From the IMG/VR virus record IMGVR_UViG_3300018018_000001, positions 62,001 to 126,000 of that record: DNA of 64,000 nucleotides, one strand, 5' to 3'. Each line of letters begins with the position of its first letter. Within the stretch, counting starts at the first letter, position 1. Positions 1 to 64,000 of the stretch are shown one piece after another. The DNA comes from a virus. The notes beneath the pieces are model-generated. The model did not search any database. It was not told the DNA's origin and saw only the letters and a program-made list of their open reading frames with translations. The position numbers were made by a program, and so were the translations under genes.

Positions 1-173
1 AGCATCTTACAGGTAAGTTTATGCAAGCTCTTGGGTTAGAAAGAGATGCTTTTACTCTTACTGAAATGCCTCTTAGGACCAATGCTGATAAATTAATATC
101 CAAAGGTGAGGCAATGGAAGAAGATGCCCTTAAGAAAATGCAAGCCCAGAAATGGTATTTGGCGCAAGGCTAA
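1..173 (+). CDS. 3' end of an unidentified phage protein (partial)
   Basis: An open frame enters from the left edge (first full codon at 3) and ends with TAA at 171-173, giving 56 residues ending in WYLAQG. It lies just upstream of a run of structural genes, so a head or neck protein is plausible, but nothing in the visible part identifies it. The endonuclease that follows overlaps it if read from the upstream ATG at 152, and starts just after it if read from the GTG at 185. Confidence 0.7.
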   Translation, partial: HLTGKFMQALGLERDAFTLTEMPLRTNADKLISKGEAMEEDALKKMQAQKWYLAQG

Positions 174-184
174 TAGAGGAGATA

Positions 185-886
185 GTGGGATTTATTGATT
201 TAACAAAAAAAAGATTTGGAAAATTGGTTGTAATTGCTAGATCAAAATATAGGTCTACACATTGGTTATGTAAATGTGATTGTGGTATAGAAAAGGAAAT
301 TGATGGTGGTAGTTTAAGAAGAGGACAAAGTAAAAGTTGTAGATGTTCAATAACAGAGAATTTAACTGGGAAGAGATTTGATAAATGGCTTGTTATTAGT
401 AAAAGTAATAAAAGAGTTTCCGATAGGTCTGTTTATTGGCTATGTAGATGTATTTGTGGAAAAGAAAGAGAAGTTAATAGTAATAGTTTAAGGAGTGGCC
501 GGAGTAAAAGTTGTGGTTGTTCCCAGAAAATAGCTTCTTTAAAACGCTGGAAAGATTCAAAATTTATTTCTAATCAAATGAAAGCTAGAGGATGTAAACC
601 AAATAAGACTGAATTAAAGTTTGAGCAATTCCTTAATAGTCTTTATCCAGGTGAATGGAAATATGTAGGGGATGGACAGTTAATCATAAATGGTAGGTGT
701 CCTGATTTTGTTAATGTGAACGGGAAAAAACAGATTATAGAACTTTATGGTGATTACTGGCATAGAGGCCAACTTCCTGAAGATCGGGCTAAAATATTTG
801 AGCCTTTTGGTTATCAAACTTTAGTAATTTGGGAAAAAGAACTTAAAAATATGGATAAAGTAGAAGAAAAAATTCTAAATTTTTAA
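185..886 (+). CDS. Homing endonuclease, Vsr-like/EDxHD type with zinc-finger-like repeats
   Basis: A probable site-specific endonuclease that mobilises its own gene. The N-terminal half has two copies of a Cys-rich repeat (W-L-C-x-C-x-C-G ... S-K-S-C-x-C), probably zinc-binding DNA-recognition units. The C-terminal half (about the last 90 residues) has CPDFVNVNGKK, IIELYGDYWH and LVIWEKEL, the signature of Vsr-like EDxHD homing nucleases. I chose GTG at 185 because AGGAG lies just before it and the upstream gene ends at 173; an ATG at 152 would overlap that gene. It closely resembles the gene at 1225 and the interrupted gene at 32689. Confidence 0.85.
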   Translation: MGFIDLTKKRFGKLVVIARSKYRSTHWLCKCDCGIEKEIDGGSLRRGQSKSCRCSITENLTGKRFDKWLVISKSNKRVSDRSVYWLCRCICGKEREVNSNSLRSGRSKSCGCSQKIASLKRWKDSKFISNQMKARGCKPNKTELKFEQFLNSLYPGEWKYVGDGQLIINGRCPDFVNVNGKKQIIELYGDYWHRGQLPEDRAKIFEPFGYQTLVIWEKELKNMDKVEEKILNF

Positions 887-896
887 GGAAGAGTTA

Positions 897-1223
897 ATGA
901 ATAAATCCCAAGAAATTATTAAACTAATGGAAGAAGGTAATATTAAAACTTTTATAATGGTCATAGATGCCAAAGATCATGATGATGCTATTCTCAAAAT
1001 TCTTAAGAATGTGGACTCAATAGAAGGTGCAGATATTCTGGCTAAGAAGCATGACTACTTAGCATTTACAGATTTTCATAAAAGACCTGTTGCCGAATTG
1101 TTAGATGTAGTCAAATTGCTCTTGGAGAAAGATCCAAGATTCAAAAATGAAAAGGATTCCCCCGTAGGCATGTTTAAAGTTGAACCTAATAAGTTTATAG
1201 TATTTGGACGGGGTGAAGAATAA
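897..1223 (+). CDS. Hypothetical protein, 108 aa
   Basis: A soluble, mostly helical protein that I do not recognise. AAGGAAGAG precedes the ATG. It sits between two homing endonucleases of the same family, so those elements flank an ordinary phage gene of the neck/tail region. No catalytic or metal-binding motif is visible. Confidence 0.75.
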   Translation: MNKSQEIIKLMEEGNIKTFIMVIDAKDHDDAILKILKNVDSIEGADILAKKHDYLAFTDFHKRPVAELLDVVKLLLEKDPRFKNEKDSPVGMFKVEPNKFIVFGRGEE

Positions 1224-1224
1224 G

Positions 1225-2010
1225 GTGAAGAATGCTATTAATTTAATTGGTAAAAAATTCGGAAGATGGACTGTTATTTCCCGTGTTGAAAATAAAAATA
1301 ATAAACCATGTTGGTTATGTAGATGTGATTGTGGAAAAGAGAAGAAAGTTAAAGGAATTGTTTTAAAAAAGGGGGAAAGTAAAAGTTGCGGGTGTCTCCA
1401 AATAAGAATAAAAAATTTAATTGGTAAAAGGTTTGGAAGATGGATTGTTGTTGGTAGTAGTAGTAAAAGAGACTCTTGTAGGGATGCTTATTGGTTATGT
1501 AAATGTATTTGTGGTAAAGAAAAAGAAATTAGTGGGCGTAGTTTAAAAAAAGGAAATAGTAAAGGTTGCCATAGTTGTAAACAAATAGAGGAATGGAAAA
1601 ATCCAGGATATAGAGAAAAACATGAAAAAATGATGCTACAAAAATGGCAAAATACAGAGTATATTGAGAAACAAATAAAGTCTAGGGAAATTAAACCTAA
1701 TAAATTAGAACTGAAATTTGAACAATTCCTTAATAATCTCTATCCAGGGGAGTGGAAGTATGTAGGAAACTTTGAGTTTTGGTTGGGTGGTAAGAATCCT
1801 GATTTCATGAATGTTAATGGAAATAAACAACTTATTGAACTTTATGGTGACTATTGGCATAAAGGGGAAAATCCTCAGGAGAGAATAGATCATTTTAAGA
1901 AATACGGATTTGATACTTTAGTAATTTGGGAAAAAGAATTAAAAGATATGAATAAAGTAGAAGAAAAAATAATTGATTTTTCGGGGAGGAATAAGTATGC
2001 CTTCATTTAA
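1225..2010 (+). CDS. Homing endonuclease, Vsr-like/EDxHD type
   Basis: Same architecture as the gene at 185: two N-terminal Cys-rich repeats (GKKFGRW... then WLCRCDCGKE ... SKSCGC) followed by a Vsr-like nuclease domain with NPDFMNVNGN, LIELYGDYWH and LVIWEKEL. A GTG at 1225 directly after the preceding stop (1221-1223) is the likely start; an alternative start at 1204 would overlap the upstream gene. The 3' end overlaps the next gene by 14 bases (its ATG is at 1997). It is a paralogue of the 185 gene rather than a recent copy, since the central linkers differ. Confidence 0.83.
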   Translation: MKNAINLIGKKFGRWTVISRVENKNNKPCWLCRCDCGKEKKVKGIVLKKGESKSCGCLQIRIKNLIGKRFGRWIVVGSSSKRDSCRDAYWLCKCICGKEKEISGRSLKKGNSKGCHSCKQIEEWKNPGYREKHEKMMLQKWQNTEYIEKQIKSREIKPNKLELKFEQFLNNLYPGEWKYVGNFEFWLGGKNPDFMNVNGNKQLIELYGDYWHKGENPQERIDHFKKYGFDTLVIWEKELKDMNKVEEKIIDFSGRNKYAFI

Positions 2011-3460
2011 TGCCATAGTGCAAGAGATGAAAAAGCTGAGGGACCCAGGAAAGTATCCTGCTTATGACACTAAAACTTTTGCTACTCAAGCCAGTCCTGG
2101 AATTAAAACTGTCATGTATAAAGGGTCAATTCAAGGGGAAAAGAATGAATACCCAGTCTATATTCAGTTTAGAAGAGTAGAATTCAGTGAGGAAGAAAAG
2201 CCTAGATTTGTTCCCTTTGAGGAAGTAGACAGAACAGGTGGTAAGGGGTTAAAATTCTATGAAGTACCAGATTTGGGAAAAAATGATTGTGCCTTAAAGT
2301 GCATGTGTTTTCCTGGGGATACCTTAATACCTTTACTGGAAGGCTATTCTATTCCAATTAAAGATTTGGTTGGTAAAGATCATTTTTATGTCTACTCATT
2401 TGATACTGATAAGAGAAAAATAGTCATTGGAAAGGGATATAATTGTGAAATTAAAGAAAAAAATGTCTCTTTAATTGAAGTAACTTTAGATAATGGAAAT
2501 AAACTTAGATGTACCCCTGATCATGAATTCTATTTAAAAAGTAGCCTGAAAAAAGAGGCAAAAGACTTGTTACCTGGTGATTCTTTACAAGCACTATACC
2601 GTAGACTATGCCCTGAAGGAAGAATGCAGGGATATGAACAAGTTTTACAGGAAAAAGTTTGGGGATTAACTCATCGTTTGGCGGATTCTTATAATTTAGA
2701 AAATAATATATATTCAAAAAGTTTAGGAAGTATTCGACACCATAATAACTTTAATAATAGAAATAATAATCCAGAAAATATTAAAAGAAAAACCTTCCAT
2801 GAGCATAGAAAAATTCATTTGGAAAGATCTAAAACTTGGCCTACTGGTTTAAAGATAATGAATGAAAGAGTTAGAGAATTATCCGCTAAGGGAGAACATT
2901 GGCTTCAATCTGAAGAAGGAAAATTAAGACATGGTGCAAGGCAAAGAGATTTAGCTAAAATTGGTAAACATCCTTTTCAACAAGAAAAAGTTATTGATTG
3001 GTTAAAATCTGATGAGCATAAAAATATAATGAGTTCTATACAATCTAAAAAAGTAGAAGAAGGTAAGCATCATTTTCAATCTGATTGGATGAGAGAAATT
3101 GTTAGAGAAAGTAATAGAAGAAGATCTTTGGAGGCAAGAAATCATAAAGTAATCTCAGTAAGAAGATTAGAAGAAAAAGAGGATGTTTACTGTTTTTCTG
3201 TAGAAAAATATGGAAACTTTTTTATTGACGTAGATGGAGGAATTGATATAAGTAGCGGAATATTAGTAAAAAATTGTTCAGATTTCAGATTTTTTTGGGA
3301 ACATCCGCTTTTTGTTAAAAAGTCACTGATCGGACAATTTCGTAAATATGTAAGAAAAACAACTACTTATCCACCAAAAAACCCTCAGGGAATTCTGGGG
3401 ATGTGCAAGCATCTTTGGAGTTTTGTTAATGCCCTGAAAGAGGCTAAATTAGTGAAATAA
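1997..3460 (+). CDS. SWIM-like zinc-motif phage protein, interrupted by an intein
   Basis: Encodes a 487-residue precursor. Residues 104-426 are an intein; splicing would give a 164-residue protein. GGGGAGGA six bases before ATG 1997 sets the start, replacing a longer reading from 1973. Joined exteins read C-x-C (KCM|CSDF) followed 42 residues later by C-x-H (GMCKHL), a SWIM-like CxC...CxH metal-binding pattern with an unusually long spacer. Its position at the head of the neck/tail genes suggests a virion or assembly role, but the function is unknown. The intein splits the CxC pair, so only the spliced protein can complete the site. Confidence 0.85.
   Translation: MPSFNAIVQEMKKLRDPGKYPAYDTKTFATQASPGIKTVMYKGSIQGEKNEYPVYIQFRRVEFSEEEKPRFVPFEEVDRTGGKGLKFYEVPDLGKNDCALKCMCFPGDTLIPLLEGYSIPIKDLVGKDHFYVYSFDTDKRKIVIGKGYNCEIKEKNVSLIEVTLDNGNKLRCTPDHEFYLKSSLKKEAKDLLPGDSLQALYRRLCPEGRMQGYEQVLQEKVWGLTHRLADSYNLENNIYSKSLGSIRHHNNFNNRNNNPENIKRKTFHEHRKIHLERSKTWPTGLKIMNERVRELSAKGEHWLQSEEGKLRHGARQRDLAKIGKHPFQQEKVIDWLKSDEHKNIMSSIQSKKVEEGKHHFQSDWMREIVRESNRRRSLEARNHKVISVRRLEEKEDVYCFSVEKYGNFFIDVDGGIDISSGILVKNCSDFRFFWEHPLFVKKSLIGQFRKYVRKTTTYPPKNPQGILGMCKHLWSFVNALKEAKLVK
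2306..3274 (+). mobile_element. Intein in the SWIM-like protein (HNH-type)
   Basis: A 323-residue intein. It starts at Cys104 (CFPGDTLIPL), has a block B at TPDHEF and ends with GILVKN before the +1 Cys of the C-extein. The centre has an HNH-like stretch (HHNNFNNRNNNPENI followed by HEHRKIH) instead of LAGLIDADG motifs. The residue before the terminal Asn is Lys rather than the usual His. It is open from end to end, so it is probably functional. Confidence 0.88.
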
Positions 3461-3894
3461 TGGCAGATTCTACAATTTTACAGATAATTGAGGGTGTCCA
3501 CCAAGTTGGTTGGGAAGTTAAAATTCCCGTTTTGATAACCGCTTTGGGTATGAAAGTGTTCATTTATCGAAAACCAGCTTATGATTTAACCCAAGAGGTT
3601 TATGGCCCGGATTCTCAGGCCGATTCAGGGGTTAAAATAGGTGAGGTCAGTGCCCTTATATTAGGGGATGAATGGACCGTATTCGACTTTAGGAATGTAG
3701 GAACCTTTGAGAAGGGTTGGATGTACTGTTTAGCTACCGATCTCTCAACCTACAAGGTAATAGAAGGGGATATGGTCAAATTTGGGGATAGGACAGACCG
3801 AAAGGTAAGACGTTATAAGATTGAACATCCTGAAAGTATTGGCCATACCTTGGAAATATTGAAAAGATTCAAATTATCATCTTTAGGAGACTAA
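3460..3894 (+). CDS. Conserved phage protein of the neck region, 144 aa
   Basis: The ATG shares one base with the preceding TAA (3458-3460), indicating translational coupling. The sequence is rich in alternating hydrophobic residues and looks beta-rich. I do not recognise the family. By position, between head-side genes and the tail sheath, it could be a head-tail connector or neck protein; this is inference only. Confidence 0.75.
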   Translation: MADSTILQIIEGVHQVGWEVKIPVLITALGMKVFIYRKPAYDLTQEVYGPDSQADSGVKIGEVSALILGDEWTVFDFRNVGTFEKGWMYCLATDLSTYKVIEGDMVKFGDRTDRKVRRYKIEHPESIGHTLEILKRFKLSSLGD

Positions 3895-3896
3895 TT

Positions 3897-4238
3897 ATGA
3901 GCAAAGCAATTGATTTCATTAAGAAACTTCATGAAACTGGTGAGATGTCTGCTTCAGAACTTGAGCAGGGTGGTGAGTGGTATGAGTTTCGGCTTGAACT
4001 AGAAGGAATTTGTAAAGCTGCAGGATTAAAGTGTGAGGTTAAGCCATTTGACCAATATCAAGGCCCTTATGCCTATGTTGAAGGATCTGGAAAACTTTGG
4101 GGTTTAGGTGATTTTGATGAAGAGGGTGAATTCTATTTTGAAGGCCCTGGAGAGGGACCTGGAGAAGGGTATTCAGGGGATAAAGAGGATATGATTAATC
4201 ACTTAAAGAGTTTGAAAAAGGGTAAGAAGAGTAAATAA
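3897..4238 (+). CDS. Hypothetical acidic protein, 113 aa
   Basis: An unrecognised soluble protein. Its C-terminal third has a Gly/Pro/Glu-rich stretch (GPGEGPGEGYSGD) followed by a Lys-rich tail. AGGAGA precedes the ATG by about six bases. It sits in the neck gene run and overlaps the next start by one base. Confidence 0.7.
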   Translation: MSKAIDFIKKLHETGEMSASELEQGGEWYEFRLELEGICKAAGLKCEVKPFDQYQGPYAYVEGSGKLWGLGDFDEEGEFYFEGPGEGPGEGYSGDKEDMINHLKSLKKGKKSK

Positions 4239-4465
4239 TGGCAAGTTATTTAAGGAATAATGGGCATGCACCAGGATCTTGGAAACCACTGGTGGACTCA
4301 GGTAAAATGTCGGCTTCCTTTGCCTGTCCCAAGTGTGGAAAGGTAGAATTGCTTACCAATCATCAAATTGGTAAGGGGGGTGTTGTAACCCCTAGTGTTG
4401 TTTGTCAGACAGAGGGTTGTAATTTTCATGAGAATATTATTCTGGAAGGGTGGCTCTTTACATAA
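4238..4465 (+). CDS. Zinc-ribbon protein, 75 aa
   Basis: A small protein with two Cys pairs, CPKCG and CQTEGC, about 25 residues apart, typical of a zinc ribbon. The ATG overlaps the TAA of the previous gene by one base, and the following GIY-YIG gene starts on this gene's last stop base, so all three are coupled. The role is unknown; nucleic-acid or protein binding is possible. Confidence 0.75.
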   Translation: MASYLRNNGHAPGSWKPLVDSGKMSASFACPKCGKVELLTNHQIGKGGVVTPSVVCQTEGCNFHENIILEGWLFT

Positions 4466-5097
4466 TGTTTACTATTTATAAGGCAGAAAATAAAATTAAT
4501 GAGAAATTATACATAGGTCAAACTTCAAATAGTTTGAATTATAGAAAATATAAGCATCATTCAAAAAAAGGTTGTGTTTCACTTATTTATTTAGCCATTA
4601 AGAAGTATGGTAAAGAAAATTTTGACTGGGATACAATAGCCATTTGTGATACAAAAGATAAAGCAAATTTTTTAGAAAAATTTTATATTAAATTTTTTAA
4701 TACAAAATCTCCAAATGGATATAATATTACTGAAGGTGGAGAAGGAACTCCTGGTCTTATTGCTTGGAATAAAGGCATTCCTAGTCCTTTAAAGGGAATA
4801 AAAAGACCTGATATTTCTGAAGTAATGAAAAAAAGAAAAGGTGAGAAACGTCCTTTTTGGTCTTCTGAAATGAAAGAAAAAATATCAGGGGAAAATAACT
4901 CTCATTTTGGTAAGCCTGGCTACTGGTTAGGAAAGAAGAATTTAGTTCAGATTGAAAAAATAACTGGTAAGAAAAATCCTGCTATTGGTTTTAGTAGAAA
5001 AGGAAAAACTTACGAAGAAATTTATGGGATAGAAAAAGGTCAAGAATTAAGAAAACTCAGAAGAGAGTCTAGGAATCAAAAATCATTAGGGAATTAA
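4465..5097 (+). CDS. GIY-YIG homing endonuclease with NUMOD3 motifs
   Basis: The N-terminus carries the GIY-YIG nuclease core (FTIYKAEN ... LYIGQTS). The C-terminal half has NUMOD3-like DNA-binding motifs (GIKRPDISEVM, GENNSHFGKPGYW). ATG 4465 overlaps the stop of the zinc-ribbon gene (TAATG); a reading from 4450 would overlap further. The nuclease domain is very similar to that of the gene at 5743, both sharing FDWDTIAICDTKDK, so one is a duplicate of the other. Confidence 0.9.
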   Translation: MFTIYKAENKINEKLYIGQTSNSLNYRKYKHHSKKGCVSLIYLAIKKYGKENFDWDTIAICDTKDKANFLEKFYIKFFNTKSPNGYNITEGGEGTPGLIAWNKGIPSPLKGIKRPDISEVMKKRKGEKRPFWSSEMKEKISGENNSHFGKPGYWLGKKNLVQIEKITGKKNPAIGFSRKGKTYEEIYGIEKGQELRKLRRESRNQKSLGN

Positions 5098-5101
5098 AAA
5101 A

Positions 5102-5740
5102 ATGCAAGTTATTAGCACGATTGCCTTAGTCCAAAAAGGGTTGACAGATACAATCTTGGCTCTCTACCCTGATTGGAAAATAGTTTATGATGAAAACCTG
5201 GACTATCAATCTTCTGTAGAAAAGCTTAGGAAATATAATTTAATCAATGAAAATTATTCCAATGCTTTTCCTCTGTTTTCATTTAGACGTAGTGTTCTCC
5301 ACAAAGCCAAAAACCTTGAAAGAGCTGTTAATGTAGAAGTTACTGATTTGGGAGAAACTACCCGGAATTTTGCCAATATTTTTAAGTCAAGTTTTGCTAC
5401 ATTTGACATTGAATTTTTTATTTATCATCCTGATATTCGTTTCATAGAGACTATAGAAATTGAATATCTTTCATGGCAGAGTTTGAAGAGTATAAGGAGT
5501 TACCCAGTGGAAATACCTGGAATTACTCCTCCTCTTACATATTTCACAATTTTTGATGATTTGGACGGTATGAAAATCCATGTTAAGGATATGTTCTACA
5601 AAGGATTAACTGGAAAGATTCATGTATCAGGTTGGTTTCTGATTGTTCCTGATGATTCTACATATCCCAAAATTATGGAGATTAGAAAGACTATTTATAA
5701 TTATCAAAAAGAAATCTTAGAACAAGAAGATATTACCTGA
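5102..5740 (+). CDS. Phage neck/tail completion protein candidate, 212 aa
   Basis: A protein of beta-rich character located two genes upstream of the tail sheath and flanked by two GIY-YIG genes. In T4-like order a tail terminator or neck protein (gp15/gp3 type) sits here, so that role is possible. I see no diagnostic motif and the assignment rests on position. Confidence 0.7.
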   Translation: MQVISTIALVQKGLTDTILALYPDWKIVYDENLDYQSSVEKLRKYNLINENYSNAFPLFSFRRSVLHKAKNLERAVNVEVTDLGETTRNFANIFKSSFATFDIEFFIYHPDIRFIETIEIEYLSWQSLKSIRSYPVEIPGITPPLTYFTIFDDLDGMKIHVKDMFYKGLTGKIHVSGWFLIVPDDSTYPKIMEIRKTIYNYQKEILEQEDIT

Positions 5741-5742
5741 TT

Positions 5743-6282
5743 ATGTTTATTATTTATAAAGCAGAGAATAGAATTAATGGAAATTGTTATATAGGTCAAA
5801 CTAGCCGTTCTTTAATACAGAGAATTTATGGTCATAGAAATAGGGCGGGGGATAATACTTATTTTTCTAGGGCTATTAATAAATATGGTAAAGAAAACTT
5901 TGATTGGGATACAATAGCTATTTGTGATACAAAGGATAAATCAGATTTCTTAGAGAAATTTTATATCAAATTTTTTAATACTAAGAAACCTAATGGATAT
6001 AATTTAACGGATGGTGGAGAAGGAAGTACAGGATTTAATCATTCAGAAGATACAAAGAGAAAAATGTCTGGTGATAAAAATCATAATTTTGGAAAAATAG
6101 GTGATAAAAGTCCTTTATTTAGAAGAAAAAGATTTGATGTATCTGATAGAAATAAGAAAAGAGTAGGTAATAAAAATCCAAATTTTGGTAAAGATGCTTG
6201 GAATAAAGGATTAACTAAAGAAATAGATATCAGAGTTAAAAATAGTAGTGAAAAAATGAAGATTACTAGGTGGTATTCTTAA
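5743..6282 (+). CDS. GIY-YIG homing endonuclease with NUMOD3 motifs
   Basis: GIY-YIG core at the N-terminus (FIIYKAEN ... CYIGQTS) with the conserved KYGKENFDWD stretch, then NUMOD3-like repeats (GDKNHNFGK, GNKNPNFGK). It is a close paralogue of the gene at 4465. It starts three bases after the previous stop with no strong ribosome site, as is common for inserted homing genes. Confidence 0.9.
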   Translation: MFIIYKAENRINGNCYIGQTSRSLIQRIYGHRNRAGDNTYFSRAINKYGKENFDWDTIAICDTKDKSDFLEKFYIKFFNTKKPNGYNLTDGGEGSTGFNHSEDTKRKMSGDKNHNFGKIGDKSPLFRRKRFDVSDRNKKRVGNKNPNFGKDAWNKGLTKEIDIRVKNSSEKMKITRWYS

Positions 6283-6301
6283 TCACCAAATTGGAGGAAA
6301 T

Positions 6302-6481
6302 ATGAGTGAAGATAAAACTATGGGAATTTTAAGATCACAGTTAGATCGTCCTGTTATGCTAAGGTATGATGGCCAGGGGATAAAGGTTCCTGCAAGGGGA
6401 AAAACCCTGCCTTTGGAAAAGGGAAAGATTGAGGGGGAGATACCCAAGGGTATTAAATTCTTAGAATTGAGGAGGGCATAA
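6302..6481 (+). CDS. Small conserved phage protein, 59 aa
   Basis: ATG 6302 follows GGAGGA at the right distance, and the TAA shares its last base with the start of the sheath gene (6481), so translation is coupled. The product begins MSEDKTMGILRSQ and is basic with an even mix of hydrophobic residues. I do not recognise it. Placement next to the sheath suggests a tail role. Confidence 0.75.
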   Translation: MSEDKTMGILRSQLDRPVMLRYDGQGIKVPARGKTLPLEKGKIEGEIPKGIKFLELRRA

Positions 6482-8322
6482 TGATTAGTAGTGGAATGCC
6501 AAGAGTAAACATTACGGAACTGTCCCAGGATCAAAGAGTACCCTCTTTCCCTGGAGTTTATGGGTATCTTCAATTACCCGGTGCCCCGATTGGACCTTTA
6601 GAGGAAACTTTGATTTCTTCTGATACTGAACTTTTGCAACTTTTTACCACTAATGGTAAAATTGGTGTTGGTTATGATGAATCCTATTGGGATGCTATAG
6701 CCTTCCTTAAGCAGTCTAATACACTGTGGGCAAAACGTGTAGTCAAAAATGCTTTATTTGGTGGGGTTGCCGTTAAAGAAAGGACTGCTTCTGGTTCAAG
6801 TTATCCTTTCCCAACTGGAGAGTCTGATCCTACCGCTTTCTCATTTGCCGCTCAGGATTCTTTTATCCTGTATCAGGCAAATCCGGGAACATGGGCTAAC
6901 AATCCAAATGGGGCTTTCCCAATTGCTGTGAGATTGTACGCCTATGATACGGAACCCAGTAAGGTAAAGTTACCCAATGCCTTTATGATTGAAGTTTACA
7001 ATGCCAATAACCTCAACATCCCTCTTGAGCCAGCTTGGTTAGTTTCCAAAACTGAAGGGGCAAAAGATGGATTTGGCCATAACATTTATCTTCCTGATGT
7101 TCTAAAAGGTTCTCAGTATATCAGGGCCTTTGATGATATATCTACTGAAGATTCTGTTTATCCCAAAACTACTGATGGTTCCATTTGGAGTGTGGCTATT
7201 GCGATTGCAGGATCTGGATATTCTATTAATGATATTCTCACTCTGACAGGTGGGGATAGTAATGGGACATTAAGGGTAACTCAGGTGGGGGCAGGTGGAT
7301 CTGTAACTAGAGTAACTATTCTCACACGTGGACTTGAATTTACGTCTGGAACATCCTATCCTACTTCTGTTGCTCCATCAGGTGGGGCAGGTTGTCAGAT
7401 TACCGTCACCGCAGTAGGTTTGTTCTTTGCTGCAGGAACAGATGGTGCCCAGGTTACGTCTGTAGAGATGATTGATGCTTTGACCAAAGTACAGAATCCT
7501 GATAATTTGACTGTTACCATTCTTATGGATGGTGGTTGGGCTCATGCTGAATATGCTTCCGCTCTTTGGACTATAGCCGCAGCCCGTCATGATTCTGTGG
7601 CCATTCTGTCTGTTGATCCTGCTGCTGAATTAGCTGCAGATTATATAACTCAGATTAAGGCTTATCGGGATGCAACCCTGGCTGCTAATACTTCCTATGC
7701 AGCTCTTTATACCCCTCACGTACTTATCTATGATAAGTATAATGATCGACCTTTGTATGTCCCTCCTGATGGATATGCAGCGGCTGCTCTTAGCGCAAAT
7801 GCCAGTAATACAGAATTCTGGTTTACCGCTGCTGGTGATAAAAGAGGGGTATTGAATGTTCAGGGTTTAGCTAGAATCTTTACAGATGCAGAAATTGGGG
7901 ATCTTTATGATGATCAAATTAACCCAATACGATTTACTCCAAGTAGGGGTATCCGAATTTGGGGCCAAAAAACCTTGTTACCCATTCCTGAAGATTTGCA
8001 ATCCTTGAATGTCCGTTGTCTCTTGATTGTCATTGAACCTGCTATCAAGTCTTATCTTGAGGGATTTTTGTTTGACCTTAACACCCCAGCTATGAGAAAT
8101 GATGTTCAGAATACTATTAATGCCTATATGAATGATATCAAATCCAGGACCGGGGTTACTGATTTCTATTGTGTTTGTAATGGAACCAACAATTCCAATA
8201 CAGATGAACAAAACCATGTCATGAATGTGGATTTGTACATTCAGCCCACGTTGGATGTAGAGTACATTAATTTCCAAATGATTATTACCAGGGCTGGAAT
8301 TACCTTCCAGACTGCTGGTTAA
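6481..8322 (+). CDS. Contractile tail sheath protein
   Basis: T4 gp18-like sheath protein that surrounds the tail tube and contracts on infection. Recognisable family stretches are FPGVYGYLQLPGAPIGP near the N-terminus, SYWDAIAFLKQSNTLWAKRV at about residues 69-88, and a C-terminal region with WGQKTL and VIEPAIKSYLEGFLFDLNT. At about residues 235-318 there is an added Gly-rich beta domain (GSGYSINDILTLTGG ... GAGGSVTRVTI) not part of the core sheath fold. GAGGAGGG precedes the ATG. The tube gene follows. Confidence 0.93.
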   Translation: MISSGMPRVNITELSQDQRVPSFPGVYGYLQLPGAPIGPLEETLISSDTELLQLFTTNGKIGVGYDESYWDAIAFLKQSNTLWAKRVVKNALFGGVAVKERTASGSSYPFPTGESDPTAFSFAAQDSFILYQANPGTWANNPNGAFPIAVRLYAYDTEPSKVKLPNAFMIEVYNANNLNIPLEPAWLVSKTEGAKDGFGHNIYLPDVLKGSQYIRAFDDISTEDSVYPKTTDGSIWSVAIAIAGSGYSINDILTLTGGDSNGTLRVTQVGAGGSVTRVTILTRGLEFTSGTSYPTSVAPSGGAGCQITVTAVGLFFAAGTDGAQVTSVEMIDALTKVQNPDNLTVTILMDGGWAHAEYASALWTIAAARHDSVAILSVDPAAELAADYITQIKAYRDATLAANTSYAALYTPHVLIYDKYNDRPLYVPPDGYAAAALSANASNTEFWFTAAGDKRGVLNVQGLARIFTDAEIGDLYDDQINPIRFTPSRGIRIWGQKTLLPIPEDLQSLNVRCLLIVIEPAIKSYLEGFLFDLNTPAMRNDVQNTINAYMNDIKSRTGVTDFYCVCNGTNNSNTDEQNHVMNVDLYIQPTLDVEYINFQMIITRAGITFQTAG

Positions 8323-8335
8323 GGAGGAGTTAAAC

Positions 8336-8911
8336 ATGCGTATAGAATTGAATGATGTAATCAACCAAGCAGATTGGGCTGTAAAGTATAGGTGGGATTT
8401 GAGATTTTTTGCTGTCCCTGCTGCCTTGGGTATATCCTTTAACCCAACTTTACTCAATCTGAGATGTGAATCTACAGAGATTCCAAAGTCTACTGGTAAT
8501 ACGTTTTCTGTTACCATTCGTGGGTTAGAGGATAACGTAAACCCAGGATTGTGGAAAACTGCTGGAAAGATTAAGCTGGTTTTTGTAGAATCTGTAGACA
8601 ATGAGATCCTTAACTGGATTCAATCCTGGAGAGAGGCTATTTGGAATCCTGGTATTGGAAATGGGTTAACCAAGGCCGATCTGCTTGTAGGGGTGACTTT
8701 AACCCGATTAGGTAGAAATGAAGAACCAGTTAGGTATTACACTATGGCTAAAACATTACTGGCTGATTATGATCCAGGTGGGGATTTAGAAGAGGATGAT
8801 AAGGGGGGAGTAATTAAGCCGAATGTCACTTTAGTATATCCTAATTTTGTGGAAACAGGATATCCAAAAGAGGCTATTCCTCTTGCTCCTGAACCTTCTA
8901 CTGCGATTTAA
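8336..8911 (+). CDS. Tail tube protein
   Basis: T4 gp19-like tube protein, which stacks to form the inner DNA channel inside the sheath. It starts MRIELNDVINQADWAV and has the tube-like pattern of FAVPAALGISF followed by beta strands around VTIRGLEDNVN. AAGGAGGAG precedes the ATG. It lies directly downstream of the sheath, as in T4-like phages, and is followed by a paralogous tube-like gene. Confidence 0.85.
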   Translation: MRIELNDVINQADWAVKYRWDLRFFAVPAALGISFNPTLLNLRCESTEIPKSTGNTFSVTIRGLEDNVNPGLWKTAGKIKLVFVESVDNEILNWIQSWREAIWNPGIGNGLTKADLLVGVTLTRLGRNEEPVRYYTMAKTLLADYDPGGDLEEDDKGGVIKPNVTLVYPNFVETGYPKEAIPLAPEPSTAI

Positions 8912-8922
8912 AGTAGGGGTTT

Positions 8923-9513
8923 ATGTACCTGAAGAACGTCAATGAGATGGTTTCTATTGAATGGAGTAGGGAGCACCTTTGGGATATAAAATTTCCAGAC
9001 CCTAATGGTGCTCCTGCACCTTTTAATAGGTGGTTTCCCGCTACTAATGTTTTTGTCCCAATGGCAATTTTAAAATCTAAGACTTTTGAAGGTCCTCTGT
9101 CTGAATATAGCATTCCCATAAAGACAGAGGAAAAGAGAATGTCAGTAACTTTTTTTGATGATACTACCCATAAGTTGCTTGATTGGATTACATACTGGAT
9201 GAATTCCACCTTTGGTAGCACTCTGGTAAGTTCCACTTCAGGTTATTTTATTACCAGTTATGTAAAGACTTTAGAAAAGATAACCAGAAGGATTGATATT
9301 TCGAGATTGGATAGTAATAAATCTGAAATTATTCTTAGTAATGGGGATGTTTATGTTGATTCTTACTTGGTTTATCCAGAAGATGTAATTGGGTTTAAAG
9401 GAGGGAATGAACCAAAACCTAATTCTTATGCAGTTAGATTCGTTATAGCAGGAATTATTAAACAGAATTTTATCATTAACATGCTTGGCCGGGGAGTGGC
9501 TATACAACAATAG
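8923..9513 (+). CDS. Second tail-tube-like protein
   Basis: A 196-residue protein resembling the tube fold: short N-terminal helix (EWSREHLWDIKFPD), then repeated strand-rich stretches and KLLDWITYWMN matching the IL/W pattern of the tube protein. It may be a tube initiator or a specialised tube subunit near the baseplate. TAGGGGT precedes the ATG. The exact role cannot be decided from sequence alone. Confidence 0.75.
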   Translation: MYLKNVNEMVSIEWSREHLWDIKFPDPNGAPAPFNRWFPATNVFVPMAILKSKTFEGPLSEYSIPIKTEEKRMSVTFFDDTTHKLLDWITYWMNSTFGSTLVSSTSGYFITSYVKTLEKITRRIDISRLDSNKSEIILSNGDVYVDSYLVYPEDVIGFKGGNEPKPNSYAVRFVIAGIIKQNFIINMLGRGVAIQQ

Positions 9514-9555
9514 TGTTGCACAACAATTTTGTTTTACCTCTTGGAAGGAGGGTAT

Positions 9556-10554
9556 ATGGCAAGAGTACAAAGGATTATCAAAAAAGATACTGTAGAGGAT
9601 AAAGTCCCTGCAGCATTTTTACCAGTAGATAAAGAAGAGATTAAAGAGCCGGTTGCTTTTGTTCCTGAAGCCAGGATAAAACAATTGCCCTCTAAATTCC
9701 TACCCTATCCCAAAGACTGTTCTATCTTTTATAAGCCTTATGTTTTCGGAGAATTGACAGAATTCAATGAATCTAAAGTTAATGAATCAGATAAGATAAG
9801 GTTTATACTCCAAGGAATTAGAACATCCTTTCCTGTAATGAATCTAACCTTTCATGACTATATTGTTATTACTCTTTACAGAAGAATTTCTTCTCTTGGG
9901 AATAGTAACTTTAGCTTTTCTTATGTCTGCCAAAAATGCCGAAATAAAAATAGGCATACGGCAACTTTAGACAGTTTTGAATTTCATGACCTTGATGTTC
10001 CAGACTTACCTGTTCGTGCAAAGATTGGTGGGACAGAACTTCATTTTATGCCTCTTACTATAGGAAATTATATTGATTTATTGGAATCAGGGCTTGTGGA
10101 AAGTGATGAAAAAAGAATAGTTAAAATGTTTTCCAAACAGGTAGTGAATATAAAATTTGAAGAGGCAGAAAAGATTATTTTTAATGCTTGGAATGAGGAA
10201 GTTGATATTTTGAACCATATTGATGAGTCCCTTTATCATGGAATTGAACCTATGAAAGTGACTTGTAAGAAAGTAATCAAGTCTCCAGATGTGGTGCTCA
10301 ATGGGGTTATAGCCTTATGCCAAGAAAGAGCTAAGTTAGAAAATAAAGAAGAAAAGAAAACTATATGGGAGAGTGCCGCTTCAACTTTGGAAACATTAAA
10401 TCCCCCTACTGATGGGGAACCTTGTGGCCATATTAATACAATAGCTATTAACAGGCCGGAGGTCCTGGTTCGTCCCTTTCGTCTTGATCGACAATCTTTA
10501 CGAAGTAGGATTCAATTTGGCTTGGGGGGGAATAGTCAATCCGTATCAGCTTAA
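9556..10554 (+). CDS. T4 gp26/gp51-like baseplate hub assembly chaperone
   Basis: Starts at ATG 9556 behind GGAAGGAGGG; a longer reading from 9529 has no support. The core (LPSKFLPYPKDCSIFYKPYV, then a Cys pair YVCQKCRNK, then LHFMPLTIGNY) resembles the T4 baseplate family of gp26/gp51, which help build the hub. It precedes a tape-measure candidate, the position of tail assembly chaperones. The zero-frame end (NSQSVSA) looks unlike a natural C-terminus, and a G7 run at 10524-10530 allows a frameshift into a better-looking ending. Confidence 0.75.
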   Translation: MARVQRIIKKDTVEDKVPAAFLPVDKEEIKEPVAFVPEARIKQLPSKFLPYPKDCSIFYKPYVFGELTEFNESKVNESDKIRFILQGIRTSFPVMNLTFHDYIVITLYRRISSLGNSNFSFSYVCQKCRNKNRHTATLDSFEFHDLDVPDLPVRAKIGGTELHFMPLTIGNYIDLLESGLVESDEKRIVKMFSKQVVNIKFEEAEKIIFNAWNEEVDILNHIDESLYHGIEPMKVTCKKVIKSPDVVLNGVIALCQERAKLENKEEKKTIWESAASTLETLNPPTDGEPCGHINTIAINRPEVLVRPFRLDRQSLRSRIQFGLGGNSQSVSA

Positions 10555-10615
10555 ATTTATGCAATATGGGGAAGCAAGAAGATATATGAAATTACTTGTG
10601 GATAAGGCAAAATAA
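10524..10615 (+). other. Possible programmed frameshift site and extension
   Basis: Seven G residues (10524-10530) sit in phase after a Leu codon as G GGG GGG. The +1 (equivalently -2) frame is open to TAA at 10613-10615, and the next gene starts at 10616. The extension would read IVNPYQLKFMQYGEARRYMK and a short Lys-rich end, which looks like real helical protein. The same frame is open from 10445, so a separately initiated ORF (TTG 10484) is another explanation. The -1 frame hits TAG at once. Confidence 0.5.
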
Positions 10616-12388
10616 ATGGCGGTTGACAGAGCTACATTACCAAAATCTCCTGATAGAATTTCAGACTTGATTTCTAAAATTGGAACAGGGATAGCTCAAG
10701 CTGCATTGGGTGCTGCTGGAATGACTCCCCCTAAGGGTTCTCATACCTTTGGCTTAGAGGGATTAGCTAACCTTGTTAAAACCCATATGGCTGAAAGTAA
10801 AGAAACCCAAGATAAAGCGGAAAAGCTTAATGTCTCTCCTGAAGAATATAGCTCAAGGAAAGAGCTTAAGGAATTACAAGAGCAAATCAAAGAAGTACAG
10901 GAACTTCAGAAAAAAATAGGAATTGGAATTGATTTTGGTAAAGAGTTTCCTAAACTCTTTGAGGATTCAAGCAAGAATATAAAAGATGGTTTTGGTGAAG
11001 TAGCTGATGCAATATCTGACCAGCCCAAGAAACAGATAGAGGAATTAAAAAAGGCAGGATTTGGAAAGAAAGAAGAGGGGGGAATTGGTGAGGCTCTTTT
11101 TGGTGGTGGGGGGTTAGCTAAATATAGACAATCGGCTGTTCAGTTAGCTCTTGCTGGATCAGGTTTAGGTGGTATTGAGGAAGTATTTGGGATTAGTGGA
11201 AGAATTGAAAAAGTAATTGAACAGACCAAAGAACGGAGAGAAAAATCCAAAGAAGAAGAGGAAACTGCTAAAAAGTTAGGGGTTAGTCCAGAAGAGTATC
11301 GGCAAGCTAAAGAGACTTATGACATTAAAAAAGAGCGGAGAGAGCTTCATGAGGAAGCAGTATCCTTGGGATTAAGGGGTTTTTCTGATGTTGCTGCTGA
11401 AATAGAATCTGAAAAGACACAAAAAGCTGCCGCAAAAGTATCTACCAAACCGGGGGCTGCTCTTACTGAAGATACCCTAAAAGATTTTGTTGAGGGTGTT
11501 AGAGAGGGAGTTACTGATGGTTTAAAAGAGGCAGGAATTGTTCCAGGTGGTCCTGGTGGACAGGGAGAAAGTCTTGCCGAAATAGCGGATAATACCCAGA
11601 AAACCCATGAGGAAATTGCCGATCTCCATGATACCATGAAAACTAGAGATCAAAGTTTAGTTCAGCCTATTGTGGATAAATTGGATGAGCAACAATCCTC
11701 TTTAGAGGAAATTTCTGGGAATACTGAGGGTATTAAACAGACTGCGGAAGAGGATAAAGAAGAAAAGAAAAAAGAGGGTGTTGGGGGAAAGGGTCTTATA
11801 GGATCTATTATAAGTGGTGCTGTTAGTGCTATTGGCAGTGCTGTTACCAGTCCTGCAGGAATATTAACAATAGCAGGAATATTAGCTGGTATGGTTGGAT
11901 ATAAATTTGGAAAGAAAGCGGAATTAGCTAAAGAGGAAAGAGAAGATAAAGAGATAATAAGTGAAAAAGAGAAAAGAGATAAAGTAATCGCAGATGAATT
12001 AAGAAAAAGAGGAATGTCAGAAGAAGATATTAAAAAATCCCTAACACCGGGAATGCATCTTGATTTACGGGAAGGGGATATTCCAAAAACAAAAGAAGAC
12101 TTTGAAAAAAGAAAAAAAAGTGCAGGAAAAGGACTGCTTGGTAAATTATCTGACATAGTTGTTCCTGAAGTTAGTGCTGCAGAAATTCCTATTTCGGCAA
12201 CGGGAATTAGGACTGTTCCAGCAACCCCAATTCCTATTCCTTCAGGTGGAATTAAACCTGGATCTGAGGCTCAACCGCAGCAACCTGTGATTAATAATTT
12301 CAATATTCAAAGTCCTCCAGCACCGATAACTATTGAAAGAGAATCTTATGTTAGAGGTTTACAAAATCTATCTTGGCTTCCTTGGTAA
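10616..12388 (+). CDS. Tape-measure or baseplate hub protein candidate, 590 aa
   Basis: A long, mainly alpha-helical, charged protein with a single strongly hydrophobic stretch (SAIGSAVTSPAGILTIAGIL, about residues 405-435). Two copies of a motif KL-x-VSPEEY followed by Lys/Glu-rich helix occur at about residues 64 and 221. It follows the chaperone gene and precedes the tube-cap gene, the place of gp29 in T4. Length and hydrophobic segment fit a tape-measure protein, which sets tail length and enters the host envelope. The family is not certain. Confidence 0.65.
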   Translation: MAVDRATLPKSPDRISDLISKIGTGIAQAALGAAGMTPPKGSHTFGLEGLANLVKTHMAESKETQDKAEKLNVSPEEYSSRKELKELQEQIKEVQELQKKIGIGIDFGKEFPKLFEDSSKNIKDGFGEVADAISDQPKKQIEELKKAGFGKKEEGGIGEALFGGGGLAKYRQSAVQLALAGSGLGGIEEVFGISGRIEKVIEQTKERREKSKEEEETAKKLGVSPEEYRQAKETYDIKKERRELHEEAVSLGLRGFSDVAAEIESEKTQKAAAKVSTKPGAALTEDTLKDFVEGVREGVTDGLKEAGIVPGGPGGQGESLAEIADNTQKTHEEIADLHDTMKTRDQSLVQPIVDKLDEQQSSLEEISGNTEGIKQTAEEDKEEKKKEGVGGKGLIGSIISGAVSAIGSAVTSPAGILTIAGILAGMVGYKFGKKAELAKEEREDKEIISEKEKRDKVIADELRKRGMSEEDIKKSLTPGMHLDLREGDIPKTKEDFEKRKKSAGKGLLGKLSDIVVPEVSAAEIPISATGIRTVPATPIPIPSGGIKPGSEAQPQQPVINNFNIQSPPAPITIERESYVRGLQNLSWLPW

Positions 12389-12396
12389 GGTGAGAT

Positions 12397-13224
12397 ATGC
12401 CTGATAATCATTTATTTGATCAAATGATGTCTGACCCTAATGCTCAGGTGACTCTTATTATATATTCTAGTAAGGTTGTCCCTCCCCCAAATAATATCTT
12501 GACAGGGTTTTTGCAACAGGATTTTTCTTTTAATAGTCAGGCTAGTTGGAATTCCCCTTTTGAGACTTTTGGTGGAATATTCAAACTTCTTAATAGTGTT
12601 AGGAACTTGGCATCAACTCTTATTGCCTCTACAGGATTTAAAGATCTTGCACAGAAGATTCCTATTCCTATGTCTTTTGCTCAAACTATAAAAGATTACA
12701 TGGGATCTACCCCCCCTGAATTTGATTTGACTATGACTTTTGTGGCGACTAAAGATGCTGATCAAAAAAAGCCTGTGAGTAATATATCTACTTTATTGGC
12801 ATGTACCTCTCCCGTTTCCAGTTCTAGTACCCCGGGTTCAGTTTTGGATTTTATGAAACCTCCTTTGGGTTATGTACATGCTCTTACAAATCCTGAGGAT
12901 GGAGTTGTTAACTTAAAAATAGGACAATGGCTGCAAATACCCAAACTCTTGATTTCTTCAGTTCGTCCTACTTATTCCAAACAGGTTGGAAAATTGGGAT
13001 TTCCTATTTATACTACTGCCCAAATTCATTTTGAATATTTTAGGACACCTAGTTATGAGGAAATTCAATCTTGGTTTACAGGGAAATTTATTTCTCTTGA
13101 TACTACACCAACAGGGGATACTGGGGAAGTGAAGGATAAAACTCCATCTCCCCCAAACAATATACCTGTTGCTCCAATACCGCCACCTAGTTCTATTTTC
13201 CCTAAGTTAGGGAATGGTGCATAG
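12397..13224 (+). CDS. Baseplate tail-tube cap protein candidate (gp48/gp54-like)
   Basis: 275 residues. The early part has VPPPNNILTGFLQQDFSF, resembling the opening of gp48/gp54-type proteins that join tube to baseplate. The C-terminal 40 residues are Pro-rich and probably disordered. It sits between the tape-measure candidate and gp53, consistent with the T4 order. Identification is moderate. Confidence 0.65.
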   Translation: MPDNHLFDQMMSDPNAQVTLIIYSSKVVPPPNNILTGFLQQDFSFNSQASWNSPFETFGGIFKLLNSVRNLASTLIASTGFKDLAQKIPIPMSFAQTIKDYMGSTPPEFDLTMTFVATKDADQKKPVSNISTLLACTSPVSSSSTPGSVLDFMKPPLGYVHALTNPEDGVVNLKIGQWLQIPKLLISSVRPTYSKQVGKLGFPIYTTAQIHFEYFRTPSYEEIQSWFTGKFISLDTTPTGDTGEVKDKTPSPPNNIPVAPIPPPSSIFPKLGNGA

Positions 13225-13232
13225 GAAATTTA

Positions 13233-14162
13233 ATGTTTTATATAGATCCAAGTAAAAATCTTCCAAAGAGATATGACATTGCTAAATTCTTAGAATATTT
13301 GACACCCCCTCCTGTTTCTGAGGGTCCTGTATTCGATGTTTTAGCAAGTTATTTCTGGAATAAGGTTCCTGATCTACTCTTAGGTGGAAACTACCTTGTA
13401 GTGGGAGAGGCCAATCGCCCGGATTTGATTTCTTACAGGATTTATGGGGATACACAATACTATTGGATTATTATGCTTTATAATGGAATTTCGTTTAATG
13501 AAGATGTTGTAATGGGATTGACATTAAATTATCCCTCTCTGAAAGACTTAGAGGATCTTTATTTTAAACTTAATTCCTTACAGACCAATGCTAATGCAGC
13601 GGCTATTTTGGCTGCTGAAGCCCCAACACCTGCTGTAACTTTAGATTCTATAGTAATATCCCCCTCTGCTCCCAGTCTTGCAATTGGGGCTACTCTAGCA
13701 TTTACTGCTACTGGAACATATTCAGATGGGACAATTAGGGATGTGACTTCACAAGTTATTTGGGCTACAACTTTAGCGGCTATAGCAACCATTAATTCTA
13801 ATGGGGTAGTAACAGCTATCTCAGTAGGAACAGTGACTATTTCCTGTTCCCTAAATATGATTGAGGCAGGAATACCTCTTATAGTTACAACTGTTGCTGT
13901 TACACCTCAATTAATATTTCTTGCTCCTGCAGGACAGAGTATACCACATGGAAGTGTTATACAATTTTCGGCTACTATGGTTTTCTCCGATGGTACTGCT
14001 GCGGATATAACCTCAGCACCAGGAGTAGTTTGGGCTTCATCAAATGCAACAGCGGCTACAGTTAATAGTAATGGTTTGGTTTCAACTCATAATCCTGGTT
14101 CCACAATAATTTCCTGTACTCTGGGGTCTCTTGTAGGGGCTATGCCATTGATTGTTACTTAA
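13233..14162 (+). CDS. Baseplate wedge protein gp53-like with two Big_2 domains
   Basis: Residues 1 to about 115 match gp53 (GGNYLVVGEANRP, YRIYGDTQYYWIIMLYNG, FNEDV), the T4 wedge clamp. From about 130 there are two bacterial Ig-like (Big_2) domains, each with FSDGT or YSDGT, VIWA or VVWAS, and INSNGVV or VNSNGLV then a Gly-x-x-x-I-x-C strand. T4 gp53 instead carries a LysM-like domain. The Ig-like pair is probably surface exposed and could bind host or environmental glycans. It starts eight bases after the previous stop. Confidence 0.88.
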   Translation: MFYIDPSKNLPKRYDIAKFLEYLTPPPVSEGPVFDVLASYFWNKVPDLLLGGNYLVVGEANRPDLISYRIYGDTQYYWIIMLYNGISFNEDVVMGLTLNYPSLKDLEDLYFKLNSLQTNANAAAILAAEAPTPAVTLDSIVISPSAPSLAIGATLAFTATGTYSDGTIRDVTSQVIWATTLAAIATINSNGVVTAISVGTVTISCSLNMIEAGIPLIVTTVAVTPQLIFLAPAGQSIPHGSVIQFSATMVFSDGTAADITSAPGVVWASSNATAATVNSNGLVSTHNPGSTIISCTLGSLVGAMPLIVT

Positions 14163-14171
14163 GAGATTGAA

Positions 14172-15311
14172 ATGATTAATCTTTCTGGACAATATTCTTT
14201 GGTCTTTTCTGTGGCGGGATTTGATGATTTTCTCACAGAATTAGACCTCCAATACCTAAAAGTTGTAGAGGAAGCGGGGAATATTTTGCCTACTTTCGAG
14301 ATTGTTTTTACTCTTTTGGACAAGAATATTCTTAAGTATCTTAATGAAGGAAATCCCTTCTACATTTCTTTTGGTGAGGATGGATCAAATCTTACTACAT
14401 CCTCTTTTAGGATTATGGGTAAAAATCTTAATAAGCTTGGGCAGGGAAAATATATTGTTAGACTCATGGGTGTCTATAATGCATTTCCTTACTACACTGA
14501 TTGTAAAATACAAATTACTGATAAGGTTTCTGGAATAAAGGTTATCCAGGATGTTGCTTCGCAGCATTTTAGTACAGTGGATTCCAATATTGCAAACTCT
14601 CAGGATAATCAAGCCTGGATTCAACATAATACCCCTGATAGAGTTTTTGTGAATGAAGTTTGGATGCATAGTCATATTGCTAATTCCTTCCCGGCTATAG
14701 GGATAACCAGTCAAGGAATTTTTGTTCTCAGGGATGTAAGAAAATTATCTGTAGGGGATTATACATGGAAATTTGTTTCGGCATATGATGACATTACTGA
14801 TCCTAAGGAAATTCTCATTGATCCTGCCTATAGTATGGAATCAATGACTGGTCTTGTTAATGCTTGGGTGGGTTATGGTAAGGAAAAGAATTTGTGGGAT
14901 GTAGACAAGAGTGTTGCAAGTGTAGATAAACCCGCACTTACACCCATGTTAGCCTCATCTTCTGCTCTTGACCGTTTGACTATAGCTGGTAAGAGGGCTG
15001 CTGAATTTAATTTAATAAATGAGAATGTAGATTCCCATTATTGGACAGCATATCAGAATAATTTGGCTTATTTGACTGTTTTTGGTTGTACTGGAATGTT
15101 AATCTCTTTTACCAAGAGATTTGCCAATGTGAAAGTTCTGGATTTGGTAAATTTAAGAGACCCAGACATTGACCTTGCTCAATCAGGGGAACTTTATTCT
15201 GGTTCTTATTTGGTAAGCAAAGTAGTTAGAATAGTGGAAAATAAAATCCCTGTTACGATGGTTGAATTGAATCGTGAATCTCTTGCGGGATTGCAGGGAG
15301 ATATTAAATAA
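14172..15311 (+). CDS. Baseplate hub protein (gp27/gp44-like)
   Basis: 379 residues with the pattern of hub proteins that form a trimeric ring at the tube tip: an N-terminal strand-rich region (FEIVFTLLDKNILKYLNEGN), a middle region with SGIKVIQDVASQHF, and a C-terminal region with LVNLRDPDI and SGSYLVSKVVRIVENK. It directly precedes the spike gene with a one-base overlap, matching gp27-gp5 order. No enzymatic motif is visible. Confidence 0.8.
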   Translation: MINLSGQYSLVFSVAGFDDFLTELDLQYLKVVEEAGNILPTFEIVFTLLDKNILKYLNEGNPFYISFGEDGSNLTTSSFRIMGKNLNKLGQGKYIVRLMGVYNAFPYYTDCKIQITDKVSGIKVIQDVASQHFSTVDSNIANSQDNQAWIQHNTPDRVFVNEVWMHSHIANSFPAIGITSQGIFVLRDVRKLSVGDYTWKFVSAYDDITDPKEILIDPAYSMESMTGLVNAWVGYGKEKNLWDVDKSVASVDKPALTPMLASSSALDRLTIAGKRAAEFNLINENVDSHYWTAYQNNLAYLTVFGCTGMLISFTKRFANVKVLDLVNLRDPDIDLAQSGELYSGSYLVSKVVRIVENKIPVTMVELNRESLAGLQGDIK

Positions 15312-16423
15312 TGCTGCTTAGCTTGGCGGATTGGTTCTCAAGGAATGATGATTTAAGTAGACCTCACAGGGGGGTTGTTATTGAAAATAATGACCCTAAG
15401 AAGCGGAGGAGAGTCAAGGTTAGGATTACTGGATTCCTTGAGGGAATTAATCTTCCTTGGATATATCCTAAGAATCCCTCTTTCCTTGGTGGAGGTCAGG
15501 GTTCAATTGATTTTGCTATCCCTGAAATTGGATCTGAAGTAATAGTAGAATTTCCTTTTAAGGATATATATTTTGGATTCTATACAGGGCATTGGGGAAC
15601 TAAAGATGAGCCTAAAGAATTCACTGCTTGGTCAATGGATTTATTCCCCTTTGTTGAGTTTGATGAAAATTATCCTGATTCTTATGGGTTTAGGGATTCC
15701 GTTGGTAACTATTTCAGAGTTAACAAAATTAAGAATACCATGGAAATCTATCATAAATCCACTACCAGTAATGAGACTCGAATCACTATTAGAGATGGTG
15801 GACAGGTTGACATTTTTACTCTTGGGAACTTTAGTATAACCAATTCAGGAGATATAGACCTAAATACTACAGGGACTATTAATGTAATGGTTCCACTTGG
15901 TGGTGCTAAAATTAGTTTTAATGGTTTGGCTAATGTTCCCTTAGTGGTGGCAACGGTTAGTTCACTTGGAAGTCTTTCTGTGGCTGTTCCTATAGGTGGA
16001 GTGAGTATAGAAGTTACTGAGGCTTTAGATATTGCTTCTAGTTCAATAAATATAGCTACCTTAGCTAATGCAAATATCTTAGTAGGAGGAGAAGCTAGTA
16101 TTAATGCTGCAGGAAAGGTTACTATTGTGTCTGGTGGGGATACAGATATTACCACAGGAGGAGTAGCTAATATCACTGCGGGAGGAACAGCTAATATAAC
16201 TGCTGGTGGAGATGTAAATGTCCAAACATCAGGTATTCTTAATGCCACCGCTGTAAGTATTGTGGTTCAATCTGCTACTGCTGTGTTAGTTGAATCCTTA
16301 GTATCAATAGCAGTACAAGCACCACAAGTATTATTAGGGCCAGTAATATCACCAAGTGGTTATCAACCTTTAGTAACTGAAGGTGGACATTTTAGTTTTG
16401 GTGTTCTTTGTGCATCATCATAG
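15311..16423 (+). CDS. Baseplate spike protein (gp5/VgrG-like)
   Basis: The N-terminal part is an OB-fold typical of spike proteins (HRGVVIENNDPKKRRRVKVR, then GSEVIVEFPF and IYFGFYTGHWG). The C-terminal half is a beta-helix needle with repeating short units (NITAGGTANITAGGDVNV). No lysozyme domain is present, unlike T4 gp5, so peptidoglycan cutting must be done by other proteins. It pierces the outer membrane. The ATG overlaps the hub stop by one base. Confidence 0.88.
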   Translation: MLLSLADWFSRNDDLSRPHRGVVIENNDPKKRRRVKVRITGFLEGINLPWIYPKNPSFLGGGQGSIDFAIPEIGSEVIVEFPFKDIYFGFYTGHWGTKDEPKEFTAWSMDLFPFVEFDENYPDSYGFRDSVGNYFRVNKIKNTMEIYHKSTTSNETRITIRDGGQVDIFTLGNFSITNSGDIDLNTTGTINVMVPLGGAKISFNGLANVPLVVATVSSLGSLSVAVPIGGVSIEVTEALDIASSSINIATLANANILVGGEASINAAGKVTIVSGGDTDITTGGVANITAGGTANITAGGDVNVQTSGILNATAVSIVVQSATAVLVESLVSIAVQAPQVLLGPVISPSGYQPLVTEGGHFSFGVLCASS

Positions 16424-16431
16424 GAGTTTTT

Positions 16432-16617
16432 ATGGAAGAATCAAAGTCAAAAAAGCTTATAAAACTTATGAAAAATGAACAGGGTGGTCCAGGACCGGGG
16501 CCAGGTCCAGGTGCAGGAAAAGGAATAGGGCCACAAGGAAGTGTGGCCACACTTGGACGTATACCACAGGGTTTTTTGACAAAGAGGAGGAAGAAAAGAT
16601 TAGCAAAGGGGGAATGA
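16432..16617 (+). CDS. Small Gly/Pro-rich basic protein, 61 aa
   Basis: ATG 16432 follows TAGGAG of the spike stop; a reading from 16408 would overlap the spike. The product has a PGPGPGPGAG repeat and a Lys/Arg-rich tail (TKRRKKRLAKGE). I do not recognise it. Its position directly after the spike suggests a baseplate or spike-tip accessory part. Confidence 0.65.
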   Translation: MEESKSKKLIKLMKNEQGGPGPGPGPGAGKGIGPQGSVATLGRIPQGFLTKRRKKRLAKGE

Positions 16618-16618
16618 T

Positions 16619-17068
16619 ATGGATTGGAAAAATAAAGAAGAAGTTAAACAGTATCAAAAACAATATCAACATAACTATAATGAAAGAAATAAAAAACAAA
16701 TAGCGGAGCGTCATAAAAAATGGCATAAAATTAATTCTGAAAATTATAAGGAAAAGTATAAAAAAGTCATAAAAATTAATCATAAAAAATTATTTGATAT
16801 CTGTTTATCCCATTATGGACAGAAATGTTCTAAATGTAGTAGAATTGAAGAACTTTGTATAGACCATATAAATGGTCAAAATAATGGTAAATATTTAAAA
16901 GGAACTAATCTTTGGAGATGGCTAATTAAAAATAATTTTCCTTCAGAGTTTAGAACTTTGTGTAGAATTTGTAATATTATAGATGGTTATCTGCGAAAAG
17001 CTCAATATAGTAATAATTTAAAAGGAATTGATGATTTATTTAATTTATTAGCAAAAGGGGGAAAATAA
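16619..17068 (+). CDS. HNH homing endonuclease with Lys-rich helical arm
   Basis: The N-terminal third is a Lys/Asn/Gln-rich helical arm (QYQKQYQHNY, KKWHKINSENYKEK). The HNH core has CSKCSRIEELCIDHING, WRWLIKNNFPSEFRTLC and C-x-x-C metal ligands. It belongs to the same family as the genes at 27039 and 27854. It lies between the small spike-associated gene and a small tail gene and starts two bases after the previous stop. Confidence 0.87.
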   Translation: MDWKNKEEVKQYQKQYQHNYNERNKKQIAERHKKWHKINSENYKEKYKKVIKINHKKLFDICLSHYGQKCSKCSRIEELCIDHINGQNNGKYLKGTNLWRWLIKNNFPSEFRTLCRICNIIDGYLRKAQYSNNLKGIDDLFNLLAKGGK

Positions 17069-17069
17069 T

Positions 17070-17489
17070 ATGAGTTTATTACCCATAGATCAATGGGAAA
17101 GTATGACATTAAAGGCTTTGCTTGCTCCTTTAGCTGCTATTTTAGTTTCTGAGTTGGCCAAGCTTAATCTTGATGCTTCTCAACTTACTCAGCTTTTACA
17201 AGCCATTCAAACCAAAATAACTGCCACTGTAGGCTTGGTTGCCGCTACTGCTTCATTTATTACAGCTATGGAAGCCTCAGGGTTTTATATCATAGTTTTA
17301 GATCCTCAACCTGGTGGTTGGTCAAGCAGATTACAATCATATGGTGGAGCACCTCCTAATACAGGATATTCAGCAGGAATGGCTGTGATAGCTCAGGCTG
17401 CAAGTATTAGTCCTGTTCTTAATTCATATACGGCTTTATTGAAGGTTTTGACAAGTCCATTACCAATACCCGGAGTACCCGCTCTATAA
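17070..17489 (+). CDS. Hypothetical baseplate-region protein, 139 aa
   Basis: A largely hydrophobic, Ala/Leu-rich helical protein with a Gly/Pro-rich centre (PGGWSSRLQSYGG). I do not recognise it. It lies between the spike and gp25 genes, separated by a homing endonuclease, so a baseplate role is likely. Confidence 0.7.
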   Translation: MSLLPIDQWESMTLKALLAPLAAILVSELAKLNLDASQLTQLLQAIQTKITATVGLVAATASFITAMEASGFYIIVLDPQPGGWSSRLQSYGGAPPNTGYSAGMAVIAQAASISPVLNSYTALLKVLTSPLPIPGVPAL

Positions 17490-17497
17490 GAGGATTT

Positions 17498-17872
17498 ATG
17501 CCAGTAAAAGCCTTATATTCTGATCTTGATGAATCAAACATTTCGGCAACCTTGTTGTATGACATTGCCGATATTTATCAAGCCTTGGATAATCTCCTGA
17601 ATACAATTCCAGGAGAAAGATTATTCCTTCCAGAGTATGGGACTGATTTAGAACAGTATTTATTTGATCCTTTAAATGATGCTACTGCTTTTGCCATTTT
17701 GGGGGAGGTAGTAAATGCTATAACTCGATGGGAACCAAGAGTGAGGGTAAATTTTGGACAAAGCACTGTAACCCCTAATTATAATCAAAAAAGATATGAT
17801 CTTATTGTTTATTTTGATCTTGTGGGAATAGTTAATCAGCAATTCAATTATCAGGCGGGGGTGAGCAAGTGA
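17498..17872 (+). CDS. gp25-like baseplate wedge protein
   Basis: Member of the GPW/gp25 family that forms the inner baseplate ring and nucleates the sheath. Family features are NLLNTIPGERLFLPEYGTDL, LFDPL, and WEPRVRV followed by a strand-rich end. Length (124 residues) is normal. AAGAGGA precedes the ATG. The TGA overlaps the GTG start of the next endonuclease. Confidence 0.92.
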   Translation: MPVKALYSDLDESNISATLLYDIADIYQALDNLLNTIPGERLFLPEYGTDLEQYLFDPLNDATAFAILGEVVNAITRWEPRVRVNFGQSTVTPNYNQKRYDLIVYFDLVGIVNQQFNYQAGVSK

Positions 17873-18453
17873 TTTGTAAAAAATGTAATATAGATAAATT
17901 ATCAACAAATTTTTCTAAAAGTGGGAAATATTTTAATATTTGGTGTAAAGAATGTATGGTAATTTATAGTAAAGAACATTATAGAAAAAATAAGGAAAAA
18001 ATTATAGCTTATCAGAAAAGCTACCAGGATGATAATAAAGAAAAATTGTGCAAATATAGAAAACAATATCGTAAAGATAATAAAGATAAATTACGTGAAG
18101 ATTGGAGACAATATAGAAAAAATCGTTGCCAAGTAGATACATCATTTAAGATATTAAAAAATTTACGTATTAGTTTACACCACTCATTAAAGAACAATCA
18201 GAAATCGGGGCATACATTAGAATTACTTGGTTGTTCTATTAATAATTTAAAGGCACATTTAGAAAGAAAATTTCTTCCAGGAATGAATTGGAAAAATTGG
18301 GGTAAAGGAAAGGATAAATGGAATATTGATCATATAAGACCCTGTTCTTCTTTTAATTTATCTCTCCCTGAAGAACAAGCAAAATGTTTTAATTACATAA
18401 ATTTACAACCATTGTGGGAAGAAGATAACCATAAGAAAAGTAATAAATATTAG
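17869..18453 (+). CDS. HNH homing endonuclease with zinc finger and helical repeats
   Basis: GTG at 17869 overlaps the gp25 stop (GTGA). The protein starts with a small zinc motif (ICKKCN ... WCKECM), then three 14-residue Lys-rich helical repeats (NKEKL-type), then an HNH core with WNIDHIRPCSSFNL and NLQPLWEEDNHKKSNK. The nuclease domain differs from the 16619 family, but the repeat arm is shared. It separates gp25 from gp6. Confidence 0.85.
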   Translation: MICKKCNIDKLSTNFSKSGKYFNIWCKECMVIYSKEHYRKNKEKIIAYQKSYQDDNKEKLCKYRKQYRKDNKDKLREDWRQYRKNRCQVDTSFKILKNLRISLHHSLKNNQKSGHTLELLGCSINNLKAHLERKFLPGMNWKNWGKGKDKWNIDHIRPCSSFNLSLPEEQAKCFNYINLQPLWEEDNHKKSNKY

Positions 18454-18461
18454 GAGTGACT

Positions 18462-20207
18462 ATGGGAAATATTATCCAACAAAGTTCTGTTTCACCAGAA
18501 GCCATAAAAGCCGATCTGGATGCTTTTATAAAATCAAAACCACCAGAATTAAGGTGGTTGGATTTTTTTGAAAGTGGTCCAGGGACTATAGTAGAAGAGT
18601 TAATAGCGGGTTTAGGATCTTTTAAATCCTACCAGGATTTAGCTGATAGAATTGAATCAACCCTTGATTTTGCTCGTTTGCTGAGTTCTGTTTATGAATT
18701 AGCATTTAACCGTGGATATTTGGTTCCCCCTGCTGAAGCCGCTCAAATAACTCTTTACATTATTCCTAATGTTACTATTTCTGTAACAGAAGCGGAATTG
18801 GTAGGGACAATAGGAAATTATAATCTTTATTCCCTAGAAAGTAAGACCATGCCCGTAGGGGTTCCTGTGTCTTTACAGACTGTGGTTGGGTACATAGATG
18901 CCCCTGAAGATTGGATTGTATCAGTTACCAGTACGCAACCATTCTCTACAATTGTAGTGGACTTAACTGCAAAGAATGTAGCTAGACAACTTGAAAGACT
19001 TATGAGTGGGTCTAGTGTAATAACTCTGGTTGATGATATTATATCTCCTGGAGGAAGCCAAAGAGTTATCCCCTTGGATACTATAATTGGTCTTACTGAT
19101 CCTCAGATATTGACCATGATTCATAGTCTTATTGCTGCAGGTTCACCTAATCCTGATATTTATGTTCTTAGGAGAGCTAGACCAAATCAGGTTAGGATTT
19201 ATTTGGGTAATGGTACTCTTGGGTTTTATGACCCCAGTGTTACCGAATTGGAATACAGAAGATTAACTTTTGATGACAACGTGAACAATATTTTGGGGGA
19301 TACCCCTGCTTTATCCATTGATGCTAATATAGCTTCTGTAAATGTGGATAATAGTGCCGCTCCTCTCCCCACTACTGAGAGCGTCCGGGGAACATCAAGA
19401 TACTTTCCTGTGGATGGAAGGGTGGTCCAGGATGGTGATTATGGTAGAGTTATTATGAAATACTATTCAGCATTTCTCTATGATGCCTTTGCCAAATACT
19501 TGGATTGGGATATAGATATGCCTGATTTGAAAGCACTCTTTTCAGACATTAATACATCTACTAATATAGTTACTATTGTTGCTCATGGGTTAGTTGAAAA
19601 TCAACCAGTTAGGTATCAGGCTACTGCTAATCCTGTTGGGGGTTTAACTGTAAATACAATCTATTATGTGGTAAATGTTACTACTGATACTTTCCAGGTT
19701 TCTTCTACCCCAGCCGGTTCAGCTATTCATTTTACTTCTCAAGGAACAGGCTATGCTGTTTTTGCTAATCCTGAGGTTGAAATAGTTAAACTCTTGGTTA
19801 ATCCTTCTTTTACTCCAAGTATTTTATCTCAAATCCAGAGTTTGATAAATAGCAGAATGGCTCAGGGAATTAGGGTAGAATATGATCAAATTCCAACTAC
19901 TGTTGGAAAAACTCTTTCCGCTACTTTTGTTACTCTTCCTGGACAATTGACAGATCCACTTAGGAGTCAAGCGGAAATTTTCTTATCTTCTCTGACAAAC
20001 AAGTTTGCTATAAACTATACTATTGTATCTACAGGGATACAGGCTGTTCCTACCCCGCCCCCTGTTTATACGTTAGTGAGTTTGTGTGTCGAACTTTCTG
20101 CTCAATTAGGAATAGCGGTTCTCCCAGGTGATTCCAATTTTGTAACCTTAGCCCCTGGAGAGTTTATACAAGATCCAATAATCGTGACTTGGACAGTTCA
20201 ATCATAA
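18462..20207 (+). CDS. gp6-like baseplate wedge protein (Baseplate_J type)
   Basis: ATG 18462 lies five bases after AGGAG. The product fits the T4 gp6 / baseplate J family: an N-terminal helical part (ELRWLDFFESGPGTIVEELI), a long central strand-rich part (GNGTLGFYDPSV) and a C-terminal part (FAINYTIVSTGIQAVP). At about residues 362-433 there is an inserted beta domain (NIVTIVAHGLVENQPVRY ... YYVVNVTTDTFQVSS) of a type seen in other phage virion proteins. It forms the wedge that triggers sheath contraction. Confidence 0.85.
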   Translation: MGNIIQQSSVSPEAIKADLDAFIKSKPPELRWLDFFESGPGTIVEELIAGLGSFKSYQDLADRIESTLDFARLLSSVYELAFNRGYLVPPAEAAQITLYIIPNVTISVTEAELVGTIGNYNLYSLESKTMPVGVPVSLQTVVGYIDAPEDWIVSVTSTQPFSTIVVDLTAKNVARQLERLMSGSSVITLVDDIISPGGSQRVIPLDTIIGLTDPQILTMIHSLIAAGSPNPDIYVLRRARPNQVRIYLGNGTLGFYDPSVTELEYRRLTFDDNVNNILGDTPALSIDANIASVNVDNSAAPLPTTESVRGTSRYFPVDGRVVQDGDYGRVIMKYYSAFLYDAFAKYLDWDIDMPDLKALFSDINTSTNIVTIVAHGLVENQPVRYQATANPVGGLTVNTIYYVVNVTTDTFQVSSTPAGSAIHFTSQGTGYAVFANPEVEIVKLLVNPSFTPSILSQIQSLINSRMAQGIRVEYDQIPTTVGKTLSATFVTLPGQLTDPLRSQAEIFLSSLTNKFAINYTIVSTGIQAVPTPPPVYTLVSLCVELSAQLGIAVLPGDSNFVTLAPGEFIQDPIIVTWTVQS

Positions 20208-20222
20208 AATTAGGAGGTAGTT

Positions 20223-20651
20223 ATGTCTAATCAGTTGTATGGAAAAGCAAGAGAAAAATTCCTTGGAACCAATGGTGTTAATAGTATTGACTGGCTTGCG
20301 GATGAAATCCGGGCTATGTTGGTTGATATAACCCAATATACTGTAAACATCAATGTGGACGAATTTTTAAGTGATGTTCCTGCACTTGCTCAAGTAACCC
20401 CTGTAGCTGGATGCCCTATTTTGGGGGTTAAGACTGCCACGTTAGGGGTAGCAAATGCTTCTGGGGCTACATTTGGGTCTGTTAGTGGGGCTAATTGTGG
20501 GGCTTTACTTCTCTTTAAAAATACAGGGAATCAAACCACTTCCCCCTTGATTGCCTATATTGACACGGCTACTGGATTGCCTGTAGCACCAAATGGTGGG
20601 CCTGTAGCAATACAATGGGATACAGGAACTAACAAAGTATTCAAATTATAA
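20223..20651 (+). CDS. Virion protein with a tail-associated domain, 142 aa
   Basis: A domain also found at the N-terminus of the fibre-like protein at 21745: NSIDWLADEIRAMLVDI, LSDVPALA and TSPLIAYIDTATGLP followed by WDTGTNKVF. GGAGGT precedes the ATG. It is probably a small tail or fibre-associated protein; receptor-binding or joining role is unproven. Confidence 0.75.
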   Translation: MSNQLYGKAREKFLGTNGVNSIDWLADEIRAMLVDITQYTVNINVDEFLSDVPALAQVTPVAGCPILGVKTATLGVANASGATFGSVSGANCGALLLFKNTGNQTTSPLIAYIDTATGLPVAPNGGPVAIQWDTGTNKVFKL

Positions 20652-20670
20652 GATTGCTGAGGTATAATAT

Positions 20671-21732
20671 ATGCCAGCACTTCAGACTATTGACCTCAGT
20701 GGCCAAGGAATAGGGTCAGAAGAGTTTGTTTCATCAGGCTCAACTTTGACTCAGATTCTTAGGATATCAGGTATTCCTTCAGAAACAGCTTTTGGTTCTG
20801 ACACCTTGACTTATGACCAGACTATCCAAATTTTAGGAATACCTTCTGCTGAAGCTATTGGTAGAGTGGTAATAGTCCCTGGTTTATCAATTATAAACCT
20901 TGTAGGGGAGGGGATTCCTTCTGAAGAGGCTTTTGGGACCCCCTCATTACCTCAAGCAATTCTTTTAACTGGAATACCCTCTGAAGAGGCTTTTGGGACC
21001 CCGTATATTCAAGGTATCCCGGCCAACTGGAGTTTAAAATATCTACCTCCTCATAACCAAGTGCAAAGTTTGTATGACGATTTGATTTGCCCTTGTATAG
21101 ATTTTGTGATGCTCCAGGATTTTGTTGCTTTTAGACCTGTGGTTGATCAAGATATACTTCAACAGGCACGTGCGCTTCTTGTTGCTGGTGACAATGAGGC
21201 CCTTTTAGCCTACTTCAGATCTTTGATTAAGCCTATTGTAGGAACTTATAGGGTAATCAAGCTTGTAATAAGCTTTATGGGATTTGGAGATCAGACTATT
21301 TTGTATTGGTATCAGTATTTTAATCCAAGTTCAATTCCTAGTTCTCTTAATCCTTGTGGGGGAAATGTAGTTTTACCTGCGGGGATAAAAGGAAATGATT
21401 TTTATTTTAAAGTTGTTGCTGGAGTAATAGTAGGTTCTACTTTTGGCCCTATAAAAGCGGATAATCCGGCCAATGCCCAAGCTCTTATGCAAAATTTGAG
21501 TAATAACTATGACTTATTAACAAACTTTATAATTCAGTATAAGAATGAACGAAGCACTCTTGAAGCTCTTAAACTTGCCATTACATATTATATTGGTGGC
21601 CCTTATTATGGGGTTGGAATATTCCCTGGAGAAAAAATTGAGATATATGATCCTACTATTAGTGGACAAACTGCTTTGGATGAGCGGGGATCTGTCTGGC
21701 TGATTCCTAATACTTTCCCTTGTGGCATATAA
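20671..21732 (+). CDS. Tail protein with GIPSEEAFG repeats
   Basis: 353 residues. The first 110 contain at least four short repeats of the type G-I-P-S-E/A-E-A-F/I-G, the last two being nearly identical also at the DNA level (about 20920-20943 and 20970-21002). The rest, with LPPHNQVQSLYDD and SLIKPIVGTYRVIKLVISF, resembles P2 gpI-type baseplate end proteins only in position. The role is probably baseplate-to-fibre attachment. Confidence 0.7.
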   Translation: MPALQTIDLSGQGIGSEEFVSSGSTLTQILRISGIPSETAFGSDTLTYDQTIQILGIPSAEAIGRVVIVPGLSIINLVGEGIPSEEAFGTPSLPQAILLTGIPSEEAFGTPYIQGIPANWSLKYLPPHNQVQSLYDDLICPCIDFVMLQDFVAFRPVVDQDILQQARALLVAGDNEALLAYFRSLIKPIVGTYRVIKLVISFMGFGDQTILYWYQYFNPSSIPSSLNPCGGNVVLPAGIKGNDFYFKVVAGVIVGSTFGPIKADNPANAQALMQNLSNNYDLLTNFIIQYKNERSTLEALKLAITYYIGGPYYGVGIFPGEKIEIYDPTISGQTALDERGSVWLIPNTFPCGI

Positions 21733-21744
21733 GAAGGAATTAAG

Positions 21745-23157
21745 ATGGCAAATGTATTTTATTCCAATGGAATTTATGGAATAATCCATAATACAATTAA
21801 TTGGATTTCTGATACAATTAAAGTAGTCTTAATTGATATTTCTAATTATACCTTAGATCAGATCTATGATCAATATCTTTCAACAATTCCCTCAAATGCT
21901 AAAATAGCTATTTCTTCAGCACTTACAGGAAAAAGTCTAACCAGTAATATTGCTAATGCTGATAAAATTATTTTACCTTCTGTGACAGGATCTATTGGAG
22001 CTATTGTCTTATTTAAGGATACAGGGAATCCAGCTACTTCTCCTCTAATTCTTTATATAGATACTTCTATAGGATTACCAACTATAAGAAATAATCAAGA
22101 CTTTACAATTACATGGGATAAAGGAGCAAACAAAATATTCTCTTATGATCCACAAACTGTCGCTTTACTTCATTTTGATGGAATAATTAGTGGAGTTTAT
22201 ACATATCCTTTAGATGAGTCTGGAAATGTTTGGTTTAATGGGGCTCTTGCAGGTAATATTTCTTTATCTTCAGTTTGGAAAGCCTTTGGTCCTACGTCTG
22301 GACATTTTATAGGGGGATCTGCTGGAATTAGTATTTCTGACGATTCCAATTGGAGTTTTGCAACTAATCCGTTTACAATAGATTTTTGGTTTAAAACTAC
22401 ACAATCTCCTACTCAAATTTTTCTGGTTTATAAAGGAACTAATATAGGAACAAATGTAAACTTTTGGTTCCGTATTAATAATGGTAAGCTTGATTTTATT
22501 CCTGATTATAATGCTAATAGATTATTACATTTATTAACTTCTATTAATACTATTAATGATGGAAATCCTCATCATGGAGCTATAGTAAGAAATGGAGATA
22601 CTTTCACTCTTTATGTAGATGGAATATCTCAACAATCTGTAACTTTAGCTGGATTTAATATGTACCAAACATCGGATACTCTTACAATAGGATCTTTAGC
22701 AGCAGGTGGTGTTTATGTTGGATATTTAGATGAATTTAGAATAAGCAAAGGAATTGCTAGATGGACATCTAATTTTACTCCTCCAACAAGTGCTTATAGC
22801 CCTCATATAATTGGTATACCAAATAATTTTCTACCTTTTTCTTTCCCTTTTCTTAATTTTTCTTGTTCTCATCCCATTCCTATTACTGCTATTATAGTAA
22901 CTTCTGTTAGTCCAGGTAGTGGTGCTTTAGCAGGAGGATATCCAGCTAACATCTATGGAAGTAATTTTAATAATTTGAATTCACTAACTACTGTTAAATT
23001 TGGTGGAATTCCGGCAACTAATGTATCTTTAATAAATTCTGGACAAATATCTTGCACTGTTCCACCAGGGTTAATTCCTAATTCCTATGTAGATGTAACT
23101 GTTCAATGTGGTTTTAATAGTAAGACTTTATATAATGGGTTCACTTATACCCCATAA
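21745..23157 (+). CDS. Tail fibre protein with LamG-like and IPT/TIG domains
   Basis: Residues 1-130 are a paralogue of the 20223 protein. Residues about 140-350 form a concanavalin/LamG-like jelly roll (FTIDFWFKTTQSP, NDGNPHHGAIVRNGDTFTLY, GYLDEFRISKGIARW). The end is an IPT/TIG fold (VTSVSPGSGALAGG, VKFGGIPATNVS, SISCTVPPG-type strand). LamG-like jelly rolls bind carbohydrates or proteins, so a receptor-binding role is likely. Its base use is more AT-rich than its neighbours, suggesting a separate origin. Confidence 0.85.
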   Translation: MANVFYSNGIYGIIHNTINWISDTIKVVLIDISNYTLDQIYDQYLSTIPSNAKIAISSALTGKSLTSNIANADKIILPSVTGSIGAIVLFKDTGNPATSPLILYIDTSIGLPTIRNNQDFTITWDKGANKIFSYDPQTVALLHFDGIISGVYTYPLDESGNVWFNGALAGNISLSSVWKAFGPTSGHFIGGSAGISISDDSNWSFATNPFTIDFWFKTTQSPTQIFLVYKGTNIGTNVNFWFRINNGKLDFIPDYNANRLLHLLTSINTINDGNPHHGAIVRNGDTFTLYVDGISQQSVTLAGFNMYQTSDTLTIGSLAAGGVYVGYLDEFRISKGIARWTSNFTPPTSAYSPHIIGIPNNFLPFSFPFLNFSCSHPIPITAIIVTSVSPGSGALAGGYPANIYGSNFNNLNSLTTVKFGGIPATNVSLINSGQISCTVPPGLIPNSYVDVTVQCGFNSKTLYNGFTYTP

Positions 23158-23173
23158 ATTTAAGGAGTAAATT

Positions 23174-25060
23174 ATGCCTACTCAATTTTTTGCAGTTATA
23201 ACGGCAGCGGGTCTTGCGGAATTGGCTGCTGCGGTATCTGGTAGCTACTTACTTAATTTCTCTGAAATTAGGGTGGGGGATGGAAATGGTGCTTACCATA
23301 ATCCTGGAGGAAGTATTACCCATTTTGCCAGTAACGGACTTGGAGGAACTAGAGTTACTTCTCCTGGACATGACCTTGTAAATGGGGAATCAATTGATAT
23401 TAGTGGGACTTCACACTATGATTCTCTTCCGCTACACTTTACAGTTTCAAATGCCAATATAGGTGCAGGGACTTTTGATATTAATATAGCATTTACTGTA
23501 GATGATGCTATAGGCCAATGGAATCGACTTGATTTAGTTCATCAAGTATGGCCAGTCTCAGGGGCGGGTGGCCCAATTAATGCTGTTTATGTGCATCCTG
23601 ATCATGCCAATTGGCTTGTTATTGAAGGGTACATTCCAGCGGCTGAAGGTGGATTTACTGTTCGTGAGGTGGCTTTAATTAGTCCTGGAATATCCGGGGA
23701 TGTTGTGTTTTCTGTTGGTATAGTTCCTGTGTCTGAAAAGCCTATTATTACTGATGGGTCTGTTAAAGATCTTTATTTTAGGATGATTTTGGTGACTTCT
23801 AATGTGAGTTCTATAACTTTGGTAACAGACCCCAATGTTGTTTTGGCTTCTCAAACTTATGTCCAATTATTTGCTAAATGGGCTTCTGAAACAGAAAGAC
23901 TCATAACAGGAGTTACTTTTGAAGCCCCTGTAACTCAGGGGGATGCTGTTTATTACAATCCATCAACTAATAAATTTGGACAGGCTATTGCTGATGGAAC
24001 AATCAAACAAAGAGTTCTTGGTTTTGCTGATATATCCCATTGTTGCGTTATTAGGGGTGGATATTTCCCATGGCCAAGTCCTGTATTGACCCCTGGTTCT
24101 GTTTATTATCTGTCAACAACTGTCTTGGGTGGTATTACTATTACTCCTCCGACTAGATATACTGTAGAGATGGGTGTTGCCCTTTCTACCAGTGTTATGG
24201 ACGTTATGGTGGATGATATCCTGAGTGCTTATGAAGATAGGGCTATGACTTTTGATAGTTTGGGGGATGTGGGATTCCTACGTAGCATTACTGCCGCTTT
24301 TGATATTTCTGCAGGAAATAATATTATCGCAGGGGCTTTAGTACAATCTCCTAATGTAAATGTTCTAAATCAATTGGGAGTAGGATCTGCAGGTGGGTTT
24401 CCCTCACTTTTGGTTGATAATGAAGGGGATATTTATGTTAATGGAGGTGCGGATAATATTTGGAAACTTTTCTATGAAGGAACTACAGTAATTTATATAG
24501 GTCCAACAAAGGATGTTTATATTTATGAGGCTGGTAGTTTAAGATCTTTTAGTGTAACTTCAGTTGTTAATGCTATTCCAATAGGTAATTCTTCAGGTAA
24601 AATTGATCCAAGTTGGTTTCCAAGTGGCTCTACTACTCCTTATCCGAATGCTGTAGCTGGAACATCCGCATTTGTAGCTGATACTGGATTTGTATCTCCA
24701 GCAATAGGAGATGGTGGTGGATTTGAGGCAATTTATGCTCCAATGATATATATACCCGCTAATGCTGTTTGGTTAAATATATATGGTACTTTACAATCTA
24801 ATGGTGCTTCCCAACCTGTTGCTGTAGCATGTGCTTCTGTGGGGGGAACATTGGGTTCCGCAGGGAGTAGGATTGCAGAGAGTCAAGTAGTTTCAATTAA
24901 TGATATAGACCCATCTCATGTATACCCCTTTACATTGAGAATTAATTGTACCGGAATAACTCCAGGACCATACCTTTTAGCTGTTGGAACTAGAGGTGGT
25001 GGAGTATCACCTTGGGTTCCACTTTTTGGTATTAGTTTACCTTATTGGAATCCAACTTAG
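23174..25060 (+). CDS. Tail fibre protein (tail-collar-fibre N-terminus)
   Basis: The N-terminal part matches tail-collar fibre proteins (FSEIRVGDGNGAYHNP, then NWLVIEGYIPAAEGGFTVRE and later VSEKPIITDGSVKDLYFRM). Between these, at residues about 46-117, an extra domain is inserted (VTSPGHDLVNGESIDISG-type). The middle and C-terminal regions are strand-rich shaft and tip. ATG 23174 follows AAGGAG. It is the last gene of the tail module. Confidence 0.85.
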   Translation: MPTQFFAVITAAGLAELAAAVSGSYLLNFSEIRVGDGNGAYHNPGGSITHFASNGLGGTRVTSPGHDLVNGESIDISGTSHYDSLPLHFTVSNANIGAGTFDINIAFTVDDAIGQWNRLDLVHQVWPVSGAGGPINAVYVHPDHANWLVIEGYIPAAEGGFTVREVALISPGISGDVVFSVGIVPVSEKPIITDGSVKDLYFRMILVTSNVSSITLVTDPNVVLASQTYVQLFAKWASETERLITGVTFEAPVTQGDAVYYNPSTNKFGQAIADGTIKQRVLGFADISHCCVIRGGYFPWPSPVLTPGSVYYLSTTVLGGITITPPTRYTVEMGVALSTSVMDVMVDDILSAYEDRAMTFDSLGDVGFLRSITAAFDISAGNNIIAGALVQSPNVNVLNQLGVGSAGGFPSLLVDNEGDIYVNGGADNIWKLFYEGTTVIYIGPTKDVYIYEAGSLRSFSVTSVVNAIPIGNSSGKIDPSWFPSGSTTPYPNAVAGTSAFVADTGFVSPAIGDGGGFEAIYAPMIYIPANAVWLNIYGTLQSNGASQPVAVACASVGGTLGSAGSRIAESQVVSINDIDPSHVYPFTLRINCTGITPGPYLLAVGTRGGGVSPWVPLFGISLPYWNPT

Positions 25061-25072
25061 TTTTTTTGAAGA

Positions 25073-25120
25073 AAAGGTGTAATAGTAAAGGGGCTTTGGT
25101 GTTATTATATAGAGTAGGAT
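25073..25120 (+). promoter_or_regulatory. Long promoter-like motif, + strand copy
   Basis: GGTGTAATAGTAAAGG (from 25076), then a short spacer and CTTTGGTGTTATTATA, ending near GAGTAGG. It has a direct repeat GGTGT[A/T]AT about 20 bases apart and an inner AAAGG/CTTT symmetry. An almost identical copy is on the other strand at 54524-54564. This copy lies 32 bases before the metallophosphoesterase gene and after the last tail gene, so it probably drives the block 25152-31385. Confidence 0.7.
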
Positions 25121-25151
25121 TTCAAAATAAAAAAATAAGAGGGGGGGTTTT

Positions 25152-27029
25152 ATGCAGATTGTGAAAGTAAATTTGGGGGAAAATCACTTTATAAATATGT
25201 CAGGGGATTGGCATAAAGGGACAAAACTTCATGATGCTGGGGCCGTTGAACAAACAATTGAGGATACTTTACAGCCTGATACCTTTTTTGTTGGCATGGG
25301 GGATTTAGTAGAGGCCATTACCGTAGATGATAAGCGGTATGAAAGCAAACTTCATAAAAAGACTGTAATTGAACAGTATGATGACGTTGAGGAGATTGTC
25401 AAAAGAGTAAAAAGCAAAACAATTCTACACCTTATGGGGAACCATGATTGGACTCTAAGCCGTAGATATGGGGATATGGTTGAATCCATGTGCAAGAGTC
25501 TGAAGGTAAAATATGGGGATTATTCCTCAGTAATTTGCGTTTACGCAGATCCAGGTTATCCCATTTCCCCACGTGATAACAAAGACTTAGAGCTTGAATA
25601 CCTACTGTATAAAATTTATGTCAATCATGGGTTTGGTTCCATTCAATCCAGGATTGATTCCACAAGTGAGCGGAAACATAGTGTAGATAGGTCCCTAAGA
25701 CGAAAATTGTTCATGAAATTCGATGATTGCAGGGTTATGGCTATGGGGCATTGCTTTTCAGAGGATACAGAGGCTTTAACTTTAGAAGGATGGAAGAATT
25801 ATCAAAATTTAAATATTGGGGATAAGATTTTGACTTTTAATATGGAAACTTCCCAATCAGAGTGGCAACCAATAGAAAATAAATATGTTTATCAGGATAA
25901 ATTTGATAATATGCTCTTTTGTGAAAACAGAGTAATAGATTTTGGAATTACTCATGACCATAGGGTAATTTTTAAAACTACTGGAAAAAATTGGAAAGAG
26001 GATATAGCTAAAAATGTATTGAAATATTCTCAAATTGCTATCCCAGTTGCTGCTCCTTCTGGCCTTCCCGAATATCAGTTATCAGATGACAAAATTAGTC
26101 TATTAGGTTGGTTAGTCTCTGAAGGTCATTTTAGAGAAAACGGAGCAGTTCAATTATTTCAATCTTGGTCTAAAAAAGATAAAATTGAAGGAATTTTACA
26201 ATCTCTTGGGATTAAATACTCTTTATATAGAAGAAAATTTGAAGGAAAAGAATTTTTTGATCCAAAAATGGGTAAATACTATAAAACTAAAGAAGATTGT
26301 GCAACTTTTTATATTACTATTGAAGATTCTAAGCCCATTATTGATTTAATTCAAGAAAAAAATATTCCATCTTTTGCTTTTAAATTTTCAGATAGACAGT
26401 TTCTTGTTTTATTAAAATCCTTAATAGCAGGGGATGGAGAATGGCAAAATGAAGAAAGATCAGGATCTTATTATACAGGGGATAAATCCTTGGCTGATAA
26501 TCTTCAAGCTCTTAGTATAAGTCATGGTTGGAGAGCCAATGTAAAAAAACATAAAGAAGGTTGGAGGGTTTTGTTATGTAATAAACCTAATGTCCATATT
26601 TTTAGTAAAAATTCTCATATTCCTAAAAATCCTTGGAAAGAAGATAAAGCAACTAAAACTGTCTGGTGTGTGACTGTACCTAATTCCACTTTATTTGTTA
26701 GAAGAAATGGAAAAGTTTGCGTATTGGGAAATACCCATCGACTGGTCATTATCCCCCCCTCTGATTCTCTTGGCCTCCATGTGGATCAGGATGGGGCAAA
26801 GGGTAAAGAAATTCATTCTCATTACGCAGGATTGGCCATAAGTGAGAATGGTTATATCCCTCCTGAAGGCCGGTGGTATGTGAATACAGGTGGCTACCTC
26901 AGGATGTACGGGGAAGGGGTAACTGGGTACTCTGAAGTGCGCGGTTATGATCCTTTAGAGATTGGATATGCTAGAATAATTTGTGAAGATGGAGAAATAA
27001 CAAATATTAAAAGAGTGGTCTTAGGATAA
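25152..27029 (+). CDS. Metallophosphoesterase, interrupted by an intein
   Basis: A calcineurin-type metallophosphoesterase split by an intein (residues 201-527). Conserved blocks are GDWHKG (18-23), GMGDLVEA (48-55), GNHDW (96-100) and, after splicing, GHTHRL. Spliced length is about 298 residues. The intein lies between Gly-His and Thr-His of the GHTH block, which supplies metal ligands. AGAGGGGGGG precedes the ATG. The substrate is unknown; phage homologues act on nucleotides, nucleic acid ends or phosphoproteins. Confidence 0.9.
   Translation: MQIVKVNLGENHFINMSGDWHKGTKLHDAGAVEQTIEDTLQPDTFFVGMGDLVEAITVDDKRYESKLHKKTVIEQYDDVEEIVKRVKSKTILHLMGNHDWTLSRRYGDMVESMCKSLKVKYGDYSSVICVYADPGYPISPRDNKDLELEYLLYKIYVNHGFGSIQSRIDSTSERKHSVDRSLRRKLFMKFDDCRVMAMGHCFSEDTEALTLEGWKNYQNLNIGDKILTFNMETSQSEWQPIENKYVYQDKFDNMLFCENRVIDFGITHDHRVIFKTTGKNWKEDIAKNVLKYSQIAIPVAAPSGLPEYQLSDDKISLLGWLVSEGHFRENGAVQLFQSWSKKDKIEGILQSLGIKYSLYRRKFEGKEFFDPKMGKYYKTKEDCATFYITIEDSKPIIDLIQEKNIPSFAFKFSDRQFLVLLKSLIAGDGEWQNEERSGSYYTGDKSLADNLQALSISHGWRANVKKHKEGWRVLLCNKPNVHIFSKNSHIPKNPWKEDKATKTVWCVTVPNSTLFVRRNGKVCVLGNTHRLVIIPPSDSLGLHVDQDGAKGKEIHSHYAGLAISENGYIPPEGRWYVNTGGYLRMYGEGVTGYSEVRGYDPLEIGYARIICEDGEITNIKRVVLG
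25752..26732 (+). mobile_element. Intein in the metallophosphoesterase (LAGLIDADG type)
   Basis: A 327-residue intein, Cys201 (CFSEDTEALT) to Asn527 with +1 Thr. Block B is ITHDHRVIF. Two LAGLIDADG-like helices are LLGWLVSEG and LKSLIAGDG. Block F is VWCVTVPNSTLFV and block G is VCVLGN. The residue before Asn is Gly instead of His. It resembles the RNR intein at 52654 (CFSEDTEALTLEGWK versus CCTSDVKALTEEGWK). Confidence 0.92.
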
Positions 27030-27038
27030 AGTATTAAT

Positions 27039-27608
27039 ATGCCTTATAAAGATTCTTTGAAGGCTAAAGAATGTAAACGTAAGCATTATGAAAATAATAA
27101 AGAAGTTTATAAAGATAGAACCAAAAAATGGAGAGAGAATAACTTAGAAGCTCATAGAGCTTCTAATAGAAAATGGTTAGAAAATAACAAGGAATACAAT
27201 AATGATTACTATGAAAATAACAAGAAACATATTAAAGAGTTACATGATAAGTGGGAGGAAGAAAATAAAGAACTCATGAAAGAATATAAATCCAAGTGGG
27301 AAAAAGACAATAAAGAACAAGTATCTAGAAGTAATAAAATTCGTTATGAAAAATATAAAAATTTGGTGTTTGATCATTATGGCCATAAATGCTCTTGTCC
27401 AGAATGTGGTGAGGCCCATTTTGAATTTTTAACCATAGATCATATTGACGGTGGGGGGCGTAAACATAGAAAAGATTTAAAAATAGGAAATTTATATAGG
27501 TGGCTGGTTAAAAACAACTTCCCATTAGGATTCAGAACTCTCTGTATGAATTGTAATTTTTCCATTGGTCTTTACGGATATTGTCCACATCAATTAGAAA
27601 AGGAATAA
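27039..27608 (+). CDS. HNH homing endonuclease with 15-residue helical repeats
   Basis: The N-terminal 100 residues are about six repeats of a 15-residue Lys/Asn/Glu-rich helix, each ending W or Y followed by E-N-N-K. The HNH core has CSCPECGEAHFEFL, TIDHIDGGG and FRTLCMNCNFSIG. It is a close paralogue of the gene at 27854. Together they flank a small membrane protein gene. No strong ribosome-binding site is seen. Confidence 0.9.
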   Translation: MPYKDSLKAKECKRKHYENNKEVYKDRTKKWRENNLEAHRASNRKWLENNKEYNNDYYENNKKHIKELHDKWEEENKELMKEYKSKWEKDNKEQVSRSNKIRYEKYKNLVFDHYGHKCSCPECGEAHFEFLTIDHIDGGGRKHRKDLKIGNLYRWLVKNNFPLGFRTLCMNCNFSIGLYGYCPHQLEKE

Positions 27609-27609
27609 A

Positions 27610-27840
27610 GTGGGAATAATTCAGTGGTTAGAACTAATAAGTGCATTTATGGTGCCTTTGGCTACCTTTTTTCTTATGGTTCCCCGCAGGGTTGGTTTTT
27701 GGATTCTCAACGTAGCCAATATTTTATGCGCTGTAGTATTTATTGACAAACATCTATGGTTCTATCTTGGACAAATAATTTTCTTATTTGTATTAAACTT
27801 TATTAGTATTTACAGGTGGAAAAATAGAAAAATTGGGTAG
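27610..27840 (+). CDS. Small membrane protein, 76 aa
   Basis: A GTG start at 27610, two bases after the previous stop. The sequence has two to three hydrophobic segments (SAFMVPLATFFLM, VGFWILNVANILCAVVF, LGQIIFLFVLNFISI) and a basic C-terminus (YRWKNRKIG). I do not recognise the family. It is flanked by HNH genes. Confidence 0.7.
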   Translation: MGIIQWLELISAFMVPLATFFLMVPRRVGFWILNVANILCAVVFIDKHLWFYLGQIIFLFVLNFISIYRWKNRKIG

Positions 27841-27853
27841 GAAAGGGGAGTTA

Positions 27854-28477
27854 ATGATTTGTAAAAAATGTAATGTAGATAAGCCATTTACAAAAGAATA
27901 TTTTAGAGAATTTGATAATGGAGATGGTAAAAGATTAAGAAAAACTTGTAAGGAGTGTTATGACAAGCAAGCAAAGATTTGGTTAGAAAATAATAAAGAA
28001 AGAAGTAAAAAAATAAGGGAAATATGGGAAGAAAAAAATAGAACCCATGTAAAAGAAAAACACAAACAATGGGTTGCAAATAATAAAGATCATGTAAAAG
28101 AAACTATTAAAAACTGGTATAAAAATAATAAGGAGCACTGTAGAGAATATATTAAAAATTGGGAAGAGAAAAATAAAGAACAAGTTGTACAAAGGTGTAA
28201 AATTCGTTATGACAAACAAAAAAATATAGTGTTTGATCATTATGGTCGTAAATGCTCTTGTCCAGGGTGTAACGAAGATCATTTTGAGTTCTTAACTATA
28301 GATCATATTAATGGTGGAGGACATAAACATAGAAAAACTTTAACTATTAATTTTTACCATTGGCTTATAAAAAATAATTTTCCTCTTGAATATAGAACTC
28401 TTTGTATGAATTGTAATTTTTCATTAGGTAGACTTGGATATTGTCCACATGGAATTGAAAAAAAGAAGGAGGTATAA
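27854..28477 (+). CDS. HNH homing endonuclease with zinc finger and 15-residue repeats
   Basis: ATG 27854 follows AAAGGGGAG; an earlier start at 27833 would overlap the membrane gene. It begins with a zinc motif (ICKKCN ... TCKECYD) shared with the gene at 17869, continues with helical repeats (WLENNKE, WYKNNKEHCRE types), and ends with an HNH core very close to the gene at 27039 (CSCPGCNEDHFEFL, TIDHINGGG, YRTLCMNCNFSLG). Confidence 0.9.
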   Translation: MICKKCNVDKPFTKEYFREFDNGDGKRLRKTCKECYDKQAKIWLENNKERSKKIREIWEEKNRTHVKEKHKQWVANNKDHVKETIKNWYKNNKEHCREYIKNWEEKNKEQVVQRCKIRYDKQKNIVFDHYGRKCSCPGCNEDHFEFLTIDHINGGGHKHRKTLTINFYHWLIKNNFPLEYRTLCMNCNFSLGRLGYCPHGIEKKKEV

Positions 28478-28843
28478 ATGGCAAAAGTGGGGATCATAGG
28501 AAGTACAACATACTATTCTAAAATGATAGAACATAAAGCTGAATTAAAAAAAAATGGTTATGAAGTAAAATTAGCAATGTTTGATGGACTCCCCCCAGAG
28601 ACTCCTAATGTAGAGCTTTTGATTAACACCTATAATTTAAACCTGATTAAGTGGTCTGATATAGTTCACGTTTTTTATGATGGTAGATCAGCCTATGCAC
28701 TTTTTGATTTTGGAATTTGTTTTGCTTTAAATAAACCTATAAAGATTATCCATCTTGAGACTAAAACAGTGGGAAATTTTCTTAGGCAATATGAAAAAGA
28801 ATGTGAGAATCAATTAAAGGATTTTCCTGATGAAAAGGAGTAG
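28478..28843 (+). CDS. Nucleoside 2-deoxyribosyltransferase-like protein
   Basis: A small Rossmann-like fold. It opens VGIIGSTTYYSK, has a SDIVHVFYDGRSAYALFDFG stretch and ends with a helical tail. The pattern of D-G-x-S ... F-D-x-G ... A-L-x-K-P resembles nucleoside 2-deoxyribosyltransferase-like and related NTD-fold phage proteins. It could handle phage nucleotides. Substrate is not deducible. The ATG follows the previous stop directly (TAAATG) with AAGGAGG upstream. Confidence 0.6.
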   Translation: MAKVGIIGSTTYYSKMIEHKAELKKNGYEVKLAMFDGLPPETPNVELLINTYNLNLIKWSDIVHVFYDGRSAYALFDFGICFALNKPIKIIHLETKTVGNFLRQYEKECENQLKDFPDEKE

Positions 28844-28846
28844 AAT

Positions 28847-29053
28847 ATGGCATATGAAGAAATAAAATGCTGCCGATGTAAGGAAACCATTGTCGGTTAT
28901 AAAGATGGAGAAATTACTGAAGGGTATTTTGACATGTCTGATCCTGAATGGGCTGAATATTGTAATCCAGGAGAAGATTTTGTTTGTAATGCATGTATGG
29001 AAAAGGATGAAAGGTATTTAAAAGACTATCCAGAAGGAGGGCCACATGTCTGA
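28847..29053 (+). CDS. Zinc-finger protein, 68 aa
   Basis: Two Cys pairs, CCRCK and CNACM, separated by an acidic stretch. It probably binds zinc. The ATG lies three bases after the previous stop and AAGGAG precedes it. It overlaps the next membrane gene by eight bases. Function unknown. Confidence 0.7.
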   Translation: MAYEEIKCCRCKETIVGYKDGEITEGYFDMSDPEWAEYCNPGEDFVCNACMEKDERYLKDYPEGGPHV

Positions 29054-29405
29054 AGAATTAAAATTTACAAAAGAAGAGGTTGTAAAGGAATTACAGAAAA
29101 TCAGGAAAAGTAAGTTCAACATATTTTCTTGGTTTGAAGCTAAGAGACTTTCATTTTGGACTCTCTTAGCTGCTTTGGTACTGATTCCTGATAAGAGTTC
29201 TATGACAGTATTATTTGCCATTGGAATTGTTTCTCTTTGTACTATTATGGCTCACTTGGTTAGGAAAACGCTATTTCCTTACCTTGATTTTCGTGAGCTA
29301 TGTGAATCCGCTGCGAAAGATCCTCAGGCATCGGCCAAAATAGTTATGTCATTGGTATTTCTCAATGCTGTGATTATTTGGGCTGTTATATCTTTGCTCC
29401 GGTAA
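29046..29405 (+). CDS. Membrane protein with three hydrophobic segments, 119 aa
   Basis: An N-terminal charged helix (TKEEVVKELQKIRKSK) is followed by hydrophobic segments around residues 35-48, 52-68 and 102-118. It lies in the lysis region three genes before the endolysin, so a holin or antiholin role is possible. No family is recognised. Confidence 0.65.
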   Translation: MSEELKFTKEEVVKELQKIRKSKFNIFSWFEAKRLSFWTLLAALVLIPDKSSMTVLFAIGIVSLCTIMAHLVRKTLFPYLDFRELCESAAKDPQASAKIVMSLVFLNAVIIWAVISLLR

Positions 29406-29434
29406 AAATACAAAATAAAAGATAGAGGTAAGAC

Positions 29435-29749
29435 ATGATTTCATGGATTTTTTTGATAATAGGAATTATTACTCAAATTGCAGCTATCCCTTTTGCTTAT
29501 AGAGTATTTAGGTTAACTCCTTTTAAATTAGCCAAAGATTCTTGGTCTTCTGGATGGTTAGTCTTTATGATTATAGAGGCGACTATTGCTGTTAGAAGGA
29601 TATTATACGTATACTCTTTTGAAGGTTGTACTATGCCTACTAACTTTTTTACTTTATCAGAAAACCTTTTGACTCTTGTTATAACAAGTGGTTTGCTTTT
29701 GTTCTCTTACATCAAGTATAACTTCTTTAAAAGTCAGAAACTTTTATAG
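29435..29749 (+). CDS. Membrane protein with three hydrophobic segments, 104 aa
   Basis: Hydrophobic segments at the N-terminus (SWIFLIIGIITQIAAIPFAY), the centre (GWLVFMIIEATIAV) and near the end (LLTLVITSGLLLFSYI), with a basic tail (KYNFFKSQKLL). In the lysis region, so a holin candidate. AGAGGT precedes the ATG. The family is not recognised. Confidence 0.65.
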   Translation: MISWIFLIIGIITQIAAIPFAYRVFRLTPFKLAKDSWSSGWLVFMIIEATIAVRRILYVYSFEGCTMPTNFFTLSENLLTLVITSGLLLFSYIKYNFFKSQKLL

Positions 29750-29761
29750 ATTGGAGATATT

Positions 29762-30460
29762 ATGCCTGTTCCTACACTTAATGAAGGATTCACTCTTAAC
29801 GTAAACTTTGTTTTGGCTGCTGCTGCCTTATTCATAAGTGCTATTAATTTTCTGTGGGATAGGGTTAGGCTGGAACATCGTATCACGAAGGTAGAGACTA
29901 TGTTGGAAATTTACTTCAAATCAATGACGGAGGATGCAACTCATGTAGTTAAACATGAGACTCAAACAAGAAAAGATGATTTGGTTGATAAGGGAATTAG
30001 GAATCTCACTAATGATGAACTTGAAGAGCTACATGGAATTCTTGTTATGGAAATGCCTTTATTAAGAAAGAGAGAAGATGAGAAGCTTCCAGGCTTTGCC
30101 GTAACCAAGGCCATGATTGAGATAGAACAATTCAAGAGACTATATCCACCCACTAAAGGTTGGCTTGAAGGGTTTTTGGGAATTTTTAGAATAAAAAAAG
30201 TAAAAATTGTTCTTCATAGGGATGTGGTAGGAATTGTTCCAATACACCCTAGAGGTCCTTTCCCAAGTATAATAAATGGAAGTATTGAAGATAAAAATAA
30301 AGATTTCTCCAGGAATGCAACCAGAGATTCCGTTAGAGATCCAGTAAGAGATACAATGAGGGATGGAATTAGGGATGAAGTTAGAGATAGAACCAGAGAT
30401 CAGGTTAGAGATAGGGATAGGGATAGGGATGAGACTAAAGACAAAAAGACACCTGATTAA
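29762..30460 (+). CDS. Membrane-anchored protein with RD tetrapeptide repeat tail
   Basis: One N-terminal transmembrane helix (NVNFVLAAAALFISAINFLW) is followed by a charged coiled-coil-like region (HRITKVETMLEIYF) and a globular middle part. From about residue 188 the tail is a Arg-Asp repeat (RDSVRDPVRDTMRDGIRD and onward, RD about every four residues). The repeat is 12 bases long at DNA level. Its end overlaps the 5' end of the endolysin gene. It could be a lysis regulator or scaffold, but I cannot assign it. Confidence 0.7.
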   Translation: MPVPTLNEGFTLNVNFVLAAAALFISAINFLWDRVRLEHRITKVETMLEIYFKSMTEDATHVVKHETQTRKDDLVDKGIRNLTNDELEELHGILVMEMPLLRKREDEKLPGFAVTKAMIEIEQFKRLYPPTKGWLEGFLGIFRIKKVKIVLHRDVVGIVPIHPRGPFPSIINGSIEDKNKDFSRNATRDSVRDPVRDTMRDGIRDEVRDRTRDQVRDRDRDRDETKDKKTPD

Positions 30461-31385
30461 TTATCTTAAATTTTTCCTATTGTGGTGGTTTATTTACTTC
30501 ACTTTTACCATAACTGCTGGAATTATTAATGATTGTTATGGAGATACCTACAAAATAGGGTCTAAAGGTGCTGAGGTAGGACAGATCCAGACGCAGTTAA
30601 AGGCCCTTGGATACCAAGTAGAGGTAGATAACGTGTTTGGGCCTGAATTAGACACTACTGTGAAGCAATTTCAAAAGGGTAAAGGGCTTGATCCTGATGG
30701 GGTGGTGGGGCCGGGAACTTGGCTTATCCTTTTCGGTAAGCCACAAGATGTGTCAATTCCCCCAAGGGCTCAGGAATATCTCCCCGTTTTGAAAGAAAAT
30801 ATTTTGGATGTTTGGCCAGATATGCCAATAAAATCAACTACAGGTGGTCAAGTTGAGCAGGAAACATGCCCTTCTTTACATTCTTCTGAGTGTTGGAATC
30901 CTCATGCCGAATTAAAGACCTCAAGAGAGTATGGTTTTGGATTGGGGCAGATAACTGCCGCTTATGATTCCCAAGGTAAGGTAATCTTTGATAATTTTAA
31001 ATGGGCTGTTTCCCTGGACCAAAAGTTAAAGTCCTGGAAGTATGAGGATAGATACAACGCCGAATATCAACTTAGGGCTTTGATTCGTTTTGACCAATTG
31101 TACTGGAGAGGGGTTACGTGGGCTAAGGATGACCTAAACCATTGGGCTTTTACCCTTTCGTCCTATAATGGGGGAGATGGTGGGGTCCGTAATGATCGAA
31201 AGCTTTGTCAAAGTCAAGGTGGAGATTGTGATAATTGGTTTGGGGATAACGGAGTGGCTAAGTATTCCTGGAAATCGAAGATTAAAATACAGGGATATGG
31301 AGATTCATTCTATAGCATCAACCGATCATATGTCACTAACGTCCTTATGATGAGAAGACAAAAATATATTTCCTCTCTTGAATAG
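30429..31385 (+). CDS. Endolysin: peptidoglycan-binding domain plus lysozyme-like domain
   Basis: ATG 30429 is preferred over 30363 because the earlier part is the antiphase reading of the RD repeat. A hydrophobic signal or anchor (YLKFFLLWWFIYFTFTITAG) is followed by a peptidoglycan-binding repeat (GAEVGQIQTQLKALGY ... GVVGPGTW, about residues 46-100) and a transglycosylase-like domain (VEQETC, then EYGFGLGQITAAY). The N-terminal segment suggests secretion by a signal-arrest-release or Sec path. It cleaves the host wall at lysis. It is the last gene before a strong terminator. Confidence 0.88.
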   Translation: MRLKTKRHLINYLKFFLLWWFIYFTFTITAGIINDCYGDTYKIGSKGAEVGQIQTQLKALGYQVEVDNVFGPELDTTVKQFQKGKGLDPDGVVGPGTWLILFGKPQDVSIPPRAQEYLPVLKENILDVWPDMPIKSTTGGQVEQETCPSLHSSECWNPHAELKTSREYGFGLGQITAAYDSQGKVIFDNFKWAVSLDQKLKSWKYEDRYNAEYQLRALIRFDQLYWRGVTWAKDDLNHWAFTLSSYNGGDGGVRNDRKLCQSQGGDCDNWFGDNGVAKYSWKSKIKIQGYGDSFYSINRSYVTNVLMMRRQKYISSLE

Positions 31386-31388
31386 GTT

Positions 31389-31463
31389 CCCCGCTTGCCT
31401 AAAGTCCTGGATTATCTCCGAATTCAGGCACCCTCCTTCCAACAGGGCAAGCGGGGATTTTTT
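31389..31463 (+). terminator. Rho-independent terminator
   Basis: An 11-bp GC-rich stem, CCCCGCTTGCC (31389-31399) with GGCAAGCGGGG (31446-31456), and TTTTTT after one A. The loop is long (about 46 bases) with an inner hairpin. It ends the + strand block after the endolysin. The convergent - strand gene ends at 31462, but the T-run is only on the + strand side. Confidence 0.85.
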
Positions 31464-31665
31464 ATCTTCCTTTCGCTTTTAATCTCTTCTCATATTGTTC
31501 AGCTTTGAATATTTCCCATTCATCCTTAAGTCCACTAATTTCAATGAAATTTATTGCATCCATGAGTTGATCAGTGGTTTCTTCTAAATTTTTGGACAAA
31601 CCACGATATTCTTTAGGGATAGACATTGGTGGTCTACCTCTTTTCTTTTTTATTTCCTCCATCAA
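31462..31665 (-). CDS. Small basic protein with an AT-hook-like motif, 67 aa
   Basis: The N-terminus has KKKRGRPPMSIPKEY, with KRGRPP resembling an AT-hook. The rest is helical and acidic/basic mixed. It probably binds DNA, but the family is not recognised. It is the last gene of the - strand block, reading toward the terminator. Confidence 0.65.
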   Translation of the reverse strand: MMEEIKKKRGRPPMSIPKEYRGLSKNLEETTDQLMDAINFIEISGLKDEWEIFKAEQYEKRLKAKGR

Positions 31666-31671
31666 CCCTCC

Positions 31672-32082
31672 TTAAGATTTGAAACCACTATCAAGACGTT
31701 CTCTGCATCTTAAACAGTCTGAATAATCATGCTCTACAGGTTCATGCTCATCATCACCAAGTTTTGATTCATGGTCCATATCAGGATGACGTAACTGACT
31801 GCATCTAGGGCATCTTCCTTGGCTTATTAACTTGTCTCTGTATGCTTTATTTTCGGCTACCCTACCCTCTCTGTGATCTTGACACATACGATTTCCAGGG
31901 ACAGCCGGTTCATTACATCTTTGGCAAGTCCCTGTAGATACTTTTTTTTCATACCTATCAGCCCGGGTTTTCTTTATTTTTTCTCTACAAGGTTCACAGA
32001 TATCATATCCAGGAAGAGCAAAGTTACCACATTTCCTCCTCCTGCAGAGTCCCAATTGTTTCTTTTTCCAATCCTCTTTCAA
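31672..32082 (-). CDS. Cys-rich zinc-binding protein, 136 aa
   Basis: Four clusters of Cys/His: C-x-x-x-x-C (LCRRRKC), ICEPC, CQRC ... MCQDH, and CPRC ... CLRC. Spacing is close to a repeated zinc knuckle of about 30 residues, so the protein may be several zinc-binding units in a row. It ends next to the AT-hook protein. Function unknown. The gene overlaps the methyltransferase gene by four bases. Confidence 0.7.
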   Translation of the reverse strand: MKEDWKKKQLGLCRRRKCGNFALPGYDICEPCREKIKKTRADRYEKKVSTGTCQRCNEPAVPGNRMCQDHREGRVAENKAYRDKLISQGRCPRCSQLRHPDMDHESKLGDDEHEPVEHDYSDCLRCRERLDSGFKS

Positions 32083-32702
32083 TCGACTACTTTCTCTCCC
32101 CTTATCGCTTTGATAATAACATTTTTAGGGGAAAGAATATATGGGTCAATGTAGATTTTGGAATTTTCCACACTCTGGGCCAGATCCCAACAGAACATGA
32201 GATAGCTACCTAGTCTTTTTTTAATTTCTTCTGGATACCCATGGTCCAGTTTTCCCAAGCAGCAGGGCATAAGGAACATGGCTTTCACATTACTTGTTTT
32301 GTAGATTTCTATGATCCTCTTGGCTAGGTTGCCACAAGCATGAATGGAAATAATGATGGTTTTGTCATTTACCCAGTTCATGATATTGGGATCATAAATA
32401 TCCCCAACAAGATAGGTAAATCCCTGGACCAATTCCCATCTTCTGCTTCTTGTTTTCTTGTCAACGGCATTTGCATAGTCCAGCTTGAATAAATGACAAG
32501 CTAAAACTGAAGTTAGTGCATTTCCTGCACATAGATCCAGGACATTGTATTTTCCTGGATTGGGAGGGATTAAGCTTTTTACCCTTTTAATCATTCCCAT
32601 GCTTTCAGATATTTCCTTCCCAGGGTTGTGTCCAATGGGGCTACAGGCTGCAAGCACATCACTGCTGCATTTTAAGTTTAAGAATTCATTAATATATCTC
32701 AT
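32079..32702 (-). CDS. SAM-dependent methyltransferase-like protein
   Basis: A class I Rossmann methyltransferase: motif I is VLDLCAGNALTSV, followed by an acidic DKK at the end of strand 2, and SIHACGNLAKRI and LMPCCLG further on. The MPCC and HACG stretches resemble tRNA-type methyltransferases of the Methyltransf_32 group. The substrate is not determined. It begins next to the interrupted endonuclease. Confidence 0.7.
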   Translation of the reverse strand: MRYINEFLNLKCSSDVLAACSPIGHNPGKEISESMGMIKRVKSLIPPNPGKYNVLDLCAGNALTSVLACHLFKLDYANAVDKKTRSRRWELVQGFTYLVGDIYDPNIMNWVNDKTIIISIHACGNLAKRIIEIYKTSNVKAMFLMPCCLGKLDHGYPEEIKKRLGSYLMFCWDLAQSVENSKIYIDPYILSPKNVIIKAIRGEKVVD

Positions 32703-33399
32703 GATAAAACTCCTTTCTTATTCGCTCTTTTATCTTGTCCAAATTTTTTAATTCCTTCCCCCAAATTACTAAAGTCTGATAACCAAAAGGTTCAAATTCT
32801 TTAGCTCTATTCATGGGTGAATCCCCCCTATGCCAGTGCTCTCCAAAAAATTCTATAATCTATTTCTTTCCATTCACATTAACAAAATCAGGGCATTTAC
32901 CATTTATAATTAGTTGACCATCACCAACAAACTTCCATTCATTATTAAAATTATTATTCAGCCAGGATTCAAGAAACAATTCATACTTATTTGGTTTTAC
33001 ATTTAATGCTGAAAATATTCTCTTTGCATACTCTTCATTTTTCCATAATTCCTTCATGATTTTTGAATGTTCCATTCTTTTCTTACCAAACCAATAATTC
33101 TTTTCACCTTTATGGGATTCACTTATTTTTCTTATTGTATCCTCAGTTTTATTTACTCCTGGATTGTTTATTTTCATTCTCTTTGACTGTTCTGGGTTTT
33201 TCTTTCCTAATTGAGTTCCAGGTTTTCCAAACATTGGATTACCGGAGCCAGTATTTGCTTTACTTAAATTTTCTTTCCACTCTTTAGTGTGTTGTTTCTT
33301 TTTAACTGAGGGGCATTGATTCCAACTTTCAGAACAACACCATTTACCATTTTTAAATTGATATTTGGCTTCTTGCTCACAGCCATAATTACAGATCAT
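32689..33399 (-). pseudogene. Amber-interrupted EDxHD homing endonuclease
   Basis: Reads from ATG 33399 to TAG at 32862-32860 (179 codons). The same frame continues after the TAG with IIEFFGEHWHRG and LVIWGKELKN, the catalytic block of the Vsr-like family, to a TAA at 32691-32689. In the paralogue at 185 this codon is CAG (Gln) in VNGKKQIIELYGDYWH. So one C-to-T change truncates it before the catalytic residues. The N-terminus is a zinc motif (ICNYGCEQEAKYQFKNGKWC) shared with HNH genes at 55165 and 61525. NUMOD3-like repeats follow. Confidence 0.85.
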
Positions 33400-33830
33400 A
33401 CTTTACCTTTTTGATACTTTATTACATCTTTCATATCATACCCAAAGTAACAAATAAAGGGTTGAGTAGTCTCAAATATTTTACCTTCTTTTAATCCCCA
33501 ACTATGTGATCTCCATAATCCATCATTACTTAAGGCGAATCCTGTTGCAACACTGTCTATTTTGTTGCTGAATAGTAATTTTTTAGAATTTTCATGACAG
33601 TTATTGAGTTGCATCTTTTTATGTAATCTTCCTTTAATGGGAAAGAATTTACCTAATTTTGAAAATAGATCCATCTCCCAAGAAGGAATCTCACTAAATC
33701 TAACAATAACTGTTTTATCTTTGCCATTAGAAGTCATTAGTCTCAACACCTTTTTTGCAATAATGTTATTTTTTACTACTGATTTATTTTCTTTAGACCA
33801 ACGAATATAATGATCAGCTTTAGTATTCAT
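33396..33830 (-). CDS. Hypothetical phage protein, 144 aa
   Basis: A soluble protein with NNCHENSKKLL and a conserved-looking C-terminus (WRSHSWGLKEGKIFETTQPF, then YFGYD). It resembles conserved phage proteins of unknown function. The gene overlaps its neighbours by four bases on both sides, so it is part of the operon. Confidence 0.7.
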   Translation of the reverse strand: MNTKADHYIRWSKENKSVVKNNIIAKKVLRLMTSNGKDKTVIVRFSEIPSWEMDLFSKLGKFFPIKGRLHKKMQLNNCHENSKKLLFSNKIDSVATGFALSNDGLWRSHSWGLKEGKIFETTQPFICYFGYDMKDVIKYQKGKV

Positions 33831-34486
33831 GATTGTTTTAGCTTCTCTTTTTTTATTTTGGCTTTGTTATTCTCTACCTTCTTGGCATATCCCTCTTCTC
33901 CCCCAGAGTATTTGGCAAGGTACTGCTGAGGGAATCCCCTCTTATACATCAACAGGATTTCAGATCCTTTCTTGATATTCTCTTCAGCATCGAAATAGTT
34001 ATCCATTTTCCAAGAAGGTTTATGGATCTGCATCAGGCCCCTAGCATCTTTTGGACTGACTGCATTAATCTTAAATTCTGATTCGGTAAGTATAACTGCG
34101 GCTACCTCAAGAGGATCATGATGATTAGCCAAAGCCCACTTGGTTATTAGAAAAGCGAAAATGAATGACCTGTCTGGGTCTTGGTAAGCCACTTTGCTAA
34201 TTGACTTCCGCAGAGAATCTACATCCTGGAAGGCTTTTTCCATAGCCGGTAGGGTAGTGGCCAGCATCTTAATATTTTCGGCCACATAATAATTGGAATT
34301 AACTCCATCTGCTAAAACCCCCGCTGAAATGAAGGGTTGCAGGATAATCATAATAACAACAAGAAATTTGACTAAAGACATGTAGCTATTAATGACTATC
34401 TTTAACCATTCTTTTTTATCATAATCCCAAGCATATTTCCTGAATAATTTTTCAGGACTGCATTTTATTAATTGTTTAGTGTTCAT
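33827..34486 (-). CDS. Lytic transglycosylase (SLT type) with membrane anchor
   Basis: A predicted transmembrane helix at about residues 37-57 (LVKFLVVIMIILQPFISAGV) is followed by a soluble domain with the SLT signature: VILTESEF with candidate catalytic Glu135, then SPKDARGLMQIHKPSW and YSGGEEGYAKKV near the end. It cuts peptidoglycan glycan strands and adds a second muralytic enzyme to the endolysin at 30429. It may act at the membrane during lysis. A promoter-like motif lies 40-76 bases before it. Confidence 0.83.
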   Translation of the reverse strand: MNTKQLIKCSPEKLFRKYAWDYDKKEWLKIVINSYMSLVKFLVVIMIILQPFISAGVLADGVNSNYYVAENIKMLATTLPAMEKAFQDVDSLRKSISKVAYQDPDRSFIFAFLITKWALANHHDPLEVAAVILTESEFKINAVSPKDARGLMQIHKPSWKMDNYFDAEENIKKGSEILLMYKRGFPQQYLAKYSGGEEGYAKKVENNKAKIKKEKLKQS

Positions 34487-34525
34487 TTATAACCTCCAAG
34501 TTTTTTAAATCTAAAATCCTCCTTT

Positions 34526-34562
34526 CTTTGTCTTTTCGGCAAGTCTGCAAATAATCTTTAGC
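34526..34562 (-). promoter_or_regulatory. Early-type promoter motif, - strand
   Basis: Reads GCTAAAGATTATTTGCAG then TTGCCGAAAAGACAAAG on the - strand, followed by GGAGG and the transglycosylase start. It matches the pattern found six more times in the + strand of the right arm and once at 37951. The -35-like and -10-like parts are the most conserved. Confidence 0.6.
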
Positions 34563-34584
34563 TATTTATTCCAGAGTCAAATTT

Positions 34585-34959
34585 TTACTTTGGTCCCTGC
34601 AATCTGAAATTACCTCTGATGATTCTTTGCATATCAGGGGGGAGTTTAAGTCCTGATTCCTTTAGCTTTATTTCTTCCTCAACGGCTTTCATTTTTTCTA
34701 AAACTTCATTGACATTTTTCTTATAATCTATTTCTAATCTTTCAGAGACTTCCCCTTGGATTAGAGTATCATTTTCCAGAACACTCAAATTAGGGGCGAA
34801 CTTTTGATCCTTGGTTGTGGAAAATAGAGGTCTTAGAACTGTTGCCTGTGTCATAAATATTACTTCTACAGGATTAATCCAGAACAAATCCCCATTCTTT
34901 GTTTCCTCTATTTCGGTAATGATTGTTACTCCAGTTTTGAAATAGTATTGTTTAACCAT
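34585..34959 (-). CDS. Hypothetical protein, 124 aa
   Basis: Strand-rich N-terminal half and coiled-coil-like C-terminal half (VLEKMKAVEEEIKLKESGLK). I do not recognise it. It is separated from the next gene by a promoter-like motif, so it probably ends a transcription unit. Confidence 0.7.
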   Translation of the reverse strand: MVKQYYFKTGVTIITEIEETKNGDLFWINPVEVIFMTQATVLRPLFSTTKDQKFAPNLSVLENDTLIQGEVSERLEIDYKKNVNEVLEKMKAVEEEIKLKESGLKLPPDMQRIIRGNFRLQGPK

Positions 34960-34979
34960 AAAGACAAATTTCTCCTTTC

Positions 34980-35204
34980 TTATTTTATTATCCCTTTCTT
35001 TTGAACTTGCAACCGTCTAAGAGCATTTTTAACATCTTGGCTGATAAATTCTAGGGATTGACAATCATGAGATTTCAGGTAATAACTTCGGGATTTTCTC
35101 CCTATGAATCCTTGAGTGTATGTAACTACCATTCTTTGTATATTGGTCATGGTAGGTAGAGTCTTTTCCTTCTTTCCAAAAATTTCTTTAAAATGCTTAA
35201 ACAT
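34980..35204 (-). CDS. Hypothetical protein, 74 aa
   Basis: A small, basic protein (KHFKEIFGKKEKTL ... ALRRLQVQKKGIIK). I do not recognise it. It sits directly downstream of the RNA ligase gene in the same operon. Confidence 0.65.
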   Translation of the reverse strand: MFKHFKEIFGKKEKTLPTMTNIQRMVVTYTQGFIGRKSRSYYLKSHDCQSLEFISQDVKNALRRLQVQKKGIIK

Positions 35205-35216
35205 TGACCTGTCCTC

Positions 35217-37415
35217 CTATTTATGGGTTTTGTTTTTCTCTATTAATCCTGCTTGAATTAAAATTATGGTCCCCACCTTGCTCATTTTATCACGTGGAAA
35301 GTATTGAGAGATAAATTTCATTGTAGATCCTTTATCTTTCATTATGTCAAATCCTGCCAGGTTAGCTTTTGCCCAAACCTCATTAACCTCTTTGGCCAAT
35401 ATCATCCTCTCTCTGGCCCATTTCCAAGCTTTTTGGATCTTGGTTGCCGATTTGTTTATCAACTCATGGGAATATTCTTCCAAGAGAAGTGTTTCAAAAT
35501 TTGCAACAGTTGGATCTGAATTGTCTTCAAAGGTGTTGAGGGCTGTATTCTTTAATGCTATCATGGGAATAGAACCAGAAGCTGCCCAATGAATTTTTTC
35601 TATTTCCTCAGGTTTACAGTTATGGACTATACCGGCAGTTGTAACAAAATTATGTGTATCTTCAACATCTATGCAGTATAGTGATTTTTCTTTTTTAGGA
35701 AGAGTGGATTCAGTAACAATGGCTATATCTAATCCAGGTATTCCAAGACCAATATCATATACTTTGGGATTATATTTAGGAGCATCTTTTGTTACTTTTC
35801 TTCTCATGCAGGGAATGATATATGAACCTATTTTTTTCATTAATTCTCTTGTTCCATCTGCATTGAAAATGATAACATTTTGGGTAGTTATACTGCAACC
35901 ATTAATTCCATAATCAGATAATTTCTTTATCAAAAATTCAATTTCATCCTTGGAAAATCCCATTGTTGCTAATGTTGCGATTCTCCCCCCTGATAAACTT
36001 CCGTCATCCATGTACCAAATTGCTAACATTAAACTGGTTAATTCAATGTCTTTCGGAACCATTTTTTTACCATTTGGATACCATTTTTCTCTTAATTGAG
36101 AACACCATATGCAAGATTCTGTACTTACTTGCCATGAATTATTTGCTAGGCTTTCTCTATATTTTTGCATATCTAACTCAAATTCCGATTGAACAAATTC
36201 ATCTAATAATTTAGATTTAAGTTTGGAATAAAGAATATCAGTTTGAGAGAAACGTAATCTTCTTTCTCCTTTGGATATGGAAGCATCCCCAAGTAAGGTT
36301 CCAATAACAATTTCCATCTGTTTTTTATTAGGAGCTAATTCTCCGGTATAGACTACTCTATTGCTTAATTCACCAGCGGGAATTTCTCCTTCTGGAGTAA
36401 TCCATTTATGGTCAACAGTTGAATTAACTCCTCTATAACCCAAAGAAGTTTTAACAGAATTTTTTAATCTGACACGGCACATCTCTCTACCTTCAAGTTT
36501 TGATTTGTGCCAACCATTTACAAATCTCCACCCTAAAGATCCATCATTTAATAAAGTTGCAACCTCTATTCTTAACTTATTTTGAACAATTACACCTAGT
36601 TTTATCCATCCATTTCTTGTCAAAACTGAGGTTCTATAATCTAAACACTTATACATCCTCCAGGATGCTCCCCCGATATAAGCATATATTACCATACCTT
36701 CAGTGAAAAGTCCATCAATATTTTTTATGGACATAGATTCTCTGAAATTATTATACATTGTGGTCAGGACTTCACTTGAGAGTATGGCCTTTCCGTAAGA
36801 TCCCCCTACAGGTAATTTTGTACCACTAACCAAATTAAGCATATTTGGAGGATTAACTTCGGCATCCCATATCTTTACCCCGAATAGGAAATTAACATCC
36901 AGAGGAACAGAATACTGGATTGTTATCTGATTTCTGAAACCAAATAACTCAAAGGAAAGATTGTATTCTGGGTTTGACAGGATTAACCGCATGATCCAGG
37001 AATTTTCTTGTAGACACTCAACCCACATTTGCTTAAATGGGTTGAATTGTGAATCTTGAATAACAGGGGTTAGTCTTGTTTTGTAGGTTATGTATTTTTT
37101 ATTTTGATACCAATAGGCATATGCCAAAACATTGGTTCCATCCAGTTTGTCCCATATCCTTATCTCATGAATATCAGGCCATTGGTAAGTCCCATTTTTG
37201 TCAAAGGGATAGTGAAGCTTTGGGGTTCCATAAATGACTTGTTCACATGCTTCACCATTCACTCTAAAGATTACTAAGGCCCCATATCTGTGATCTCCCC
37301 GGTTACAAAGATATCCATAAAGCCGATTGGGGGAATTAAAGGTATCCTCTACCTCAAATTCCTTCAAGTCTTTGGGGTTATCCAGGCCAAGTAATTCAAG
37401 AGCACGATTAATCAT
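35217..37415 (-). CDS. RNA ligase, interrupted by an intein
   Basis: A nucleotidyltransferase-type RNA ligase split by an intein (residues 257-599). Motif I is IWDKLDGTN (candidate lysine K90), then YKTRL, a motif III-like FELFGF, motif IV LFTEGMV, and motif V after splicing WRMYK|CK. Spliced length is about 389 residues. The intein falls inside motif V between K256 and the second lysine. It may repair host nuclease damage to RNA such as tRNA. The upstream gene at 37419 may be a partner. Confidence 0.88.
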   Translation of the reverse strand: MINRALELLGLDNPKDLKEFEVEDTFNSPNRLYGYLCNRGDHRYGALVIFRVNGEACEQVIYGTPKLHYPFDKNGTYQWPDIHEIRIWDKLDGTNVLAYAYWYQNKKYITYKTRLTPVIQDSQFNPFKQMWVECLQENSWIMRLILSNPEYNLSFELFGFRNQITIQYSVPLDVNFLFGVKIWDAEVNPPNMLNLVSGTKLPVGGSYGKAILSSEVLTTMYNNFRESMSIKNIDGLFTEGMVIYAYIGGASWRMYKCLDYRTSVLTRNGWIKLGVIVQNKLRIEVATLLNDGSLGWRFVNGWHKSKLEGREMCRVRLKNSVKTSLGYRGVNSTVDHKWITPEGEIPAGELSNRVVYTGELAPNKKQMEIVIGTLLGDASISKGERRLRFSQTDILYSKLKSKLLDEFVQSEFELDMQKYRESLANNSWQVSTESCIWCSQLREKWYPNGKKMVPKDIELTSLMLAIWYMDDGSLSGGRIATLATMGFSKDEIEFLIKKLSDYGINGCSITTQNVIIFNADGTRELMKKIGSYIIPCMRRKVTKDAPKYNPKVYDIGLGIPGLDIAIVTESTLPKKEKSLYCIDVEDTHNFVTTAGIVHNCKPEEIEKIHWAASGSIPMIALKNTALNTFEDNSDPTVANFETLLLEEYSHELINKSATKIQKAWKWARERMILAKEVNEVWAKANLAGFDIMKDKGSTMKFISQYFPRDKMSKVGTIILIQAGLIEKNKTHK
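35619..36647 (-). mobile_element. Intein in the RNA ligase (LAGLIDADG type)
   Basis: A 343-residue intein, Cys257 (CLDYRTSVLTRNGW) to Asn599 with +1 Cys. Block B is STVDHKWIT. The two LAGLIDADG-like helices are IVIGTLLGDAS and LAIWYMDDGS. The C-terminus is IVHN|C, the only one of the four inteins with the normal His-Asn ending. Fully open. Confidence 0.93.
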
Positions 37416-37418
37416 TTG

Positions 37419-37871
37419 TTATTCCTCAAATATTGATTTGAAAACTTTCTTTATTAATTCAGCAAAATATTCTTCTGCTACTTTCCAAGTTTCTTTTCTG
37501 GTTTCCCTTGTGTATTCAAATTCCCTAACCTCAGGCCAAAATATTTCATTCTGTCCTTTCTTTTCAAAAATCTTAATTCTTGGACCATAATATCCTTGTG
37601 ATCCACGTGCTACCCAAGTCATATGGCCTTTACTGTATGCCATTAGGTAATGCTCTGTTTCGTGAATAATCTGTAAGGGAACACCAAAATCAACTCCACC
37701 TGTTGTAAAGACAGGTTTTCCCTTATCATCGTCAAATCTGGTCATTGGTAATGGTTGACTAAACATTCTTACCTCATTAATACGGGAGCCAGGGTGTCTA
37801 AACCTCCCATAGTCTGGAATCTTGGGAATTCCCCGCACCAGAAAAGAGGTAATTCCCCGGCTCCTAACCAT
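37419..37871 (-). CDS. Hypothetical protein, 150 aa
   Basis: A basic protein starting MVRSRGITSFLVRG, with HETEHYLMAYSKGHMTWVARG and a Tyr/Gly-rich segment. I do not recognise it. The first 36 bases upstream have no clear ribosome-binding site. It lies four bases before the RNA ligase gene and after an early-type promoter. Confidence 0.65.
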   Translation of the reverse strand: MVRSRGITSFLVRGIPKIPDYGRFRHPGSRINEVRMFSQPLPMTRFDDDKGKPVFTTGGVDFGVPLQIIHETEHYLMAYSKGHMTWVARGSQGYYGPRIKIFEKKGQNEIFWPEVREFEYTRETRKETWKVAEEYFAELIKKVFKSIFEE

Positions 37872-37950
37872 TAAAAGTGGGGAGCAGGATCTTGATAAAG
37901 GGATTTCAGCAAAAACTGAGTATTCTTTACTCTAAGATCCCCATCCCCTT

Positions 37951-37990
37951 GTAATAGTCTCTTCGGCAAATCTTCAGAAATAGTTTAGCT
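37951..37990 (-). promoter_or_regulatory. Early-type promoter motif, - strand
   Basis: Reads AGCTAAACTATTTCTGAAG followed by TTGCCGAAGAGACTATTAC. It is closest to the copy at 56931 (CTAAACTATTTCTA ... TTGCCGAAGAGATATATA). It overlaps the stop of the outer-membrane spanin gene and points to the 37871 gene and RNA ligase, so those genes can have their own unit. Confidence 0.65.
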
Positions 37991-38264
37991 ACTTTTTAAC
38001 AGCATCCAAAGAATTTTTATAGCAGGAGATTGTACCCTCTAACTCCTTGGAATATTTGACGATAGCATTCATATTGTCCAGGACTTGGTTGAAATTGTCC
38101 GGGTGAGCTATCGTTTTGTTCATGTCCAATGGTTTGGGTGTCGGTTTCAATGGGACTGGGCATTGGGGGATTGGACATTGCACTTGGCTTATTTTTGGGC
38201 TGCAACTCGCTAGAATTAAACCACAAAATAACGTCATTGTAAATACCCTTAGCTTCCTTTTCAT
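37989..38264 (-). CDS. Outer-membrane lipoprotein spanin (Rz1-like)
   Basis: ATG 38264 follows GGAGG. The 91-residue product has a signal peptide ending in a lipobox (FCGLILASC), then a Pro-rich stretch (CPIPQCPVPLKPTPKP). Its start lies inside the i-spanin gene in another frame and its stop lies beyond it, the classical Rz/Rz1 overlap. With the i-spanin it would fuse inner and outer membranes at the end of lysis. A Gram-negative host is implied. Confidence 0.8.
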   Translation of the reverse strand: MKRKLRVFTMTLFCGLILASCSPKISQVQCPIPQCPVPLKPTPKPLDMNKTIAHPDNFNQVLDNMNAIVKYSKELEGTISCYKNSLDAVKK

Positions 38265-38748
38265 AATCATATCCTCCAAAGTAGTAAGTTTCTGGCACTG
38301 GTGGGCCAGTTATTGTCCCTGTCTCAGGGGCAGGGGTTGTTTCTACAGGCTTATTTCCCTCTTGGGTAGGGGGTGTAGCCACTCCAGGGGTAGATATGAT
38401 TCCAGGGGCTGCTGGAGGCGTTGGCTTAACCACTACTCCAGGAACAGGCTTAGCACAAGTCTTTTTCAAGGCATCAATCCTATTTTGAAGATCTTGGGCC
38501 TTTTTCTCAATATCCTGAAGGTTTTGAATCTGAATCAACAAGGCATCCCGATTTTGGGTCAATTCCTGATTGACTTTCTTTTGAGCTTCCAGGCTACTTG
38601 TTAGGGTAAGTACCTGATTTTGTAACTTTACTATATCCCCTTTCTCATAAAGATGAAGGGCTCCTAAATACCCACTGGCTGCCAAGAGAAGAACAATAAT
38701 AATGTTCTTAGGATTTTTCAAAATATTGAGTATCATTGTCATCCACAT
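38017..38748 (-). CDS. Inner-membrane spanin-like protein (Rz-like)
   Basis: An N-terminal transmembrane helix (NIIIVLLLAASGYLGALHL) is followed by a coiled coil (VKLQNQVLTLTSSLEAQKKV onward to about residue 92) and a long Pro-rich C-terminal part. The gene overlaps the Rz1-like lipoprotein in another reading frame. Length is longer than typical Rz. It sits in the - strand block, away from the + strand endolysin. Confidence 0.78.
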   Translation of the reverse strand: MWMTMILNILKNPKNIIIVLLLAASGYLGALHLYEKGDIVKLQNQVLTLTSSLEAQKKVNQELTQNRDALLIQIQNLQDIEKKAQDLQNRIDALKKTCAKPVPGVVVKPTPPAAPGIISTPGVATPPTQEGNKPVETTPAPETGTITGPPVPETYYFGGYDYEKEAKGIYNDVILWFNSSELQPKNKPSAMSNPPMPSPIETDTQTIGHEQNDSSPGQFQPSPGQYECYRQIFQGVRGYNLLL

Positions 38749-38769
38749 ATCTTTTCTCCTTTACAATTA

Positions 38770-38799
38770 TGTAAGAAAAATTACCTATTTTTTCTTACA
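38770..38799. promoter_or_regulatory. Perfect inverted repeat between the GT4-GT9 gene and the spanin genes
   Basis: An 11-bp perfect inverted repeat, TGTAAGAAAAA (38770-38780) and TTTTTCTTACA (38789-38799), with an 8-base loop. It lies in the only gap between the glycan operon and the spanin genes. It could be an operator, terminator or RNA-processing hairpin. The stem is AT-rich but has a T-run on one arm. Confidence 0.6.
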
Positions 38800-38801
38800 A
38801 T

Positions 38802-41051
38802 TTATTTTGGTGATTCTGTTTTCACTATATCTTTTTGAAGAAATCTGAGTAATTCTCCCTGAAATTTTTCTACTGTGGGGAGATTAAGGCATCGGGGTTC
38901 ATGAAGTAAGCAAGTTTCCCACCACCCCTCCCCCACTACGGCATTCCAGAAACAAGGATCACAGGCCCCTGTGTGAAGAAGAATATCATTGGAATTCTTG
39001 TAGAAGAACAACTCTGGAGGAGTGCATGTTTGCCATACCATTGATGGGGTTCCTACAGAGTGAGCAAGATGATAAAGAAATCCCTCTAATCCAAAATATA
39101 AGCTGGCTCTTTTGAGCACATTGGCCGAATCCATAATGCTCAATCCTCTGAAATCAAGGTCTACATCCTTAATCAAATCATCATCTTTTGGTCCCAATTG
39201 GGCTATGGGATAAACCCCTTTGGCTATTCTTAAAATTTCACTTAGTTCTTCATCTTTGATGCATTTCAAGTTTCCTACTGTTCCTACATTATTATGGACT
39301 ACAATAAACTTTTCGGGTAAGGTATCCACGCCATTTGGCAGTTTAGTAGATTTATAATCTATATCAAAGGATAAATCTTTGATACTTGCATACTTTTCCA
39401 ATCCACAACTCTTTAACATCAAGTCAATTACGTGCATTCCAAGTTGTTTCAATCGGCAATTGGAAAAGGCCCACCCATTGTAAAATTCAATATACTTATT
39501 GGCAAATTCATTATTCTCTTCTCCATAGACTCTACTGACATATCGAACATCATAAAGAGTATCGAAAGTATGCAAAAGAGATTTCAGGACAGTGTTGTAA
39601 TGGACTCCTTTTTCCAGAGTAACATAGTCTACTAATCCAGGTTGAGTTAATAGAATCTCATCCCCCTTTTCAATGATCGCCACAACCCATGCTTTGGGAT
39701 GCTTTCTCCGGATTCCCTTTAATACAGGGATAAGCTGAAGAGTATCACCATACCCACCTAATTTGATTACCCCGATATACTTTCTTCCTTTCAATAATTT
39801 CTTGGCTTCTAAAGCCATGGTCCTAAGAGGTACATTTATTGGGGCAAAGAAATAGGGTCTAACAGGTTCCAGTTTAACTTTGGATAAATTATCTACCTCT
39901 TCTTTCAATTTCTCATAAGAGGCTTCCCAAGAATATTTCTGGACCCACTCATAAGCCGTATCTGTTATTTTCTTGGCCCTTTTCCCCTCTTTGTATTTCC
40001 AATCATCATACAAATCATTCAGAGTATTTACTATTTTTTGCTCAGAAGGGATAGCCATTTTCTGTCCTTGATCCCCTGTTATCCAAGCGGCTACATCAAT
40101 CAAACAACCTCTACCCTCAGACAAAATTTCTGTTCCTGAGGTATAATCGGTTCCTATTGCTACTATCTTTGCAGCCATGGCTTCCAGGTAGGGTAATCCT
40201 AATCCCTCACAAGAGCTATTCAGAAGAAGGGCATGAGATTGAGCATAGATTTTGGCCAATATATCATCCTTTAGAATTTTTCCTGTTCCTGAAGCATCTA
40301 CTAAGTTAATCTTTAATCTCAGGCCGGGGTAATGGGGGATTATATCCAGAAGATCATACCCCTCAGGATCACGGGCTGCGGTGACTAAATACAAAACTGT
40401 ATCATCCTTTTTCTGTGAAAATTTGTGAAATGCCTCAAGGCTTAGGGGTATCTGCTTTCTTACACAATTTTTGGATACTACCAGGACCGTAAACTTATTG
40501 GATTTTGTTTGTTCTTTTACAGCCTTGTCAAATAGATCCAAATCAACCCCATGATATATGACTTTAATATTTCCATTATCAGCATTAACTTTGGAAGGGT
40601 AATCTTTTAGAACTCTAGCTCCCCAGTAAGAAGTAGTTACAACTTTATCAAAAGAATCAAGAATTTCACAGTAAGCAAGACTCAAGGGAGAGGAATCTAT
40701 GTTAATATATCCTAAAACTTTCATTCTCTTATCCCTGTGGTCCCTTGATAGGTTATATTCATTCTTTATGGAGGGTAGGATTCCGAAATGCCAAAGATCT
40801 CCATGACAGAATAAAATATCAGGGGCTATCCTTAGAATATGGCCAGTAAGGGCATCCCTGTCTAATCGGCTACCTATTGGGTGAGTTACATAGGGTAATT
40901 TTATATCAGTTTGTTTATAATTGTATCCAGTACACTCCACATGATACCCATCCCTATGAAATCTGTTAGCCAATTCCCGACAAGTTTTTCCCATTCCCGA
41001 ATAGCTTTGAGGGGAATCAGTCACGAAAAGAATTTTAGCTTTTTTATCCAT
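38802..41051 (-). CDS. Two-domain glycosyltransferase (GT4-like fused to GT9-like)
   Basis: The first half (to about residue 400) is GT4-like: SYSGMGKTCRELANRF, VIYHGVDLDLF, then SSCEGLGLPYLEAMAAK with the E-x7-E pattern. The second half, from about residue 425, begins IGVIKLGGYGDTLQLIP and ends with a GT9-like (heptosyltransferase) segment (LYFGLEGFLYHLAHSVGTPS). Such a fusion could add two different sugars to one chain. It is the last gene of the cluster. It overlaps the next gene by one base. Confidence 0.82.
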   Translation of the reverse strand: MDKKAKILFVTDSPQSYSGMGKTCRELANRFHRDGYHVECTGYNYKQTDIKLPYVTHPIGSRLDRDALTGHILRIAPDILFCHGDLWHFGILPSIKNEYNLSRDHRDKRMKVLGYINIDSSPLSLAYCEILDSFDKVVTTSYWGARVLKDYPSKVNADNGNIKVIYHGVDLDLFDKAVKEQTKSNKFTVLVVSKNCVRKQIPLSLEAFHKFSQKKDDTVLYLVTAARDPEGYDLLDIIPHYPGLRLKINLVDASGTGKILKDDILAKIYAQSHALLLNSSCEGLGLPYLEAMAAKIVAIGTDYTSGTEILSEGRGCLIDVAAWITGDQGQKMAIPSEQKIVNTLNDLYDDWKYKEGKRAKKITDTAYEWVQKYSWEASYEKLKEEVDNLSKVKLEPVRPYFFAPINVPLRTMALEAKKLLKGRKYIGVIKLGGYGDTLQLIPVLKGIRRKHPKAWVVAIIEKGDEILLTQPGLVDYVTLEKGVHYNTVLKSLLHTFDTLYDVRYVSRVYGEENNEFANKYIEFYNGWAFSNCRLKQLGMHVIDLMLKSCGLEKYASIKDLSFDIDYKSTKLPNGVDTLPEKFIVVHNNVGTVGNLKCIKDEELSEILRIAKGVYPIAQLGPKDDDLIKDVDLDFRGLSIMDSANVLKRASLYFGLEGFLYHLAHSVGTPSMVWQTCTPPELFFYKNSNDILLHTGACDPCFWNAVVGEGWWETCLLHEPRCLNLPTVEKFQGELLRFLQKDIVKTESPK

Positions 41052-41590
41052 TATTTTACTCCTTTCAAATTTAAAGAAAACGAAATTTGATTTCCTTGAT
41101 TATCTGGTAGCCACCCCCCTGAAACATCCATTCCTTTTCCAGTGGAACTTTCTACCCAAGGTTTAAATCTTTCAACATTTTTAAGTCCAGCCTCTTCCAT
41201 AAGATTAAATAGAGAAAGGCTTGTATATCCCCATTTGTGGATATCCCAAATATTGACTTGCCAGCCATACATGATTTTAATCCAATCATTTTTCAATATT
41301 GGGTCTATTGCATCATTAACCATCCTGGATACAGTTTCAATATCCGGGACCGCTAACCACAAAGTACCTCCATCTTTAAGCATTTTTACCCACCTGAATA
41401 CTAATTCTTCTCCTATATCCCTGGAAAAATGTTCAAGAAGGTGACTGGAATAGATTTCTTCACATGATCCCTCAGGCATTATGAAATCAATTGCATTTGA
41501 GCAAATATCAGGTTTTAAGCTTGGATCTATATCTACTAAAGTCCAATCGGGTCCGGGTCGATGGGTTGATGATCCTAAACTGATTTTCAT
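41051..41590 (-). CDS. SAM-dependent methyltransferase, 179 aa
   Basis: Methyltransferase of the class found with sugar biosynthesis genes: DWTLVDIDPSLKPDI, then SCEEIYSSHLLEHFSRD and GGTLWLAVPD. The S-H-L-L-E-H and G-G-x-L-W-x-A-V-P-D patterns are typical. The substrate may be a sugar or glycan. Part of the cluster from 38802 to 49030. Confidence 0.78.
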   Translation of the reverse strand: MKISLGSSTHRPGPDWTLVDIDPSLKPDICSNAIDFIMPEGSCEEIYSSHLLEHFSRDIGEELVFRWVKMLKDGGTLWLAVPDIETVSRMVNDAIDPILKNDWIKIMYGWQVNIWDIHKWGYTSLSLFNLMEEAGLKNVERFKPWVESSTGKGMDVSGGWLPDNQGNQISFSLNLKGVK

Positions 41591-41601
41591 ACTATTTCCT
41601 T

Positions 41602-42210
41602 TTATTTTAATACAGTATAACAGACAAGTGATTTTTCAAATGATATAACATCCATTTTGGTGGCTATTTCATTTTTGATATACTTAGTTATTAAATGCCA
41701 AGGTTCATTATCACTTAGGGAATAGATAAAGTCATGCCAAGCTATTATTTTAGGGGGTGGGGCATTACTTTTTTTTAATCCCTCTAACGCTAACTCTGAG
41801 TCTGCTTTTGCCCCATTATAGGTATGATCACCATCTATGTATACCATAGCAAGATTGGTAAATGTTTCATAATTTAAGGTTTTAGAATCACATTGGATCA
41901 TTGACACATTTCTTGCATTTTTACACCATTTGCCTCTTTCAGTTCCGGGCCAATCTATTCTTTGATCCTTATGCATTACGACAGGATCAGGGCAATCAAC
42001 AGTGTATATATGTTTGTTAGGATTATACTTAGCTAATAGACAAGTTGTATGACCAAATTGTGTTCCAATTTCTAATATGTTTCCACTTATCTGTTTGGAT
42101 AGCCATATAAGTACTTTAACATCAATAAGAGGGGTGCTTGTATGTACCTCTTTAAGTAGTTCTACGTCAGAATTTAAAATTTCTTCTGGGTAAGGGTGTA
42201 TAAGTAGCAT
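41602..42210 (-). CDS. SAM-dependent methyltransferase (cephalosporin-hydroxylase-like), 202 aa
   Basis: Motif I is NILEIGTQFGHTTCLLA, followed by IYTVDCPDP, then MVYIDGDHTYNGAKADSELA, the pattern of Methyltransf_24 and cephalosporin hydroxylase-like proteins common in carbohydrate clusters. It ends IIAWHDFIYS. Operon member; it could methylate a sugar or lipid-linked glycan. Confidence 0.78.
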   Translation of the reverse strand: MLLIHPYPEEILNSDVELLKEVHTSTPLIDVKVLIWLSKQISGNILEIGTQFGHTTCLLAKYNPNKHIYTVDCPDPVVMHKDQRIDWPGTERGKWCKNARNVSMIQCDSKTLNYETFTNLAMVYIDGDHTYNGAKADSELALEGLKKSNAPPPKIIAWHDFIYSLSDNEPWHLITKYIKNEIATKMDVISFEKSLVCYTVLK

Positions 42211-42215
42211 AGTAG

Positions 42216-43004
42216 TTATTCCTCCTCTTTTTCTATACGATGTTTATCTTCAAAAATATCACAAGGATTGCAATATCCTACATCTGGACATAGCATACTT
42301 GTTATTCCTTCTTGTAACCAATCATCAAGTAAATTTCCTTTTATTCCTTTTTTAGACTGGGTATACATAAAGTAATGGCAAAAGTAAATATCACCAAGTG
42401 GAGATACTATATCTTCACCAAATGTAAAGCATTTGGCAGCAGGTTGTTTTTCATTATTACACCTATAAACCAGATGATGAGGATTAAATGAACCATCTGG
42501 TCGATATCCTATTCTTGGTAAGAAGCTATTACCAAAGTATTCAAATTCTTCCTTATCTGTTATAGGATCTACTAAAGCTGAATAGTGAGTTCCAACACTC
42601 TTAAATTTGGATCTTAGTAAAGATATTTTTTCACAATGTTCTTTAAATCCAATTTGGGTAGAATGATATGATAATTGGAATCGTTGAATGCTGTTTGGAT
42701 TCAGTTTCATTAAGGTATTCACCCCCTGATCTGAGGTATTGGAAGCTATGTCAATCTCTTTAAATTTGCTATAATCAATACTATTGACAATCTCAACAAA
42801 CCCCTCATGTAGAGTAGGTTGACCTCCTGTAATAACTAATTTGTCAACCCCGGATAGCTTATTTATGGCGGTTATCCAATCCTTAGCATCTCTTCTAGGA
42901 TAGTTACGTTTATATCCTTTATTAAACTTATTAATACAATAAGAACAATTAAAATTGCAGTCCAAAACCAGAAATAAATGACAGACACTTGATGGAAATT
43001 TCAT
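42216..43004 (-). CDS. Radical SAM enzyme
   Basis: The 4Fe-4S cluster motif is CNFNCSYC (Cys 16, 20, 23), followed by a VDKLVITGGQPTLH stretch that is the typical GGEP-like SAM-binding loop. A C-terminal Cys group (CFTFGEDIVSPLGDIYFCHY, then CPDVGYCNPC) resembles a SPASM-type auxiliary iron-sulfur site. It could modify a peptide or sugar. It overlaps the gene upstream at 43001 by four bases. Uncommon in phages. Confidence 0.85.
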   Translation of the reverse strand: MKFPSSVCHLFLVLDCNFNCSYCINKFNKGYKRNYPRRDAKDWITAINKLSGVDKLVITGGQPTLHEGFVEIVNSIDYSKFKEIDIASNTSDQGVNTLMKLNPNSIQRFQLSYHSTQIGFKEHCEKISLLRSKFKSVGTHYSALVDPITDKEEFEYFGNSFLPRIGYRPDGSFNPHHLVYRCNNEKQPAAKCFTFGEDIVSPLGDIYFCHYFMYTQSKKGIKGNLLDDWLQEGITSMLCPDVGYCNPCDIFEDKHRIEKEEE

Positions 43005-43675
43005 TTAGAATCTCCTTGTTTTTTCTTGATTATCATAAAATTCCTAAGGGACTTGGTAACACTGTAGGAATCTATATCACTTATTAGGTTTCTTCCAATT
43101 ACTTCGTCAATATCTTTAGCAACATGAGGGAAATCAACATAATTGTAGTCATGAATAGTCATAAATTTTAAAGTGACGGGCCAAAATCTAAGGATGTCTT
43201 TTTTTGCTTGAGACTCCCCATGAGCACCATCTATATGAATCCAATCATATGTTCTTTGAAATACTGGGCTGTTAGTTTGTCCCTCAGGCATAGTATCTAA
43301 ATTAAAAATGGACCATAGTATATTATCTAAATGAGGAAATTTACTGGAGTGAAGATTTTTGAAGCTATTTATAAGCCTTCTGGCTATATCATTTGAGTTT
43401 TCAATATAGGATTCATTATCTATACCTATATACTCCTTTAACCTGTGAGATCCTAACATAATGGCGCAAGCCGACATTCCTTTGTATACTCCTATTTCTA
43501 ATACAGATTCAGGATTAATCATATAAGCAATGTTGTAATAAGCTTCATATTCTATGTCAATAGTCTCACTAGTAATTGACAAACCCATTCCCTTATGAAT
43601 AATCTTAAATTTTTCTACTTCTGCAGAAAGAATTTCAAAGGATGCTTCTTTCAATAAATCATTGATAATAGCCAT
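43001..43675 (-). CDS. SAM-dependent methyltransferase (Methyltransf_24-like), 224 aa
   Basis: Motif I is SVLEIGVYKGMSACAIML, followed by EYIGIDNESY and YDWIHIDGAHGESQAKKDI, and later MTIHDYNY. It is a close functional cousin of the 41602 gene and probably carries out a similar O-methyl transfer. It overlaps the radical SAM gene by four bases. Confidence 0.78.
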   Translation of the reverse strand: MAIINDLLKEASFEILSAEVEKFKIIHKGMGLSITSETIDIEYEAYYNIAYMINPESVLEIGVYKGMSACAIMLGSHRLKEYIGIDNESYIENSNDIARRLINSFKNLHSSKFPHLDNILWSIFNLDTMPEGQTNSPVFQRTYDWIHIDGAHGESQAKKDILRFWPVTLKFMTIHDYNYVDFPHVAKDIDEVIGRNLISDIDSYSVTKSLRNFMIIKKKQGDSK

Positions 43676-43701
43676 ATAAGTTCTCCATAAGTTTTAAAAT
43701 G

Positions 43702-44553
43702 TTACCTGATGTATTTATTTCCTTCTTCAATCATAAGTTTGATCTCTTCACGAATCTCCTTGATTGTAAGTTCAAGAAGTTTGTTAAATACTATGTCATT
43801 TTTGATAAGAGATCTAAATGTTCTAAAGAAATTAATTTGATCATTAGCTTGACTATGAGGATTAAATAATATTTTCCAATATCCTGGTTCTCTTGAGTTA
43901 CCAAGATGGAGGCCAGAAGTTCCTAACCATAGACCCTTTGTTATAGGGATTCCAGCTTCTTCCACCATTTTAGTAAATGCCCATAAATTAGTAAATTTCT
44001 TAGTAATGGGATTATTAAATTCCTCAGGTATTCTACCAGTTTTTCTTATTTTGTCCCTATATTTGACAAGAGTGGGCCATATAGCGTTATACCACTCTTT
44101 CCTTTTGCAGAAATGAATTCCGGTCATTTTCTCAATTCCATCTATATCAGTAAAGGTGCCATTTGAATAGAAAGTATCAAATTCATTCATTCTGGCCAAA
44201 TGACTCTCCATCAAACTTGGTTTTTGTTTCATTATGAATATATCAATATCTCCATAATAAAGATATTCAAACTGATCTGTATGGTCATTTCTTACAATCC
44301 ACCGTAATATTTTAGTAAATTCACTATATATTGGATAGTCTTGAAATTCTATCTCTATCTTGTAGTTTTTATTATCAACAAGAGGGAGCATTTGATCTTT
44401 AACTACTCCACATAATGGTTGCCTTATGGCTATGTAGGTATTGATATTTGGATAAGCCTTACCAAGAAAATATAAGAAAAATGGTATATAATGCTCATAC
44501 CTTTCTGTAACTACATAGTAGATAAGACATAGTTTACTTTCATCTTCTTTCAC
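43702..44553 (-). CDS. Glycosyltransferase-like protein (GT-A fold), 283 aa
   Basis: The fold is suggested by CLIYYVVTERYEHYIPF at the start and the acidic stretch YLYYGDIDIFIM, which could be the metal-binding D-x-D. The rest (LWLGTSGLHLGNSREPGYW) resembles family 6 or related GT-A glycosyltransferases. Substrate unknown. Four-base overlap with the next gene. Part of the cluster. Confidence 0.65.
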   Translation of the reverse strand: MKEDESKLCLIYYVVTERYEHYIPFFLYFLGKAYPNINTYIAIRQPLCGVVKDQMLPLVDNKNYKIEIEFQDYPIYSEFTKILRWIVRNDHTDQFEYLYYGDIDIFIMKQKPSLMESHLARMNEFDTFYSNGTFTDIDGIEKMTGIHFCKRKEWYNAIWPTLVKYRDKIRKTGRIPEEFNNPITKKFTNLWAFTKMVEEAGIPITKGLWLGTSGLHLGNSREPGYWKILFNPHSQANDQINFFRTFRSLIKNDIVFNKLLELTIKEIREEIKLMIEEGNKYIR

Positions 44554-45101
44554 TTTTCTTTTTCCTTATAAATGAAAGTCATGGGAATCCATGAATTTGG
44601 GAATTCTTTAATCTTATCCCATCCATTGTCACAGATAATTTGATGACACCTAGGATTATTATAAATAATAAATCTTTCCTTTTTTAATCCCTTCTGTTGA
44701 TTTATTTTATGCATTACTCCTGTTACAATTTGACAGGGGAAGGGATTATACATATAAAAATAATTATATTCAGAATAATTAGGAAAGGTAATAGCATTCT
44801 GGTTATAGATTATGCACCTATTATCCCTTAAAATCCTAAAATTGTTTTCTGCTCTCTTTGCAATACATTCAGAGATTTCTATTCCTGCAATTTTCTTGAA
44901 AGAAAATCTAAGCATTATTGACATTGCACTTCCTAAGCCACATCCTATGTCAATGATGGTATCTTCCTTTGTAATTTTTAAATCCATTAGTACGTTAGCC
45001 AGGAATTCATTGCCGGACGGTGAAGAGCGATTTACAAGATTTGGATCTAATCCCACCTCTTGTGGCTCTATTACTGATTCAAAATCTACTTTTCTATTCA
45101 T
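44550..45101 (-). CDS. SAM-dependent methyltransferase, 183 aa
   Basis: Motif I is TIIDIGCGLGSAMSIML, followed by KIAGIEISECIAKRAE, a normal class I pattern. The C-terminal part has YFYMYNPFPCQIV and FIIYNNPRCH. It overlaps the neighbouring genes by four and eight bases. Probably acts on a glycan or nucleotide sugar. Confidence 0.75.
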   Translation of the reverse strand: MNRKVDFESVIEPQEVGLDPNLVNRSSPSGNEFLANVLMDLKITKEDTIIDIGCGLGSAMSIMLRFSFKKIAGIEISECIAKRAENNFRILRDNRCIIYNQNAITFPNYSEYNYFYMYNPFPCQIVTGVMHKINQQKGLKKERFIIYNNPRCHQIICDNGWDKIKEFPNSWIPMTFIYKEKEK

Positions 45102-45876
45102 GTTTCAATATCATTTCTTTAGAAACTATTTTAGAATCTAAAAATAATTGATCCTTATAAATTCCATATGTTCCACTGATACTGGAATCTATAGATTTTT
45201 TCCCATTTAAACAGCAATATTTAATCCAAAGAGTTAACATATAGAGTCCTATCCGATCTTTGTTAATAACGGAAGCTAAACCCCATAAGGATTGACTAAT
45301 ACCATCATCTATCATTGAACCAATTCCAATAACATTCCCATCTACGGTTAAAGTCATCATTTTGAACCATTGTGGGGGAATTTTAGAATATGGTTGGCGA
45401 ATACCATTTATGAATTCATTTCCGTTTGAATGAGACTGTCTACGTAGTTTATCATAAATTTCCTTAAAAATAAAATCGTTAAAAATAGTTATGGATAAGC
45501 AACCATGAAGTTTCTCATCCTTTTTCTTAAAAGTTTGCCTTGTGGGAAAATGTTTATTTGGTTTTTTACTAAGAATACTCCTTCGATCTAAGAAATCCTC
45601 AAATGTTGTTAGTCTACAAAACCAAAATGGATTTTGTCCAACCTTTCTATCAGGTAATTCTATACTACTATCATTTGTAAAAATAGGTAGTGGAGACCAT
45701 TGATGAATTAGGTTAGGGGCATACAAATAAACTTTTTTGTCAATTTCTTCAAGAATCATATGGCTATAAAAATATTCTATGTTAAACGAATAGTGCCATA
45801 AGTTACAGACTGGAAAAAGTTTTTTCTGTTCTATTATTTTTTTGGATTCAGCAATAGAGACAAGTGTTTCAAGCAT
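45094..45876 (-). CDS. Possible acyltransferase (GNAT/FemAB-like), 260 aa
   Basis: The C-terminal half has VIGIGSMIDDGISQSLWGLA and a following helix that resemble the acetyl-CoA-binding segment of GNAT or FemAB-type acyltransferases. The N-terminal half is not recognised. It could acylate an amino sugar. It overlaps both neighbouring genes, so it is translationally coupled. Confidence 0.5.
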   Translation of the reverse strand: MLETLVSIAESKKIIEQKKLFPVCNLWHYSFNIEYFYSHMILEEIDKKVYLYAPNLIHQWSPLPIFTNDSSIELPDRKVGQNPFWFCRLTTFEDFLDRRSILSKKPNKHFPTRQTFKKKDEKLHGCLSITIFNDFIFKEIYDKLRRQSHSNGNEFINGIRQPYSKIPPQWFKMMTLTVDGNVIGIGSMIDDGISQSLWGLASVINKDRIGLYMLTLWIKYCCLNGKKSIDSSISGTYGIYKDQLFLDSKIVSKEMILKHE

Positions 45877-46385
45877 TTTTCTAAATCCTCTCTTTTATAC
45901 CATTTATCAAATCTCCAGCTATGAAGGTATGCTATTTCATCCCTTAATGTATCATTTCCCATCATAACTATCTCAAGATTAGTCGTTTCCCCTGAAATTT
46001 TTAGTCCCTCAATAGTTTCAGGATAATTGCCTTCATTGAATGGGATAACGAAATAATCTGGTCTTAGACCCCAATAGCTTAGAAGTTCTTTCCCTCTTGT
46101 TATCTCTTCTTTTGAAGGAACATGGGTATGGTACAATCCATGTAAGCCTATAATGTCAGCCCTGGTTGTGAGGTAATCATAAACTCTTTCATTGTCTCTA
46201 AAGACATGAATACCAGAAATTCTTTTGATTTCATCATTATCCATTTTTACGTTTATCGGAATGACAGATCCTATTGGGGTAATTGCTTGGATAATTTTGA
46301 ATCCGTACCCATCGCAAAGTTCACAAAACCATTTGATATTATCTAAATTAGCATCGTAGGCTACATCGTCATTTCTTATGAGCAT
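45834..46385 (-). CDS. Polysaccharide deacetylase-like protein, 183 aa
   Basis: Starts MLIRNDDVAYD, where the D-D is the typical metal-binding pair of NodB-type deacetylases, then IIGLHGLYHTHVPSKEEI with the H-x3-H ligand pattern. It could remove acetyl from a sugar amine, fitting with the following acyltransferase-like gene. It overlaps both neighbours. Confidence 0.75.
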   Translation of the reverse strand: MLIRNDDVAYDANLDNIKWFCELCDGYGFKIIQAITPIGSVIPINVKMDNDEIKRISGIHVFRDNERVYDYLTTRADIIGLHGLYHTHVPSKEEITRGKELLSYWGLRPDYFVIPFNEGNYPETIEGLKISGETTNLEIVMMGNDTLRDEIAYLHSWRFDKWYKREDLEKCLKHLSLLLNPKK

Positions 46386-46843
46386 ATCACTCTCCAGTCT
46401 CTTTCAGGGACATGACTTACATGTTCTTTAGTGAAGTTAAGATTCTTGAATCCACAGACTAACAACAAGTTTTTAAGTTCTTCTTTTTCATAAACATAAT
46501 GATGGGTTACACAATGGGGTATTGCCTTGTCCTGATTTCCATATATTCCCCACATCCCATAAATATTTCCCTTAAGGTATAAGTTTATTGCAGCCGTTAA
46601 TTCTGTAAATTCTATAATCAGTTTTCCTCCCGGCATTAGAGCCCTTCTCCAATCTTTAAGGATAGCAGGAAATTCCCATTTGTAAAAAGATTCAATGACA
46701 TGAATGGCTACTATTTCTTCAACTGATCCATCTGGGTAAGGTAAGGTATTATATAAATCAAACTTAACATCAGCACCCTCACAAAGATCCAAGTTTAAAA
46801 ATCCAGAAATTTTTAAGCTTCCTCCACCCAAATTCAGTTTCAT
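46376..46843 (-). CDS. SAM-dependent methyltransferase, 155 aa
   Basis: Motif I is reduced to LNLGGGSLKISGFLNLD, followed by IVAIHVIESFYKWEF and ALMPGGKLIIEFTE. It is of the same general type as the 41051 gene. It overlaps the deacetylase gene by ten bases. Substrate unknown. Confidence 0.75.
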   Translation of the reverse strand: MKLNLGGGSLKISGFLNLDLCEGADVKFDLYNTLPYPDGSVEEIVAIHVIESFYKWEFPAILKDWRRALMPGGKLIIEFTELTAAINLYLKGNIYGMWGIYGNQDKAIPHCVTHHYVYEKEELKNLLLVCGFKNLNFTKEHVSHVPERDWRVICS

Positions 46844-46844
46844 G

Positions 46845-48233
46845 CTATTTCCTTTCCGCTTTGGCTATCAAGACTTTATAATTTTCATCGTTAGTATGTT
46901 CCCATTTGGTAATGTTGCAATTCTTGGATAACAATTTCTCTATTTCTTTTTCCTGAATTTGGAAATCATGGCCTAAATTTAACTGTTCTATAGTCCTTAA
47001 GTGAACCCAGATACATAATGATCCCCCAGGCTTGAGCATGGATACCATGTTATTTACCGCTTTCTCTACAAGATTCACGTTAAATTGAGTGCTATGATCT
47101 AATGCATTTATTGAAAAAATATAATCGCATGGTGGGACCGAATCAAGAGGTACATCCTCTATGGACATGGGTATTTTTTGTACTTCTTTTTTAAGTTTCA
47201 ATAAATTGTCTTTTTCATAATAGTCAAACATTGGATCTACTGCAATGGATTCTAGGAAAGAAGAGTTTAGGCAAGTTATTCCCCCAAATGGACCTGATCC
47301 GGCATCTAATATTACTTTTCCACTTAAATCTTCAGGAGTAAGTCCAAAACTGTTTAATAATTTAGTGTAGAGTTTAATGGGATCTAAGTATTGACCTGTT
47401 TTTAGCCAGTAATACATTTCATATCTTGTTTTGTCATTTATTATTTCACTCATCATATCCTCATACAGTTTTTTGAATTGTAAACAGACGTTCTTCCAGG
47501 AATACTCTTTTACTTGAGGGTATGTATAAAATTTTCCAATTCCTTTCTTAATCCCCTCTAAGGATCTCTCACATTTATGAATATTGTGTAAACTTGGGAC
47601 TCCAACATCAGTAGTAAGAACTGGCTTATTCATAGCTAAACATTCCATTACTGGATTGGCAAATCCTTCCTGATATGAAGCGCATACATACAAATCTATT
47701 GATTTATAATAATCAGGCATTTTATCAGGGGGTATGCCCCATGCTGGCTTGAATCTAGCTCCTAACTCATCACAAGCCTTTTTTATCAGATTGAAACCTT
47801 TATAATCGTCTTGAACCCCTGCAAAGCCCACAGTAAATTCATGTTGGGGGATATATTGGTCAAAAATACCATCAGGAATGTAAACGGAATTGGGAATCTT
47901 GGCAAGAAGTTCAGGATGAAGCACGTGAACCCTCTTAACCCTTGTTGACCATACAGGAAATAACTCTGGTGGGTATCGGAATGACCTGATTGACATTAAT
48001 GTTTTGTATCCTAATTCCTTTAAACCCTCTGGAAAAAAGACAACACCCCAATTCTGAAAATGAATTAAATCATGTTGAAATCCCAAGTCCAGAAATTCCT
48101 CTTTACTAATACTTAGAGGGGTATTATGAAGATAGCATTTTTTTGTAAACTCAAATGGAATGCCTTCAATCATTCTATCAGTTATCCTGCCTATAATCCA
48201 ACCGGGTTCATCAGCAAGAATGAGTATCTTCAT
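46845..48233 (-). CDS. Glycosyltransferase fused to a methyltransferase, 462 aa
   Basis: Residues 1 to about 265 are a GT4-type glycosyltransferase: MKILILADEPGWIIGR, FTVGFAGVQDDYKGF, and YQEGFANPVMECLAMNKPVL. From about residue 300 there is a class I methyltransferase (KVILDAGSGPFGGITCL, then IFSINALDHSTQFN and LKPGGSLCIWVH). The glycosyltransferase half is a close paralogue of the next gene. A single polypeptide could glycosylate and then methylate. Confidence 0.83.
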   Translation of the reverse strand: MKILILADEPGWIIGRITDRMIEGIPFEFTKKCYLHNTPLSISKEEFLDLGFQHDLIHFQNWGVVFFPEGLKELGYKTLMSIRSFRYPPELFPVWSTRVKRVHVLHPELLAKIPNSVYIPDGIFDQYIPQHEFTVGFAGVQDDYKGFNLIKKACDELGARFKPAWGIPPDKMPDYYKSIDLYVCASYQEGFANPVMECLAMNKPVLTTDVGVPSLHNIHKCERSLEGIKKGIGKFYTYPQVKEYSWKNVCLQFKKLYEDMMSEIINDKTRYEMYYWLKTGQYLDPIKLYTKLLNSFGLTPEDLSGKVILDAGSGPFGGITCLNSSFLESIAVDPMFDYYEKDNLLKLKKEVQKIPMSIEDVPLDSVPPCDYIFSINALDHSTQFNVNLVEKAVNNMVSMLKPGGSLCIWVHLRTIEQLNLGHDFQIQEKEIEKLLSKNCNITKWEHTNDENYKVLIAKAERK

Positions 48234-49030
48234 TTTGTTCCTTTTACTAACTCTTCATATAATTTTTTGAATTGCAAGCAAATATTTTCCCAAGTATATC
48301 CCCTAACCTGAGGATATGTACAGAATTTTTCAATTCCATTTTTAATTGACTCTATAGATCTCTCACAAGTATGAACATTAAGGAGTCTAGGTATGCCAAC
48401 ATTAGTGGTTAAAACAGGTTTGTTCATGGATAAACATTCCATCACAGGGGTTGACATTCCCTCCGCTATTGAGGCACAGACATAAAGATCTATTGAGTTA
48501 TAGTAAGCTAACATATCCTTGGGTTGAATACCCCAAGCTGGTTTGAATTTTACCCCTAATTCGATACAAGCTTGCTTTATTAAAGGGAACCCTTTATAAT
48601 CTCCCTGGACCCCTGCAAAGCCCACAGTAAATTCATGGTCTGGTCTGAACTGTTCAGAAATACCGTTTGGAATGTAAACAGAATTAGGAATTAGTTTAAT
48701 AAGATCCGGGTGAATTACATGGATTTTCTTAACAATTATTGACCATTTGGGAAACATATCTTGTGGATATCTGAATGATCTTACTGATAGTAATGTTTTA
48801 TGTCCTAATTTTTTTAAACCTTCTTCATGATAAAAAACGCCCCAATTTTGGAAATGGATTAGATCATTCTGTGATCCCAAATCCATGAATTCTTCATGGC
48901 TAATACTGTAGCAAGAATTTCCAAGATGGTATCTTTTTGTAAATTCAAATGATGGGATACCAGCAATTATTTTGTCGGTTACTCTATTTATAATCCAATT
49001 GGGTTCATCGGCAAGGATAAATATTTTCAT
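48230..49030 (-). CDS. Glycosyltransferase (GT4-like), 266 aa
   Basis: Very close to the N-terminal part of the 46845 protein: MKIFILADEPNWIINR, FTVGFAGVQGDYKGF, then IAEGMSTPVMECLSMNKPVL. It ends where the other protein's methyltransferase half begins. A recent tandem duplication. It starts at 49030, overlapping the next gene by one base, and heads the glycan cluster. Confidence 0.83.
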   Translation of the reverse strand: MKIFILADEPNWIINRVTDKIIAGIPSFEFTKRYHLGNSCYSISHEEFMDLGSQNDLIHFQNWGVFYHEEGLKKLGHKTLLSVRSFRYPQDMFPKWSIIVKKIHVIHPDLIKLIPNSVYIPNGISEQFRPDHEFTVGFAGVQGDYKGFPLIKQACIELGVKFKPAWGIQPKDMLAYYNSIDLYVCASIAEGMSTPVMECLSMNKPVLTTNVGIPRLLNVHTCERSIESIKNGIEKFCTYPQVRGYTWENICLQFKKLYEELVKGTK

Positions 49031-49290
49031 TATATTATTTCTCTCATTTTAAAAATTTGTTCACGTATAAATTTATCAAGAGTTTCATTAATTTCTATTA
49101 AATCTCCTATACTAAAGTATCCAAGATTTATGGTATGCCTCTTAGGATGTTCGGGGGTTGGTTCCACTGGCCCTGTCATTTCAACAACTTGTAAATCATG
49201 AATATCTGGTAGAATATGTTCTGATTCAAGAGTTATTGAAAGAAGGTCAGGGGTCAACTCATTAATCCAAGCCCGTTTTAGATTGTCCAT
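49030..49290 (-). CDS. Hypothetical protein, 86 aa
   Basis: A small soluble protein with a Pro-rich centre (GPVEPTPEHPKRHT). I do not recognise it. Shares one base with the glycosyltransferase gene, so it is in the same operon. Confidence 0.65.
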   Translation of the reverse strand: MDNLKRAWINELTPDLLSITLESEHILPDIHDLQVVEMTGPVEPTPEHPKRHTINLGYFSIGDLIEINETLDKFIREQIFKMREII

Positions 49291-49291
49291 A

Positions 49292-49573
49292 CTATTCCTC
49301 TTTTAATGATTCTAATCTAACATAAGGATGTTCATTTCCTTTCTCCATAGAGTCACAATTTGCTTCAGGTGTTACAATTGGTGGGCAGAAGGTTTCTATC
49401 CGTTTGCTGTCGTTCTTTATTCTTTCCCAAGTGGATGAAATTTCTTCCAATATACCTTTCCCTATCTTTACATTTGGATTACTAAAATTATTATCTTCAA
49501 TTAGAATCTTTTTTACTTTAGCCATCAATTGATTCATATATCCAAATCTTTTTTCTAATTTATGTTTACTCAT
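49292..49573 (-). CDS. Hypothetical basic protein, 93 aa
   Basis: ATG 49573 (MSKHKLEKRFGY) is directly after the stop of the HNH gene (49575-49577); an earlier start at 49615 would overlap that gene. The C-terminal part is acidic and Pro/Cys-containing. I do not recognise it. Confidence 0.65.
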   Translation of the reverse strand: MSKHKLEKRFGYMNQLMAKVKKILIEDNNFSNPNVKIGKGILEEISSTWERIKNDSKRIETFCPPIVTPEANCDSMEKGNEHPYVRLESLKEE

Positions 49574-49574
49574 T

Positions 49575-50138
49575 TTATTCTTCTTTTTCCTCCTTATTCT
49601 TTTTTTCTCCATCATGTAATTCTCTATGACAGTTAGAACAAAGAGGAGTAGTCTTTTTTAATTCTTCAATTCTTTCCGGTGTTATTATTGTATTCAATAA
49701 GTTACCAATATTAAACTTTTTTTCTTTTGGATCAGAATGATGAAAGTCAATAGCAGCAAAACATCTGTTATATCTACATTTAGAACATTTATCCATTCCC
49801 AATTCATGAATTAAAATCATCCATTTTTCTCTTTTAATTTTTTCTCTTAATTTTAATTCTTTTCTATGATTTTGATAATAACTTTTCATATAAGTCTTAT
49901 CCTTAGGGTGTAATTTTTCATATTTTTTATTACATTCTCTTATTTCTTTTTTGTGCTCTTTACGATATTTTTCTATGTAAATTTTCTCTTCCCTTGAATT
50001 CAATTTATGATATTTTTTATTTAAAATACTTTTTTCTTTTAAATGAAATTTACGGTATTCTTTATTGTAATCTTTAATCTTTCTTTTATTTAATTGATAA
50101 TATTTTTGATTATAGATCCTTATTTCTTCTTTAGTCAC
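49575..50138 (-). CDS. HNH homing endonuclease with helical repeats
   Basis: GTG at 50138 follows the previous stop at 50140-50142; an ATG at 50189 would overlap it. The first 110 residues are Lys/Tyr-rich helical repeats with a period of about 14-15 (YYQLNKRKIKDYNKEY types). The HNH core is DKCSKCRYNRCFAAIDFHH then TTPLCSNCHRELHDG. The repeat type is shared with four other HNH genes here. It interrupts the small-gene operon. Confidence 0.85.
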   Translation of the reverse strand: MTKEEIRIYNQKYYQLNKRKIKDYNKEYRKFHLKEKSILNKKYHKLNSREEKIYIEKYRKEHKKEIRECNKKYEKLHPKDKTYMKSYYQNHRKELKLREKIKREKWMILIHELGMDKCSKCRYNRCFAAIDFHHSDPKEKKFNIGNLLNTIITPERIEELKKTTPLCSNCHRELHDGEKKNKEEKEE

Positions 50139-50139
50139 C

Positions 50140-50544
50140 TCAGTTATTAGCCTCCCCCCACAAGTTAATTGTCTTTGTTGGTTCATCAAATATTAAATCC
50201 GCTCTATCTCTCATAACCCCTTCGCAGAATAGACATATCCTTTTCTTAACTCCACCTTTAACAAAAGTCCAGGTTGAAGGTACACCCTCTTTTTCACAAT
50301 GCCCACAAATTATAATTTCAATTTTGCTGAGGTCAGCTAATTCCACATTCATTCCCTTTTCCAAAATTAAGACAGGGATTTGAGGATACCCCGCAGCTTT
50401 CAGGAAATTTTTGAATCCTCTGGTCATGGCTTCATAGAGTTGCTTGTCAACAAATTGGTCTACTCTAACAATAAAGATTTCCCCTGGCTTTAATTCCAGT
50501 TTGGCAACATCAAAATTTCCGGTGAAATTTAGGTTAGCATCCAT
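50140..50544 (-). CDS. Hypothetical protein with two Cys pairs, 134 aa
   Basis: Contains IICGHCEKEG and RICLFCEG, which could form a zinc site. The N-terminal 80 residues are strand-rich. I do not recognise it. It overlaps its upstream neighbour by one base. Confidence 0.65.
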   Translation of the reverse strand: MDANLNFTGNFDVAKLELKPGEIFIVRVDQFVDKQLYEAMTRGFKNFLKAAGYPQIPVLILEKGMNVELADLSKIEIIICGHCEKEGVPSTWTFVKGGVKKRICLFCEGVMRDRADLIFDEPTKTINLWGEANN

Positions 50545-50873
50545 TATTTTTTCTCCTCTGGAATATTTTCAATGAAAAAGTCAATTAACCAGTCCTTGGG
50601 GTTCCCTTCTTGTTTTCCTACAACAACAGCGATAGCCCCAGATTTATCCCCATTCTCTCCAAACAGCCCATTAAGTAAGCCGATTGGACCCAAGGATGGA
50701 TTAGGATCTCCTTCATATTGGGAATATGCATGGACCTGGACCGTGGGGTGGTTGACAATTTCATCATTTATTGATGTTCTGGTTAGACAAAATTTACTTA
50801 TTCCCTTCCTATCCAGCCTGAGGATTTCATTAAGAATATCGACAGTCTCTTTCAGGGTTATAGTTTTTTTCAT
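50544..50873 (-). CDS. Hypothetical protein, 109 aa
   Basis: Helical N-terminus (LKETVDILNEILRLDRKG) and a Gly/Asn-rich centre (GLLNGLFGENGDKSG). I do not recognise it. Shares one base with the next gene. Confidence 0.65.
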   Translation of the reverse strand: MKKTITLKETVDILNEILRLDRKGISKFCLTRTSINDEIVNHPTVQVHAYSQYEGDPNPSLGPIGLLNGLFGENGDKSGAIAVVVGKQEGNPKDWLIDFFIENIPEEKK

Positions 50874-50882
50874 AGCTACCTC

Positions 50883-51203
50883 TTACTTCTGGTTGATGTA
50901 GCTATTAACAAGAAACAGGATTTCTTGATCCTCACTTCTGAAATTGGTCTTGGCCGATGCCACTATGGTTTTCATTAAATCCTCATGGCCAGTGAAGTCC
51001 AATTCTATCTTTTTGTTAACATTCTCTACTGGCTTGACTCCCTTATCCCTTGCCCTCTTGTTCTTACTTCTGGTTATAACCATCTTGGCAATCCTTTCAT
51101 TAATACAATCTTGGCAAACAAGACGGTTGGGATTAGACTTGGATGGGATAAGAAAAACATTGTGTACTTCACACTTTTTTGGATCTTCTACTTTGTCACT
51201 CAT
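50883..51203 (-). CDS. Hypothetical zinc-motif protein, 106 aa
   Basis: KKCEVHNVFLIPS and LVCQDCINER give a C-x2-H ... C-x2-C pattern near the N-terminus, followed by a basic stretch (RSKNKRARDKG). It may bind nucleic acid. I do not recognise it. Confidence 0.65.
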   Translation of the reverse strand: MSDKVEDPKKCEVHNVFLIPSKSNPNRLVCQDCINERIAKMVITRSKNKRARDKGVKPVENVNKKIELDFTGHEDLMKTIVASAKTNFRSEDQEILFLVNSYINQK

Positions 51204-51215
51204 GGTTTTCTCCTT

Positions 51216-51416
51216 TTAATATTGAGTCATTTTATCAGCAAGATATTTAGGTATTCTTACTTTGACAGGTTCAATGCTAGAAAACATACGCTGTTTTCTT
51301 GCTCTTTCCCTTGTTAGAAAAAAAGCAGGGTACATTTCATTTCCCGCTAAAAAAACCTTCTTAGCAGAAAAGGAAATATCAAATCCGACCCATCTTGTAA
51401 CCATTTTAACTCTCAT
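51216..51416 (-). CDS. Hypothetical basic protein, 66 aa
   Basis: Strongly basic with a hydrophobic N-terminal half. I do not recognise it. It overlaps the upstream gene by four bases. Confidence 0.6.
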   Translation of the reverse strand: MRVKMVTRWVGFDISFSAKKVFLAGNEMYPAFFLTRERARKQRMFSSIEPVKVRIPKYLADKMTQY

Positions 51417-51610
51417 CTTTTCCTCCCTTTCTTCTTGAAATCTAATTTGAGTTCTATATCCTCTCTCTCCAGTGATTTTAATAATTTGTCCATAAATTCA
51501 TCGGTGTTTCCGTACAGATTTCCGCTAACCCCCTTAATGGCATGGTCTGTTTTTAATTCCGAAAATAATTTATCAGAAAGGATAAGCTTAATTTCTCTCA
51601 TAATGGACAA
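51413..51610 (-). CDS. Hypothetical protein, 65 aa
   Basis: Begins MSIMREIKLILSDK and ends with a Lys/Arg tail (DFKKKGRKR). I do not recognise it. It overlaps the RNR gene by 13 bases, so it is translated from the same transcript. Confidence 0.6.
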   Translation of the reverse strand: MSIMREIKLILSDKLFSELKTDHAIKGVSGNLYGNTDEFMDKLLKSLEREDIELKLDFKKKGRKR

Positions 51611-54063
51611 TACTCATCATCACATTTGGTTCTGGTTGTAGCAACCCAAGCACCTTCAATAGATCCATCCCGAAAGACAGTAACCCCCTTAACCCCCATT
51701 TTCCAGGCTTTGACAAATATCTGTTTTATATCATCCGCTCCGATATCATTAGGGACGTTTACAGTCTTGCTCACTCCTGAATCTATGAATGATTGAAATT
51801 TGGCCTGTACTTTTAAATGCCATTCAGGGGTAATTTCATGGGCAGTCCTGCAGAATTCGGATTTGTAAATATCCCTTTTCTCTTCTATAATTCTGTCTAC
51901 CAAATGCCTCTCAAATGATTCTGCGAATATTGGTTCAATGGAAGCGGAACAATCGGCCATGATTGACAAAGATCCGGTAGGGGCGATTGACCTTTTGGTA
52001 AATGAGTCCGGGGCCACCTCTTCAGAGGCTTTGACATAGGGTTTGGATAATTTATCTATGAAATCCAGGCATTCTTGAGAGTCATATTTTATTCCAAGCA
52101 TTATCAAAGCATCGGCAAATCCCATGATTCCTATACCAATACTATTCAAATCTCTCATTAACTTGGTTATCTGAGGTAAGGGATACCAATTGATTGTGTT
52201 GATATTTAATAAAGCCCTTCCTGCTAATTTTACAGTATCATAAAATTTTTCAAAGTTAAAATTGGTTCCCTCTACAAATTTACTTACATTTATACTTCCC
52301 AAACAGCAAGCCCCAAATTCAGGGAGGGGCTGTTCTCCACAGGGATTTGTACAAGTGATTTTGGTTTCAGGAAATAGTTTGTTATCCTTATTTATTCGGT
52401 CATAGAAAAGGACTCCAGGATCTCCTGATACCCAGGCCCCTAAAGTTATCAGGTCTAGGATATCTCTTGCCCTAACCGATTTATAAACAACATCTTCATG
52501 AACCAAATCCACCTTTCCATTACTGGTAGTAGCCTTTTCCATAAATTCATCTGTTACCATGACTGAAAGGTTAAAGTTTGTCAACTTTCCGCTTAGCTTG
52601 GCTCTGCAGAAATCTAATATTTCTGGGTGATTATGATTAAGAGCACCCAGGCAATTTCCAGTGATTGATACATGACCTTCACTTAGATTAACCCAAAATC
52701 CATTTTCTACTGTTGGGCACCAAACAGTACCTTTATAGTATCCCTTAGTTTCATTTTTTAAATCACAAAAATGTCTTTTGAAATTAATTAAAACATCCCA
52801 CCATATATATTTATCCCTTGTACTTTTTTTATAGGAGCATCTAAATCCAAGAAGTGTTGAAAGCATTAAAAATCTTTCAGCCATACATTCATTAGCTGTT
52901 GTAAATTTTCCCCATGTTTTTGTTCTACTACCATCACCTTTCATTAAGGTGTCAAATAATATTGTTAATTGCCTCATAGAGAACTTATTAAAAACCCAGA
53001 TTGGTATTATCTTATGATTTTCTTCAAGTTCAAATATATTCCTAGTTTCATAAGCAGGAACATACCAGGATCTTTCTCCTCTCTCAAAGTAATGCTTATT
53101 ATTCTCTGGATATTTGGTATATTTCCACCCTAAATCGTCCCAAAGTTTATCTATTTCTTCACAATTTGATTTGTTAGCTCTTTCACTTTGGGATATATTA
53201 AATCCGTTAAAGTTCAAGTTTTTGGGGTCTTTTCTGCTTCCTTCAGCAATTATCCAAGCCATAACTTTAATTAAATTGTCAGTAATTCCTATATAATCTT
53301 CTCTATTAAGTTGAGTTTCAAAGGAAAGAGGGATATATTTATCCTCTTTTGGTAAATCTTCAGCAGGGGCTATGTTATAATATTTCTCAATCATTGAAGC
53401 CTTAAAAATAACTCTATGATCAGGAGTAACAGATAAGTCTAAGAATTTACTATTTAGAGTGATTATCTCTCCATTATAATCAAAGATGTTCATTTTTAGA
53501 ATTGGTTGAAATTCACATATTTGTTTTTCTGGATTAAAAGTTAATATTCTATCTCCAATTTTTAAATTAGAATATAATTTCCACCCTTCTTCAGTCAGAG
53601 CTTTTACGTCAGAAGTGCAGCAAGCCCCACGGCGGAACCCACCCTGCTTAACGGTATTGATAATGGCATCGAACACACTCATGAAACTTAAAGCCCCACT
53701 GGATGATCCCCCTGAGGATAGTGGGGCATTTTTGGGACGCAAAGCGGAAAAATTGATTCCACATCCCCCACCTCTTTGAAATATTGAGGCCATATTCTTT
53801 GCACATTCGAAGATACTTACTACGCTATCCTCAAGAGGAAGGACGAAACACGCTGAAAGACTACCTTTCTTTGAACCTGCATTTCTTATGGCCGGAGAAT
53901 TAGGAAGAAATATTCCATTGACCATTGCATCATATAATTCTTTTTCAAATTTTTCATCTCTGATTGAGATGTGTTTAGCAACTCTTTTTAGGACACCATC
54001 AGCAGTTTCTTTTTTATGGGCATAACGTGTAACTAAAAGATCCTCAGCAGCTTTTGATAACAT
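51598..54063 (-). CDS. nrdJ: Class II (B12-dependent) ribonucleotide reductase, interrupted by an intein
   Basis: A ribonucleotide reductase making dNTPs for phage DNA. Conserved parts are NSPAIRNAG, LSACFVLPLEDS, GGGCGINFSALRP, FRRGA|CLGAL, NPCGEQPLPEFGACCLGSI and, near the end, KGVTVFRDGS and CDDEYC. The class II type fits the absence of a small subunit here. The intein is at residues 148-470. I set its start at the first of two Cys because RRGA|CLGAL then matches the family and CCTSDVKALTEEGWK aligns with the other intein. Spliced length is about 498 residues. Class II needs adenosylcobalamin from the host. Confidence 0.9.
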   Translation of the reverse strand: MLSKAAEDLLVTRYAHKKETADGVLKRVAKHISIRDEKFEKELYDAMVNGIFLPNSPAIRNAGSKKGSLSACFVLPLEDSVVSIFECAKNMASIFQRGGGCGINFSALRPKNAPLSSGGSSSGALSFMSVFDAIINTVKQGGFRRGACCTSDVKALTEEGWKLYSNLKIGDRILTFNPEKQICEFQPILKMNIFDYNGEIITLNSKFLDLSVTPDHRVIFKASMIEKYYNIAPAEDLPKEDKYIPLSFETQLNREDYIGITDNLIKVMAWIIAEGSRKDPKNLNFNGFNISQSERANKSNCEEIDKLWDDLGWKYTKYPENNKHYFERGERSWYVPAYETRNIFELEENHKIIPIWVFNKFSMRQLTILFDTLMKGDGSRTKTWGKFTTANECMAERFLMLSTLLGFRCSYKKSTRDKYIWWDVLINFKRHFCDLKNETKGYYKGTVWCPTVENGFWVNLSEGHVSITGNCLGALNHNHPEILDFCRAKLSGKLTNFNLSVMVTDEFMEKATTSNGKVDLVHEDVVYKSVRARDILDLITLGAWVSGDPGVLFYDRINKDNKLFPETKITCTNPCGEQPLPEFGACCLGSINVSKFVEGTNFNFEKFYDTVKLAGRALLNINTINWYPLPQITKLMRDLNSIGIGIMGFADALIMLGIKYDSQECLDFIDKLSKPYVKASEEVAPDSFTKRSIAPTGSLSIMADCSASIEPIFAESFERHLVDRIIEEKRDIYKSEFCRTAHEITPEWHLKVQAKFQSFIDSGVSKTVNVPNDIGADDIKQIFVKAWKMGVKGVTVFRDGSIEGAWVATTRTKCDDEYCPL
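52654..53622 (-). mobile_element. Intein in the ribonucleotide reductase (LAGLIDADG type)
   Basis: A 323-residue intein, Cys148 to Asn470 with +1 Cys. Block B is SVTPDHRVIF. The LAGLIDADG-like helices are VMAWIIAEGS and LFDTLMKGDG. Block F is TVWCPTVENGFWV and block G is VSITGN. The residue before Asn is Gly instead of His. Its N-terminal part resembles the metallophosphoesterase intein, suggesting shared ancestry. Confidence 0.92.
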
Positions 54064-54328
54064 CTATTTTTATACCTCTTTCTTTTTTTAATTGTTCAAA
54101 ATATTTTTCGTCAATATCATATTCACCATTATCCTTTCGGATAATTGGTATTAAATGACCATTATGGCATCGAACTTCGTAACCCCGCTTATCAGAATAG
54201 GCATTTGAATCAGTAAGCATGGGTTCACAGAATAACATTCCCCCACAATTATCCCATGGACATTTTTTATTCTTCAACAGCTTTATCAGGCTGGGGGAGC
54301 TACAAATCGGTTTTCTTTTTGTTTTCAA
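54044..54328 (-). CDS. Hypothetical Cys-rich protein, 94 aa
   Basis: Contains KKCPWDNCGGMLFCEP and EVRCHNGHLI, with Cys/His ligands that could bind zinc. It overlaps the RNR start by 20 bases and the next gene by 29 bases. I do not recognise it. Confidence 0.65.
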   Translation of the reverse strand: MKTKRKPICSSPSLIKLLKNKKCPWDNCGGMLFCEPMLTDSNAYSDKRGYEVRCHNGHLIPIIRKDNGEYDIDEKYFEQLKKERGIKIDVIKSC

Positions 54329-54509
54329 AGTCTTCCTCTAAAATAAGCTTGTCAACAGCTTCCCATACCGTGGTTCCATTTTCCAAAAGTAAACTGACAT
54401 ATTGTTCGTTGTCAGACATCATTCCAATCGTAGCTTTAAATTTGGGGCCAAAATCTTTCCTCAGTATGAGGATATGACCCGCTAAGGAAGAAAAGTCTCT
54501 TTTTGGCAT
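54300..54509 (-). CDS. Hypothetical protein, 69 aa
   Basis: Begins MPKRDFSSLAGHIL and ends with an acidic helix. I do not recognise it. It is the first gene after the promoter-like motif at 54524, so it may head the - strand operon. Confidence 0.65.
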   Translation of the reverse strand: MPKRDFSSLAGHILILRKDFGPKFKATIGMMSDNEQYVSLLLENGTTVWEAVDKLILEEDFENKKKTDL

Positions 54510-54523
54510 ATTTTTTCTCCTGT

Positions 54524-54564
54524 TACTCTATAATAACACCAAAGTGCCTTTACTATTACACCCT
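54524..54564 (-). promoter_or_regulatory. Long promoter-like motif, - strand copy
   Basis: Reading leftward: GGTGTAATAGTAAAGG, then CACTTTGGTGTTATTATA and GAGTAAC. It is nearly identical to the copy at 25073. It lies 15 bases before the first gene (54509) of the - strand operon. With the copy at 25073 it marks the starts of two divergent blocks, so the two sites are likely read by the same factor. Confidence 0.72.
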
Positions 54565-54586
54565 TTTTTAAAAAAAGTAAAAATAG

Positions 54587-54624
54587 CTAAACTTTTTCTA
54601 AACTCCAGCCGATAAGATTATCAA
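54587..54624 (+). promoter_or_regulatory. Early-type promoter motif, + strand (copy 1)
   Basis: CTAAACTTTTTCTA, then a short spacer, and GCCGATAAGATTATC. It drives the gene at 54662. With the - strand motif at 54524 it makes a divergent control region of about 150 bases between the two arms of the genome. Confidence 0.7.
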
Positions 54625-54661
54625 AGACTTTAACTAAATGTTATCCAAAGGAGAATAACTT

Positions 54662-54871
54662 ATGGAAAAGAATAAGAAAATGTATGAAATTCCATGCCTT
54701 AGGTGCCAAAAAGACTTTAAATATTCAGAAGATGAGATTCCAATTCCCCACCTCTGTGAAGTATGCACCAAGTTTTTTAAGGACTTTAACAGCCAATTGA
54801 ATAAAAAGATTCATAAGATTATTCCCAAGAAAGTGACGGAAAATGTCACTCCAAAAGAGGATAAAAAATAA
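54662..54871 (+). CDS. Zinc-ribbon protein, 69 aa
   Basis: PCLRCQKDFKY and HLCEVCTKFF form two Cys pairs about 20 residues apart. A basic tail follows. It is the first right-arm gene, behind an early-type promoter, with AAAGGAG before the ATG. It may be a small regulatory protein. Function unknown. Confidence 0.7.
   Translation: MEKNKKMYEIPCLRCQKDFKYSEDEIPIPHLCEVCTKFFKDFNSQLNKKIHKIIPKKVTENVTPKEDKK
54832..54850. promoter_or_regulatory. TGAC-N7-GTCA palindrome (operator candidate 1)
   Basis: AGTGAC (54832-54837), seven bases, GTCACT (54845-54850). It lies inside the 3' end of the zinc-ribbon gene and 24 bases before the promoter motif at 54872. Two similar sites occur at 60109 and 60849. Confidence 0.55.
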
Positions 54872-54910
54872 CTAAACTTTTTCTATCCTCCTGCCGATAA
54901 GATAATTAGA
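54872..54910 (+). promoter_or_regulatory. Early-type promoter motif (copy 2)
   Basis: CTAAACTTTTTCTATCC then TGCCGATAAGATAATTAGA. It drives the membrane gene at 54926, whose ribosome site (AAGGAGG) follows at once. Confidence 0.75.
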
Positions 54911-54925
54911 GGCAAGGAGGGAAAG

Positions 54926-55168
54926 GTGAAAAAATTTTTTATAATTCTCTTGATATTAGGATTTATTGCAAATTGGGTGTATAATCATGATTGGCATATA
55001 AGTCCTGAAAAAATTCACTATGTTGTAGTAAAAGACCAATTCACAGGAGAAGCATACTTATTAAATACGAAAACTGGAAGAGAGTATAAATTACCTAATG
55101 AAATTTATTCTGTAGACGATCTTATAGGGAATGCAATAACAAAATTTAAAATGGAAAGAACAAAATGA
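54926..55168 (+). CDS. Small N-terminally anchored protein, 80 aa
   Basis: GTG at 54926 follows AAGGAGGGAAAG. One transmembrane helix (FFIILLILGFIANWV) is followed by a soluble segment (YLLNTKTGREYKLP). Its TGA overlaps the next ATG (ATGA at 55165). I do not recognise it. Confidence 0.7.
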   Translation: MKKFFIILLILGFIANWVYNHDWHISPEKIHYVVVKDQFTGEAYLLNTKTGREYKLPNEIYSVDDLIGNAITKFKMERTK

Positions 55169-55887
55169 TTTGTGAATATGGCTGTGGTCAGGAAGGTGTA
55201 TATCAACTTAAGAATGGTAAATGGTGCTGTAACCTTAGCCAAAATTCCTGCCCAGAAATAATAAAGAAATTAAGTAGAGCAGCAGAAGGAAGAAAACACT
55301 CTGTAGACACGTTAAGAAAAATGGGTGATTCCCATAGAGGAATAAAAAGACCTGATCACTCCGCTTTAATGAAACAGAAAATGTTGGGTGAAAATAACCC
55401 AAATTTTGGAAAAACAGGTAATAAAAGCCCAAGATTTGGTAAACCCGGTTATTGGAAAGGTAAAAAGAGACCGGATCTTTCTGGTGAAAATAATCCTTGG
55501 TTTGAAATAAAAAGACCTGATATTGCTGAAATAATGAAACAAAGAATTGGTGATAAACATCCTTTATTTGGTAAGACAGGAGAGCTTAGTCCAGGATGGA
55601 AAGGTGGAATTTCTAAAGATCCATACCCTATAGAGTTTAAAAGAATAAGAGGATATATCAGGGAAAAGTTTAATTATGAGTGTGTTCTATGTGGAATAAC
55701 TGAGGATAAAATTGGAAGGAAACATTCTTGTCATCATGTTGATTATGATAAGAGTAATATTTCTGAAGAAAACCTTACTTTATTATGCCAGGGGGATAAT
55801 GCTAGAGTAAATACTGATAGAGGCTTTTGGGAAACCCAATTCAAGATACTTAATGGGGTATTTGATCCTAAATTTTTAGGGCTATAA
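55165..55887 (+). CDS. HNH homing endonuclease with zinc motif and NUMOD3 repeats
   Basis: The start overlaps the previous stop. It begins with a zinc motif (ICEYGCGQEGVYQLKNGKWC), also in the genes at 33399 and 61525. Then NUMOD3-like repeats (GIKRPDHSALM, GENNPNFGKTG, GKPGYWKGKKRPDLSGENN) and an HNH core (YECVLCGITEDKIG, SCHHVDYDKSN, LLCQGDNARVN). It should cut an intronless copy of its insertion site. Confidence 0.88.
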   Translation: MICEYGCGQEGVYQLKNGKWCCNLSQNSCPEIIKKLSRAAEGRKHSVDTLRKMGDSHRGIKRPDHSALMKQKMLGENNPNFGKTGNKSPRFGKPGYWKGKKRPDLSGENNPWFEIKRPDIAEIMKQRIGDKHPLFGKTGELSPGWKGGISKDPYPIEFKRIRGYIREKFNYECVLCGITEDKIGRKHSCHHVDYDKSNISEENLTLLCQGDNARVNTDRGFWETQFKILNGVFDPKFLGL

Positions 55888-55899
55888 AAGGGGGGTAAG

Positions 55900-56091
55900 G
55901 TGCTTATAAACCAGAAAAAAGTAAAAGCCTACATTAAGGAACTGAACCCAGATACCCAAGTAGCCACTGACATTTGGCCTACAATCAATGAACAGGTTAA
56001 GACCCTTATCAGGTTAGCCCTGAAGCGTAATGGGACCCACAAGAGGCTTACTACAGGGGAATTTGCGATTCTGGACCCATTAAAGTATTAG
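55900..56091 (+). CDS. Histone-fold-like small DNA-binding protein, 63 aa
   Basis: GTG at 55900 follows AAGGGGGG. The sequence KVKAYIKELNPD, then TDIWPTINEQVKTLIRLALK, then NGTHKRLTTGEFAILDP fits a single histone fold (short helix, long helix, short helix, as in bacterial DUF1931-type or archaeal histones). Length is what a single histone fold needs. If correct it could compact phage DNA or act as a regulator. I rely on the pattern of hydrophobic positions; no search was run. Confidence 0.5.
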   Translation: MLINQKKVKAYIKELNPDTQVATDIWPTINEQVKTLIRLALKRNGTHKRLTTGEFAILDPLKY

Positions 56092-56100
56092 GAGGATAAA

Positions 56101-56355
56101 ATGATAATCCCGGAATATTTCTATTATCGTGCATTGAATAATGGAGAGGTTCATGTCTTTTACAAAGAGACAAGAATCTTTATCATGAAGAAGAAATGGA
56201 TAAAGGATGGATCAGGATTTACTATGGACTACTGGACTTGCAAATCCACCCTGTCCTATGTCCCTTCATTTAAAGAACCGGATTTTGATAAGGCTAAAGC
56301 AATGATTATGAAAGAACTGGAAAAATTCCTTAACCTATTTTCGGAGGATAAATAA
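56101..56355 (+). CDS. Hypothetical protein, 84 aa
   Basis: Aromatic-rich protein (EYFYYRALNNG, KEPDFDKAKAMI). I do not recognise it. GGAGGA precedes the ATG. It is coupled with the following gene two bases apart. Confidence 0.68.
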   Translation: MIIPEYFYYRALNNGEVHVFYKETRIFIMKKKWIKDGSGFTMDYWTCKSTLSYVPSFKEPDFDKAKAMIMKELEKFLNLFSEDK

Positions 56356-56357
56356 TC

Positions 56358-56615
56358 ATGAGATTAAAAAACCATTTCGAGAAAATGTTTGACGGTATTT
56401 ATTTAAGCTATAAATCCATATCCATAACCGATGATGGTAGACTGATTATGAAGACTGTCGGTTGCGGATGCTGCTCTGATGTGGAACCAGTGGATACGGA
56501 TAACCTCCTGAAGGCGATTACTGAAACTGAGCACTACCTGAACCATCTTAAGGAATTAAAAAACAGGATTAAGAAAAATGCCCCTCTTCCGAAATTAAAG
56601 GAGAAATATAGTTAA
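56358..56615 (+). CDS. Hypothetical protein with a Cys cluster, 85 aa
   Basis: A C-G-C-C motif (TVGCGCCSDVEP) in the middle and a helical C-terminus. I do not recognise it. The stop overlaps the start of the next promoter motif. Confidence 0.65.
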   Translation: MRLKNHFEKMFDGIYLSYKSISITDDGRLIMKTVGCGCCSDVEPVDTDNLLKAITETEHYLNHLKELKNRIKKNAPLPKLKEKYS

Positions 56616-56648
56616 ACTTTTTATATGTTCCCGCCGATAAGATAATTA
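56611..56648 (+). promoter_or_regulatory. Early-type promoter motif (copy 3)
   Basis: GTTAAACTTTTTATATG, then CCGCCGATAAGATAATTA, followed by GGGAGGA and the small gene at 56663. It overlaps the last codons of the gene before it. Confidence 0.72.
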
Positions 56649-56662
56649 AAGGGAGGAATATT

Positions 56663-56770
56663 ATGAACTTAGTAGAATTCTTTGACCCAAGAAACCTGGA
56701 CCATATTAAGGCTTACAAACATCTTTGTGATAAAGGAAAATATGGAAAGAACAAAAGGAATAAAACATAA
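56663..56770 (+). CDS. Short protein, 35 aa, possibly a truncated gene
   Basis: ATG 56663 is preceded by GGGAGGA. The product starts NLVEFFDPRNLDHIKAYKHL, which looks like the beginning of a longer conserved phage protein. The frame then runs into GKYGKNKRNKT and stops. The gene at 56742 starts inside it. An insertion may have displaced its 3' part. Confidence 0.5.
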   Translation: MNLVEFFDPRNLDHIKAYKHLCDKGKYGKNKRNKT

Positions 56771-56924
56771 ATGGAAAAAAGAAAGAAAAATAACTAATGA
56801 AATGATTTTAAAAATCACGGAGTTAAGAAAGAATGGTAAAAAATTAAAAGAAATAAAAAATGAAACAGGAATAAATACCTGTACTATCAGCTTAATTTGC
56901 AATAAAAAATATAGATTTAGTTAA
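56742..56924 (+). CDS. Small basic helix-turn-helix protein, 60 aa
   Basis: ATG 56742 follows AAAGGA. MERTKGIKHKWKKERK, then NEMILKITELRKNGKKLKEI, then ETGINTCTISLICN, a resolvase-type helix-turn-helix. It lacks a catalytic domain. It may be a regulator, or part of a mobile element. Confidence 0.55.
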   Translation: MERTKGIKHKWKKERKITNEMILKITELRKNGKKLKEIKNETGINTCTISLICNKKYRFS

Positions 56925-56930
56925 AAAAGA

Positions 56931-56967
56931 CTAAACTATTTCTATATCCTTGCCGAAGAGATATATA
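56931..56967 (+). promoter_or_regulatory. Early-type promoter motif (copy 4)
   Basis: CTAAACTATTTCTATATCC then TTGCCGAAGAGATATATA. It is followed by AAGGAGG and the AAA+ ATPase gene at 57002. Confidence 0.75.
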
Positions 56968-57001
56968 AAGAGGCACTAAAAACGCAAGGAGGAAAAGGAA
57001 A

Positions 57002-58477
57002 ATGGCTTCAAAATTCAATCAATATCTTAAAGCGGGGTATCCGGCCATTTGGATTGAAACTCATGAAGAATTCAGGGCTATTGCCACCCTAGCTTTTGAG
57101 TCAAATGGATATTCGGTTTTCTCATGGGATGTAGTCACTGGCCAACGGGACCATGCCACTGATAAGTATACAAAGGAATCCCCTGAAACCCCGATGAAAG
57201 AGATTGGCCGAATTCTCCAGATGAAACCCGGTAGTGTAGTATTTCTTAAGGATTTTCCCAAGTTTTTTAACAATATTGAAGTCCTTCGTTCAATTAAAAA
57301 TCTCATTTCTGAGATTAAAGCTGATGACAGGCATATTATTTTTATCAGTCCTGCGGTAAATATCCCCATTGAATTGGAAAAGGATGTAACCGTATTGCCC
57401 TTTACCCTTCCTACCGTTGATGAATTGGTCCAGGTAGCGGAGAAGATAGTAAAAGATAACAAGTTTGATTCAGATAAATTTGATAAGAATAATAAACTGA
57501 TTTCTAAAAAAGTAGAAGTGGACCGTAAAACCATTTCAGTGGCCAAAGGGTTAACCCTACAAGAGGCCGAAAATGCAATGGCCAGATCCATAGTGGAAGA
57601 AAAGGGATTTTCCCGAAAGATCCTGGAAGAAGAAAAACTCCAGTGCATTAAGAAGTCAGGCATGATGGAACTCTTTGAACCCATGCCCGAAGCCGAATTG
57701 GTTATGGATGGATTGAAAATGTATATCCATAGGAGAGTCAAGGGTTTTGAGCCTGATTCTACTATGCCCACTCCTAAGGGAATTCTCTTGGTGGGTATTC
57801 CAGGTGGTGGGAAGTCATTGGCCTCTAAGGTTATCGCCAGTGTTCTGGGTTGCCCTCTGGTTCGTGTAGACATTGGGGCCTTAAAGGGTAGCAAGGTGGG
57901 GGAATCCGAAGCCCGTATGAGACAGTGTTTAGCCCAAATTGATGCCTTAGGATTCTGTGTAGTGTGGATGGATGAGATTGAAAAAGTCCTGAGCGGTGTT
58001 CAATCCAGTGGCCAATCGGATGCAGGGACAACCTCTACCATGTTTGGAACCCTGTTAACCTGGATGCAAGAATCAAAATTCCCCCATTACATTGTGGCCA
58101 CCTGTAATGAAATTCAAGACTTACTGGCCATTTCCCAAGGTGCCTTGTTAAGACGGTTTGATGATATCTTTTTTGTAGATCTTCCTTCTAAAGAAGAACG
58201 TGAAGAAATTATTAAGATTATGAATAAGAGATACAGCACTAAATTAAATGGAAATTTAGCGGAAAGAACTCAGGGATGGACTGGAGCAGAAATTGAAAAA
58301 TATGTTATAGCCAGTATTTATGATGGAGAAGAAGAAGCTTTCAATAATGTCCATCCAATTAGTGAACAGAACAAAGAGATCATTGAAAATGCCCGGAAAT
58401 GGTCTTTACAAAATGCACGTATCGCTAATTCAAGAAAAGTGGAAATTAAACCTGAAGGAAGAAAGATTAGAGTGTAG
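57002..58477 (+). CDS. AAA+ ATPase (Ycf46-like)
   Basis: Walker A is GIPGGGKS (about residue 265), Walker B is VVWMDEIEK (about 320), with a sensor-like VATCNEI and an Arg-finger-like LLRRFDD. The N-terminal part (GYPAIWIETHEEFRAI) resembles Ycf46-type proteins, found together with DUF1257 and DUF2997 proteins in many bacteria. Such trios occur in this right arm too (60950 and 61315). It is likely a remodelling ATPase. ATG follows AAGGAGG. Confidence 0.85.
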   Translation: MASKFNQYLKAGYPAIWIETHEEFRAIATLAFESNGYSVFSWDVVTGQRDHATDKYTKESPETPMKEIGRILQMKPGSVVFLKDFPKFFNNIEVLRSIKNLISEIKADDRHIIFISPAVNIPIELEKDVTVLPFTLPTVDELVQVAEKIVKDNKFDSDKFDKNNKLISKKVEVDRKTISVAKGLTLQEAENAMARSIVEEKGFSRKILEEEKLQCIKKSGMMELFEPMPEAELVMDGLKMYIHRRVKGFEPDSTMPTPKGILLVGIPGGGKSLASKVIASVLGCPLVRVDIGALKGSKVGESEARMRQCLAQIDALGFCVVWMDEIEKVLSGVQSSGQSDAGTTSTMFGTLLTWMQESKFPHYIVATCNEIQDLLAISQGALLRRFDDIFFVDLPSKEEREEIIKIMNKRYSTKLNGNLAERTQGWTGAEIEKYVIASIYDGEEEAFNNVHPISEQNKEIIENARKWSLQNARIANSRKVEIKPEGRKIRV

Positions 58478-58486
58478 AGAATTAAT

Positions 58487-59116
58487 ATGATTATTTCTAA
58501 ACTTTGTGAATGTAATTGTGGCCAATATGCTAAACCTGGAAATAGATTTATTCTTGGTCATAATACAAAAGGGAAAAAGAATCTTACTCTCTCTGAAAGA
58601 AATAAGAAACGAAATATGAAGGGTGAGAATAACCCTATGTTTGGAAATAAAAATCCAATTCGTTCCGAAATGAATAAACAAAATGTGGGTGAAAAGAATC
58701 CTTGTTTTAAGAGAAAACATACTGAAGATGAATTAAGAAATCTTAGTAAGCTTAATAAAGGTAAAAAGAGACCTTATGTTTCCGAAAGAAATAAAAAATT
58801 GGTAGGTAACAAGAATCCAATATTTGGTAAGAAGGGTGAACTTAGTCCAAATTGGAAAGGAGGAATCTCTTTTGAACTTTATGGTCTTGGATTTAATAAA
58901 GAGTTAAAGAAATATATTAGAGAGAAATTTAATCATACTTGTGTTCTTTGCGGTGAGTTTGCAAAGATCCCCCATCATATAGATTATAATAAGAGGAATA
59001 ATCAGGAAGATAATTTTGTCCTTTTATGTAATTCATGTAATTCCAAAGTTAATAAGAATAGAATCCAATGGGAAATTTATTTTAGATCATATATTCTAAG
59101 ATTAAAGGAGGAATAA
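58487..59116 (+). CDS. HNH homing endonuclease with NUMOD3 repeats
   Basis: A short zinc motif (KLCECNCGQYAKPGNRF) is followed by NUMOD3-like repeats (GENNPMFGNKNP, GEKNPCFK, GKKRPYVSERNK) and an HNH core (HTCVLCGEFAKIPHHIDYN, LLCNSCNSKVN). The first motif is shared with the middle of the 61525 protein. It lies after the ATPase gene. Confidence 0.88.
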   Translation: MIISKLCECNCGQYAKPGNRFILGHNTKGKKNLTLSERNKKRNMKGENNPMFGNKNPIRSEMNKQNVGEKNPCFKRKHTEDELRNLSKLNKGKKRPYVSERNKKLVGNKNPIFGKKGELSPNWKGGISFELYGLGFNKELKKYIREKFNHTCVLCGEFAKIPHHIDYNKRNNQEDNFVLLCNSCNSKVNKNRIQWEIYFRSYILRLKEE

Positions 59117-59117
59117 A

Positions 59118-59324
59118 ATGCCAAGGGAAGTATTAAGAGATGAAGTAGAACATGTGGAATTAGAGGTAAGTCAACTGGAGAAAGAGCGGAAAGAACTCAA
59201 TGCCGAAGCTGAATTTGAACTTGAGGTTGATTCCTTGACTTTTGAAATAGCGTGGTCCACAAATTTACCTTATGAAGAAGCCAGAAAACAGGCTCTTAAA
59301 AAATTAATGAGTAAGGGGGTTTAA
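59118..59324 (+). CDS. Coiled-coil-rich acidic protein, 68 aa
   Basis: Strongly charged helix (EHVELEVSQLEKERKELNAE). ATG is two bases after the endonuclease stop. I do not recognise it. Confidence 0.65.
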   Translation: MPREVLRDEVEHVELEVSQLEKERKELNAEAEFELEVDSLTFEIAWSTNLPYEEARKQALKKLMSKGV

Positions 59325-59335
59325 GAGGAAGTAAC

Positions 59336-59518
59336 ATGGAGGCAATATATATTTATGTAAGTACGTTGTTCTTTATTTTTGCCGGATTCGTGGTTAAGTG
59401 GTCTGCAGGATGGGGGAATACGTTTGTAAGGTTTATCGCAATCCTGCTGGCTATCTCAGGGATAGTCTTATCCTTGGCTAAACTGGGGTTTATGCTTCCC
59501 CCTCTGATACATCCATAA
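59336..59518 (+). CDS. Small two-helix membrane protein, 60 aa
   Basis: Two hydrophobic segments (YVSTLFFIFAGFVVKW and FIAILLAISGIVLSLAKL) joined by a short loop. AAGAGGAAG precedes the ATG. I do not recognise it. Confidence 0.65.
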   Translation: MEAIYIYVSTLFFIFAGFVVKWSAGWGNTFVRFIAILLAISGIVLSLAKLGFMLPPLIHP

Positions 59519-59532
59519 GGAGAAAAATCACT

Positions 59533-59880
59533 ATGAAATTTGCAAGTCCAGAACAATACCTTACCGCAGGATGCCTTTTCTTGGTGGGAGAAAAAAAGAA
59601 CCAAACAATATTCAATGGTCTTCATGAAAATACAAATGGAAGTATCTGTGAGACTGGTTGCGCCTACATTGATAAATGCCAGGCTTATAGGATTCTTTCC
59701 TCAAGGCTCACTGAAACCCCTGAGGAAAAGAAAATACCCATGCCTACCAATGCCCAGATAGCCGCTAAGCTGGGGGTAACAAAAAGGCAGGTGTCCAAGA
59801 TGAGAATCAAAGGAACTCTTAAGGCTGAAATCCTTAAGAGGGGTTTGGAAAACGAATTTAGTAATCTATCACTGATTTAG
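59533..59880 (+). CDS. Helix-turn-helix protein with Cys motif, 115 aa
   Basis: The N-terminal half has C-E-T-G-C (SICETGCAYIDKC), the C-terminal half a DNA-binding helix-turn-helix (NAQIAAKLGVTKRQVSKMR). It may be a phage transcription regulator of the early region. AAGGAGA precedes the ATG. Function unproven. Confidence 0.68.
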   Translation: MKFASPEQYLTAGCLFLVGEKKNQTIFNGLHENTNGSICETGCAYIDKCQAYRILSSRLTETPEEKKIPMPTNAQIAAKLGVTKRQVSKMRIKGTLKAEILKRGLENEFSNLSLI

Positions 59881-60010
59881 TGGATTCTCAGGAATACCTA
59901 GAAGGTGAGAAAACGGGATGGGAACCGGAGACCCAGAATAACTACTCGAAGGGCTGATTCCCGTATCTGTAGGTCCTTTATCCCTGTGATTTCCTATTAG
60001 AGGGTAGAAT
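59881..60010 (+). other. Non-coding stretch upstream of the tRNA; possible structured RNA
   Basis: No ORF of convincing length. It contains inverted pairs ACGGGA/TCCCGT and GGGAA/TTCCC enclosing a CCC/GGG pair, and CTCA/GGTGAG-like symmetry before them. It cannot be folded as a normal cloverleaf. It could be a leader, a small RNA or a degraded tRNA. Confidence 0.3.
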
Positions 60011-60091
60011 GATAAGGTAGCCCAGTGGGGAAGGGCAGCAGACTGTAAATTTGTGGCTTCGGCTGTGTAGGTTCAAATCCTACCCTTATCA
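60011..60091 (+). tRNA. tRNA-Tyr (anticodon GTA)
   Basis: Acceptor GATAAGG (60011-60017) pairs with CCTTATC (60084-60090); A91 is the discriminator. D stem GCCC/GGGC. The anticodon loop CTGTAAA has GTA, stem with two G-U pairs. A 12-base variable arm (GGCTTCGGCTGT) fits the class II bacterial tRNA-Tyr, and the T arm is GTAGG/CCTAC with TTCAAAT. The CCA end is not encoded. Confidence 0.9.
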
Positions 60092-60108
60092 TTCTGCTCT
60101 TTATTTAA

Positions 60109-60123
60109 TGACATTTTATGTCA
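60109..60123. promoter_or_regulatory. TGAC-N7-GTCA palindrome (operator candidate 2)
   Basis: TGAC (60109-60112), ATTTTAT, GTCA (60120-60123). It lies 15 bases before the promoter motif at 60138. Nearly the same as the site at 60849 with the centre inverted. Confidence 0.6.
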
Positions 60124-60137
60124 CCATTAAAAAATAA

Positions 60138-60174
60138 CTAAACTTTTTCCAGGAATAGCCGATAAGATATTTAG
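60138..60174 (+). promoter_or_regulatory. Early-type promoter motif (copy 5)
   Basis: CTAAACTTTTTCCAGG then TAGCCGATAAGATATTTAGA. It is followed by AAGGAGGT and the small gene at 60204. Confidence 0.75.
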
Positions 60175-60203
60175 AGGCAAGAAAATAACAAGGAGGTAAG
60201 AGA

Positions 60204-60353
60204 GTGAAGATTGTTAAACCCATCGGATACTTTGAGGACCATCGGCAGAAGAAGTTATTTCTGTTAGACAAAGCCACTTTAACCTTGACTCAGGTTCAGG
60301 AAACCATGTTTAAAAAGTGGAAGGCCATAATTGAGCAAAGGATGGAAAGGTAG
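60204..60353 (+). CDS. Small protein, 49 aa
   Basis: GTG at 60204 follows AAGGAGGTAAGA. It starts MKIVKPIGYFEDH and ends with a helical segment (MFKKWKAIIEQRMER). I do not recognise it. The next endonuclease begins four bases after the stop. Confidence 0.6.
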   Translation: MKIVKPIGYFEDHRQKKLFLLDKATLTLTQVQETMFKKWKAIIEQRMER

Positions 60354-60357
60354 GAAT

Positions 60358-60870
60358 TTGAAAGAGATTCCTCTAATCCCATTAGTCCCTGAAATGGGCA
60401 ACCAAAAAGCGATTGTTGACGATGAGGATTATGATCGTCTTATAAAATACAAGTGGTATTTGAATGCTCAGGGATACGCAGTCCGGTATATTGAGAAGGA
60501 TGGGAAGCGGGTCTACATCCGTATGCACAGGGAAATCTTTAATACCCCTGAAGGTTTGGATACTGACCATAAAGAGAGGAATAATAGGACAGACAACAGG
60601 AAGGAAAATCTGAGGTCATGTACCCGTGGGGATAATTCAAAAAATTCTAACCCTTGGAGTACTGACAGTAAATTTTGCTCTATTTATAAGGGAGTTACCT
60701 GGCATAATAGGAAAAAACATCCTTGGGTAGCAAGGATTAGGGTTAATAGGAAATATATTCATCTTGGGGTATTCAAAACAGAGATTGAGGCTGCTTTAGC
60801 CTATAATGAGGCAGCCAGGAAGTATTTTAAAGAGTTTGCCTACCAAAATGACATAAAATGTCAACCTTAA
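60358..60870 (+). CDS. HNH homing endonuclease with AP2 domain
   Basis: TTG at 60358 follows AGGTAGGA and is after the previous stop at 60353; a start at 60331 would overlap it. An HNH core (YIRMHREIFNTP, DHKERNNRTDNRKENLRSC) is followed by an AP2-type DNA-binding domain (YKGVTWHNRKKHPWVARI ... YIHLGVFKTEIEAALAYN). Family length is normal. A TGAC-N7-GTCA palindrome lies in its last codons. Confidence 0.88.
   Translation: MKEIPLIPLVPEMGNQKAIVDDEDYDRLIKYKWYLNAQGYAVRYIEKDGKRVYIRMHREIFNTPEGLDTDHKERNNRTDNRKENLRSCTRGDNSKNSNPWSTDSKFCSIYKGVTWHNRKKHPWVARIRVNRKYIHLGVFKTEIEAALAYNEAARKYFKEFAYQNDIKCQP
60849..60863. promoter_or_regulatory. TGAC-N7-GTCA palindrome (operator candidate 3)
   Basis: TGAC (60849-60852), ATAAAAT, GTCA (60860-60863). 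It lies 14 bases before the promoter at 60877 and inside the end of the HNH-AP2 gene. Confidence 0.6.
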
Positions 60871-60876
60871 AAATAA

Positions 60877-60913
60877 CTAAACTTTTTCTAACTTCTGTCG
60901 ATAAGATCTATAG
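60877..60913 (+). promoter_or_regulatory. Early-type promoter motif (copy 6)
   Basis: CTAAACTTTTTCTAACTTC then TGTCGATAAGATCTATAGA. It drives the DUF1257 gene. Confidence 0.75.
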
Positions 60914-60949
60914 AAGTAAGCAAAATAAAAGACAAAGGAGGGTACTACA

Positions 60950-61312
60950 ATTTCTCATACAATGAACATCAGAACTGAGATAAGGGACCGGATAGCTCTT
61001 GAAGCTGCCTGTAAGGAATTGGGCATCAAGATCCTTGAAGGTAATAGCCACCATCTTTATGGTGGAACTGAATATGGAATTGGCCTTAAAATCCCTGGCT
61101 GGAATTACCCGGTAGTAGTCAAGGATAATGGGACCTTGGCCTTTGACGATTATAAAGGGTCTTGGGGTAACAAGCAGGACCTTACCAAACTTATGGCCTA
61201 TTATGGCCTTGAGAAGTCTAAGGCTGAAGCTGAGGATCAGGGTTACACAGTAGAGGAAAGTTATAATTCCCAAACTCAAGAATTAGAACTTGAAATCACA
61301 GTGGAGGAATAA
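60950..61312 (+). CDS. DUF1257 (Ycf35-like) protein with probable AUU start
   Basis: An ATT codon at 60950 lies 8 bases after AAGGAGG (60935-60941) and is in frame with the ATG at 60962, which has no good ribosome site. Starting there gives MSHTMNIRTEIRD, matching the family's usual MSHF...I.T start. The rest (HHLYGGTEYGIGLKIPGWNY, YGSWGN-like segment, GYTVEESY) fits DUF1257. It pairs with DUF2997 (61315) and the Ycf46-like ATPase (57002). Family function unknown. Confidence 0.75.
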   Translation: MSHTMNIRTEIRDRIALEAACKELGIKILEGNSHHLYGGTEYGIGLKIPGWNYPVVVKDNGTLAFDDYKGSWGNKQDLTKLMAYYGLEKSKAEAEDQGYTVEESYNSQTQELELEITVEE

Positions 61313-61314
61313 TC

Positions 61315-61521
61315 ATGTCTAAAAAAATCAAAATGAGATTTGATCTGAGAACGGGAGAAATAAAGGTGGAAGCAGAAGGATTTATAGGCCCTTCTTGCCA
61401 AAAGGCCACTGAATTTCTTAAAAATACCCTTGGGGAAGTAACCGATTTTACCCAAAAATCGGAATGGTTCGAAGAAAACCTTCAGTTATCTGGCTGTATT
61501 GATACTGATCTTTGTGGGTAA
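61315..61521 (+). CDS. DUF2997 family protein, 68 aa
   Basis: KKIKMRFDLRTGEIKVEAEG, then GPSCQKATEFLKNTLG is typical of DUF2997, usually beside DUF1257. It lies two bases after that gene. The Cys in G-P-S-C is conserved-looking. Function unknown. Confidence 0.75.
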   Translation: MSKKIKMRFDLRTGEIKVEAEGFIGPSCQKATEFLKNTLGEVTDFTQKSEWFEENLQLSGCIDTDLCG

Positions 61522-61524
61522 GAT

Positions 61525-62148
61525 ATGAATATTTGTGATCATGGTTGCGGACAAGAAGCTAAGTATTATTCTCAACAAACTAAAAAATGGCGTTGTAGTA
61601 AATGGCCTAGCTCTTGCCCAGAACTTAGAAGAAAAGATAGTGAGTCCCATAAAAAGCCTAAACCAGATCTTAAATTATGTGAATGTGGCTGTGGGAATTT
61701 TGCTAAGCCGGGTAAGAGATTTATACATTGGCATCATACAAGAGGAAAGAAAAGACTTGACTTGGCTGGCAAAAAAAGACCAGATCATTCTATCAAAATG
61801 ACAGGTGAAGGAAATCCAAGGTTTGGCCAACCTGGTTATTGGAGAGATAAAAATAGGCCAGAATTTTCTGGTGAAAATCATCCTAATTGGCAAGGTGGCG
61901 TCTCTTTTGAACCTTATTCTCCTAAATTTAATAAACAATTTAAGACTATAATAAGAGAAAGAGATAATTACACTTGTCAACTATGTGGAGAATATGGAAA
62001 CTTTGTTCACCACATAGATTACAACAAGGAAAATACCAATCCTAATAATGCATTAACTTTATGCAATCCCGATAATTCTAAGGTAAATTTCAATAGGGAC
62101 CAGTGGGAAACTTATTTTAGGCTTTATTTATTGATAAAAAAGAACTAA
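61525..62148 (+). CDS. HNH homing endonuclease with two zinc motifs and NUMOD3
   Basis: It begins with a zinc motif (ICDHGCGQEAKYYSQQTKKW) as in 55165 and 33399. A second motif follows (KLCECGCGNFAKPGKRF) as in 58487. Then NUMOD3 (GKKRPDHSIKM, GEGNPRFGQPGYW), and an HNH core (YTCQLCGEYGNFVHHIDYN). It is inserted three bases after the DUF2997 gene. Confidence 0.88.
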   Translation: MNICDHGCGQEAKYYSQQTKKWRCSKWPSSCPELRRKDSESHKKPKPDLKLCECGCGNFAKPGKRFIHWHHTRGKKRLDLAGKKRPDHSIKMTGEGNPRFGQPGYWRDKNRPEFSGENHPNWQGGVSFEPYSPKFNKQFKTIIRERDNYTCQLCGEYGNFVHHIDYNKENTNPNNALTLCNPDNSKVNFNRDQWETYFRLYLLIKKN

Positions 62149-62180
62149 AGTTTTTTAAAAAACTGACGATAAGATATATA
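62145..62180 (+). promoter_or_regulatory. Early-type promoter motif (copy 7)
   Basis: CTAAAGTTTTTTAAAAAAC then TGACGATAAGATATATA. It starts in the stop region of the endonuclease gene and is followed by AAAGGAGG and the DUF3150-like gene. Confidence 0.72.
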
Positions 62181-62199
62181 AACAAAAGGAGGAAACAAA

Positions 62200-63060
62200 A
62201 TGGAAACTAACATGCAGGAAAGGGTACTTGTTGTAAGACTACATATTAGTAGATGGTGTCCCTGGGGTTACGATCAAAAAAAGGCTGCAGAGGTAGCTAC
62301 CCAAGAGGGTTCCAAGAAGGAAGATACCCATGTTACCAAGCGGAAAATCAGCAAAGATGCCCTGAAGGATATCAATGATTTGCTGAATCAGGCTTATACC
62401 TATCATATCAGTGTCACGATGCCCTCAGGTGCTGATGGAGATCGGCTGATTACTACCGACCTCTACACCGAATATTGCACCAAGATGAATGAGTTTGAAA
62501 CCAAGATACCGGCAGCTTTGGATAAATTCCTTTCTGAATATCCCACGTGGAAAGAAGAAGCCAGGACCCGCCTCCAGGGATTATTCAAGGAAACCGATTA
62601 TCCCTCAGTGGAAGAAGTCAAGAAGAAATTTTCTATCCGCTATTCTTTCCTGCCTCTCCCCTCAGTCAATAACATTGTGGTCAAGTTAGTCAACGGGGAT
62701 TTGGCCAACGTCCGTAAGAACGTGGAAGAGGAAATGTCTAAGATGTCCGAAATCGCCATGAAAAGCCTGTGGGACAAAACCTATGATGCAGTGGCTCACA
62801 TGGCAGAGATCCTTGGTTCTGATGCCCGTTTACACAAGTCCATGCTGGACAACATGAATGGTCTTTGTAATGTCCTGAAGTCCCTGAATTTCACCAACAA
62901 CCCTGAATTGGAAGAGATGAGGTTAAAGATTTCAGTCCGTTTGGTTGGCCTTGACCCCAATGACCTTCGTAAATCCAGGAGTGTTAGAGAGGAGGTGGCC
63001 CGGGAAGCCAAGTCAATAGCTTTGGAAATATCACAGAAACGTATGATTCGCCTTGAGTAG
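62200..63060 (+). CDS. DUF3150-like phage protein, 286 aa
   Basis: Features of the DUF3150 type: VVRLHISRWCPWGYDQKKA, GDRLITTDLYTEYC and SEYPTWKEEARTRLQGLFKETDYP. In other phages DUF3150 genes are beside MoxR- or VWA-type genes. Base use is less AT-rich than in the neighbouring homing genes. Its function is unknown. The next reading frame starts over its stop. Confidence 0.7.
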   Translation: METNMQERVLVVRLHISRWCPWGYDQKKAAEVATQEGSKKEDTHVTKRKISKDALKDINDLLNQAYTYHISVTMPSGADGDRLITTDLYTEYCTKMNEFETKIPAALDKFLSEYPTWKEEARTRLQGLFKETDYPSVEEVKKKFSIRYSFLPLPSVNNIVVKLVNGDLANVRKNVEEEMSKMSEIAMKSLWDKTYDAVAHMAEILGSDARLHKSMLDNMNGLCNVLKSLNFTNNPELEEMRLKISVRLVGLDPNDLRKSRSVREEVAREAKSIALEISQKRMIRLE

Positions 63061-63070
63061 TTTACTGAGT

Positions 63071-63147
63071 ATGGGGAGGGGCCTCCAGAGGTCTCTCAAG
63101 AGGGTATCCCCTTCAGTACCAAAGGATTTGCCCCTCCCCATTTTTTT
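63071..63147 (+). terminator. Rho-independent terminator
   Basis: A perfect 12-bp stem ATGGGGAGGGGC (63071-63082) with GCCCCTCCCCAT (63130-63141) and a T-run to 63147. The loop is about 47 bases with a small inner hairpin. It ends the transcript of the DUF3150-like gene. Confidence 0.8.
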
Positions 63148-63367
63148 AGACCAATTTAAAGATGCATTCGATAGGGAGGAACACCTTGTTTCGGCTATTA
63201 AGCAATACCTCAGGACAGAAGAACAGAGGAAATGGCTTTATGATCATGATCTTTCAATTGAGGATTGTTTGAATGGAAGGTATCCTGGGGATCTTGAAGA
63301 AGAAGTGGCTGAGGTTTTATATAAACCCTGGAATGAGATTTTAGGATTTCGTGAGTTTGGATCTTAA
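63071..63367 (+). CDS. Hypothetical protein, start unclear, up to 98 aa
   Basis: The frame is clear from about 63146: LDQFKDAFDREEHLVSAIKQ and later LGFREFGS. The first in-frame ATG is 63071, but it is in the terminator stem and has no ribosome site; TTG 63128 is an alternative. I do not recognise the protein. Confidence 0.5.
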   Translation: MGRGLQRSLKRVSPSVPKDLPLPIFLDQFKDAFDREEHLVSAIKQYLRTEEQRKWLYDHDLSIEDCLNGRYPGDLEEEVAEVLYKPWNEILGFREFGS

Positions 63368-63369
63368 CA

Positions 63370-63567
63370 ATGTTTTCTTATATTTTTTATATATCTCTTG
63401 GAATAATTCTTATACTGGGAGTAATAGTTATTCCGATTTATGTGAATTTGTCTGAGTCTATTAAAGAAGAGTTAGAAAAGTTAGTTAAAACATCAGAGAG
63501 GATTAAAAATATTCCAAAAGAGGTTACAAAAAATCCAAAGATAGATCGTAAGATCAGATTGGACTAA
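63370..63567 (+). CDS. Small membrane protein, 65 aa
   Basis: One N-terminal transmembrane helix (FSYIFYISLGIILILGVIVI) followed by a basic soluble helix (ELEKLVKTSERIKNIPKEV). I do not recognise it. Confidence 0.65.
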   Translation: MFSYIFYISLGIILILGVIVIPIYVNLSESIKEELEKLVKTSERIKNIPKEVTKNPKIDRKIRLD

Positions 63568-63580
63568 AAAGGAGAATGAA

Positions 63581-63874
63581 ATGGCAAAGAGACCCACTTT
63601 GAAAGACAAAATTGAGGAAGTCAAGAAACTGAAGGAAATGAAACCTCATGTGCTCAGGCAGAGTATATTTGGGGATGACCATCATGCCGCTATTGACGCC
63701 CAGATTGAAGTCATAGATGAATACATGGGACAGGATGACATTGAAGATAGATTCAGTGGTGAGCCAGAAAATGTTTACACAGCGGCTATGGATGCAGCCA
63801 TATGGTTAGAGGGGGAAGAGATAGACGATTTTACAACCCCATCCGAATCCTGGAAAGAACTGGTGAGGATATGA
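63581..63874 (+). CDS. Conserved phage hypothetical protein, 97 aa
   Basis: Starts MAKRPTLKDKIEEVKKLKEM and contains GDDHHAAIDAQIEVIDEYM and YTAAMDAAIWLEGEE. It is an acidic, soluble protein. AAAGGAG precedes the ATG. Its TGA overlaps the next ATG. Confidence 0.7.
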   Translation: MAKRPTLKDKIEEVKKLKEMKPHVLRQSIFGDDHHAAIDAQIEVIDEYMGQDDIEDRFSGEPENVYTAAMDAAIWLEGEEIDDFTTPSESWKELVRI

Positions 63875-64000
63875 TAACAAATGCATTTCGACTTCAACCG
63901 CAAGAAACACCAGGAGGGATTGAAGATGTTATTATATTTATTATCATGTGGTTTATTTTTGTTGCAATATATCTTCTCCCGACCATTGTTTCTGTCATAA
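63871..64000 (+). CDS. Membrane protein, possibly superinfection immunity type (partial)
   Basis: ATG 63871 overlaps the previous stop (ATGA). The visible part has one hydrophobic segment (IIFIIMWFIFVAIYLLPTIV) with Y-L-L-P-T-I, similar to the Y-F-L-P-T-I-I segment of superinfection immunity (Imm-like) proteins. The frame runs off the right edge. The assignment is tentative. Confidence 0.4.
   Translation, partial: MITNAFRLQPQETPGGIEDVIIFIIMWFIFVAIYLLPTIVSVI

Follow-up and report, generated by a model that had tools for sequence, protein, structure and literature searches.

An apparent pathway for a complex methylated glycan encoded on a phage

Background

Chloroviruses have mostly soluble glycosyltransferases of their own, with which they glycosylate the capsid protein in the cytoplasm; one of these enzymes, A064R, carries a predicted C-terminal methyltransferase (PMC5408694). 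Mycobacteriophages are described, in the work of Freeman et al. 2023 as cited in PMC12619734, as decorating virion proteins of the capsid and tail tube with their own glycosyltransferases. Cyanophages and jumbo phages of the T4 superfamily (P-SSM2, S-SSM6a) carry LPS/capsule clusters that combine several glycosyltransferase families with methyltransferases and are patchy between relatives (PMC7824862).

Here we describe a 12-gene operon in a 64,000-nucleotide stretch of viral DNA (the window; positions 62,001 to 126,000 of IMG/VR record IMGVR_UViG_3300018018_000001). Its parts are best read as a pathway for a complex methylated glycan, in agreement with an earlier sequence-only reading. Tentatively, at a rough probability of 0.48, we propose a cytosolic, chlorovirus-like phage pathway that assembles and methylates a glycan on a virion protein. 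The operon is a variant within the known phage glycan clusters, the core-gene status of its GT4-GT9 fusion being among the new points.

Results and discussion

Layout of the gene array

All 12 open reading frames were confirmed on the minus strand between 38802 and 49030, where the sequence-only reading had placed them. They are given here in transcription order, followed by an inverted repeat.

48230..49030, minus strand: GT4 glycosyltransferase a, 266 aa, first of a tandem pair (PF13692 E=9.7e-9, PF00534 E=6.6e-8)
46845..48233, minus strand: GT4 glycosyltransferase b fused to a C-terminal SAM methyltransferase, 462 aa (PF13692/PF00534 E=2.8e-9; PF08241 E=5.5e-5 at 309-408)
46376..46843, minus strand: small SAM methyltransferase, Methyltransf_11/23 type, 155 aa (PF08241 E=2.3e-5, phrog_6636 E=8.6e-8)
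45834..46385, minus strand: DUF2334/NodB-like metal-dependent deacetylase, 183 aa (PF10096 E=4.8e-7; NDD near the N-terminus, H82-x3-H86)
45094..45876, minus strand: orphan protein, 260 aa, possibly an acyltransferase (no profile backing)
44550..45101, minus strand: SAM methyltransferase, RrnaAD/DOT1-like Rossmann, 183 aa (PF00398 E=9.6e-7, PF08123 E=1.3e-6; PDB 3jwi E=5.7e-6)
43702..44553, minus strand: putative GT-A glycosyltransferase, 283 aa, GTG start (motif D102-I-D104 only)
43001..43675, minus strand: Methyltransf_24 methyltransferase a, 224 aa (PF13578 E=1.7e-9)
42216..43004, minus strand: radical SAM enzyme, 262 aa, C16-x3-C20-x2-C23 (PF04055 E=1.6e-10, phrog_13987 E=4.4e-16, PDB SkfB E=3.9e-6)
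41602..42210, minus strand: Methyltransf_24 methyltransferase b, 202 aa (PF13578 E=2.5e-9)
41051..41590, minus strand: small SAM methyltransferase, 179 aa (PF13489 E=7e-4, below cut-off)
38802..41051, minus strand: bifunctional GT4-GT9 fusion, 749 aa (PF00534 E=1.8e-9 in the N-half, phrog_2170 E=1.4e-37; GT9 via orthologues)
38770..38799, no strand: AT-rich inverted repeat with 11-12 bp arms, between the operon and a spanin-like gene

Successive junctions measure -4, +1, -10, -43, -8, -4, +26, -4, +5, +11 and -1 bases. Most genes do overlap, as had been claimed, at seven of the 11 junctions; the range is 1-43 rather than 1-42 bases, and the other four junctions are gaps of 1-26 bases. An AGGA/GGAG-like (Shine-Dalgarno-like) sequence stands just 5' of most starts. 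The gene array extends upstream beyond 49030, since an 86-aa ORF there overlaps the first GT4 gene by 1 base and genes on the same strand run on to 54.5 kb. At the other end, the inverted repeat is a candidate operon boundary. No sigma28-like promoter was found for the operon, and sigma70 promoter and terminator scans stayed at chance level.

Enzymes encoded by the operon

Three GT4 domains, those of the tandem pair and the N-half of the fusion, are backed by Pfam profiles. GT4 a and the N-half of its neighbour share 68% amino-acid identity, so the two genes read as a tandem duplication. The GT9 half of the fusion is recognised through orthologues only: the window copy has no Pfam match to this half, and its two orthologues match Glyco_transf_9 (PF01075) with E=3e-4 and 2e-4 (20.7 and 21.2 bits), just under the curated cut-off of 22 bits. 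This half resembles heptosyltransferases. Against the BshA (bacillithiol GT4) equivalog the score was 29.3 bits, where more than 273.7 is needed for a BshA identity. For the GT-A label given to 43702-44553 there is a D102-x-D104 motif; the protein matched no profile and no phage or plasmid sequence.

Near the C-terminus of the fusion, Cys 697, 700, 714 and 721 are invariant in three orthologues. The pattern resembles the four-Cys iron finger (C339, 342, 358, 370) of the protein heptosyltransferase TibC, one of the TibC/BAHT autotransporter heptosyltransferases, in which a heptosyltransferase-type GT-B domain has the cysteines in its C-lobe (PMC4358343); such a likeness would fit a protein acceptor. 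The spacing differs, x2-x15-x11 in TibC against x2-x13-x6 in the fusion, which is moreover joined to a GT4 domain, and TibC gave no entry in the fusion-profile search of solved structures. GT9 enzymes that act on lipid acceptors may often have four-Cys motifs too.

Five separate methyltransferases and a fused one had been counted, and all six domains are backed by profiles, that of 41051-41590 weakly; this last protein is a distant paralogue of 46376-46843 (BLASTP E=5e-7). The radical SAM and deacetylase-like assignments also held, through the PF04055 and DUF2334 matches. The Cys-rich C-terminus of the radical SAM enzyme suggests a SPASM/twitch-like region. A weak sequence match (32% over 112 aa, E=8e-3) links it to the radical SAM/amidinotransferase module of the T4-like Campylobacter phages CP220/CPt10 (PMC2853527), whose radical SAM genes lie in a swappable metabolic island; the annotated stretch of CPt10, unlike the operon, has no glycosyltransferase or methyltransferase cluster. 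The deacetylase-like protein had no match against phages. No profile supports the acyltransferase label put on 45094-45876, which had no Pfam, PHROG, PDB-sequence or phage tblastn match and an NCBIfam hit at chance level only. AlphaFold, run on single sequences without an alignment, gave unusable folds for this orphan (pLDDT 31.5) and for the putative GT-A (37.7).

An old core gene and eleven additions

The fusion occurs full-length in two sister phages (40% and 39% identity), both lacking the other 11 genes; these are the only two orthologues in the data searched, and the sister records are fragments. There the fusion, portal and terminase large subunit genes are neighbours in a conserved block. 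Identity percentages are 40.3/39.4/60.6 for the fusion, 42.7/42.2/60.5 for terminase and 38.8/40.3/60.8 for portal. Because it has diverged as they have, the fusion has the look of a core gene passed on vertically in this phage subclade, and the operon that of one old core gene with 11 genes as a later addition. The earlier description of one tightly coupled unit needs qualifying in this evolutionary respect, and the same co-divergence led us to reject a gain of all 12 genes in one event.

The 11 genes are patchy between relatives, the fusion being the exception. Queries with the radical SAM, acyl, GT4 and Methyltransf_24 proteins found no counterpart in the sister records, barring different GT4 and Methyltransf_24 genes in a more distant relative, G020. 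That phage has its own 21-gene O-antigen-like cluster, which includes WbqC, DegT aminotransferase, LicD and a cytidylyltransferase. The cluster lies directly behind genes for tail fibres and is read from their strand, a position that favours virion decoration; its sugar-nucleotide-type genes, typical of O-antigen loci, speak against it. Scans of close relatives in IMG/VR with the fusion, radical SAM and GT4 proteins, both scans of GTDB genomes and a megablast of the operon against phages returned nothing.

Possible targets of the pathway

The sequence-only reading left virion proteins, host surface sugar and nucleic acid open as targets, and named a match to a known DNA-base hypermodification set as the finding that would count against it. 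The best-known task of phage glycosyltransferases is to glucosylate hydroxymethylated DNA bases (PMC12619734), and the MT-A70 and N6_N4_Mtase methylase families occur elsewhere in this genome, both in keeping with DNA or RNA hypermodification through glycosylation and methylation. However, PF00303 (the thymidylate synthase/dCMP hydroxymethylase family), positive in 9 of 14 control genomes, is absent from the record, the families of the other scanned proteins include no deazaguanine genes, and the 12 proteins include no T4-type AGT/BGT family (Pfam/PHROG). DNA hypermodification was rejected for want of PF00303 and, with hydroxymethylase and deazaguanine-type genes both missing, a modified nucleic acid is a very remote prospect.

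The radical SAM, deacetylase, acyl- and methyltransferases and glycosyltransferases might instead make a small-molecule or peptide glycoside, a diffusible secondary metabolite or signal that aids the infected cell. The SPASM-like radical SAM enzyme is akin to RiPP maturases, Iyer et al. proposed a secondary-metabolite cluster in cyanophage S-SSM6a, and metabolic genes also occur elsewhere in the phage (lysine 2,3-aminomutase family and PvlArgDC). Yet four or five is a large number of glycosyltransferase domains for such a product, and no precursor peptide, NRPS/PKS, carrier or transporter gene was recognised in the cluster, so we consider it improbable.

The main rival is remodelling of the host surface. 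During infection the enzymes would use lipid-linked precursors of the host to build LPS core/O-antigen or capsule, or to cap it, and so keep rival phages from adsorbing or progeny from re-adsorbing to debris, as proposed for the cyanophage clusters. P-SSM2-type clusters with added O-methyltransferases in jumbo phages offer a published precedent (PMC7824862). The best named glycosyltransferase profiles for the operon are exopolysaccharide, teichuronic acid or LPS enzymes, and the heptosyltransferase-like GT9 half, the O-antigen likeness of the G020 cluster and the patchiness of the 11 genes point the same way. The operon shares with P-SSM2-type clusters the grouping of several glycosyltransferase genes with methyltransferases. 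Unlike them, it is methyltransferase-heavy, with GT-methyltransferase and GT4-GT9 fusions, and has a core gene that co-diverges with virion genes; it also lacks sugar-nucleotide genes (NAD epimerase/dehydratase, sugar kinase, nucleotidyltransferase) in searches of 12 proteins in Pfam/PHROGs and ten in NCBIfam. Flippase, polymerase, ligase and initiating glycosyltransferase families had no match among the 12 proteins, and the operon holds no undecaprenyl-phosphate transferase. GT4 and GT9 enzymes are also classic LPS-core enzymes, cytosolic and dependent on host flippases, so the missing flippase weighs little. No lysogeny module appeared in the parts covered by scans aimed at other features, and any host-surface benefit would then need to come within a lytic cycle. 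Host-surface remodelling is possible, if somewhat doubtful.

A virion protein is mildly favoured over the host surface, because in the sister phages the fusion stands alone, as a core gene next to packaging genes. Hydropathy, a crude method, found no membrane-span-like stretch in the 12 proteins (maxima 0.80-1.32). A profile of the three fusion sequences had as its best solved match the chlorovirus NY-2A GT4 B736L (PDB 3oy2, E=8e-9, positions 73-399), GT4s being a large superfamily and B736L itself biochemically uncharacterised. Chloroviruses PBCV-1/NY-2A resemble this phage in their soluble, virus-encoded multidomain glycosyltransferases (A064R, A111/114R, A546L/B736L) and in a GT-methyltransferase fusion (PMC5408694). 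Their pairing is GT34-like with methyltransferase, against GT4-methyltransferase and GT4-GT9 here; they are eukaryotic algal viruses with an unrelated capsid, and in the phage we only infer the acceptor. Mycobacteriophages, as far as the cited description goes, are alike in having phage-encoded glycosyltransferases that act on virion proteins, and belong to a different phage group.

A proposed pathway

For glycosylation of a virion protein we propose the following, with acceptor, step order, substrates and both orphan functions as suppositions. The ancestral GT4-GT9 fusion would add two successive sugars to the acceptor or a core glycan, its GT4 half retaining and its GT9 half inverting. The duplicated GT4s and the putative GT-A would lengthen the glycan from host NDP-sugars, and the methyltransferase fused to GT4 may couple sugar transfer to methylation. 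Up to six methyltransferase domains could place methyl groups on oxygen or nitrogen, at hydroxyls or amines. N-deacetylation of a sugar may fall to the DUF2334/NodB-like enzyme and re-acylation of the freed amine to the orphan next to it, and the radical SAM enzyme might alter a sugar by C-H chemistry. Such a glycan would serve to shield the phage particle or to diversify it.

A more specific version, which we regard as rather unlikely, has the ancestral virion-linked GT4-GT9 enzyme glycosylate a virion protein directly in the cytosol, with lineages extending the stub by exchangeable cassettes into a chlorovirus-like, variable capsid or tail coat. The cassettes in this phage would be methylation, radical SAM and deacetylation/acylation.

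Conclusions

If virion decoration is true, bacterial viruses would have reached a methylated glycan coat comparable to that of chloroviruses, one that they encode themselves and assemble in the cytosol with a core bifunctional glycosyltransferase and swappable cassettes. The purpose of large phage glycan clusters, particle shielding versus host-surface change, would then become testable.

The operon and its enzymes

The 12 ORFs of the operon (38802-49030) are all present as the sequence-only reading described them, and Pfam assigned enzyme domains as follows.

Enzyme domains of the operon (minus strand, in transcription order)
48230-49030, minus: GT4
46845-48233, minus: GT4 N-half and methyltransferase C-half
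46376-46843, minus: methyltransferase domain
45834-46385, minus: DUF2334
44550-45101, minus: methyltransferase domain
43001-43675, minus: methyltransferase domain
42216-43004, minus: Radical_SAM
41602-42210, minus: methyltransferase domain
41051-41590, minus: methyltransferase domain (weak match)
38802-41051, minus: GT4 N-half

These matches bear out the proposed pair of GT4-like genes, which are tandem duplicates (68%), the five separate methyltransferases and one fused, of which the small 41051 and 46376 proteins are distant paralogues, and the radical SAM enzyme. They also bear out the deacetylase-like protein, where an NDD near the N-terminus and H82-x3-H86 are retained, residues that a NodB-type metal site requires. 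For the proposed GT4-GT9 fusion, Pfam supports the GT4 half, while the GT9 assignment of the C-half comes through orthologues only (PF01075, E=3e-4 and 2e-4). The GT-A (43702-44553) and acyltransferase (45094-45876) labels found no support in Pfam, PHROGs, NCBIfam or PDB sequences; the first protein has only a DxD (D102-I-D104), and the second has no motif either.

Junctions in transcription order are -4, +1, -10, -43, -8, -4, +26, -4, +5, +11 and -1 bases, and a Shine-Dalgarno-like sequence lies just 5' of most ORF starts. Chance is excluded as the origin of a 12-ORF run in which the majority match enzyme families of one functional theme. Position 49030 is not the start of the array: an 86-aa ORF overlaps its 5' end by one base, and same-strand genes run upstream as far as 54.5 kb. 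The other end of the array is at 38802, where a 53-base gap with an AT-rich inverted repeat (38770-38799) separates it from a spanin-like gene.

The phage and its host

The window (bases 62001-126000 of a 181,621-base IMG/VR virus record) comes from a T4-superfamily phage that has a contractile tail, with baseplate and tail fibre genes. Its major capsid protein shares 44% identity with the capsid proteins of a group formed by Rhizobium phage RHph_Y65 and its relatives (Kleczkowskaviridae), and its tail sheath (6481-8322) about 44% with the same group. The same species has been assembled more than once, since a 49.5-kb IMG/VR contig spanning other parts of the genome has an identical terminase.

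Spanin-like genes adjoining the 3' end of the operon
38017-38748: membrane-anchored coiled-coil protein, resembling an inner-membrane spanin
37989-38279: small ORF, lipoprotein-like with a LASC lipobox, overlapping the end of 38017-38748 in a different frame

This spanin-like pair suggests a Gram-negative host.

The phage genes elsewhere include one for a FliA/WhiG-type sigma factor (L004:8570-9313; TIGR02479, E=3.4e-51, just below the model cut-off). Sites that follow the pattern CTAAACTTTTT-N10/11-GCCGATAAGA or GCCGAAGAGA, about 20 in number and mostly intergenic, agree with the FliA promoter consensus; none lies in front of the operon.

Sites of this pattern
54608, 54893, 56633, 56952, 60158, 60897, 62165, plus: in the window
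37967, 34540, minus: in the lysis region that borders the operon on its downstream side

Their resemblance to flagellar sigma28 promoters would be consistent with a phage regulon on a flagellar-type sigma.

The record also encodes a KamA-family radical SAM protein (L003:8915-9784; lysine 2,3-aminomutase AblA, E=4.7e-84; subfamily TIGR00238 over cut-off) and a pyruvoyl-dependent arginine decarboxylase (L009:7630-8169, genome 173630-174169; PF01862, E=1.6e-54; TIGR00286 over cut-off). It carries an unusually heavy load of homing endonuclease-like (HNH/AP2-type) ORFs, about 35 in a few paralogous families (in the window, for example, 4450-5097, 5743-6282, 32860-33399, 49575-50189 and 55165-55887). 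Intein-like insertions lie in an RNA-ligase-like protein (35217-37415; a LAGLIDADG intein) and in ribonucleotide reductase (51598-54063), and the latter has intein-like sequence in common with the 25152-27029 protein. In one relative, G005, the terminase frame (1425 aa) is split by inserts.

One probably old gene and eleven probable newcomers

A scan with a capsid alignment found 29 related contigs. Full-length fusion relatives occur in G006 (100 kb; 751 aa) and, by an alignment-based scan, in L050/G024, both without the remaining operon genes and in a common gene block, with the genes for the terminase large subunit and portal a few genes further downstream. Among the three phages, the fusion has identities of 40.3/39.4/60.6%, against 42.7/42.2/60.5% in terminase and 38.8/40.3/60.8% in portal, a divergence like that of a core gene. 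Its GT9 half is more conserved (46/44%) than its GT4 half (35/35%). No fusion match was found in G014, G019, G020 or G005, further relatives with a terminase match; sister records may be incomplete.

The proposed search for the same operon in other phages recovered the fusion alone: with the queries tried (radical SAM, acyltransferase-like, GT4 and Methyltransf_24), the other 11 genes had no counterpart in the sister records. The radical SAM query gave chance-like fragments only and the acyltransferase-like query nothing, while GT4 and Methyltransf_24 families, the fusion itself aside, appeared in G020 only. RHph_Y65 has no such cluster in the region behind its tail genes. By this distribution, the operon would combine one old core gene with eleven newcomers.

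Analogous clusters
L060:361-18235 (relative G020): about 21 genes, O-antigen-like, on the strand of the tail fibre genes and directly after them; GT2, GT4, Methyltransf_24 and other methyltransferases, LicD, WbqC, DegT aminotransferase, hexapeptide transferase, sulfotransferase, cytidylyltransferase and a B12-type radical SAM gene
L063:10001-14785 (L062/L063, a phage unrelated to the window phage): compact, beside a ClpP-like gene; GT4, GT2-methyltransferase fusion, epimerase and two further GT2-like genes

The G020 GT4 is weakly related to the tandem GT4s (E=4e-8). Given these analogues, large phage glycan clusters and glycosyltransferase-methyltransferase fusions recur.

What the proposed glycan may be put on

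A methylated-glycan pathway remains the best reading of the operon, and the finding is real. Decoration of a virion protein is the best explanation of its product, at a little under one chance in two: the fusion acts as a core gene and sits in the packaging block, none of the 12 proteins has membrane spans, and the operon holds no flippase, polymerase or initiating transferase. Among solved structures, the fusion profile matches chlorovirus B736L best (E=8e-9); in that system, the capsid protein is glycosylated in the cytoplasm by the virus's own soluble enzymes, one of which carries a predicted methyltransferase as a fusion partner. The GT9 half has four invariant cysteines, recalling the TibC protein heptosyltransferase, although their spacing differs. 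Delivery to the host surface stays a strong competitor, since LPS-core transferases are likewise soluble and require no flippase of their own; the enzymes resemble LPS and exopolysaccharide families, and the G020 cluster is O-antigen-like. Modification of nucleic acid is very improbable: the record yielded no member of the PF00303 family, and there were no deazaguanine genes in the scanned sets, which covered ORFs of 170 aa or more and so are an incomplete inventory.

Phage glycan clusters as such are of a known kind, and those of the jumbo cyanophage P-SSM2 type have been read as host-surface modification (PMC7824862). What is new is that a fused GT4-GT9 enzyme acts as a phage core gene and that, in one lineage, a methylation-rich set of genes has been added to it.
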